DNA from: Planctomyces sp.
GTDB taxonomy: Bacteria; Planctomycetota; Planctomycetia; Planctomycetales; Planctomycetaceae
Direction: 5' to 3'
DNA length: 34,044 nt
Assembly (NCBI GenBank): GCA_005791255.1
Contig: SXXK01000249.1
Location: 1-34,044 of the forward strand
The position numbers and the translations under genes were made by a program. This document shows, one piece after another, positions 1 through 34,044 of this stretch (positions are counted from its first letter, which is position 1; every line of letters begins with the position of its first letter). Below the pieces are notes generated by a model that worked only from the letters and a program-made list of their open reading frames with translations, had not been told where the DNA came from and ran no database searches.

Positions 1-2
1 CC

Positions 3-485
3 TCAGCTCACGGTGACGCGCTGGCAGCAGACCACGTTCAAGTCGGTGGCAATGCTACCATGAATCTCGGCGCCGGAAGTGATCGCGTGGCAATCGGCGA
101 TGATGTGACCGTGGCCGGTCGCGTCACCGTCTCCGGCGGAGCTGGACGTGACTTTGTCAGCAATGCGTCACGCACAAATGGACGGATCGGTGTGTTCATC
201 AGCGAGGACGATCAAATCACAGCTGATGATCTCCTCATCGGTTCAACATCCATGCTGGCTGCGCCAAAACCTGAATTCGCTCGTGCTATTTCCTTCGATG
301 TCACCGCTCCCGTACCTGCAAATCTGCTGAACAGCGATGGCGGTTACTATATCGGTATCATCGCAGACTACAGCGAAATTTCCGGTGACACTCAGCTCGA
401 AAACAACGGTGGACTTCGCCCCGGAAAGGACCTCTTCTACTATGTCGGTAAGAATCGACAGGAATTCCCAGGCAGCGAAAAGTGA
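3..485 (+). CDS. C-terminal part of a secreted/surface protein with CARDB-like domain (5' end outside window)
   Basis: The frame is open from the first bases of the window, so this is the last 160 residues of a longer protein. The first ~50 residues are Gly/Asn/Asp/Val-rich with short repeating units (VGGNATMNLGAGSDRVAIGDD, then a similar VTVAGRVTVSGGAG unit), resembling beta-strand repeats of secreted planctomycete proteins. The last ~95 residues look like a CARDB-type domain: an IGVFISEDDQIT stretch, a central strand region, then GGYYIGIIADYSEIS and a short Asn/Gly-rich tail, which parallels the YYIGVIADY..NxVxE pattern of that family. An adhesin-like extracellular role is inferred from this. 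An in-frame ATG at 60 is probably internal. An intrinsic terminator follows at 522-553. No membrane anchor is visible in this part. Confidence 0.7.
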   Translation, partial: SAHGDALAADHVQVGGNATMNLGAGSDRVAIGDDVTVAGRVTVSGGAGRDFVSNASRTNGRIGVFISEDDQITADDLLIGSTSMLAAPKPEFARAISFDVTAPVPANLLNSDGGYYIGIIADYSEISGDTQLENNGGLRPGKDLFYYVGKNRQEFPGSEK

Positions 486-521
486 TTGACCGGCTGGTCA
501 CACAACTGATCCACACCGCTG

Positions 522-553
522 AAACGCGACCGACAAACTCAGTCGCGTTTTTT
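522..553 (+). terminator. Intrinsic terminator after the CARDB-like gene
   Basis: A perfect 9-bp inverted repeat, AAACGCGAC (522-530) and GTCGCGTTT (542-550), encloses an 11-nt loop and runs into a T tract (548-553). It sits 37 bp after the stop of the + strand gene and 19 bp before the 3' end of the convergent - strand legC. The T tract is on the + strand side; on the - strand only TTT follows the stem, so it should act mainly for the + strand gene but could serve both. Confidence 0.85.
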
Positions 554-571
554 GTGTTCACCACCTGAACC

Positions 572-1771
572 TCACGCCGCCCGACGCACCCGCATCCGCA
601 GCACGCCACCGGTCGCCTGCACCACGCGATCCAAATCCCCGTCCGTCAGATTCGGCGTCGACGGAAAACTCAAAGCCTGCTCAAACAGCCGGTCAGCCGT
701 CCCGTTCAGTACAGCCTGAGCACTCTGATGCGCTGGACTCAAATGCATCGGCTGCCACAGCCGACGAGTCTGAATCTTCGACCGCTGCAGCTGATCCCGC
801 AATTCACACGCTGTCACACCCGCCTGCACAGGATCCACCAGCGCAGTCGACAACCAGCTTGTCGAACTCGCACCCGGCGCGTCCGTATGCCACGTCAAAC
901 CCGCTCCGCACAGACCACCGCGATAATACGCCGCTATCTCACGACGACGCTGCACAAAACCATCCAGTTGCTCCAGCTGCGCAAGTCCTATCGCCGCCAG
1001 CACATTCGTCATCCGATAATTGTACCCCACCTCGTTGTGGATGTACTCGATCGCATCGTCCTTCGCCTGAGTCGTCAGGTAACGGGCTCGATCAGCGTCG
1101 GACTGCGAATTCGTCAGAATCATCCCGCCGCCACCACAGGTGATCGTCTTGTTCCCATTGAAACTCAGACACGCCAGATCACTCGTCGCACCAATCTTCT
1201 TCCAGTGCAGTGACGCTCCCAGTGACTCCGCAGCATCCTCAATCAACCGCAGGCCAAACGCCTCTGCCTCGGCAGTAATCGCCGGCAAATCCACCGGATG
1301 ACCCAGCACATGCACCGGCATGATCGCACGGACACGACGTCCCGTCACCCGATTCCGCAGCTCACCATGCTCTGCCCGACACTCCCGACGCAGAAAATCC
1401 CGCACCAGCTGCGGATCCATCTGCCAGTACCGCGGCTCAGAATCAATCAGCACCGGATGCGCACCCGCGTACCGAATCGCATTCACCGTGGCAATAAATG
1501 TCAGCGTCGAGACCAAAACCTCATCGCCCGGCTCCACTCCCGCCGTCAGCATCGCCGCATGCAATGCTGACGTCCCGTTCACCGTCGCCACCGCATGCTT
1601 CACACCCACATACTCGGCCACCCGCTGCTCAAATCGATTGACAAACGCACCAACCGATGAAATCCAGCCGGAATCCAGACATTCCTTCACATACTGCCAC
1701 TCATTCCCCTGCAGACAGGGTTCACTCAATGGCAGAAATCGCTCGCCACTCTGGTCAGACGTTGTAGACAT
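572..1771 (-). CDS. legC: LegC-family PLP-dependent sugar aminotransferase
   Basis: A 399-residue DegT/DnrJ/EryC1/StrS-fold aminotransferase. The N-terminal LPLSEPCLQGNEWQYVKECLD block (13-33) with GWISSVG is characteristic of the LegC subgroup. The PLP-binding lysine is K208 in SFNGNK, and EDAAES (188-193) holds the pyridine-binding Asp. Expected reaction: transfer of an amino group from glutamate to C4 of the 4-keto-6-deoxy sugar nucleotide made by LegB, giving GDP-4-amino-4,6-dideoxy-GlcNAc. The reading frame stays open to 2017, but the ATG at 1771 starts the conserved protein and overlaps the 3' end of legB by 17 bp, which suggests translational coupling. It is the last gene of the seven-gene operon. 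PseC or other 4-aminotransferases are alternatives, but the neighbours favour LegC. Confidence 0.88.
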   Translation of the reverse strand: MSTTSDQSGERFLPLSEPCLQGNEWQYVKECLDSGWISSVGAFVNRFEQRVAEYVGVKHAVATVNGTSALHAAMLTAGVEPGDEVLVSTLTFIATVNAIRYAGAHPVLIDSEPRYWQMDPQLVRDFLRRECRAEHGELRNRVTGRRVRAIMPVHVLGHPVDLPAITAEAEAFGLRLIEDAAESLGASLHWKKIGATSDLACLSFNGNKTITCGGGGMILTNSQSDADRARYLTTQAKDDAIEYIHNEVGYNYRMTNVLAAIGLAQLEQLDGFVQRRREIAAYYRGGLCGAGLTWHTDAPGASSTSWLSTALVDPVQAGVTACELRDQLQRSKIQTRRLWQPMHLSPAHQSAQAVLNGTADRLFEQALSFPSTPNLTDGDLDRVVQATGGVLRMRVRRAA

Positions 1772-2738
1772 CGGCTCGATAACCCTTTGAATTCCCGCGA
1801 AACCACTCAATCGTCTGCTGCAGGCCATCTTCCAGCGTAACAGTCGGCTTCCAGCCCACCGTCTCAGCCGCCAGTCGATTGTCAGCCAGCAGCCGCTCCA
1901 CTTCACTCGCCGCAGGTCGCAGCCGCTGCTCGTCACACTCAATCCGCACGTTCGTTCCCACCAGACGAGCCACCAGCCCGGCCAGATCACCCACACTGAT
2001 CTCACGGCCCGAGCCAATGTTCAAAGTCTTACCCACGGCATCCGGATGAGCCGCACAGGCCATGAAACCCGCTGCCGTGTCAGCCACATAGTTCAGATCG
2101 CGAGTCGGAGTCAGACTGCCCAATCGCACCGTCCGTCCCGCCAGACACTGAGTAATGATCGTCGGCAGCACCGCCCGAGCTGACTGTCGCGGACCATACG
2201 TGTTGAACGGTCGCACCGTCACCACCGGCAAACCAAACGACCTGTAATACGACTCCGCCAGCTTGTCCGAACCAATCTTGCTGGCAGAATACGGCGACTG
2301 ACCCTGCAGCGGATGAGTCTCCGAGATCGGCACAAACAGCGCCGTCCCGTACACCTCACTCGTCGACGTCTGCACAATCCGCTCCGTGCCCAGTCGCCGC
2401 GCAGCCTCCAGCACGTTCAATGTCCCCACAATATTCGTCTGCACATACGACAATGGCGCCGTATACGAGTACGGTATGGCAATCAATGCAGCAAGGTGAA
2501 ATACCACCTCCCGACCCTGCATCGCTGACGCCACCGAACCACTGTCGGTAATGTCACCCGCCACAATCTCCATGTCCTTCTGCAACAGTGACTCATCCAG
2601 CCAGCCGCGACGACCGCCCGAATTGTAACGCACCATCGCCCGGACACTGGCACCGGCACGCACCAGCGACTCCGCCAGATGGCTGCCAATGAAACCGCCC
2701 GCCCCCGTAACCAGTACCCGCTTCCCTGCCCAGCTCAT
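1755..2738 (-). CDS. legB: LegB-like NAD-dependent sugar-nucleotide 4,6-dehydratase
   Basis: An extended short-chain dehydrogenase/reductase of 327 residues. The NAD-binding motif TGAGGFIGSH lies at 11-20, a TSTSEVYG segment contributes the catalytic Ser/Thr, and the YxxxK pair is Y150/K154 (YSASK). The early RYNSGGRRGWLD stretch matches the LegB subgroup. It is expected to oxidise C4 and remove the 6-hydroxyl of GDP-GlcNAc, giving the 4-keto-6-deoxy intermediate for LegC. A GTG at 2747 would add three residues, but the ATG at 2738 forms an ATGA overlap with the stop of ptmE and has AGGTGG 5 nt upstream, so it is preferred. A UDP-sugar substrate cannot be excluded from sequence alone; the adjacent PtmE-type gene points to GDP. 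Confidence 0.88.
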   Translation of the reverse strand: MSWAGKRVLVTGAGGFIGSHLAESLVRAGASVRAMVRYNSGGRRGWLDESLLQKDMEIVAGDITDSGSVASAMQGREVVFHLAALIAIPYSYTAPLSYVQTNIVGTLNVLEAARRLGTERIVQTSTSEVYGTALFVPISETHPLQGQSPYSASKIGSDKLAESYYRSFGLPVVTVRPFNTYGPRQSARAVLPTIITQCLAGRTVRLGSLTPTRDLNYVADTAAGFMACAAHPDAVGKTLNIGSGREISVGDLAGLVARLVGTNVRIECDEQRLRPAASEVERLLADNRLAAETVGWKPTVTLEDGLQQTIEWFRGNSKGYRADVYNV

Positions 2739-3811
2739 GCTGCCCACCTGACTCGCTCCACGTCTTCCTGTGCCTTCTGAAAATCATCCAGCCGACCAAT
2801 GTCCAGCCAGTACTCCATCACCGGGAATCCCACGACCCGCTCACCCTGAGCCAGCAGCCGGTTAATCAGATCCGTCATGTCATAGCGCCCGGCATCCGGA
2901 ATGTGCTTCAACACCGTCGGCTCCAGCAGGTAAATCCCCGCGTTCACCAAAAATGTGATCCGCGGCTTCTCCCGCAGCTCACTCACCATACCGTCCTTCG
3001 CTTCCACAACTCCATACGGCACCTGCATCTCGTACTGCCGCAATGCCACCGTCAACTGCGACTGATGCTCGCGATGAAACTTCATCATCGCCCGATAATC
3101 CACGTTCGTCAGAATGTCGCCGTTCATCACCAGCAACGGCTCATCCACCTCACTGATCAGCCGCAGCGCTCCGGCCGTTCCCAGCGGCTGGTCCTCGGAC
3201 ACATAATTCAGGTCCACCCCGAATTTCTGCCCTTGTCCAAAATGCTGAATAATCTTCTCCGGCATGTAATGCGTCGTCACATTGATTCGCGAAATGCCGG
3301 CACGCTGCAATCCCTCTATCGTCCGCTCCATCAGCGGGCGACCGCCCACCTGCAGCATTGGCTTCGGAGTATCATCGGTCAGCGGCCGCAGCCGAGTCCC
3401 AAATCCACCCGCCATGATCACCGCCTGCAGCGGCAGTACTTCCTCACGCACAAAGTCCGCACAACTCAGCTCAGCCACCGTGCCGTCCGCCTCAAGCAAG
3501 GGCAGATGGCGAATCTGAGCCCTCGCCATGATCGCCAGCTGCTCGTCCCGCGGAGTTCCCACCGGAGCCGTCGTCGACTTCTTGTTGCGAATGTCCACCG
3601 CAACACTCAGCAACGTCCCCAGTGCATGACCCGCCAAAATCGCTCGACGCAGATCCCCGTCCGTAATCGTTCGCAGAAAGCGCTGCTGTTCGTCCACCAG
3701 CAGCACCACGCCCCGCGAATTGGCATCAATCGCAGCCATCGCGTCCTGCACCGTCGCCGACGCCTGAATCAACAGCTTTTCCAGTATCGAGATGGCTTCC
3801 CTGCCGCTCAT
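2735..3811 (-). CDS. ptmE: PtmE-like sugar-1-phosphate guanylyltransferase with N-terminal CBS pair
   Basis: A 358-residue two-part protein. Residues ~10-120 form two CBS-like repeats. Residues ~128-350 form a nucleotidyltransferase whose signature MAGGFGTRLRPLTDDTPKPM begins at 133, with the metal-binding NGD at 230-232. The CBS plus nucleotidyltransferase architecture is that of Campylobacter PtmE, which makes GDP-GlcN for legionaminic acid; that role is inferred here from architecture and neighbours. The ATG at 3811 overlaps the legH stop as ATGA, and its own stop overlaps the legB start in the same way. The CBS pair may let nucleotides regulate flux into the pathway. A generic mannose-1-phosphate guanylyltransferase-like activity is the main alternative. 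Confidence 0.85.
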   Translation of the reverse strand: MSGREAISILEKLLIQASATVQDAMAAIDANSRGVVLLVDEQQRFLRTITDGDLRRAILAGHALGTLLSVAVDIRNKKSTTAPVGTPRDEQLAIMARAQIRHLPLLEADGTVAELSCADFVREEVLPLQAVIMAGGFGTRLRPLTDDTPKPMLQVGGRPLMERTIEGLQRAGISRINVTTHYMPEKIIQHFGQGQKFGVDLNYVSEDQPLGTAGALRLISEVDEPLLVMNGDILTNVDYRAMMKFHREHQSQLTVALRQYEMQVPYGVVEAKDGMVSELREKPRITFLVNAGIYLLEPTVLKHIPDAGRYDMTDLINRLLAQGERVVGFPVMEYWLDIGRLDDFQKAQEDVERVRWAA

Positions 3812-4464
3812 GAACCTGATCTCCGTATCGCTCTGGCAGGCACACCCGCCACTACCGCCTCCGGCGGCACATCCCTGATCACCACGGCACCGGCACCCAC
3901 GATCGCACGGTCACCGATCTCCAGATTCTCGCAGATTGTCGCTCCGGCTCCAATATGGACTTGCCGACCAACCCGCACACCACCGGCCAGACAGGCCCGC
4001 GGAGCAATATGCACGTCAGCGCCAATCCGGCAATCATGCTCCACAATCGAACCGGAATTCAGAATCACATTCTCACCAATTTCCGCACACGCATTCACGA
4101 TCGCTCCCGCCAGCACCTGACTTCCCGGCCCCAGCACCGCAGATTCTGCCACCACGCTTGCCGGATGTCGCAGAACTCCAGGTGCCAGCCCCGCCTGCAC
4201 CGCCGCTTCAAACAGCCGCCGCCGCAAACCAAATGCCCGAACACCCCCAACCGCCACAAAAAACTGCGTAAAACCCTCACTTCTCATCCGCGGAAGCAAC
4301 TCGTCACCGCCCGCCACCGGAATCCCCAGCAGTCGCGTCCCACACAACTCCGGACGGGCGTCCAGTACCACAGCACGCCCCGCCAGACCCAGCAGATGCA
4401 AAGCATCCGCCAGCACTCGAGCGTGCCCGCCGGCACCGATCAACACCACCCCGTCCGCCACCAT
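3808..4464 (-). CDS. legH: NeuD/PglD/LegH-type sugar N-acetyltransferase
   Basis: A 218-residue acyltransferase of the NeuD/PglD type. An N-terminal Rossmann-like half (VVLIGAGGHA at 6-15) is followed by a left-handed beta-helix of hexapeptide repeats (~100-212). The likely catalytic base is H143 in SIVEHDCRIG. In a legionaminic pathway it would acetylate the 4-amino group made by LegC with acetyl-CoA (the LegH step). NeuD-type O-acetylation of the finished sugar is the alternative. The ATG at 4464 has GAGG 6 nt upstream; a GTG one codon earlier is too close to that site. The gap to the upstream legG stop is 8 nt, and the 3' end overlaps ptmE by 4 bp. Confidence 0.83.
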   Translation of the reverse strand: MVADGVVLIGAGGHARVLADALHLLGLAGRAVVLDARPELCGTRLLGIPVAGGDELLPRMRSEGFTQFFVAVGGVRAFGLRRRLFEAAVQAGLAPGVLRHPASVVAESAVLGPGSQVLAGAIVNACAEIGENVILNSGSIVEHDCRIGADVHIAPRACLAGGVRVGRQVHIGAGATICENLEIGDRAIVGAGAVVIRDVPPEAVVAGVPARAIRRSGS

Positions 4465-4472
4465 CACACACC

Positions 4473-5657
4473 TCAGAAAGGACTCAAAAGCTCCGGCAAA
4501 CCCGCCCCACAGTCAAAAAATCGCTTGATCAGCAATCGCTCGTCCAGTGCCACAGAACCCAGCACTCCCACGATCCGCTCCGCCGCACGACCGTCCCCGT
4601 AAATATTCCGCACACCCCGACAGTGTTCACGAAACTCCGCCGACAACGCCCGCCGCATCGCACCACCAATCCCCGCCGCACTGTCATCACAATCCAGCAC
4701 ATTCCCCGAACGCGGACGCCCCTCCTGCCGCAAACCGATATTCACAACCGGCAACTGAAACGACGCCGCCTCAATAATCCCGCTCGAAGAATTCCCCACC
4801 ATCACCGCCGCATGACGCATCAGACTGAAATACGCCTCTGTCCCCAGATTACTCACCAGCCGCACACGCGATCGACCCGCCGCAAACCGCTCCAGTCGCT
4901 CCACAATCTCACTGCTCCTCGTGTCGGCGTTCGGCCGTGTCATTACAATCGGCAGCTCCATCGAAGCCAGCACACTCAACAACGCCTCCGTCTGCTCCCC
5001 CGCACGCTCCGACTGCAGTGTCACCGGATGCTGAGTCACCAGAATCGGTGCCTCCGACAGCGACATTCCCACCCGCTCCGACAACTCCCCCACACTCAGC
5101 AGACGAATACGGCCCAGATGATCCAGCCCAGGCGCACCGCTGACCGTCACCCGCCACGGCTCCTCACCCAGTTGCACAATCCGTCGCCCATGCTCCGCTG
5201 TCGATGCAAAATGCAGATGCGAATACTTCGTTATCGCATGCCGAAAACAGTCGTCAATCGCCCCCGCCGTCACCTCGCCACCATGCACATGCGCCGTCGG
5301 CAGCCGAAACGGAACCGCCGCCGCTGCCGCGGCATGCATCTCAAACCGATCCCCCAGCACCAGCAGCAGATCCGGACGCACACGCTGATAGACCTGCGCA
5401 AATCCTATCGTCCCCAAACCCATCGACACCGCAATCGCTGCAGCGTCATCCGACGCCAGCAACATCGGCACACGATCCTCAATCTCAAACCCGTCCGCCG
5501 CAATCACTGCATCCGTACGACCATGACCAGACACCAGATGAGCACCAGCGGCAATCAAATGCAGCCGCAAATCCCCCCGCTCACGCAGACAGCGCAAAAT
5601 CGGCAGATACAGCCCCCAGTCCGATCGACCGACTGTCACCACACAGACAGTCCTCAT
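4473..5657 (-). CDS. legG: NeuC/LegG-type hydrolysing NDP-HexNAc 2-epimerase
   Basis: A 394-residue GT-B fold epimerase of the NeuC family. Visible landmarks are the N-terminal VVTVGRSDWGLYLPIL, LVLGDRFEM near 100-107, HGGE at 125-128, TQHPVT near 208 and GNSSSGIIEA at 288-297. NeuC-type enzymes invert C2 and cleave the nucleotide. In a GDP-route legionaminic pathway this yields 2,4-diacetamido-2,4,6-trideoxymannose for LegI. Neither a PseG-like hydrolase nor a separate PseI-type arrangement is present. The ATG at 5657 overlaps the legI stop (ATGA). Whether the substrate is GDP- or UDP-linked rests on the neighbouring ptmE/legB genes. Confidence 0.88.
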   Translation of the reverse strand: MRTVCVVTVGRSDWGLYLPILRCLRERGDLRLHLIAAGAHLVSGHGRTDAVIAADGFEIEDRVPMLLASDDAAAIAVSMGLGTIGFAQVYQRVRPDLLLVLGDRFEMHAAAAAAVPFRLPTAHVHGGEVTAGAIDDCFRHAITKYSHLHFASTAEHGRRIVQLGEEPWRVTVSGAPGLDHLGRIRLLSVGELSERVGMSLSEAPILVTQHPVTLQSERAGEQTEALLSVLASMELPIVMTRPNADTRSSEIVERLERFAAGRSRVRLVSNLGTEAYFSLMRHAAVMVGNSSSGIIEAASFQLPVVNIGLRQEGRPRSGNVLDCDDSAAGIGGAMRRALSAEFREHCRGVRNIYGDGRAAERIVGVLGSVALDERLLIKRFFDCGAGLPELLSPF

Positions 5658-6715
5658 CCCACATCCTCCAGCCGCAGCAGCTCACCCGCAGCCACCGGAA
5701 CTCGCAGAGTCCGCGAAATCAGATACGGTTTCATCGCCGGAGGCAGACCGGTGCCCGGTCGCCGAATCGCGATCATCTCATCCGTCAGACAGGTGCCCGC
5801 CGACAGGTCAGCAGCAGCCACCAGACTTCGCCGCGCCGCCTTCGCCGTATCCAGCTCAGCACTGCACGGAGCCTTCCGCCCCGTCCCCAAACACGCCTCC
5901 ACTGTTCGGATACCCGCTATCAGACGCCGCAACTCCTCAGGCTCAGATGACGCACGATGATCCGGGCCAGGCAGACTGCGATCCAAAGTAAAATGCTTCT
6001 CAACCACACACGCGCCCAGTGCCACCGACGCCAGCGACACCTCGATCCCCAGCGTGTGGTCCGAATAACCCACCGGCAAACCAAAAGCCGCTCGCATGCT
6101 CAGCATCGCCCGCAGATTCACATCCCCGGCCGCCGCCGGATAATTGCTCACGCAGTGCAGCAGAATAATCTGCCCGTTCCCAGTACTCTCCACAGCCGAA
6201 ACCGCCGCCTCCACATCCCCCAAAGTACTCATGCCCGTCGATATCACCAGCGGACGACCAAATCCAGCAATGTGACGCAGCAGCGGCAGATTCGTCAGCT
6301 CACCCGAAGGCACCTTGAAAATGGTCATCCCCAGCGAATTCAGCATCGTCGCACTGTCCTCGTCGAACGGAGTCGACATGAACAGTATCCCCCGCGCTCG
6401 ACAATGCTCCGTGATCACCCGATGGTCCGCGTCACTCAGCTCAAGCGACTTCAGCATCTGAAACTGAGTCTGCTGCTTACCAGTATTCTCCGCCTGATAC
6501 TTCGCCGTCGGAGCTGCTTTCGTTACCAGTTTCTCAGCACGAAATGTCTGAAACTTGACAGCATCAGCGCCCGCCTCCGCGGCCACATCAATCGAACGCA
6601 GCGCCAGATCCACACTGCCATTGTGGTTCACTCCCACCTCGGCAATCACAAAACATGGCTGACCGGTACCAATCGCCCGCTCACCCGCCAGCACTGTCTG
6701 CACCGACGTCTCCAT
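5654..6715 (-). CDS. legI: NeuB/LegI-type nonulosonic acid synthase
   Basis: A 353-residue NeuB family protein that condenses phosphoenolpyruvate with a 6-carbon N-acetylated sugar to form a 9-carbon nonulosonic acid. The TIM-barrel landmarks are AEVGVNHNG (25-33), KFQTF (54-58), HCVSNYPA (187-194), GYSDH (216-220) and EKHFTLD (239-245). Residues ~295-350 form the C-terminal SAF (antifreeze-like) lid with PGTGLPP. The ATG at 6715 is chosen because AAGGAG lies 8 nt upstream; a GTG at 6724 would sit directly against that site. The sequence alone does not separate LegI from NeuB or PseI; the assignment relies on LegB/LegC/PtmE next door. Confidence 0.9.
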   Translation of the reverse strand: METSVQTVLAGERAIGTGQPCFVIAEVGVNHNGSVDLALRSIDVAAEAGADAVKFQTFRAEKLVTKAAPTAKYQAENTGKQQTQFQMLKSLELSDADHRVITEHCRARGILFMSTPFDEDSATMLNSLGMTIFKVPSGELTNLPLLRHIAGFGRPLVISTGMSTLGDVEAAVSAVESTGNGQIILLHCVSNYPAAAGDVNLRAMLSMRAAFGLPVGYSDHTLGIEVSLASVALGACVVEKHFTLDRSLPGPDHRASSEPEELRRLIAGIRTVEACLGTGRKAPCSAELDTAKAARRSLVAAADLSAGTCLTDEMIAIRRPGTGLPPAMKPYLISRTLRVPVAAGELLRLEDVG

Positions 6716-6769
6716 ACCACTCACTCCTTCCGCTGCGGACGACGCAATCCCCCTCCCCGCTCACACTCC

Positions 6770-7507
6770 TCACGCGGCACGTCGCAGCACCTGCGGCATA
6801 CCCTCCGACGTCAGCCGACGCTGCATCAGAAATTCAGCCAGCTCAAAATCCAGCGGAGTATCTATATCCACGGCACGCTCACGAGGCACCAGCACCGCTC
6901 GCACACGACCCGCAAAAATCGAATCCAGATTCATCACCGAATCACGACGCGCTGCATATGCCACCGCCGTCAGCTCGTAGACATCCGGAGCATCCTGGCG
7001 ACGCACCACATTCCCTGGTGGCTGCACCGCAATCCGCGCCGAACCCGTGGAATCCATCGTAATCATGTTGAAGTACGGATTCGCCGCTGCCTCCGTCGCT
7101 GTTACCACAATGTCCGCATCCGTGCTCAGCAGCAGCTCAATACAACGATCAATGTCCTCAGACTGCCGCAGCGGACACGTCGCAGGAATACTCACCAGCA
7201 CGTCATATCGAGTCTGCTCAAGCTGCTCCATCGTCTGAATCGCATGCCGCCACGCCAGACGCTCCGCCGCCGTATCCGTCGCCAGCTCCGCCGGACGCCG
7301 AAATGGCGCCTCCGCTCCCCACGCACAAGCCGTTCCGGCAATCGACTCACAATCAGTCGAAACAATCTGCCGCGATATGTAACGGCTGCCCAAAGCGGCC
7401 TGCACCGCCCACGCAATCAACGGACGACCACACAACATCCGAATGTTCTTGCCCGGTACGCCCTTCGAACCACCCCGCGCAAAGGTACAACTGAGAATTC
7501 GTGTCAC
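6770..7507 (-). CDS. legF: NeuA/LegF-type CMP-nonulosonate cytidylyltransferase
   Basis: A 245-residue acylneuraminate cytidylyltransferase that activates the nonulosonic acid with CTP. The CTP-binding signature RGGSKGVPGKN is at 11-21, near the N-terminus as usual, and a CPLR stretch follows in the middle. The start is set by a GTG at 7507 with AGGGAGG 7 nt upstream. The frame is open to 7612, and an ATG at 7531 is possible but has no good ribosome-binding site. It is the first gene of the - strand operon, about 75 nt downstream of the predicted transcription start. A 54-bp gap separates it from legI. There is no fused phosphatase or acetylesterase domain. Confidence 0.9.
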   Translation of the reverse strand: MTRILSCTFARGGSKGVPGKNIRMLCGRPLIAWAVQAALGSRYISRQIVSTDCESIAGTACAWGAEAPFRRPAELATDTAAERLAWRHAIQTMEQLEQTRYDVLVSIPATCPLRQSEDIDRCIELLLSTDADIVVTATEAAANPYFNMITMDSTGSARIAVQPPGNVVRRQDAPDVYELTAVAYAARRDSVMNLDSIFAGRVRAVLVPRERAVDIDTPLDFELAEFLMQRRLTSEGMPQVLRRAA

Positions 7508-7514
7508 CGACCCG

Positions 7515-7521
7515 CCTCCCT
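7515..7521 (-). promoter_or_regulatory. Ribosome-binding site deciding the legF start
   Basis: AGGGAGG on the - strand ends 7 nt before the GTG at 7507. The more upstream ATG at 7531 lacks such a site, so this favours the GTG start and the standard-length N-terminus. Confidence 0.65.
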
Positions 7522-7589
7522 GTCCGGCCATACCACATCTTCGTTCCGCAGAAACCTCGTGTTTCCGGCAAATCCTCCGAGCACTCCCG

Positions 7590-7619
7590 CTTATATTCCA
7601 CCCTCCCGACATCGGTCAA
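7590..7619 (-). promoter_or_regulatory. Sigma70-like promoter of the leg operon
   Basis: On the - strand, TTGACC (7619-7614) and TATAAG (7595-7590) are separated by 18 nt. Each hexamer matches the sigma70 consensus at 5 of 6 positions. Transcription would start near 7583, leaving an untranslated leader of about 75 nt before the legF GTG. It lies inside the long open frame extending upstream of legF, which supports the downstream start codon. Confidence 0.6.
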
Positions 7620-7774
7620 GTCCAGCGATTTCCCAACCGTCAAATACCCCCGAAAACGCCGCTTTTCCCAACACAAATGCCCACCCACAAAAAAACTGCC
7701 CGCCAAAAACCGAATCCGTTCGGATTTTCATTGCAATCAGTCGGTTTCCTGTTCCTCGCACAACGCGTTCTGTC

Positions 7775-7804
7775 TTTACGACAATACCCGCCACACACTA
7801 TCCT
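7775..7804 (+). promoter_or_regulatory. Weak candidate promoter for the hisF-like operon
   Basis: TTTACG (7775-7780) and TATCCT (7799-7804) are 18 nt apart on the + strand, each matching the sigma70 consensus at 4 of 6 positions. The start would be near 7812, about 93 nt ahead of the hisF-like ATG. No better + strand candidate was seen in the region. Confidence 0.3.
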
Positions 7805-7904
7805 CCCCTCCGGCAATGGATTTGCAAAACCGGGCGCCACAACCACCGGTAATCTCACGACTCCGTCTCGAATCAGTCTCAAACGGCAGGGATGCCCGCT
7901 TCCT

Positions 7905-8765
7905 ATGTCCATGGTTCGTGTCATCGCCCGACTCGACATCAAAGGCCCCAGCCTCGTCAAAGGGATCCGGCTGGAGGGACTCCGAGTCCTCGGCGATCCC
8001 GAAACTTTCGCCCGACACTACTACGAAGCCGGCGCCGATGAACTGATCTGCCAGGATGCCGTCGCCAGCCTCTACGGCCGCAACAGCCTCTGCGAAATCA
8101 TCTCACGCATCTCCCGCGAAGTCTTCATACCACTCACCGTCGGCGGCGGACTCCGCTCACTCGATGATATCCGCGCCGTCCTCTCCGCCGGTGCCGACAA
8201 AGTCGCCATCAATACCGCCGCCATTCATGACCCCGAACTCATCCGCGAAGCCTCCCGACGCTTCGGATCCTCCACCATCGTCGTCGCCATCGAAGCCGGA
8301 AAACAGGCCAACGGCTCATGGCTCGCCTTCACCGATAACGGACGCGAACACACAGGCGTCGATGCACTGCAGTGGGCGGCTCGGGCAGAAGAACTGGGCG
8401 CCGGCGAAATCCTCGCCACCTCCATCGATCGCGAAGGAACCGGCGAAGGCTTCGATCTCGAACTCTGCCGAAAAATGACCGTCGCCGTCCGCATCCCCGT
8501 CATCGCTCACGGCGGTCCCGGGAAAACAGAACACGTCGTCGACGTCGTAAAAAACTGCAGCGTCAGTGCTGTTGCCGTCAGCAGTATCCTCCACTACGAA
8601 GCCATCCACTCCATTCAAAGCCGCTCCGCAAATACACCCGAAGGAAATCGCGAAGTCCTGCAAAGCGGACGCTCCGTCTCACACGTCCGACCCTGCACCA
8701 TCCCACAACTCAAACAAGCTCTGCTCAACGCCGGAACCGTCTGCCGAATGGAGGACGCGGCATGA
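7905..8765 (+). CDS. hisF: HisF-like ammonia-channelling subunit of a sugar amidotransferase system
   Basis: A 286-residue (beta/alpha)8 barrel of the HisF family, about 30 residues longer than usual because of a C-terminal tail. HisF landmarks are visible: RVIARLDIK (D11), VGGGLRS (79-85), [25 protein letters not shown], and HGGPG. The position that is the second catalytic Asp in histidine HisF (about 130) is Glu here (VVAIEAG). Paired with hisH (4-bp overlap) and followed by a WbpG-type gene, it most likely delivers glutamine-derived ammonia for sugar amidination rather than making histidine. The ATG at 7905 is used; an ATG at 7911 is equally possible, and neither has a strong ribosome-binding site. 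Confidence 0.85.
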
Positions 8766-9418
8766 ACAGACTCAAAGTGCAAATCGTCGATTACGGACTC
8801 GGAAACCTCTTCAGCATCCGACACGCCTGCCTGCACAGCGGCATCGATGCCGAAATCTCAACCCGACCCGAAAACCTCATGCAGGCCGATGGCATCATCC
8901 TCCCCGGAGTCGGTGCCTTCGGACATGCCATGGACACCCTTCGACAACTCCAGCTCCTCCAGCCACTCCGCGATGCCGTCGCCGCAGGAAAACCACTGCT
9001 CGGAATCTGCCTCGGTATGCAGCTGCTCCTCGATGCCAGTGAAGAATTCGGACTCCATCAGGGACTCGGACTCATCCCCGGCGTCGTTCGAAAGCTGCCG
9101 GAACACCGCGCAGACGGCAGCCTTCGCCGAAGACCCGCCGTCGGCTGGAACCAAATTCAGCTCAATCCCCACCGATCCCAGCCACAAATCGACTGCGGAT
9201 TGCCGGACTCCGCATGGATGTACTTCGTCCACTCCTTCGCTGCTGCACCGGAACACACCGCCGATGTGCTGACCTTGACAGATTACGAAGGAATCCAGTA
9301 TTGCTCTGCCATTCGACGTGACCACGTAACAGGCGTACAGTTCCACCCGGAACGCAGCGCTCGTTACGGGTTGCAGTTCCTCAAACACTGGGCGTCCAGC
9401 CTCACCACCGCCAACTGA
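8762..9418 (+). CDS. hisH: HisH-like glutaminase subunit of a sugar amidotransferase system
   Basis: A 218-residue class I glutamine amidotransferase. The nucleophile is C83 in GICLGMQ, and H195/E197 in QFHPE complete the triad. The start VQIVDYGLGNL is typical of HisH. It would hydrolyse glutamine and pass ammonia to the HisF-like barrel. Its ATG overlaps the hisF stop as ATGA. The pairing with a WbpG-family gene 19 bp downstream matches the hisH2-hisF2-wbpG sets of O-antigen loci that form acetamidino sugars, so a role in histidine biosynthesis is unlikely. Confidence 0.87.
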   Translation: MNRLKVQIVDYGLGNLFSIRHACLHSGIDAEISTRPENLMQADGIILPGVGAFGHAMDTLRQLQLLQPLRDAVAAGKPLLGICLGMQLLLDASEEFGLHQGLGLIPGVVRKLPEHRADGSLRRRPAVGWNQIQLNPHRSQPQIDCGLPDSAWMYFVHSFAAAPEHTADVLTLTDYEGIQYCSAIRRDHVTGVQFHPERSARYGLQFLKHWASSLTTAN

Positions 9419-9437
9419 ACTGTTCGGATTCTGACTC

Positions 9438-10709
9438 ATGGATGAGAAACTTCCGGCATATTACGGCCTCCCCTCGGAAGTCCGCTTCTGCAGCCGCTGC
9501 GTGATGTCCAACCAGCGCCCCGCTTCCGCAGTGGAATTCCGTCACACCATCGATTCCCGCAAAAAAACCCTCGCCATCGATTCTCAGGGTATCTGCGATG
9601 CCTGCCGCGTCGCCGAACAGAAACAGACCATCGACTGGCAATCCCGCGAAGAACAACTGCTGCAGCTGCTGGACCGCTATCGCAGCAAGGATGGCTCATA
9701 TGACTGCCTCGTGCCCGGCAGCGGTGGCAAGGACAGCGACTACCAGGCACACGTCCTCAAATACAAATACGGCATGCACCCGCTGACCGTTACCTGGCCT
9801 CCTATCCTGTACACCGAATACGGTTACCAGAACTGGAAGAACTGGATCGACGTCGGTGGCTTTGACAATCTGTCGTTCACCCGCAACGGTCGAGTCATGA
9901 AGCTGCTGACGAGACTCAGCATCGAAAACCTGTTTCACCCCTTCCAGACATTCATCCTCGGACAAAAAAATCTCGGTCCGCGCCTCGCCGCAAAAATGGG
10001 CATCCCGCTCGTATTCTACGGCGAAAATGAAGCGGAATACGGCAACCCAATCGCTGATACCACTTCCAGCCTCCGCGACAAATCCTTCCACACCTACGAC
10101 AATCTCGAAGAAATGTACCTCGCCGGTGTCTCCATCCGCGAACTGACAGAACGCTACGGAGTCAGTCAGGGGGATCTCGCCTGCGTCCTGCCCCCACGCG
10201 AAGCTGAACTGCAGCAGGTTGATGTGCAGGTGCACTACCTCGGCTACTACCTGAAATGGACTCCTCAGGAAGTCTACTACTACGCAGTCGAAAACTGCGG
10301 CTTCAAAGCACGCCCCTTCCGCACACAGGGCACCTACAGCAAATACAACAGCATCGACGACAAAATCGATGACCTGCACTACTACACAACCTGGATCAAA
10401 GTCGGCATTGGTCGTGCCACCTACGATGCATCACAGGAAATCCGCAACGGACACATCTCCCGCGAAGAAGCTGTCGCACTCGTCAACCGCTTCGATGGCG
10501 AATTCCCCGATCGCTACTTCCGCGAAGTGATGGACTACATCGAAATGGACCCCGACCACTTCCACACCATCACCGACAGATTCCGATCTCCGCACCTGTG
10601 GAAACAGGACGCACAGGGACGCTGGCACCTGCGGCACCGCGTGGGCGGCAATGGTGTCGATGACCGAACGGCAGCACATGTCAGCGGCAACAGCGCAAAA
10701 GCCGCCTGA
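9438..10709 (+). CDS. wbpG: N-acetyl sugar amidotransferase (WbpG/PseA/PtmG family)
   Basis: A 423-residue protein of the PP-loop ATPase superfamily. The PP-loop PGSGGKDS is at 93-100. Ahead of it are two Cys pairs (C18/C21 in FCSRC and C53/C56 in CDAC) that probably bind zinc. GENEAEYGNP further on is also a family feature. Members adenylate the N-acetyl carbonyl of a sugar and replace oxygen with ammonia, giving an acetamidino group. In WbpG systems the ammonia comes from a HisH/HisF pair, as found directly upstream. Next to a legionaminic pathway, the likely target is an N-acetyl of the nonulosonic acid or its precursor, as with Campylobacter PtmG. The exact position modified cannot be read from the sequence. 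Confidence 0.88.
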   Translation: MDEKLPAYYGLPSEVRFCSRCVMSNQRPASAVEFRHTIDSRKKTLAIDSQGICDACRVAEQKQTIDWQSREEQLLQLLDRYRSKDGSYDCLVPGSGGKDSDYQAHVLKYKYGMHPLTVTWPPILYTEYGYQNWKNWIDVGGFDNLSFTRNGRVMKLLTRLSIENLFHPFQTFILGQKNLGPRLAAKMGIPLVFYGENEAEYGNPIADTTSSLRDKSFHTYDNLEEMYLAGVSIRELTERYGVSQGDLACVLPPREAELQQVDVQVHYLGYYLKWTPQEVYYYAVENCGFKARPFRTQGTYSKYNSIDDKIDDLHYYTTWIKVGIGRATYDASQEIRNGHISREEAVALVNRFDGEFPDRYFREVMDYIEMDPDHFHTITDRFRSPHLWKQDAQGRWHLRHRVGGNGVDDRTAAHVSGNSAKAA

Positions 10710-10735
10710 GATTCCGGTTGTGGCCGGGCAGGCTC

Positions 10736-10740
10736 AGGAG
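10736..10740 (+). promoter_or_regulatory. Ribosome-binding site deciding the start at 10750
   Basis: AGGAG lies 9 nt before the ATG at 10750. The upstream in-frame ATGs (10651, 10660, 10678) lie inside wbpG and lack a comparable site. Confidence 0.6.
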
Positions 10741-10749
10741 CAATCGCAT

Positions 10750-12198
10750 ATGGATGGCGAACACACTCTGAAGTTCACGCAGCCCACCACCACGGCTCAG
10801 CCCGCGGCCGGGACGGTCGTCGTACATGCCGCCTACCCGCTCTGGCGAAAACACCTGCTCGTCACCATGGCACGCGCTCGCGAACTGCAGGATGACGGAC
10901 ACAAAGTCGTCGTTACCCATTGCAATGCCACTGCCGGAACCTGCGCCGCCAACTACGCCGGAAACCCCGCTGCCTGCCTCGTCTGTCGCAACCGCGTCCG
11001 CAGCACCGCCGCCGAACTCGGACTGCAGACCATCCCACTCGCCGTTGATGCCTCCGTCGATCAGCAGCAACCAACGCTGCCCTTCAGCGAGCAACGCGCC
11101 GTCCTTGAAGGTGTGCAGAGCGGTGTCATCTCCACATTCCGCACCATGCCCGAAACCGCCCGCCGGGAACCACTCATCCGTCGCATCAAACGACGCTACT
11201 TCAGCAACTCCACCAGATTGCTGAAATCCATGAAAAACGTCGTCGCTGAACTGCAGCCCGAACGAATTGAAGTTTTCAACGGGCGACACGGCTGCTCCAA
11301 ATTCGCCGTCGTCGCCGCTCGCTCCGCCGGCATCGACTTCACAATCCTCGAAGTCAGCGCTAAACAACACCCCTTCATCTGCCCAGGATACCTCGTCCAC
11401 GATCGACGCAAAATTCAGCAGCGTATCATGCAGCAGCCTGCGGATTATGATGTCGCTGACGCATGGTACACAGCCAATCGACGCCCCCGCACCAACAAAT
11501 ACGCCAAACGACACGGTACCGAATTCACACCACCGACAACGTCACCCGGAACACGAAAAGTCAGCATCTTTCTCAGCAGCCAGGATGAATTCGCCTCGCT
11601 CGGAAAAGACTGGATCTCACCCTTCCTCGACTACGGACCCATCGTCGAAAAAGCCTGCCGCGAAAATCCTGACATGTTCTTCGTTGTCCGGTTCCACCCG
11701 AACCAGGCAGACATGGCCGGCGATCTGCTTACACCGTTCAAAAAAACCGCCGAACTGCCCAACGTACGCATCCACTACGCAGACGAACCTGTCAATTCCT
11801 ACAGCATCATGGAATGGAGCGATATCGTAGTTACCTTCGGCTCCACCATCACCGTCGAAGCCTGCTGGGCCGGTAAACCCGTTATCACACTCGGACCATC
11901 CTTCTTCGACAATCTGCAGGTCGCTTACACACCCCGCACTGTCGCTGATTTCGTCAGCCTGCTCCGAACAGACCTGCAGCCGCACAGCCGCGATAACGCA
12001 GCCCGCTACGCCTGCTTCCGCATGTTCGATCAGGACCAGTTGAAATACGTCCGACACACCGGAAAAACCATGGTCGAAAATGGTTTCACCATCCGCTACC
12101 CGTGGCTGGGACAACTTGCCAGAACCACCGATGATCTGATCTGTAACGCCATAAAAATGTGGGCCGGACACCGCGCCCGCAGAAAAAAGTCCGCCTGA
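10750..12198 (+). CDS. Capsule-type glycan protein, possible HP-motif glycosyltransferase
   Basis: A 482-residue protein with the layout of a GT-B type capsular polysaccharide or CDP-glycerol-transferase-like enzyme. The second half contains FVVRFHPNQAD, an HP motif as in several Kdo, sialyl and polyol-phosphate transferases, and then SYSIMEWSDIVVTFGSTITVEACWAGKPVI, the usual donor-side helix and strand. The first half has an unusual Cys-rich stretch (CNATAGTCAANYAGN, then CLVCRNR), possibly a metal site. It is cytoplasmic, with no signal peptide. The ATG at 10750 is chosen by its ribosome-binding site; starts back to 10651 would overlap wbpG by up to 59 bp. A glycosyltransferase for the surface glycan is inferred; donor and acceptor are unknown. 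Confidence 0.6.
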   Translation: MDGEHTLKFTQPTTTAQPAAGTVVVHAAYPLWRKHLLVTMARARELQDDGHKVVVTHCNATAGTCAANYAGNPAACLVCRNRVRSTAAELGLQTIPLAVDASVDQQQPTLPFSEQRAVLEGVQSGVISTFRTMPETARREPLIRRIKRRYFSNSTRLLKSMKNVVAELQPERIEVFNGRHGCSKFAVVAARSAGIDFTILEVSAKQHPFICPGYLVHDRRKIQQRIMQQPADYDVADAWYTANRRPRTNKYAKRHGTEFTPPTTSPGTRKVSIFLSSQDEFASLGKDWISPFLDYGPIVEKACRENPDMFFVVRFHPNQADMAGDLLTPFKKTAELPNVRIHYADEPVNSYSIMEWSDIVVTFGSTITVEACWAGKPVITLGPSFFDNLQVAYTPRTVADFVSLLRTDLQPHSRDNAARYACFRMFDQDQLKYVRHTGKTMVENGFTIRYPWLGQLARTTDDLICNAIKMWAGHRARRKKSA

Positions 12199-12245
12199 CA
12201 CTGAACCTCTGACTTCACCCCCACTCACCCGATCAGGTAACTGCC

Positions 12246-12821
12246 ATGAACGTTCAGGAAATCCTCGCTGCACACGCACTCTGGACAGCCGCATGGCACC
12301 AGGCACCACCGGACAACAGCGAATCCGGAATCCTCGCTCTGGCCCGACAAAACCACTTCGAAAACTTCTCACTCTGGCACGAAGAGGATATCGCACGCCG
12401 CGATGACCTCGGACCCGAACGCATCCGCCAGGCAAAACGCACCATCGATCGGCACAACCAGCGCCGCAATGACCTCGTCGAACAGATCGACAAACACCTC
12501 GTACAGACACTGCAGCCACGCGAATCCGGCTGCCCCTTCAATTCCGAAACGCCCGGTATGATGGTCGATCGCCTGTCCATCCTCGCGCTCAAGGAATATC
12601 ACATGCACGAAGAAACTCTGCGATTCGACGCGGCTCCCGAACATCGCGAACGCTGCAGCACCAGACTGAATGTCATCCGCCGACAGATTCAGGACCTCGC
12701 AGTCGCACTCAGCGACCTGCTGGCCGAAGTTCAGCACGGCACTCGCAGCTTCCGCGTCTACTTCCAGTTCAAAATGTACAATGATACGGAACTTAATCCC
12801 CAGCTGCGAAAAGCAGCCTGA
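12246..12821 (+). CDS. DUF4254 family protein
   Basis: A 191-residue soluble, largely helical protein. HFENFSLWHEEDIARRDD, the RTIDRHNQRRNDLVEQID block and the FNSETPGMMVDRLSILALKEYHM stretch match the DUF4254 family as I recall it. The family has no established function but is often found beside glycosyltransferase genes in surface-polysaccharide loci, as here. The gene lies 47 bp after the capsule-type gene and 27 bp before the GT9 gene, consistent with one operon. The many conserved charged residues in helices suggest a binding or scaffold role, but that is a guess. Confidence 0.8.
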   Translation: MNVQEILAAHALWTAAWHQAPPDNSESGILALARQNHFENFSLWHEEDIARRDDLGPERIRQAKRTIDRHNQRRNDLVEQIDKHLVQTLQPRESGCPFNSETPGMMVDRLSILALKEYHMHEETLRFDAAPEHRERCSTRLNVIRRQIQDLAVALSDLLAEVQHGTRSFRVYFQFKMYNDTELNPQLRKAA

Positions 12822-12848
12822 CCCACACACTTCAAGGCCGCTGACCGT

Positions 12849-13826
12849 ATGCGACTGCTGATCATCAAACCCAGCTCACTCGGCGATATCATCTGCTCGC
12901 TCCCGGTCGCTCAGTCCATCCGCGATCAGCTGCCGTCCGCAGAAATCTCCTGGGTCGTCAAATCCCGATTCGCCGACATCGTTCGACGCTGCCCCACCAT
13001 CAACGGCGAAATCATCGAATTCCAGCACGCTCCCGGATTCCGCGGAGTCCTGGCAATCGCCCGCGTCATGCAGACTCTCCGCAAACGACACTACGACGCC
13101 GTGCTCGATTTTCAGGGACTCCTCAGATCCGGACTCATGACCTGGGCCGCCAATGCGCCCCTAAAAATCGGTATCGCTGATGCACGCGAAGGCAGCCGTT
13201 TCGCCTGCAACCACATCGCACCACTCCCTCCAGCCGGAAAAAACTCACACGCCATCAGCAAATTGCTGCAGTTCCTCCCGCCACTCGGACTCCAGCCACG
13301 ACTGCACTCCCCGGTCATCATGCACGGTGACTCACCCGACAGCCTCGATCACAGACTCAACCGCCAGCGACTGGTCGTTATGATCCCCAACAGTCGCGGA
13401 GCTCACAAGGAATGGCGCGGATTCCGTGAGCTGACCTGCGACCTGCTCAACGCTGATCCACACTGCACTGTCGTCTGGGACAGCCACCTGCCATGGGAAA
13501 ATCCGCCCCTCGCTGACACCGATCGCTTCGTCAATCTCACCCGCCGCTCCTCACTCCCACAACTCATCGAACTGCTCCGACGCGCAGACCTCGTTGTCGC
13601 CAATGACAGCGGACCACTGCACATGGCCGCTGCACTCGGCAGACCCACACTTGCACTCTTCGGACCAACCAGCCCCGAACGCTTCGGTGCATTTCCACCC
13701 GAAGAACCACGCAACCGCTGCCTCCAGGCTCCCGCTGGTGACCTCAGCAGACTGACCGTCGCGACCGTACTCCGAGCAGCCCTCGAAATGCTGCCCGCCA
13801 TGCAAACACAACGCGCTGCCGCCTGA
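12849..13826 (+). CDS. Glycosyltransferase family 9 (heptosyltransferase-like)
   Basis: A 325-residue GT-B protein. The N-terminal LLIIKPSSLGDIICSLPVA (3-21) is the GT9 acceptor-domain signature. The C-terminal donor site includes NDSGPLHMAAALG (252-264) followed by LFGPTSPERFG. GT9 members move heptose or other sugars from nucleotide donors onto lipid A core or similar acceptors on the cytoplasmic face. Here it probably adds a sugar to the glycan that carries the nonulosonic acid. Donor specificity cannot be inferred from sequence. Confidence 0.88.
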   Translation: MRLLIIKPSSLGDIICSLPVAQSIRDQLPSAEISWVVKSRFADIVRRCPTINGEIIEFQHAPGFRGVLAIARVMQTLRKRHYDAVLDFQGLLRSGLMTWAANAPLKIGIADAREGSRFACNHIAPLPPAGKNSHAISKLLQFLPPLGLQPRLHSPVIMHGDSPDSLDHRLNRQRLVVMIPNSRGAHKEWRGFRELTCDLLNADPHCTVVWDSHLPWENPPLADTDRFVNLTRRSSLPQLIELLRRADLVVANDSGPLHMAAALGRPTLALFGPTSPERFGAFPPEEPRNRCLQAPAGDLSRLTVATVLRAALEMLPAMQTQRAAA

Positions 13827-13883
13827 AAACACAAGCCGGTGACGCAGCCTCCCGAATTCACAGCACTCCCGGCACGCAGCCCC

Positions 13884-14915
13884 ATGCAGACCTCACGATC
13901 CGCCAACCTCTACCTCGCCTGCACTCCGCTGCAAATCCTGAATGCCGCTGAAGCACGCGACCGCTTTCACCCCGACGACGACAACTTCCTCGTCGTCTTT
14001 CACAGCCCCCGCTCCTCCAAAAAACAGGCCCGACTCGCAGAACTCGCTGATGATGCCATCGATCACCACTGGACTCGCACATGGAACCTGCGACTCACAC
14101 GCATCTCACAACTGCTGTTCCCTTTCACCGCCCGAAAACTGCGACAGCAGATCGGTCACTGCCAGTCCCTCTGGACCGGCGGATTCCAGACCCAGCAACG
14201 TCACCTGCTGCACTCCATTCCCCACAATCAACTGATCGTGTTCGATGGTGGTGCCGGTGTCCTGCAGTCAGCCGTCAACTCCTGGCGCTCGCAGGGAACC
14301 CGCTCTCGCTCCCTCAAACAACTTATCCCCGGACAAAACACCAGCCTGCCGGACCTCAGCAAAGCGAAATTCTTCACCAGCTACGCTCTCGATATGCCTC
14401 CGGAATCCGTCATCACCAATGACTACCGAGTATTCCGGAGCCATGTCTCAGATAAACTTCCCGTTCGCGACGAAATCGTCTTCCTCTCCCAGCCCCTGCA
14501 GCGGGATCTCGGACTACAGCTCGATGTGGATGCCACCATTGATGCAGCCCTGAAATTCCATAACGCCAGCCGCTGCCGCTACATCCTCCACCCACGCGAA
14601 ATCAGCGGCCCGCCAAACGCCGAAAAACTGCCATACCTCGCCGAATTCTTCGGCATCCGCGAAGGCTACCTGCCCAAAGCCTTTGTCACCTGGATGTCCT
14701 CCGTCGCACGCAGCCTCCCCGCCATCTACGGACGACCCGTCTCCTGCTTCGATATCCGACCTCTCATGCCACCCGGCACCTCCACAAACTACCTCCGGGA
14801 ACTGCAGGCCACCTACGACGATTTCGCGGCCGCCGGAGCCATCATCCTGCCACAGCCGGTAACCCGTCATAACAGCTCAGGCTCGCTCGCTACGCCCGAA
14901 TCCAGCGCCGCCTGA
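13884..14915 (+). CDS. GT52/polysialyltransferase-like glycosyltransferase, candidate nonulosonic acid transferase
   Basis: A 343-residue protein that resembles bacterial sialyltransferase-type families. The start ANLYLACTPLQILNAAEA is the usual N-terminal pattern. FDGGAG (D121) is in the place of the D/E-D/E-G motif, FLSQPL precedes the donor region, and HPRE (H236-P237) is the HP motif that contacts the CMP-sugar. Because CMP-legionaminic acid is made in the adjacent operon, this is the best candidate in the window for transferring it. Start choice is uncertain: the ATG at 13884 fits family length, and a GTG at 13839 would add 15 residues. Neither has a clear ribosome-binding site. DGG instead of D/E-D/E-G is a deviation. 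Confidence 0.68.
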   Translation: MQTSRSANLYLACTPLQILNAAEARDRFHPDDDNFLVVFHSPRSSKKQARLAELADDAIDHHWTRTWNLRLTRISQLLFPFTARKLRQQIGHCQSLWTGGFQTQQRHLLHSIPHNQLIVFDGGAGVLQSAVNSWRSQGTRSRSLKQLIPGQNTSLPDLSKAKFFTSYALDMPPESVITNDYRVFRSHVSDKLPVRDEIVFLSQPLQRDLGLQLDVDATIDAALKFHNASRCRYILHPREISGPPNAEKLPYLAEFFGIREGYLPKAFVTWMSSVARSLPAIYGRPVSCFDIRPLMPPGTSTNYLRELQATYDDFAAAGAIILPQPVTRHNSSGSLATPESSAA

Positions 14916-14956
14916 ACATCAATCAGACCCCGACCCGCCTCACCCTCCCCAACTTC

Positions 14957-16390
14957 ATGCTCTTCAACTCCTTCGAATTCGCCGTCTTCCTGCCGATCAT
15001 GTTCTTCGCCTGCTGGTACGCCTGCGGCAGCTCATGGCGAATGCAGAATGTCGTTCTGCTGGCCGGCAGCCTCGTCTTCTATGGCTGGTGGGACCCACGC
15101 TTCCTCGGCCTCATGCTGTTCTCTGCTGTACTCGACTTCACCGTCAGCAATCTTATCCACAGCACACAACACCCCGTCGGTCGCAAAGCACTGCTCGGCT
15201 GCAGCCTCGTCATCAACTTCGGTATCCTCGCCGTCTTCAAATACTGCAACTTCTTCATCAGCTCACTCAACGATGCACTCGCACTCGCCGGCTTCAGTCC
15301 AGCCGCCACTCGACTCGATCTGGTTCTGCCCGTAGGCATCAGCTTCTATACCTTCCAGACCGTCAGTGCCTCCATCGACGTCTACCGACGACAACTGCAG
15401 CCCACACGCAATCTCATCGCCTGGCTCGCCTTCATCACCTTCTTTCCCCAACTCGTCGCCGGACCTATCGAAAGAGCAGGGCACCTGCTGCCGCAGTTCC
15501 TCAGCAGCCGCCGCTTCAGCATGACAGCTGCCATCGACGGCTGCCGACAGGCCCTCTGGGGCCTGTTCAAAAAAGTTGTCATCGCCGACAATTGCGCTGC
15601 ACTCGCCAGCCAGGCATTCGAAAACTCCGATCACGCCTCAGCCACCACACTCCTCGCCGGAATCTTCCTGTTCACAATCCAGATCTACTGCGATTTTTCA
15701 GGCTACTCTGACATCGCCGTAGGAGTCGCCCGGTTGTTCGGCTTCTCCCTGATGCAAAACTTTGCCTTCCCATACTTCTCACGCGATATCGCCGAATTCT
15801 GGCGCCGCTGGCACATCTCACTCTCCACCTGGTTCCGCGACTACGTCTACCTGCCACTTGGAGGCAGCCGGTGCTCAAAACCACGCATGATTCGCAAGAC
15901 CATGGCCGTCTTCCTCATCAGCGGATTGTGGCACGGCGCCAACTGGACCTTCCCCGCATGGGGCCTCATCAATGCCCTCTGGTTCCTCCCTCTGCAGCTC
16001 TCCGGATCAGCCCGCCGCTTCGAACCCTTCCCACCAAACGCGCCACTGCTGCCACAGCCCCGCGAAGCCCTGCACATCTTCACCACCTTCCTCATCACCA
16101 TGCTCTCATGGACGTTCTTTCGCGCTGCCTCACTCACTCAGGCCACACAAATCCTTGTCCGCATCTTCACACTCCGCTCCGGCTCCAGCCTGACCGTACC
16201 CTCACATGTCTGGATCCTCGTCGTCGCGTTCCTCACTGCCGAATGGATTCAGCGAGGTCGTACCCACGCACTCGAATTCGCCCCCGACGGACCGCCTCGC
16301 TGGGTCCGCTGGCTCATCTGCTACACCGTCATCTTCCTGCTGCTGAAATTCGGCGGAGAACAGCAGGACTTCATCTACTTCCAGTTCTGA
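14957..16390 (+). CDS. AlgI-type MBOAT membrane-bound O-acyltransferase
   Basis: A 477-residue polytopic inner-membrane protein with about ten hydrophobic segments. MBOAT signatures are clear: SLVFYGWWDPRF near 38, LVLPVGISFYTFQTVS near 122-137, the WRRWHISLSTWFRDYVYLPL region beginning at 282, and the catalytic histidine H326 in SGLWHGANW. AlgI-like members take an acyl group, usually acetyl, from a cytoplasmic donor and pass it across the membrane to a glycan. The SGNH-like partner gene starts 13 bp downstream, the standard two-gene arrangement. The glycan of this locus is the likely substrate, by context only. Confidence 0.9.
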   Translation: MLFNSFEFAVFLPIMFFACWYACGSSWRMQNVVLLAGSLVFYGWWDPRFLGLMLFSAVLDFTVSNLIHSTQHPVGRKALLGCSLVINFGILAVFKYCNFFISSLNDALALAGFSPAATRLDLVLPVGISFYTFQTVSASIDVYRRQLQPTRNLIAWLAFITFFPQLVAGPIERAGHLLPQFLSSRRFSMTAAIDGCRQALWGLFKKVVIADNCAALASQAFENSDHASATTLLAGIFLFTIQIYCDFSGYSDIAVGVARLFGFSLMQNFAFPYFSRDIAEFWRRWHISLSTWFRDYVYLPLGGSRCSKPRMIRKTMAVFLISGLWHGANWTFPAWGLINALWFLPLQLSGSARRFEPFPPNAPLLPQPREALHIFTTFLITMLSWTFFRAASLTQATQILVRIFTLRSGSSLTVPSHVWILVVAFLTAEWIQRGRTHALEFAPDGPPRWVRWLICYTVIFLLLKFGGEQQDFIYFQF

Positions 16391-16403
16391 ATCCCGCACA
16401 CCA

Positions 16404-17600
16404 ATGTCGCAACCGACTCACAGCCACCACACCGACAGCCACACCAGCCAACGCCGGGAACTGGAATTGTTCCTGCTGCGATTGATGCTGTTCGCACTCC
16501 CAATACTGCTCGCTGCCATCCCCGCCTTCACCATTCTCGTTTGGTCCGGTGAAGCCTTCCGCGACCTGCGACCCACACTGCAGCAGTCACTCAAAAACAA
16601 TCGCGGCCTTATCGGCTTCGCATGGAATGAACAAAACTACCCATGGATGAAACATCAGGCACTCCTGATGCTGCCCCGTCAGAATGTCCTTGCCGTCGGC
16701 TCCTCTCGAGTCCTGCAGTTTCGCCGGGAAATGTTCGTCTGCCCCTTTTGGAACGCCGGCTACTCCATCCTTACCACCAGCGACTTCAGCACCTTCCTCT
16801 CCCTGATTCCCGCAGACCGCCGACCACAAACACTGCTCATCGCTCTCGATCAGTGGATGTTCAACTCCGCATGGATCGCTGCAAATGGAAATACCTCTAC
16901 AGATCGCTGGACACAAAACCCTTCCCACGACCTCAGAACCGGCCTCCGACTGCTGCCCGATGTGCTCGCTGACGTCGCCCGCAGACGCATCGAAATCAGC
17001 CCGCTGCTGCAGCATCGCCCGGATGCCCCCTGGGGCCTGAATGCCTGGCAGAACGCCAAAGGATTTCGACCCGATGGCTCCTTCGCCTACGGTCGACAGG
17101 TCCTGCAACGACTTGACGAGGATCCCCGCACCCCGGATTTTCAGTTCGCCGGAACACTCAAACGCATTGCCAGTGGCACCGACCGATTTCAGTTCGGCGA
17201 CATACCCGATTCACAGGCTCTTAACAGTCTGCAAAAGCTGCTGCGGACCTGCTCAGAACTCGACATCCACGTCGTCGCATTCCTGCCGCCATTCGCAGAC
17301 ACCGTCAGCAACGCCCTGCAACAATCAGGTCGGCACCAGTACATCGAACAACTGCCCGCTGCACTCCGTCAGATCTTCAGCAGCACCAGCCACGAACTCC
17401 ACTGCTTCCCAAATCTCGCCAGCATCGGAGCCGACGACAGCGAAGCCATCGATGGATTCCACGCCGGAGAAAAAGCTGCGCTCCGACAACTGCTCCATAT
17501 GCTGCAGCAGGGATCCCGACTGAATCAGTGCTGCAACACCGATCAGCTCACCCGCGACCTCGCCGCCGCACCAAATGCCCTCGAAGTCTACCCCCGCTGA
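16404..17600 (+). CDS. Membrane-anchored SGNH/AlgJ-AlgX-like partner of the MBOAT protein
   Basis: A 398-residue protein with one N-terminal transmembrane helix (~22-48) after a His-rich cytoplasmic start; the rest would be periplasmic. VGSSRVLQFR (98-107) looks like the SGNH nucleophile block with Ser100 or Ser101. D350 and H353 in DGFHAGE near the C-terminus are the expected Asp-His pair. Proteins of this kind complete the O-acetylation begun by an AlgI-type MBOAT protein. The gene ends the + strand operon; only 6 bp separate its stop from the convergent methyltransferase gene. No strong similarity to a named family is claimed beyond the motif pattern and position. Confidence 0.7.
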   Translation: MSQPTHSHHTDSHTSQRRELELFLLRLMLFALPILLAAIPAFTILVWSGEAFRDLRPTLQQSLKNNRGLIGFAWNEQNYPWMKHQALLMLPRQNVLAVGSSRVLQFRREMFVCPFWNAGYSILTTSDFSTFLSLIPADRRPQTLLIALDQWMFNSAWIAANGNTSTDRWTQNPSHDLRTGLRLLPDVLADVARRRIEISPLLQHRPDAPWGLNAWQNAKGFRPDGSFAYGRQVLQRLDEDPRTPDFQFAGTLKRIASGTDRFQFGDIPDSQALNSLQKLLRTCSELDIHVVAFLPPFADTVSNALQQSGRHQYIEQLPAALRQIFSSTSHELHCFPNLASIGADDSEAIDGFHAGEKAALRQLLHMLQQGSRLNQCCNTDQLTRDLAAAPNALEVYPR

Positions 17601-17606
17601 ACTCCA

Positions 17607-18503
17607 CTAAGCTGCACGACGCTGCGATGCAACTGACGCGTCGCTGCCAGCAGCCGACTTCGCTGCTGCCGCTTTCCGCAACACCGCATACATCGTGTCA
17701 CTCGTCGGCAGACAGTCCAGAAATCCCTGCGAAACCTCAAACCCCGACTCCAGCGCCAGACGACGCAGGGTCGTCGGAGTAAAATAGTTCACGTGATCCG
17801 GATACCGAAAACCACACCAGCGGCCACCACGCAAAATTCGATTCACACACGCAAAATTCGGTACCTTCAACACCACCATGCCGTCCCGCGACAGCACCCC
17901 ATGCAGCTTCTTCAGCAACACCAGCGGCTGAGCCTCATGCTCCAGAAAGGATGACATGATCACCAGATCCACACTCTCAGCACCAAACTGCCCCGCACCA
18001 TCCACCGCATTTGCAAATACCACCCGACCACCCGTGCCCGCACACGTCTCGTGAGCCAGCCTCGCCAAATGCGCTGACACCTCGATCCCCAGCGGAATAA
18101 TCCCCCGACCCACCGCCGCAAAACGCCCCTGCAAATCCTGCAGCAAATCAGCCGCCGCACAGCCAATGTCCAGAATCCGCATCGGCTGGTCATCCGGCAA
18201 AACCGCACACAACTGCTGCGCCAACGTAAAAAAACGGTTCCGACGCGGAAACAGTCGCAGCTTCAGCCCCGCCGCCGCCAAAGACAGCTTCGACAACAAC
18301 GGCTCCGCAGACTTCCGCCGCTCCTTCTCAGCCGCCGATGTCACCTCCCACGCATGCTCACTCGTCAATGCTTCATACGAAGGTGGATTCGCCAGAAAAA
18401 CAAACCCCGTCTCCTCACAACGCACGACCTGCCACTCGCCCGAACGAAACGCCGTCGGTCGCACGCGAGTCACCCGGCCCAAAATCGGACACAACAGTTC
18501 CAT
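17607..18503 (-). CDS. Class I SAM-dependent methyltransferase
   Basis: A 298-residue Methyltransf_23-like enzyme. SAM-binding motif I is ILDIGCAAADLL (110-121), an acidic residue follows in LGIEVS, and SSFLEHEAQPLVLLKKL with VVLKVPNF completes the fold. The PDHVNYFTPTTLRRL stretch near the C-terminal side is typical of methyltransferases in polysaccharide and other glycan loci. The N-terminal ~90 residues precede the Rossmann core. It lies convergent to the glycan operon and 129 bp downstream of the GNAT gene, so it may belong to either unit functionally. Substrate unknown. The ATG at 18503 has GGGAGG about 10 nt upstream. Confidence 0.83.
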   Translation of the reverse strand: MELLCPILGRVTRVRPTAFRSGEWQVVRCEETGFVFLANPPSYEALTSEHAWEVTSAAEKERRKSAEPLLSKLSLAAAGLKLRLFPRRNRFFTLAQQLCAVLPDDQPMRILDIGCAAADLLQDLQGRFAAVGRGIIPLGIEVSAHLARLAHETCAGTGGRVVFANAVDGAGQFGAESVDLVIMSSFLEHEAQPLVLLKKLHGVLSRDGMVVLKVPNFACVNRILRGGRWCGFRYPDHVNYFTPTTLRRLALESGFEVSQGFLDCLPTSDTMYAVLRKAAAAKSAAGSDASVASQRRAA

Positions 18504-18632
18504 CGCTACCCAGCCTCCCTGAAATCTCGACGCACATCCGCCAGCCTCCCGCCAGCCACAGCCACCCGGAAATCTACCCCAAATTGCACCCCCCTGACCA
18601 GTTCAGTTTCACATCGGAAAACACCACAGTCC

Positions 18633-19100
18633 TCAACTCAGCCGCCGCACAAACGAAACCTTCCCATCCCCGTCAGCAAAATAATCCGGAATCCGCGCCA
18701 CCTCCGCATATCCATGGCTGCGGTAAAACTGCCGAGTCCTCTCAAAACTGCCCTGATCGCTGGTCTCTATCAGCAGCAAACGACCACCCCGCTCCCGCAC
18801 CCAATCCTCCACTGCCCGCAGCATCCGCGCACCAATCCCACGACGCTGCTCCGCGCCGTCCACCGCTATCATCTGCAGCTCCCACACACGGTCTGCAAAC
18901 GGACGCTCCGTAAAACACACCACACCACGCAATACACCACCCGACTCATACACCAGTATCGTCTGCTCACTCGACTCGCCAGCCGCAAAATGACCCTCCA
19001 GCATCCCCGCAACCGCACCCAACTCCTCCCCCCGAAATAATCCGCTGCTCTGCGAAACCCTCAGAAATTCCGACACATCCGACGCATTCACCGCTCGCAT
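18633..19100 (-). CDS. GNAT family N-acetyltransferase
   Basis: A 155-residue GCN5-related acetyltransferase. The acetyl-CoA binding loop QRRGIG lies at 85-90 after the LQMIAVD strand, and the C-terminal FYRSHGYAEV block is typical. Substrate is unknown. The ATG at 19100 is used; it lies 1 nt after the stop of the SWIM-protein gene (TGAGATG), suggesting coupling. The frame stays open to 19154, which would overlap that gene. Confidence 0.85.
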   Translation of the reverse strand: MRAVNASDVSEFLRVSQSSGLFRGEELGAVAGMLEGHFAAGESSEQTILVYESGGVLRGVVCFTERPFADRVWELQMIAVDGAEQRRGIGARMLRAVEDWVRERGGRLLLIETSDQGSFERTRQFYRSHGYAEVARIPDYFADGDGKVSFVRRLS

Positions 19101-19101
19101 C

Positions 19102-20106
19102 TCAACCACCGGACCGCCCCTTTCCGCTGCCACCGGCCCCTGACTTTTCCCCAATCTTCTTCGCCAGATCCTGCGAAACTCTCTTCACGGATTTTTTGAC
19201 TGCCTTCTTCGCAGCTTTTTCCCCTGCCGTCTTGGCAGCCTTCTTCACCACCGCCCGCTCCGCCACCTTCCCCACAGCCTTCCCCGCCCCCGCCTTCGCC
19301 GCTTTCTTCACCCCCTTTTTGACCGCTCCTGCACCCATCCGCTCAACCGCACCCACTCCGCCCATCTCCAGCTCAATCCCAAAAATACTGCCCAGATCTC
19401 CCTCCGCAAACTCACCCTGCGATGACACCCCCAGTGCCTCATCCAGCGCCGCAGCAGCTCCCGCCCGCCCAGGCAGCTCCAGATGATCCACATTCCGCAG
19501 CCGAAACAACAACTCAGGCTGCTGATCCAGACGCACCGCCACCCCATAAAACACCGCCGCTATGTGCTTGCATACTCCCGCCGCATCCGGACAACTGCAG
19601 CTCATCGAAATTTCACTCTTCTCCGGAAATAACCCCCCACGCTCCTGCGTCAGTCGAGTCATCACCTGAGTACTGAAACGCCCCTGCAACAGCTCCAGCA
19701 GCGTCTCAATGCCGCTGGCACAATCCCTCTGTATCGCCTTCCACGTTTTGCTGCTCAATGTGCCGATCCTGATCGTCACAGTGTAAGCCTCACTGCCTCC
19801 CACAATCGCTCGCACTCGACCACTCTCAATCACCAGATCCGCCACCGAACCACTCCGCACATACGTCGCACCCCGCGGCAGACGATTGGCAATCGAACTG
19901 TACCGGTCCAGATTCTCACACCACTTCTTCCCCCAAAACGTCTTCGCGAGCTCTCGACCCACTGCCTGCACCGGACAGGGATCACGCCCCTCCTTCTTCG
20001 CCAGCTTCGCCGCAGCCCTGCGACCAAGCTCTTTCTTCTCAGAAACCGACACATAAGGCCCCCAGCCACCACCCCAGTCCCCACTCCCACGGCCATACCG
20101 CGACAT
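19102..20106 (-). CDS. SWIM zinc-finger protein with histone-H1-like Lys/Ala-rich tail
   Basis: A 334-residue protein in three parts. The Gly/Trp-rich start leads into a ~150-residue domain (WGKKWCENLDRYSSIANRLPRG, then SEAYTVTIRI) common in SWIM proteins. The SWIM motif follows: C170, C172, C179 and H181 in CSCPDAAGVCKHIAAV, expected to bind zinc. Residues ~258-334 are almost only Lys, Ala, Gly and Val, with AAKKAVKKSVK-type repeats like the C-terminal tail of histone H1. SWIM proteins are often found next to SNF2-family helicases, as here (34 bp downstream of one), and probably work with them on nucleic acid. The ATG at 20106 has GAGGGAG 7 nt upstream. Confidence 0.85.
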   Translation of the reverse strand: MSRYGRGSGDWGGGWGPYVSVSEKKELGRRAAAKLAKKEGRDPCPVQAVGRELAKTFWGKKWCENLDRYSSIANRLPRGATYVRSGSVADLVIESGRVRAIVGGSEAYTVTIRIGTLSSKTWKAIQRDCASGIETLLELLQGRFSTQVMTRLTQERGGLFPEKSEISMSCSCPDAAGVCKHIAAVFYGVAVRLDQQPELLFRLRNVDHLELPGRAGAAAALDEALGVSSQGEFAEGDLGSIFGIELEMGGVGAVERMGAGAVKKGVKKAAKAGAGKAVGKVAERAVVKKAAKTAGEKAAKKAVKKSVKRVSQDLAKKIGEKSGAGGSGKGRSGG

Positions 20107-20113
20107 CACAACA

Positions 20114-20120
20114 CTCCCTC
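20114..20120 (-). promoter_or_regulatory. Ribosome-binding site of the SWIM-protein gene
   Basis: GAGGGAG on the - strand lies 7 nt before the ATG at 20106 and rules against the GTG one codon earlier. Confidence 0.6.
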
Positions 20121-20140
20121 TGACAACTCACAAAATTCCC

Positions 20141-22870
20141 TCAAACCACCGTCGCCCGCTCCAGATCCAGCGACACAAATTTCAGCAGCTCATCATCCTT
20201 CATCTCAGTCAGCTTCACACCACCGTCACCATCCAGAATCTGAGCCGCCAGCTCACGCTTCCCCGCAATCATCTCATCGATCCGCTCCTCAACCGTGCCC
20301 CGGCACACAAACTTGTGCACCAGCACATTCCGCTGCTGTCCAATTCGGAATGCCCGGTCCGTTGCCTGATTCTCTACCGCCGGATTCCACCATCGATCAA
20401 AATGCACCACGTGCGATGCCGCTGTCAGATTCAAACCTGCACCACCCGCCTTCAGCGAGATCACAAAAAAAGACCGCCTCATATCATTCTGAAATTCCTT
20501 CACCAGCTCACTCCGACGCTTCACCGGTGTTCCCCCGTGCAGCACCAGTCCTGGCTGCCCAAAGACACCCCGCAAAAACTCAGCCAATGGCTCACAAAGC
20601 GACTGAAACTGAGTAAACACAAGCACCTTCTCCTGCCGCGCCCGAATCGGTTCACACAGCTGCCGCAAACGCTCAAACTTGGCACTGTGCTCCGGCACAT
20701 ACTCGCCCCCATCCAGAAACTGCGCCGGATGATTGCAAATCTGCTTGAACTGCAGCAGCGATGACAACACCAGACCCCGACGCTGCATCCCGTCCACACG
20801 CTTCAACTGCTGCTGCAGATCCGACACCACCCCCGCATACAGCGTTGCCTGCTGCGGCGTCAGACCACACTCCGCACGCATCTCGATCTTCTCCGGAAGA
20901 TCCCGCGAAATCTCCGGATCCGTCTTCTGACGACGCAGAATGTACGGCTGCACCAGCCGACGCAGACCCGCATACGCCTGACCATCACCCTGCTCACTCA
21001 ATCTCTTCAAATAACGCCGAAACTCGGTCACACCGCCCAGCAAACCCGGACTGCAAAAGTCAAACAATGACCACAATTCCCCCACATGGTTCTCAATCGG
21101 AGTCCCCGTCATCACCAGCCGACGAGCAGACTTCAAACCCTTCACGGCCTTCGTCTGAGCCGCCTCGGAATTCTTGATCGCCTGAGCCTCGTCAAGAATA
21201 ATCAGGGACCACTGCAACTGCTTCAGCCACGCCTGCCGACGCACCATCCCATAGCTGATCACCACCAGATCACAATCCGCAAAACCAGCCTCCGGATCAG
21301 CCGTCCGACGTCGCAGCTCCTCAGCTGACATCTCCGATCCATGCACCAGACACACCGTCAGACCCGGAGCAAATCGAGCCGCCTCCTGCTTCCAGTTCCC
21401 CAGCAGTGACGCCGGAACAATCAGCAGACTCGGAGCACTCCGACGCCTCCCAGCCAGCCGCTTTCGCTGCAACAGCAGATCCAGAATCTGAATCGTCTTG
21501 CCCAAACCCATGTCGTCCGCCAGACACGCCCCCAAACCCAGCTCCGTCATAAACCACAGCCACTGCACACCACGCACCTGATACGGACGCAGCGTCGCCC
21601 GCAAATCACGACCCGGTTCACAACCGCTGCCATCCGCCTCCGCACCCGACGCACGCATCCGCTGCAATGTCTCACGCAGCCAGCCACCCGCCTCAAACCT
21701 CGTCCACTCCGCCACAACACCTGCCACAACTTCACTGCCCGAAATCGCAGCACCCGCCAGCAGTCGCATCCCCTGCACAATCTCCAAACCGTCCGGATTC
21801 GCCGCACGCACCTTCTTCCAGTGATTCAGCGCCTCACGTATCCGCTCCTGATCCACCTCCACCCACTTGCCACGCAGCAACTGCAACCCCGGAGCCCCCT
21901 TCAGCAACTGCTTCAGCTCCAACTCCGACAACGCCTCACCATCAACCACCACCTCCGGACGAAAATCCAGCAAACTGTCCAGACCCACCTGCGACGGCGC
22001 ACTGCTGCCAATCTTCACCTGCACCTGTGGCCGTGACCGCCGACGCGCCGCCCACCAGTTCGGCAGACGGATCACCACCCCCGCCGACTCCATCAGCGGC
22101 GATTCCTGCAAAAACTGATATGCCTCCGACACAGACCAGGCCTGCGGAGCAAACAGTCGCTTCGATTTCAAAAGCTCCGCCACCACCGCTGAACCAGCCG
22201 CAGCACGCCGCACAGGCTCCAGCAGTCGCTCCAGCTGACCACCGTCGCCCTCAGCCACACTCTGCTTCAACGCCTCTGCCAATGGTCGATGCGCCGGTTT
22301 GGCCTGCACCGATACCCGATGCGAATACGTCGCCAGAAATGCAAACGGTCGCTCCGCATCCCGCTTGTTCTCAGCCAGATGAAACGTCACCCGACCCACC
22401 TGATGCGCCAGCGGATTCAGACGACGCAGCCACGCCTGAACACCCTCGGGATCATTCTCACCACTCTCCGCCACATACTCACACAACTCACCCCACAACC
22501 CACGCAGCAGTCCCGCCGTCAGATACTCCAGTCCCATCATTGGCGGCGCTGACCCCACCAGCACCTGCAGCTCACCCTCCTCAGGACACGGTAACTCCCT
22601 CCAACCTGCCCCCGGCAGCACATCCGCATAACACACGGCACGAAAAAATACCCGCACCCACTCACGCCAGTACGCCAGTGATGCCGGTAACTCCCCCGGC
22701 CAGTGCGACAATGACAACTCCACCAGACCCGCAGCCGTCGACACCGCAAACTGCTCACTCAGTCGCACCCACTGCGATTCAGTCACACGACCCGTATCAA
22801 CTCCCTCGTCACAAATCAGCCGCAAACAACCGTCCGGACCAATCGCCACCGCGTTCCATCGCTCAGACAT
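20141..22870 (-). CDS. SNF2-family (Snf2/Rad54-like) DEAD/DEAH helicase-type ATPase
   Basis: A 909-residue ATPase. Residues 1-~420 are a bacterial SNF2-associated region. The ATPase core contains LADDMGLGKTIQ (Walker A, about 450-460), DEAQAIKN (motif II, from 560) and GTPIENHVGELWSLFDF (motif III). The C-terminal helicase lobe has VLHGGTPVKRRSELV, LKAGGAGLNLTAA and DRAFRIGQ. Such proteins translocate on double-stranded DNA. Bacterial members are widespread, often beside a SWIM protein, and their exact role is poorly defined. The start is uncertain: the ATG at 22870 is used, one at 22885 is possible, and the frame is open to 22909. The gap to the WD40 gene upstream is 51 bp. Confidence 0.93.
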   Translation of the reverse strand: MSERWNAVAIGPDGCLRLICDEGVDTGRVTESQWVRLSEQFAVSTAAGLVELSLSHWPGELPASLAYWREWVRVFFRAVCYADVLPGAGWRELPCPEEGELQVLVGSAPPMMGLEYLTAGLLRGLWGELCEYVAESGENDPEGVQAWLRRLNPLAHQVGRVTFHLAENKRDAERPFAFLATYSHRVSVQAKPAHRPLAEALKQSVAEGDGGQLERLLEPVRRAAAGSAVVAELLKSKRLFAPQAWSVSEAYQFLQESPLMESAGVVIRLPNWWAARRRSRPQVQVKIGSSAPSQVGLDSLLDFRPEVVVDGEALSELELKQLLKGAPGLQLLRGKWVEVDQERIREALNHWKKVRAANPDGLEIVQGMRLLAGAAISGSEVVAGVVAEWTRFEAGGWLRETLQRMRASGAEADGSGCEPGRDLRATLRPYQVRGVQWLWFMTELGLGACLADDMGLGKTIQILDLLLQRKRLAGRRRSAPSLLIVPASLLGNWKQEAARFAPGLTVCLVHGSEMSAEELRRRTADPEAGFADCDLVVISYGMVRRQAWLKQLQWSLIILDEAQAIKNSEAAQTKAVKGLKSARRLVMTGTPIENHVGELWSLFDFCSPGLLGGVTEFRRYLKRLSEQGDGQAYAGLRRLVQPYILRRQKTDPEISRDLPEKIEMRAECGLTPQQATLYAGVVSDLQQQLKRVDGMQRRGLVLSSLLQFKQICNHPAQFLDGGEYVPEHSAKFERLRQLCEPIRARQEKVLVFTQFQSLCEPLAEFLRGVFGQPGLVLHGGTPVKRRSELVKEFQNDMRRSFFVISLKAGGAGLNLTAASHVVHFDRWWNPAVENQATDRAFRIGQQRNVLVHKFVCRGTVEERIDEMIAGKRELAAQILDGDGGVKLTEMKDDELLKFVSLDLERATVV

Positions 22871-22921
22871 CCCACGCTTTCCCATCTCATTGCACAAACA
22901 CAAAACCAACTCACAGCAACA

Positions 22922-23905
22922 TCAGCCCCGCATCTGCCAGCACCGCAGATGCCCGTCAAAATGTGCGGTAAACAAATCCGTCCCGGCAGGATGCAGGTCA
23001 CAGTCAAAGATGTGATCCGGAGTCGTCAGCAGGTGAAACACGTCCTCCGCTCCCGGCTGCCAAAACCCAATCTCCTTTTCCAGCACACCAATCATAAATC
23101 CGCTGGGATGATATACGGCACGCCACATCGTTGCATCAAGGTCCTTCTGACGACACTCCTGCAGCGGCAGTTTCTCTCCCGTCGCCCAGTCAAACGACAT
23201 CGCCACGCCACGACGATTGCCCGCCGGTGCGTTCGAAACCTTATGCAGCCCCGATACCGTCACGCGACCCACGTCCGGACTAAACGACAATCCAATCGCT
23301 CCGCCAAACGGAGCAATGTCGCCCACATGCGAAAACATCGCCCCCGCATCAAACTTCCGCAGGACCTCACCATCAACCATTCGCCAATGCAGCACATTCC
23401 CCCGAATGTCTCCACTCACCAGCTCTCCGGCACCCGGCACAAACTGCAAACAATACGGCAGATCCACATGACCCGAAAACTCACGCACCAGACTGCCATC
23501 CGCCGCCGACCAAATCTTCACCAGACTGTCGTTGCCACAACTGGCCACCCATGCCCCGTCAGCACTCACCGCCAAACAACGCAGCCAGCCACGATGAGCC
23601 TGCACGGAACGCACCGGTGGCACCGACCCGGACAACACATCCCAGCACAACAGCCGCCCGTCATAGCCACCCGAATACAACAGCCTGCCGTCCGGTGAAA
23701 ATGCCACCGACCGCACCCAGTTCTCATGACCAGCCAGCGACACCCGCTCCCCAGTCAGCACCTCCCACCGCTGCACCGTACCGTCAGTCGCACCCGCCAC
23801 CACATAGTGCCCCGTCGGATCAGCACGACAGCACAACAGCCGCGCCGTATACGGATAATCCCGCCGCAGCTTCGCCAGCCTCGGGTCCACAGTCACCGTC
23901 CTCAT
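22922..23905 (-). CDS. WD40 beta-propeller protein
   Basis: A 327-residue protein made of about seven WD40 blades without a signal peptide. Clear units are GTVQRWEVLTGERV, GHENWVRSVAFSPDGRLLYSGGYDGRLLCWDV, AHRGWLRCLAVSADG with VKIWSAADGSLV, and a closing HFDGHLRCWQM. It is probably a cytoplasmic protein-interaction scaffold. The ATG overlaps the stop of the upstream DUF1501 gene by 4 bp, so it is likely co-translated. The blades between residues ~190 and 280 are degenerate. Its partner is unknown, though the PSD1/DUF1501 pair is the closest candidate. Confidence 0.88.
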   Translation of the reverse strand: MRTVTVDPRLAKLRRDYPYTARLLCCRADPTGHYVVAGATDGTVQRWEVLTGERVSLAGHENWVRSVAFSPDGRLLYSGGYDGRLLCWDVLSGSVPPVRSVQAHRGWLRCLAVSADGAWVASCGNDSLVKIWSAADGSLVREFSGHVDLPYCLQFVPGAGELVSGDIRGNVLHWRMVDGEVLRKFDAGAMFSHVGDIAPFGGAIGLSFSPDVGRVTVSGLHKVSNAPAGNRRGVAMSFDWATGEKLPLQECRQKDLDATMWRAVYHPSGFMIGVLEKEIGFWQPGAEDVFHLLTTPDHIFDCDLHPAGTDLFTAHFDGHLRCWQMRG

Positions 23906-25197
23906 ACCAGCAACTCCTCAATCGGACCAAATGCCGGATCAGCAATCGGAAACTTCCTGCCCCCAATCTCAAACTGCCCCCCGGAATCAATCCCCACCGC
24001 TCGCAGCCACGTGTGAAACAAATGCCGATGATCCACCTTTCGCTCCGTCACCTCCACACCCTTCGCATCCGTCGCGCCAATCACCGCACCATGCTGAATC
24101 CCGCAGCCCGCCGCCGCCATCGACCACGCCTTCGGATAATGATCCCGACCATACCCGGCGTTGATACTCGGAGTCCTCCCGAACTCCGTCATCACAATCA
24201 CCAGCGTCCGCTCCAGCAAACCACGCTCCGCCAGATCCCCCAAAAAACAGGCAAACGGGCCGTCAAAATCCGCCACATAATGCAGATGAAACTCAAAATT
24301 ATTGTGGTGAAAATCCCAGCCCGCATGCTGCACCTCAATAAATGGCACCTCCTGCTCCACCAGTCGCCGCGCCAGCAGCAGCTGCCTGCCAAACTCCGAC
24401 CTCCCATAAGCCTCCTGCACTGCCATCGACTCACGCGAAATATCAAACAAATCCCGCTTCTCCATCAGCCGCAATGCCTGCTCGTAACTCTGCGCATACG
24501 CGTCCATCTCAGCCGACTGCACACGACTGCGATGACGACTGTTCACAAACCGCCGCCAGTCGTGACGACGACCGTCCACCGCTACCGTCAGCCCATCCGG
24601 CAGCTGAGCATTCACAATGCCACCCTGCTCAGCACCCACACCCACACTTGCATAAGCCGGCCCCAGATACGCCGCATTGTTCGCCCGACCGCCCGCGCCG
24701 CCCACCAATGTCGTAATGTGACCAGGCAGCGGAAAATCAACCCGCTCCAGTCCCCGCGCCACCACCGCACCCAACTCCGGATACTCCGTCGCCGATCGAG
24801 TCATCCGGCCACTGCGCACCAAATTATTCGCCAAACCATGATCATCCAATTCCGTGCTGATGCTGCGAATCAGCGCCATGTGATGCATTTGCTGCGCCGT
24901 TCGCGGCAATAACTCAGAAATCTGCACCCCAGGCACCGTCGTCGAAATCTCGCGAAACGGCCCGCCAGTCTCCACATCCCGCTTCGGATCCCACGACTCA
25001 AACTGACTGATACCGCCGTTCAAATACACCACCACCATCGAACGACCACGCGACACCAGCTCGCCCGCTCCCAGCGGATGCGAAAACAAACTGGTGCCCG
25101 CCATCAGCGCACCACCCGTCAAAAACTCACCCATAAACTGCCGCCGCGCGATCCCATGATCAATCGTCCCGCAGGGCTCATACCGAAATCCACTCAT
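23902..25197 (-). CDS. DUF1501 family Tat-exported protein (second copy)
   Basis: A 431-residue DUF1501 protein, an alkaline-phosphatase/sulfatase-fold family abundant in planctomycetes. A Tat-like signal ARRQFM (17-22) with a hydrophobic stretch follows the start. MVVVYLNGGISQFESWDPK (near 54-72) is the usual first strand and metal-side region. FVVIMTEFGRTP-type sequence (here VIVMTEFGRTPSINAGYGRDHYP) and the late HRHLFHTWLRAVGID are also family features. The role is unknown; the family always accompanies PSD1 proteins, here 24 bp downstream of one. ATG 25197 is used; the extension to 25218 starts at TTG. Confidence 0.92.
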   Translation of the reverse strand: MSGFRYEPCGTIDHGIARRQFMGEFLTGGALMAGTSLFSHPLGAGELVSRGRSMVVVYLNGGISQFESWDPKRDVETGGPFREISTTVPGVQISELLPRTAQQMHHMALIRSISTELDDHGLANNLVRSGRMTRSATEYPELGAVVARGLERVDFPLPGHITTLVGGAGGRANNAAYLGPAYASVGVGAEQGGIVNAQLPDGLTVAVDGRRHDWRRFVNSRHRSRVQSAEMDAYAQSYEQALRLMEKRDLFDISRESMAVQEAYGRSEFGRQLLLARRLVEQEVPFIEVQHAGWDFHHNNFEFHLHYVADFDGPFACFLGDLAERGLLERTLVIVMTEFGRTPSINAGYGRDHYPKAWSMAAAGCGIQHGAVIGATDAKGVEVTERKVDHRHLFHTWLRAVGIDSGGQFEIGGRKFPIADPAFGPIEELLV

Positions 25198-25221
25198 CCG
25201 CTCGCCCCAGCTTCCCAACAG

Positions 25222-27699
25222 TCACATCGAAAAACGAAATTCCGTAGACGCCAGCAATCCCCACAACAACTCCTGCAACACGCCCGCCCGCTCACCCCCC
25301 GATGCCCCCAGTAAACCCACCACCATCGCCCGCTCCTCAGCATCCGGCAATCGTCCCAGCACACTCAAATACAACTGCTCCGCCACCACGCCAGCATCCC
25401 CCATCCCACCCAGTCGCTCCGCCAGATTGCCATCGCCCGGCTTCAACCAACCCTGAAACGTCGGATCATTCTGAATCGTCAACGCCTGATCCACCGTCGC
25501 AAAGAAACTGTCCTGCGGAGCCCCCGCGGGGGCCGCAAATCGAGACACCACCAGATCCTCCACTGTGTCCCACTGATGCCCGGCCACCGCCGCCGAAATG
25601 AACTTCGCGCGAGCCTCCGGATTGTCACGCTCCAGGGGATTCTCCCGAGTTCTCTCAAGCCAGTCCGACTCCGCCTTCCGCCTGACACCCTGACCCAGCT
25701 CCAGCGCCGTATACGTCGCCCCCGACATCTGCTCAGGATTCAAACCCCGCACCCCACGCACCACATAACTCCGACGCCACAAATCCCGCAATGCCCGCTC
25801 ACGTCGCTCCAGCTCCACAACCTGCTCACGCTCCTCACCGCCTGCCCCGACACCCACGCTCCGCAGACGCTCACGCTGCTCCAGCCAGCTCCGCAGCACC
25901 CGCAACTGCTCCTGACGCTGCTCACTGTCCGAAATCGCATCCAGCAACGCCTGCCTCCGCTGCTGCACACCACGCTGCACACCACGAGCCTCCACCACAA
26001 ATTCACTCAACGCCAAACGACGGTTCGCCAGTGCCAGCACCCGCACCCGCTGATCCTCCACACGATTATTCGCCTGCTCAACCGCCTCCGTCCGCTCCTC
26101 CGCGCGAGCCTCCAGGGCCGCACGAGCCTCCTGCAGCGCTGTCAATGATGCCTGCAGTCGCTCACGTACTCCCCGCAACTCCATATCCTCCGGCACCTGC
26201 TCCAACGCCATGTCCGCCGATGCCAGCGCCCCCTGCAACAGCTCCACCTGACGCTGATACCGCTGCCGCTCCGGCTGCAGCTCCGCCAGCTGCAACTGCT
26301 CACGTTCCCGCTCCTCCGTAAACTGCTGCAACTGCTGACGCGCTGACTGCACCTGACCCTGCAGACGATCAACGGCCGCCTGCGCCTTCTGCAACTGACG
26401 CAAAGCCCCCTCACGCTCAGCTTCGTTCGCCTGCAACTGCGGCATAGTCCCCGCAATCACACCCGCCAGACGCAACACCTCAGCATCCAATCCCGACACA
26501 CCACCCGGCGGACCCGCCCACCGCTCCAGTTCCGGCTCCCGCACACTCCGCCTGTACGCCCGCGTACTCACAATCTCCCGCACAAAACCCCGCAGGTCAT
26601 ATCCCTGCTCCACCAAACCCTCCGACAATAACCGCAATAACGCCGCAGAAATCGGCGGATTCCCACCGTGATGCATGTCCACTGGATGCACCACACCCAC
26701 ACCCATCAGCTCCGCCCACAAACGATTCGCCAAATTCCGATTAAAGGAATGATTCTCCGGATGAGTCGCCAGGACTGCCAGCTGCTGACGTCGACTGTAA
26801 CGCGGCACACCACGCCGGTCCTTCTCCGGAACCACCACATACAGATCAGCCGGATCAGCAAACTCCGGCTCCGCATCCATCGCCATCAACATCGGCAGCA
26901 CAGGCCGCGCCAACGCTCGACCCGCACCAGGCTCAAACACCGACGCATACTCCAGGACACCCTCACCCTTCTCACCCAAAAATGGAAAATTGCCACGCTT
27001 CTCGTCCTGAAACACATACGTCCGACTGACAAACGACAATATCCCAAAATACTCCGATTGCTCGTAATCCGCCACCAGCGGATGATCATGACACTGCGCA
27101 CACTGGATGTCGCGACCAAAAAATATTCGCCCAATATCCCTCGTCACCAAATGAGGCTCGGCGGCACGATTCAGCATGAATGCAGCCGCCGGACGCATTT
27201 GCTCACCCGTCCCGTCCGCCGCCAGAATCTCCGCACACAACTCGTTCAGCGGACGACGCTCCTCCAGCCAACGCTGAATCCACGCCCGAAACTCCAGCAC
27301 CGAAATCACCTCACGACGCTCCGTAAACATCACCTCCAGCACTCGCGAATAATACCTATCAAACTCTGCCCGACTCAGCAGGTCCTCAATCAACTCCACA
27401 CGCGTCCGCTCAACTGCACCCGGCTCCGCAAGCAGCCGCCGAAAATACCGCTCACTCTCCTGCACCGTCGGACCACGACCCACCAGATCCAGATAAAGCC
27501 GCCGGTGAAACTCCGCATCACTCGCCTCAGCCAGCTCCAAACCCGGAATCACAGCCTCCAGCAATCCGTCAATCCGCTCAGACAACGGCGGCTCAGACAC
27601 AGCCACTGACTGCCCATAAACACTCACAGACGGCCACATCAGCCACAGCCACAGCCACAGCAACGGCTCACCACAAGGCCCCCGCAGCGACTTACTCAT
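25222..27699 (-). CDS. DUF1549/DUF1553 (PSD1) cytochrome-like protein with coiled-coil insert
   Basis: An 825-residue exported protein. The signal peptide (1-~30) contains a LLWLWLWLMWP core. DUF1549 occupies ~40-250 and includes a CxxCH haem-type motif at C200/C203/H204 (CAQCHDHP). The first half of DUF1553 (FNRNLANRLWAELMG..HPVD) is at ~318-415. A Gln/Glu/Arg-rich coiled coil of ~200 residues (~418-618) interrupts it, and the second half (GLNPEQMSGA to the C-terminus) follows. Domain order apart from the insert is normal for the family. ATG at 27699 overlaps the upstream gene by 8 bp; upstream reading to 27795 is rejected because it lacks a signal peptide. Function is not established; periplasmic electron transfer or polymer handling are the usual guesses. 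Confidence 0.88.
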   Translation of the reverse strand: MSKSLRGPCGEPLLWLWLWLMWPSVSVYGQSVAVSEPPLSERIDGLLEAVIPGLELAEASDAEFHRRLYLDLVGRGPTVQESERYFRRLLAEPGAVERTRVELIEDLLSRAEFDRYYSRVLEVMFTERREVISVLEFRAWIQRWLEERRPLNELCAEILAADGTGEQMRPAAAFMLNRAAEPHLVTRDIGRIFFGRDIQCAQCHDHPLVADYEQSEYFGILSFVSRTYVFQDEKRGNFPFLGEKGEGVLEYASVFEPGAGRALARPVLPMLMAMDAEPEFADPADLYVVVPEKDRRGVPRYSRRQQLAVLATHPENHSFNRNLANRLWAELMGVGVVHPVDMHHGGNPPISAALLRLLSEGLVEQGYDLRGFVREIVSTRAYRRSVREPELERWAGPPGGVSGLDAEVLRLAGVIAGTMPQLQANEAEREGALRQLQKAQAAVDRLQGQVQSARQQLQQFTEEREREQLQLAELQPERQRYQRQVELLQGALASADMALEQVPEDMELRGVRERLQASLTALQEARAALEARAEERTEAVEQANNRVEDQRVRVLALANRRLALSEFVVEARGVQRGVQQRRQALLDAISDSEQRQEQLRVLRSWLEQRERLRSVGVGAGGEEREQVVELERRERALRDLWRRSYVVRGVRGLNPEQMSGATYTALELGQGVRRKAESDWLERTRENPLERDNPEARAKFISAAVAGHQWDTVEDLVVSRFAAPAGAPQDSFFATVDQALTIQNDPTFQGWLKPGDGNLAERLGGMGDAGVVAEQLYLSVLGRLPDAEERAMVVGLLGASGGERAGVLQELLWGLLASTEFRFSM
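27641..27664. repeat. Short 6-bp tandem repeat in a signal peptide
   Basis: Three perfect copies and one imperfect copy of AGCCAC on the + strand encode the repeating Leu-Trp core of the signal peptide of the second PSD1 protein. Gain or loss of units would keep the frame. Confidence 0.7.
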
Positions 27700-28990
27700 A
27701 CGGCACCTGCAGTCGTGACTTCGGATGATTCGCAAATACCCAGTCACCACCCGCGTAAGCCACGGATAACTCAGGAGTCGCCATGCGGCCACCACCTGCC
27801 GCCAGCAACTGCATGCAGCGATCCAGCACTCCCGTCGTCAGCAAAGTCCGCTCAACCGGATACACCGCCCGACCCGCTCGCATGGTCGCCTCAAACGCAT
27901 CCACCAGATACGAAAAATGCCCAAACACTCCCCCCTCCTGCAGCCGAAACCAGCACGCCAGAGGCTCCCGCTGCCCCTTCAGCCGACAGGCAAACGCGAA
28001 ACCACCCGAAAAACCGGCTGTCATCAGCACGGCCGATCGCAGACCGTCCGCATGAGTCATCACATACGCCGCCGGCTGGTTCCGCACACCCTCGTACTCC
28101 GCCTGCAGCGGATCCCAGCTCGCCGCAGCCGCTGCTCCTCGAGGCAACACAGACATCGCCGCACCAAACAATTCACCAGACCACTCCCCCGCCGCCTCGG
28201 CCCCACGAATACCCGCCCCCACCGACACACTCACCTCACTCACACCCGACTCGCCGCCCCGACGACGCTCCAGCATGCTCTGATGAGCCTCCAAAGCGTG
28301 AAACCCATAGTCCTCCAGCGGACCATAGCCCACCGTCAATGCCGACTCGATCTCACAGCCCTGCGGTAAATCCAGTTGCGGAAATCGCCACGCCAGCGGT
28401 ACCGATGACCCCGCCAGCAGCGGAAAACCCAGCCGCCGCGCCGTTCCCACCATCGTCTCCGCATCCGACCACCGCCACCCCAGATGCTTGTCATTGAAAT
28501 ACGGAACCACAGCCCCACACCGCTGATACGCCGCCACCGCCTCATCAAAAAATCGACGCCGCGGATACATCTTCTGACCAGTCAACTCCGTCACCGGATA
28601 ATCCCCGTGCTCCGCAATACTCAACACACCCGCAACCTGCACCCGATCCGTACCCAATGTGATCGCCTCGTCGATCGATCCACACACGCGCACTCCGTAA
28701 CGCCGCGCCATCGCTGCACTGATGTCATGCGGATGCTGCTGCTCCACATACATCGAAACCAGCTTCAATCCCGAACGCGGCACACCACCGTTCCGCAAAT
28801 AACCCTCCAGAATCTTCGACACAATCACATCCGCATGACTCACCGGATAATACGCCGTAATCAGCGCCGCCACCGGCAGCTCAGCCGCATCAGAATTACC
28901 ACCACCCCACACAGCAGAACGCGAACACAGTAACGGCAACGCTGCCGCACCCAGAAACTCACGACGACCCACTGACCTCGTCCCAACCAT
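27692..28990 (-). CDS. Tat-exported protein of unknown function, planctomycete type
   Basis: A 432-residue protein with a Tat signal (GRREFLG at 8-14 and a hydrophobic stretch to ~24). I recognise no named family with certainty. The region VAALITAYYPVSHADVIVSKILEGYL, then GTDRVQVAGVLSIAEHGDYP and MYPRRRFFDE, resembles a family of planctomycete proteins distantly like the N-terminal half of Gfo/Idh/MocA dehydrogenases. No nucleotide-binding GxGxxG is seen. The middle VVPYFNDKHLGWRW and SSVPLAWRFPQLDLP parts look conserved. It lies between the two PSD1/DUF1501 sets (26 bp after the first DUF1501), suggesting a shared role. The ATG at 28990 is chosen for the Tat signal; a GTG at 29014 is possible. 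Confidence 0.75.
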   Translation of the reverse strand: MVGTRSVGRREFLGAAALPLLCSRSAVWGGGNSDAAELPVAALITAYYPVSHADVIVSKILEGYLRNGGVPRSGLKLVSMYVEQQHPHDISAAMARRYGVRVCGSIDEAITLGTDRVQVAGVLSIAEHGDYPVTELTGQKMYPRRRFFDEAVAAYQRCGAVVPYFNDKHLGWRWSDAETMVGTARRLGFPLLAGSSVPLAWRFPQLDLPQGCEIESALTVGYGPLEDYGFHALEAHQSMLERRRGGESGVSEVSVSVGAGIRGAEAAGEWSGELFGAAMSVLPRGAAAAASWDPLQAEYEGVRNQPAAYVMTHADGLRSAVLMTAGFSGGFAFACRLKGQREPLACWFRLQEGGVFGHFSYLVDAFEATMRAGRAVYPVERTLLTTGVLDRCMQLLAAGGGRMATPELSVAYAGGDWVFANHPKSRLQVPYE

Positions 28991-29016
28991 CACAGACACC
29001 CGCCAGCCGCTCACAA

Positions 29017-30471
29017 CTAAGACAGAATTCCCGTCACCAGCCGACCATGCACGTCCGTCAGTCGGTAACGACGCCCCTGAAACTTGTACGTCAGTCGCTC
29101 ATGATCAATCCCCAGCAGATGCAGCATCGTCGCCTGCAAATCATGAATATGCACACCATCCGTCGCCACATTATACCCGAACTCACACGTCTCACCGTAC
29201 ACCGTACCAGCCTTCACCCCACCACCCGCCATCCACACACTGAAACAACGCGGATGATGATCCCGCCCAAAATTGGGCTGAATCCGACCCTGACAATAAT
29301 TCGTCCGACCAAACTCACCGCCCCACACCACCAGTGTCTCATCCAGCAAACCCCGAGCACGCAGGTCACGAATCAATGCCGCCGCCGGCTGATCCGTCTC
29401 CTGACACAGCTTCGGCAACGCTCCCGGTAACCCGCCATGATGATCCCAGTCCTGATGATACAGCTGAATAAACCGCACACCACGCTCAGCCAATCGCCGC
29501 GCCAACAGACAGTTCGCCGCAAATGTCCCCGGCTTCGTTACATCCGGACCATAACTGTCCAGCACATGCTGCGGCTCACCCGCAACATCCGTCGCCTCCG
29601 GCACACTCGACTGCATCGCATACGCCATCTCATAATGATCAATCCGCGAACGAATCTCCGGATCCGGCATCCGCTCATGCTGATGCTCATGCAGCTCACG
29701 CAGACGATCCAGCAGCAGCCGACGACTGCCCGCATCCACACCCGCCGGATTCCCCAGATACAGCACCGGATCACGGGCCGCCCGGAATAACACACCCTGA
29801 TGGCGAGTCGGCAGGAAACCACTGCCCCACAAATGCGCACCCAGCGGCTGACCTCCCTTGTCCCGCGTAATTAACACCACAAACGCCGGCAAATCCTCGT
29901 TGTCCTGACCCAGACCATAACTCAGCCACGCACCTATACTCGGGCGACCCGCGATCTGAGTCCCCGTCTGGAACATCGTCACACCCGGACCATGATTGAT
30001 CGCCTCCGTATACAACGATCGAATCACACACAACTCATCCGCCACCGACGCCGTATGCGGCAGCAAATCACTGAACCACGCCCCACCACCGCCATACTGC
30101 CGAAATCCAAATGGAGAACCCACCAACGGGATCGAAGATTGATTCCCCGACATCCCCGTCAAACGCTGACCGCCACGCACAGAATCCGGCAACTGCTCGC
30201 CATGACGCTGCTTCAGCAACGGCTTGTAGTCATACAGATCCAGCTGCGATGGACCACCCGACATAAACAGATAAATCACCCGCTTCGCTTTGGCCGCAAA
30301 ATGAGTCAAACCGGGCGGCCCCGAGTCAGCAGCATCCGCCACCGACGACTCCTGACCCTCGCCGGCTCGCACCTCCCGCGATAACAGATCAGCCAACGCT
30401 ATCGATCCCAGACCCAAACCCGAATTCGACAGAAATGTCCGCCGATTCTGCGACAGGATTTCCGACAGCAT
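29017..30471 (-). CDS. DUF1501 family Tat-exported protein (first copy)
   Basis: A 484-residue DUF1501 protein. The Tat signal is NRRTFLSNSGLGLG (9-22). RVIYLFMSGGPSQLDLYDYKP (~64-84) is the family's N-terminal block. VVWGGEFGRTNYCQG and GRDHHPRCFSVWMAGGGVKAG near the C-terminal third are the canonical metal and phosphate side residues, and the final DLQATMLHLLGIDHERLTYKFQGR is typical. Role unknown; paired with the LamG-containing PSD1 gene 45 bp upstream. The ATG at 30471 has AGGAG 7 nt upstream; the frame is open to 30516. Confidence 0.95.
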   Translation of the reverse strand: MLSEILSQNRRTFLSNSGLGLGSIALADLLSREVRAGEGQESSVADAADSGPPGLTHFAAKAKRVIYLFMSGGPSQLDLYDYKPLLKQRHGEQLPDSVRGGQRLTGMSGNQSSIPLVGSPFGFRQYGGGGAWFSDLLPHTASVADELCVIRSLYTEAINHGPGVTMFQTGTQIAGRPSIGAWLSYGLGQDNEDLPAFVVLITRDKGGQPLGAHLWGSGFLPTRHQGVLFRAARDPVLYLGNPAGVDAGSRRLLLDRLRELHEHQHERMPDPEIRSRIDHYEMAYAMQSSVPEATDVAGEPQHVLDSYGPDVTKPGTFAANCLLARRLAERGVRFIQLYHQDWDHHGGLPGALPKLCQETDQPAAALIRDLRARGLLDETLVVWGGEFGRTNYCQGRIQPNFGRDHHPRCFSVWMAGGGVKAGTVYGETCEFGYNVATDGVHIHDLQATMLHLLGIDHERLTYKFQGRRYRLTDVHGRLVTGILS

Positions 30472-30478
30472 CTCACTT

Positions 30479-30483
30479 CTCCT
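30479..30483 (-). promoter_or_regulatory. Ribosome-binding site of the first DUF1501 gene
   Basis: AGGAG on the - strand lies 7 nt before the ATG at 30471 and decides this start over upstream candidates. Confidence 0.7.
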
Positions 30484-30516
30484 CAACAAATTCACTACCA
30501 CACCAAACACCTGCAC

Positions 30517-33500
30517 CTACCGCCGCACCACACACTCGTCATAGGCCAGCAACGCCTGAGCCAGCACAGTTGCCGCCGCCGCTTCCGCCGGCAACACACC
30601 CGCTGCCGCCTTCCGCTGACCCACCGACAGCAACTCCGCCGCTCGCTCCGGCTGCCCCGCAAAATGATGTAACTGCTCAACCCACAACTGCCTCAAAATA
30701 CCCAGCTCCGCCTCGTCCGGCTCTCGACTCCAGCACCGCAGACAACCCTCCCGAATCATCGCCTCCACATCGCCTCCACTCCCCTGCCACAACTGCTCCC
30801 CCAGCACTCGAGCTGCCTCCACATACTGCACACCATTCAGCAGTATCAATGCCTGCAAAGGTGAATCCGTTCGCTCCCGCTTCGCCGTACACACAGCACG
30901 CCTCGGAGCATCAAAGGCCAGCATCGCTGGTGGCGGACTGGTCCGACGCCAGCTCGTATACACACTTCGCCGATACGCCTCGTCACCACCACTCACACCA
31001 GCCGGCTTGAATGCCTCCGTCATCTCATACGGATTCACCGGAGGACCACCAATCCGCTCCTTCAGCAACCCCGCCGAATGCAGCGCATTATCCCGAATCA
31101 TCTCGGCCGATAAACGAAAACGCGGCCCGCGAGCCAGCAACTCGTTGTCCGGATCGTCCTCCATCAATCCCGCCGAACCCACACTCCGCTGCTGATACGT
31201 CTCCGTCAGCACAATCGCCCTCACCAGCTTCTTCACATCCCACCCACTGCGCACAAAATAATCCGCCAACTCATCCAGCACCTCCGGATACAACGGACGA
31301 CTGCCCTGACTGCCAAAATCCTCCGCCGTTCGCACCAAACCCCGACCAAACAAACTCTGCCAGATCCGATTCACAGTCACTCGCGCCAATAAGGGATGCT
31401 CCGGAGCGGTCAGCCAGCGCGCCAGTCCCAGACGGTTGCGCGGAGCCCCCTCCGGGAAGGCCGACAACACTGCAGGAACTCCTGCCTGCACCTGCTCGCG
31501 ACGCTGATTATACTCCCCGCGGAACAACACATAAGCCGGCTTCGGTTCCGCCAGCTCACGCATCACCATAATCTCCTTCAGGCCCTGAAAATAGTCGGCC
31601 TCGGCACGCCGAGCCTCCTGCAGACGCTGCAGCGATCCCTGATAAGCCGCATCCCGCCGCAGCAAATACCACTCCAGCAACTGCCCCCTCAAATCCGCCG
31701 ACAAACTCGCACCACCACCCGCTCCGCCACTACCCGAACCCAGCAGCGACGACGACGACGACGCATCAAACACCGCCAGACACTCCAGCGCCGTCAGCCC
31801 CACATCAAACACCCGCACATCATCAATCATTCCATCACGAAATCCCCGATCCCGAAAACGCTCGCCCAGGGCAATGTTGTCACCGCCGCCGCCGGTGATC
31901 TCGCGAGTCAGCGAATCGCGAATTACATCCGTCTCAGCACGCTGGCCGTTCACATAGATCGACAAACCCGCCGCACGACTGCTGCCATCCGAAACCACCG
32001 TCACATGCACCCACTCGTTCAGCGGCAGGAGCTCACGCAACCCCACAGACGCCGCATTCCCCGGCCAGAAATGAATCAACGACCACTTCAGTCGACCGTC
32101 CTCAATCAACAACTCATAACCCCGACTGGCCGCGTCCGTCCACGCCCGCGAACGATGCATCACCACCGCACGCGATTTCACATCCGGAGTCTTCAGCCAC
32201 AATGACACACTGAACGGCTGATGCCGCTGAAAATTACCCACCGGCAGATCCACAGCATCGTCACCCGAAAACTGCACCGCCTCACCCACACGACCCGCCA
32301 CCAGTCGATTCTCTCCACGCAGCACCGCCGGCTGATCCGCCCGCACCGCATTCGACAGATGACCACCCTCCGCTCCATCAAAACCAAATCGCGCCTGCTC
32401 ACCCGAAACCAATGACAACTCACCCAAATTCACCTCACTCAGCCAGCTGCCAAAACGCTCCGCACCCGCCACTCGCTCCGTCTGCAATGACGCCTCAGCA
32501 TCCAGCACGCGCTGCCGCAGCTCCGACAACTTCGCCTCGGCCGCCGCATCCGTCATCGTCAATGCGGGCGTCGGAGGCGACAGAGTGAAATACGAATACA
32601 ACCCCGCCTCATCAATGTTCTGAAACATTGAAAACAACTGATAGTACTCACGCTGAGTAATCGGGTCGTACTTGTGGTCGTGACAGCGAGCACACTCGAA
32701 GGTCAGACCCAGAAACGCCGTCGCAAAAGTCTGCACCCGATCACTCACATACTCCACCCGATACTCCTCCTCCACACTGCCACCCTCGGCCTCCTGCTGA
32801 TGCAGCCGATTGAAGGCCGTCGCCAGAATCTGCTCCTGAGTCGCACCGGGAAGCAGATCACCCGCCAGCTGCCAGGTCACAAACTGATCAAACGGCAGAT
32901 TGCGGTTGAACGCGTCAATCACCCAGTCCCGCCACGGCCACATCTCACGCTCACGGTCCACCTGAAAACCATAGCTGTCCGAATAACGAGCCACGTCCAG
33001 CCAGTCCACCGCCATCCGCTCGCCATAACGCAGCGAACCCAGCAGACGATCCACCAGATGCGACACAGCCTCCGGATCAGCATCCTCCACAAACACCCGC
33101 ACCTCATCCGCAGTCGGTGGCATTCCCGTCAGATCAAAACTCAACCTGCGAATCAGAGTCTGACGATCAGCCACCCGCTGCTGCTGCAGACCACGCTCAG
33201 ACAACTGCCGACGAATCAATCTGTCCACTCGCCCGCTGATCGTCGCATCCGTCGCTTCACCCCGCGGAACCGGAATAAATGACCAGTGAGCCTGATACTC
33301 TGCACCACCGCGAATCCACTCACGCAGCAAATTCACCTCCCCCGCACTCAACGTCCCCAGCTTCGCGTGCGGCGGTGGCATCACAGTGTCCGCATCAGTG
33401 CTCAGCACCCGCTGGATGATCGCACTGTCGTCCGGATTGCCCGGCACTATCGCACCCCCCGCAATCGCAGCCGCACGATCGTCCAGACGCAGATCCGCCT

Positions 33501-33654
33501 CACGCTTTGCACTGTCAGGGCCATGACAGGCAAAACAGCGGTCCGACAAAATCGGACGAATGTCACGGTTGAAGGAGGGAACCTGCTGAGCACCCACGGG
33601 AACACAACAGAAACCCAAAAACAACAGCATCAAGGCCAGGCGAACAGCTTGCAT
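30517..33654 (-). CDS. PSCyt1-DUF1549-LamG-DUF1553 (PSD1) exported cytochrome-like protein
   Basis: A 1045-residue exported protein. Signal peptide 1-22 (VRLALMLLFLGFCCVPVGAQ). The planctomycete cytochrome C domain holds C40/C43/H44 (CFACHGPDS). DUF1549 follows, with a second CxxCH at C321/C324/H325 (CARCHDHKYDP). A LamG/concanavalin-like domain lies at ~430-628 (FSVSLWLKTPD, SIYVNGQ, GMIDDVRVFD), then a Ser5 linker (632-636) and a Gly-rich stretch, and DUF1553 to the C-terminus. The two CxxCH motifs could bind haem c. The LamG domain suggests carbohydrate or extracellular-surface binding. It is the first gene of the - strand run. ATG 33654 has GAGGA 6 nt upstream and gives a proper signal peptide; open frame to 34002 is rejected. 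Confidence 0.93.
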   Translation of the reverse strand: MQAVRLALMLLFLGFCCVPVGAQQVPSFNRDIRPILSDRCFACHGPDSAKREADLRLDDRAAAIAGGAIVPGNPDDSAIIQRVLSTDADTVMPPPHAKLGTLSAGEVNLLREWIRGGAEYQAHWSFIPVPRGEATDATISGRVDRLIRRQLSERGLQQQRVADRQTLIRRLSFDLTGMPPTADEVRVFVEDADPEAVSHLVDRLLGSLRYGERMAVDWLDVARYSDSYGFQVDREREMWPWRDWVIDAFNRNLPFDQFVTWQLAGDLLPGATQEQILATAFNRLHQQEAEGGSVEEEYRVEYVSDRVQTFATAFLGLTFECARCHDHKYDPITQREYYQLFSMFQNIDEAGLYSYFTLSPPTPALTMTDAAAEAKLSELRQRVLDAEASLQTERVAGAERFGSWLSEVNLGELSLVSGEQARFGFDGAEGGHLSNAVRADQPAVLRGENRLVAGRVGEAVQFSGDDAVDLPVGNFQRHQPFSVSLWLKTPDVKSRAVVMHRSRAWTDAASRGYELLIEDGRLKWSLIHFWPGNAASVGLRELLPLNEWVHVTVVSDGSSRAAGLSIYVNGQRAETDVIRDSLTREITGGGGDNIALGERFRDRGFRDGMIDDVRVFDVGLTALECLAVFDASSSSSLLGSGSGGAGGGASLSADLRGQLLEWYLLRRDAAYQGSLQRLQEARRAEADYFQGLKEIMVMRELAEPKPAYVLFRGEYNQRREQVQAGVPAVLSAFPEGAPRNRLGLARWLTAPEHPLLARVTVNRIWQSLFGRGLVRTAEDFGSQGSRPLYPEVLDELADYFVRSGWDVKKLVRAIVLTETYQQRSVGSAGLMEDDPDNELLARGPRFRLSAEMIRDNALHSAGLLKERIGGPPVNPYEMTEAFKPAGVSGGDEAYRRSVYTSWRRTSPPPAMLAFDAPRRAVCTAKRERTDSPLQALILLNGVQYVEAARVLGEQLWQGSGGDVEAMIREGCLRCWSREPDEAELGILRQLWVEQLHHFAGQPERAAELLSVGQRKAAAGVLPAEAAAATVLAQALLAYDECVVRR
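31747..31762. repeat. Trinucleotide microsatellite in the PSD1/LamG gene
   Basis: Five to six GAC units on the + strand (read as TCG on the coding strand) encode serines 632-636 of the PSD1 protein. They lie in the linker between the LamG domain and DUF1553. In-frame length change would alter linker length only. Confidence 0.75.
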
Positions 33655-33818
33655 GCGACATCCTCTGCAGGTCCGAAAGAAAAGGCCGTCACCACCTATC
33701 CTACCACGAGCTCCCCGGAGGACACTTCGAGAATCCGGAGAGGGCAGGGGATTCCGAAAATCGCTGCCGTTCAATCCCGGCCAGCCGTTTTGCCCGGAAC
33801 CTTGGTTTTTTCGATCCT
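33655..33818. other. Intergenic gap between the ATPase and the PSD1 gene
   Basis: A 164-bp gap. On the - strand it contains an AAAAAA tract right after the ATPase stop, a TTGAAC without a well-spaced -10 element, and GGTAGGATAG (possible weak -10) closer to the PSD1 start. Neither a convincing promoter nor a terminator hairpin was found, so the start of the downstream operon remains undefined. Confidence 0.5.
33661..33665 (-). promoter_or_regulatory. Ribosome-binding site of the PSD1/LamG gene
   Basis: GAGGA on the - strand lies 6 nt before the ATG at 33654 and fixes the start ahead of the signal peptide. Confidence 0.65.
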
Positions 33819-34043
33819 TTACCCCGCCCGACCAATCAGCTTCCGCACCTCCACCAGCAACACCGGCAACAATGAACAAAACCCAATCAGCAACCAGTCC
33901 CCCGGATCCAATGACACCGTCTGCAGCACGCGCTGAAACAATGGCAAATAGACAGCCGCACACTGCAGCACAAAACACACTGTCACAGCACCCCACAACC
34001 ACACATTTGTGAACAGGCGGCGAGTAAAAATGGAACGCCGCTG
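33819..34043 (-). CDS. C-terminal end of a P-type cation-transporting ATPase (5' end outside window)
   Basis: The last 74 residues of a longer protein, entering from the right edge of the window. The reading RRLFTNVWLWGAVTVCFVLQ, then VYLPLFQRVLQTV and WLLIGFCSLLPVLLVEVRKL, is the end of the C-terminal transmembrane domain of calcium- or other cation-translocating P-type ATPases (two hydrophobic segments, F-x-N-x-W-L-W-G motif). The domain sits in the cytoplasmic membrane. Ion specificity cannot be judged from this part. Its stop is 164 bp upstream of the PSD1 start, so it may or may not be cotranscribed. No clear terminator was seen between them. Confidence 0.82.
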   Translation of the reverse strand, partial: QRRSIFTRRLFTNVWLWGAVTVCFVLQCAAVYLPLFQRVLQTVSLDPGDWLLIGFCSLLPVLLVEVRKLIGRAG

Positions 34044-34044
34044 C

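Follow-up and report, generated by a model that had tools for sequence, protein, structure and literature searches.

Two divergent operons in a planctomycete genome likely work together to make CMP-activated acetamidino-legionaminic acid (CMP-Leg5Am7Ac), a product predicted from gene content, profile scores and phylogeny. They lie on contig SXXK01000249.1 of Planctomyces sp., and the window is the whole stretch of 34,044 nucleotides that was analysed. Minus-strand pathway genes (572-7507) face a plus-strand amidination trio (7905-10709). The initial annotation had described a legionaminic pathway lying across from a HisF-like/HisH-like/WbpG-like trio, and this was borne out, as all of the named genes are present with open frames. 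The features of the locus are:

572..1771, minus strand: LegC aminotransferase (TIGR04181, 436.6 bits, cut-off 420)
1755..2747, minus strand: LegB 4,6-dehydratase (TIGR04180, 461.1 bits, 14 bits under the cut-off of 475)
2735..3811, minus strand: PtmE-like protein with CBS and nucleotidyltransferase domains (Pfam NTP_transferase and CBS)
3808..4467, minus strand: LegH/NeuD acetyltransferase (TIGR03570, 216.8 bits, cut-off 160.8)
4473..5657, minus strand: LegG/NeuC hydrolysing 2-epimerase (TIGR03568, 410.8 bits, cut-off 235.9)
5654..6724, minus strand: LegI/NeuB nonulosonate synthase (TIGR03569, 440.7 bits, cut-off 399.65)
6770..7507, minus strand: LegF CMP-nonulosonate synthetase (Pfam CTP_transf_3; best model PseF, 141.1 bits, cut-off 205.7)
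7508..7904, no strand: divergent intergenic region (397 bp)
7905..8765, plus strand: HisF-like barrel (WbuZ 262.3 bits, under 299.7; hisF 248.0 bits, under 294.55)
8762..9418, plus strand: HisH-like glutaminase (TIGR01855, 189.7 bits, cut-off 105.4; Cys and His-Pro-Glu motifs intact)
9438..10709, plus strand: WbuX/WbpG-family N-acetyl sugar amidotransferase (TIGR03573, 351.1 bits, cut-off 203.2)
9525..9569, plus strand: amidotransferase lid, codons 30-44, 15 residues (from the alignment with LpNASAT)
10750..12198, plus strand: glycosyltransferase-like gene after the trio (Capsule_synth 26.8 bits, weak; BFO_1060 family 45.7 bits, cut-off 200)
12246..17600, plus strand: DUF4254, GT9, orf 13839, MBOAT and orf 16404 (both orfs unassigned; same direction, association only; collinear in congeners G629 and G631)

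The legionaminic (CMP-Leg5Ac7Ac) gene set was complete, comprising LegB/C/H/G/I/F, with four of the six over their cut-offs and LegF only loosely typed. The listed open reading frames of LegC and LegF extend to 2017 and 7612, respectively, with the likely LegC start near 1771. By assumption, we assign the PtmE role to the CBS and nucleotidyltransferase gene at 2735..3811, the product of which is predicted to supply a nucleotide-linked precursor. PtmE is named in PMC13317340. Judged by its sequence, the synthase is of the Neu/Leg kind and not of the Pse kind; it scored 289.0 bits against the PseI model, under the cut-off of 340.25, and its SGE motif has Gly (Neu/Leg) at the position of Phe in Pse synthases. 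The rule on NeuB position 184, as given in the relevant part of PMC7371886, could not be placed on the alignment made here.

On the opposite strand, the HisF-like protein carries Asp11 and Glu130 (T. maritima numbering) at what we take to be the sites of the catalytic Asp pair of HisF. Both this Asp/Glu pair in place of two Asp and the score of 248 bits, against a cut-off of 294.55, set it apart from HisF of histidine biosynthesis. The HisH-like gene overlaps it by 4 bp. The HisH-like protein exceeds the HisH cut-off, as would be expected if the two were spare histidine genes outside any amidination system, but this reading is exceedingly improbable given the residue pair and score of the HisF-like protein, the higher-scoring hisF (385.2 bits) and hisH (237.7 bits) encoded elsewhere in the genome, and the presence of both HisF and HisH genes beside 73 of 80 similar amidotransferase loci.

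The amidotransferase carries a tetracysteine motif (C18, C21, C53, and C56) and an SGGKDS PP-loop (95-100), and is identical at 241 of 400 residues (60%) to LpNASAT of L. pneumophila (8WEX). Both have a 15-residue lid between two CXXC pairs, and they fell in one clade with an SH-aLRT of 99 when the lid columns were left out. Grouping with WbpG only was not supported, in a tree built without WbpG, PtmG or PseA sequences. The lid has been described in PMC10607449, in the alignment of which it is missing from other members, including WbpG and E. coli WbuX; its presence in the window enzyme argues against a putative role as a WbpG-type amidotransferase of UDP-uronic acids. In the part of PMC10607449 that concerns LpNASAT its enzymatic activity was not assayed, and it is not equated here with the ptmG-like ORF 28. 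The LpNASAT clade, the Neu/Leg-kind synthase and the complete pathway all support the amidinated legionaminic acid that the initial annotation had predicted.

In the proposed pathway, LegB, LegC, and LegH would convert a nucleotide-linked GlcNAc to a 2,4-diacetamido sugar, the nucleotide being GDP if the PtmE-like enzyme acts as in Campylobacter. LegG would then release and epimerise this sugar, LegI would couple it with phosphoenolpyruvate, and LegF would attach CMP. The HisH-like glutaminase would produce ammonia that the HisF-like barrel hands on, and the PP-loop amidotransferase, with ATP, would change one of the N-acetyl groups to acetamidino, giving a zwitterionic sugar destined for a surface glycan. 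We infer the substrate, the choice of C-5 over C-7, the ammonia path, and the acceptor or destination. The mass about 1 Da lower that had been put forward for the product agrees with calculation, from 334.1376 to 333.1536 Da (a shift of -0.984).

The trio might instead amidinate a different N-acetyl sugar, either a UDP-uronic acid like the substrate of WbpG or a 6-deoxy sugar like that of E. coli O145 WbuX, with the legionaminate operon a mere neighbour. Several substrates occur within the amidotransferase family in the account of PMC10607449, and other amidinable sugars are possible because nucleotide-sugar dehydrogenases gave two matches in the genome, one full-length match not being claimed for the second, which is partial. 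Moreover, WbuX over the cut-off occurs with no NeuB match in three planctomycete genomes: G051, G186 and that of congener G633. We nevertheless consider this improbable, since the window enzyme falls in the LpNASAT clade and bears the lid, adjoins the only NeuB match of the genome in a layout found in three species, and has its 80 most similar loci all in NeuB-containing genomes. Amidination at C-7 and not at C-5, or a product that is the 8- or the 4-epimer, is also unlikely, though less so: PseA is named for Pse5Ac7Am in the passage of PMC13317340 concerned, 8eLeg5Am7Ac is known in Aliivibrio salmonicida according to the corresponding part of PMC7371886, and two loci, L114 and L124, have two different amidotransferases, one with and one without the lid, with one synthase in view. 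Against it, the nearest studied relative, from Legionella, is associated with the 5-acetamidino form in the section of PMC3766260 that treats it, and profile models recognised no extra epimerase gene in the operon.

The start-codon gap between the operons (7508-7904) is 397 bp with the LegF start taken as the GTG at 7507. It had been called a promoter region, which holds by position between divergent starts only, because nothing promoter-like emerged from a simple sigma-70 scan of it. Synthase and trio were on the same strand in 55 of 58 comparable loci, and the divergent layout is therefore the unusual part. It is not a product of chance, because the divergent arrangement recurs in two of 17 congeners; dN/dS values of 0.03-0.23 for the locus genes in the congener comparison show purifying selection. 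The plus-strand genes run on past 10709, where the initial annotation ended, to about 17600. Among them, orf 13839 had no Pfam/NCBIfam match, no PDB chain match and, among 248 genomes of the class, no match beyond its own genome; congeners G629 and G631 both carry it. Structure models, built on three-row alignments, had a mean pLDDT of 40.0 for orf 13839 and 44.8 for the glycosyltransferase-like gene at 10750.

The genome, which is 88% complete, has its sole NeuB match and its sole TIGR03573 match in the window. Within the comparison set, the 80 most similar database loci, picked by similarity and drawn from 12 named phyla, NeuB was within reach at 58, and the other 22 genomes have NeuB elsewhere. 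Of the 24 planctomycete genomes whose WbuX exceeds the cut-off, 22 have NeuB, compared with 131 of 368 others. LegB occurred in 5/24 and 36/368 of these genomes, respectively, a difference that was not significant (p = 0.09), and at E 1e-80 in only two of the seven lid-clade planctomycete genomes. The two operons are probably of different origins, because in the trees the amidotransferase grouped with Bacteroidota and LegC and PtmE with Planctomycetota; the HisH and LegG trees left the placement of the window sequences unresolved. Carriage by phages was set aside, with no match to the family in 50,697 phage records. On plasmids, the family appeared in 11 of 72,556 records.

The combination of amidination and legionaminic acid found support, but the sugar is already described in other bacteria and the trio is widespread. 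Amidinated legionaminic acid is reported for Legionella and Campylobacter in the part of PMC3766260 on these sugars, and its 8-epimer for Aliivibrio in that of PMC7371886. Because the chemistry is known from other bacteria, the novelty lies mainly in its planctomycete occurrence, for which a limited literature search found no paper. If the prediction holds, a planctomycete makes a sugar that resembles sialic acid and is zwitterionic. By DMB labelling with mass spectrometry, (Pse/Leg)AcAm has already been found in an enrichment of Methanoperedens, as stated in the pertinent passage of PMC11337218.

In metagenomes, amidination trios of the legionaminate type can be told from those of the pseudaminate type by two simple sequence features, the lid and the HisF residue pair. 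More tentatively, the lid-bearing amidotransferase, the Asp/Glu HisF-like barrel and the Gly-type synthase could form one coupled, horizontally moving acetamidino-legionaminic module in at least 12 bacterial phyla, and where a lid-less partner adjoins, as in L114 and L124, the two enzymes could amidinate the two different amino groups to give a doubly amidinated nonulosonate. We regard this as possible but doubtful; we know of no report of such a doubly amidinated sugar. If the module exists, the zwitterionic sugar would be a common environmental surface sugar, not a pathogen trait.

Among known systems, pseudaminate-type trios (of the PseA kind) likewise have HisF, HisH and amidotransferase genes beside a nonulosonate synthase; however, in three planctomycete loci with a Phe-type (Pse) synthase, the HisF-like protein has Leu/Asp at 11/130 and the amidotransferase is without the lid. 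WbpG (Pseudomonas aeruginosa O5) and WbuX (E. coli O145) belong to the same family, TIGR03573, and partner with HisF/HisH-like proteins. They differ in their substrates, ManNAc3NAcA and FucNAc sugars, and in the lid, reported missing in the alignment of PMC10607449. The Campylobacter flagellar system (LegB/C/H/G/I/F with PtmE and PtmG) has the same steps, including a PtmE-type nucleotidyltransferase, and its PtmG leads to CMP-Leg5Am7Ac in the relevant parts of PMC3766260 and PMC13317340. The two Campylobacter sequences in the PMC10607449 alignment are, by that paper's account, without the lid, unlike the window enzyme. The closest likeness is to L. pneumophila, whose LpNASAT shares the lid, tetracysteine and PP-loop and whose LPS locus likewise contains NeuB/NeuA/NeuC genes. 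The window differs in its planctomycete host, its two divergent operons and, apparently, its downstream genes. The O-antigen of L. pneumophila contains Leg5Am7Ac, as noted in the corresponding section of PMC3766260.

The initial annotation had placed a legionaminic acid operon opposite a HisF/HisH/WbpG-like trio across a promoter region, and both gene sets were indeed present on the contig, which in its entirety (34,044 bp) is the window (source genome 5.58 Mb, 542 contigs, 88% complete). Its relatives in the searches were Planctomycetota. The features were arranged as follows:

7507 to 572, minus strand: LegF, LegI, LegG, LegH, a PtmE-type CBS/nucleotidyltransferase, LegB and LegC, in that order
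397 bp: gap between the two divergent operons
7905-10709, plus strand: HisF-like protein, HisH-like protein, WbuX/WbpG-type amidotransferase
after the trio, plus strand: glycosyltransferase-like gene, DUF4254, GT9, unassigned orf, MBOAT acyltransferase, second unassigned orf

Four of the six junctions between the minus-strand pathway genes overlapped. A 358-aa protein without family at 13839-14915 occurred, among the genomes searched, only here and in two congeners (G629 and G631). With TPLQ following a strand, the beginning of this protein may resemble that of sialyltransferases. The minus-strand genes at 20141-34002, named by eye from their translations as a SNF2-type helicase-like gene, a WD-repeat protein and long genes like planctomycete cytochrome/DUF1501 pairs, were unrelated to amidination.

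In profile searches LegC, LegH, LegG and LegI exceeded their NCBIfam cut-offs, LegB scored 14 bits under its own, and the CMP-synthetase (LegF) was only loosely typed. The synthase, the sole NeuB match detected in the 88%-complete genome, scored 440.7 bits with TIGR03569 vs 289.0 bits with PseI, and had a Gly where Pse synthases carry Phe; Gly marks the Neu and Leg synthases (PMC7371886, in excerpt). The pathway would be of Leg rather than Neu type, because LegB occurs together with LegC.

The amidotransferase was the sole TIGR03573 match in its genome, and 241 of 400 aligned residues were identical to those of LpNASAT, a relative from L. pneumophila (PDB 8WEX). The excerpt of PMC10607449 describes a segment of ∼15 residues between two CXXC pairs, here called the lid, as absent from the other members aligned there. 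The 84 lid-bearing rows of a 100-row tree built without the lid columns, LpNASAT included, formed one clade (SH-aLRT 99); the single 'short' row within it, L074, is truncated by the contig edge ahead of the lid. Amidotransferases of two marine Alphaproteobacteria loci, L127 (at ∼10001) and L141 (at ∼2408), had lost zinc-motif cysteines, with Ser and Trp replacing two in both, and retained the PP-loop.

We take the catalytic Asp pair of HisF to be positions 11 and 130. The HisF-like protein kept Asp at 11 and had Glu at 130, whereas the true HisF of the genome had Asp at both; this substitution, along with the separate hisF (385.2 bits) and hisH (237.7 bits) elsewhere in the genome, shows that the protein is not the histidine enzyme. 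The HisH-like protein retained its glutaminase motifs. Among 78 distinct HisF-like rows from lid-bearing loci (80 rows minus two doubly counted loci), 71 were Asp/Glu and none Asp/Asp, and the 15 from lid-less loci comprised nine Leu/Asp, three Asp/Glu and three other. The three lid-less Asp/Glu loci (L051, L061, and L062) had the enzymes nearest to that of the window among lid-less ones. Coupling of the residue pair to synthase type is not strict, since L056 pairs a Gly-type synthase with an Ile/Asp HisF-like protein.

What the sequence itself shows is a full pathway, motifs for glutaminase, PP-loop and zinc that are all intact, a barrel with one cyclase acid altered, and conservation. By analogy with relatives, ammonia released from glutamine would reach the amidotransferase by way of the HisF-like barrel, and the amidotransferase would use ATP to activate an N-acetyl oxygen, yielding an acetamidino group; the substrate would be CMP-activated diacetyl-legionaminic acid (CMP-Leg5Ac7Ac) and the site C-5. 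For the amidinated legionaminic acid predicted earlier, the gene content was observed, while substrate, site and product are extrapolated from those relatives.

A genome-collection scan gave at least 546 relatives, and the 80 nearest to the window, covering 12 named phyla with five loci unplaced, were analyzed; nine were Planctomycetota, including one Scalindua. The lid was found in all 80, which follows partly from their choice by similarity, and hisF and hisH, each >100 bits, both lay near the amidotransferase at 73. Within the same fetched stretch, at most 10 kb each side and in several cases ended by contig ends, NeuB (>100 bits) was located at 58 of these best 80, and elsewhere in the genome for the remaining 22 of 22. 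Six gut-type Bacillota loci (L139, L145, L146, L154, L156, and L158; Faecalibacterium, Gemmiger and kin) had a lid-bearing enzyme with NeuB elsewhere in each genome and none in the fetched stretch. All ten synthases tested beside lid-bearing enzymes scored higher with the NeuB than the PseI model, eight over the NeuB cut-off; that of L106 likewise favored NeuB yet fell well below both cut-offs. At L114 (5668-11182) and L124 (7305-11206) amidotransferases of both kinds, one lid-bearing and one lid-less (44% and 40% to that of the window), lay side by side, with a single synthase in the retrieved sequence and, at L114, a separate HisF and HisH for each, possibly reflecting two amidinated positions; two amidotransferase kinds with one synthase in view give these loci further value. 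L090 (8448-17255) held two lid-bearing amidotransferases, a HisF-like gene before each, and two NeuB genes.

The survey of 392 Planctomycetota genomes, less dependent on similarity choice than the 80-locus set, found TIGR03573 matches over cut-off in 24. NeuB was present in 22 of these 24 vs 131 of 368 others (Fisher p = 5e-8), and in 7/7 lid-clade genomes, with G312 counted by tree place, its lid region being truncated. LegB (E 1e-80) occurred in 5/24 vs 36/368 (p = 0.09) and in only 2/7 lid-clade genomes, counts that argue against a tight link of the amidotransferase to legionaminate in the phylum. The amidotransferase was missing over cut-off from 36 of 41 LegB genomes, and amidination is therefore a minority trait. 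Three genomes with the amidotransferase and no NeuB match, G051 (L078), G186 (L077), and G633 (L212), are candidates for amidinating a different sugar.

The two operons probably differ in origin, because the amidotransferase groups with Bacteroidota, and LegC, PtmE and LegI with Planctomycetota. The amidotransferase (highest identity 76% among the matches listed) paired with two Flavobacteriales sequences (SH-aLRT 94) inside a 15-row group otherwise of Bacteroidota save one unplaced row (SH-aLRT 91), both below the starred level. In fast trees LegC joined four Planctomycetota rows and one desulfobacterial row to make a starred group of six, PtmE formed a starred pair with L106 (Planctomycetota), LegI was nearest to L104 (Planctomycetota), and HisF tended toward Bacteroidota without firm support; those of HisH and LegG gave no clear placement. 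The divergent orientation fits such origins: where a synthase lay within range of the amidotransferase (58 of the best 80 of at least 546 relatives), the two genes share a strand in 55. Among 18 genus genomes, the amidotransferase exceeded its cut-off in four (the source genome, G629, G631 and, distantly, G633) and NeuB occurred in six, G633 not among them. G629 and G631 had the same divergent arrangement, collinear with the window through both operons, and 16 genes compared with congeners had 69–97% aligned identity and dN/dS of 0.03–0.23, values that place the locus under purifying selection. The G629 match to PtmE (L209:7066-8140) was divided between two frames, by assembly error or gene damage.

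No open-licence paper linking planctomycetes to acetamidino sugars was found, and the planctomycete mentions of legionaminic acid met in open-licence excerpts were incidental. A large mass-spectrometry survey of nonulosonic acids, reportedly by Kleikamp in 2020, may bear on the question. The value of the locus lies in sequence marks for sorting amidination trios and in the mixed origin of its operons. The chemistry is already known, and the novelty is a planctomycete locus as a further member: amidinated legionaminic acid is reported in L. pneumophila and Campylobacter (PMC3766260, in excerpt), its 8-epimer in Aliivibrio salmonicida (PMC7371886, in excerpt), and (Pse/Leg)AcAm, Pse and Leg not told apart, in a Methanoperedens enrichment (PMC11337218, in excerpt). 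In Legionella a ptmG homologue accounts for CMP-Leg5Am7Ac, the 5-acetamidino form, and Leg5Am7Ac predominates among the O-antigen residues of strains outside serogroup 1 (PMC3766260, in excerpt); LpNASAT may be this homologue. LpNASAT and the window protein have the lid in common (residues 30–44 of the latter), whereas WbpG, E. coli WbuX and two Campylobacter sequences lack it in the alignment excerpted from PMC10607449. The Pse-type trios of L064, L067, and L068 also differ, their Phe-type synthases all accompanying Leu/Asp HisF-like proteins (3/3 seen) in contrast to Asp/Glu in the window.
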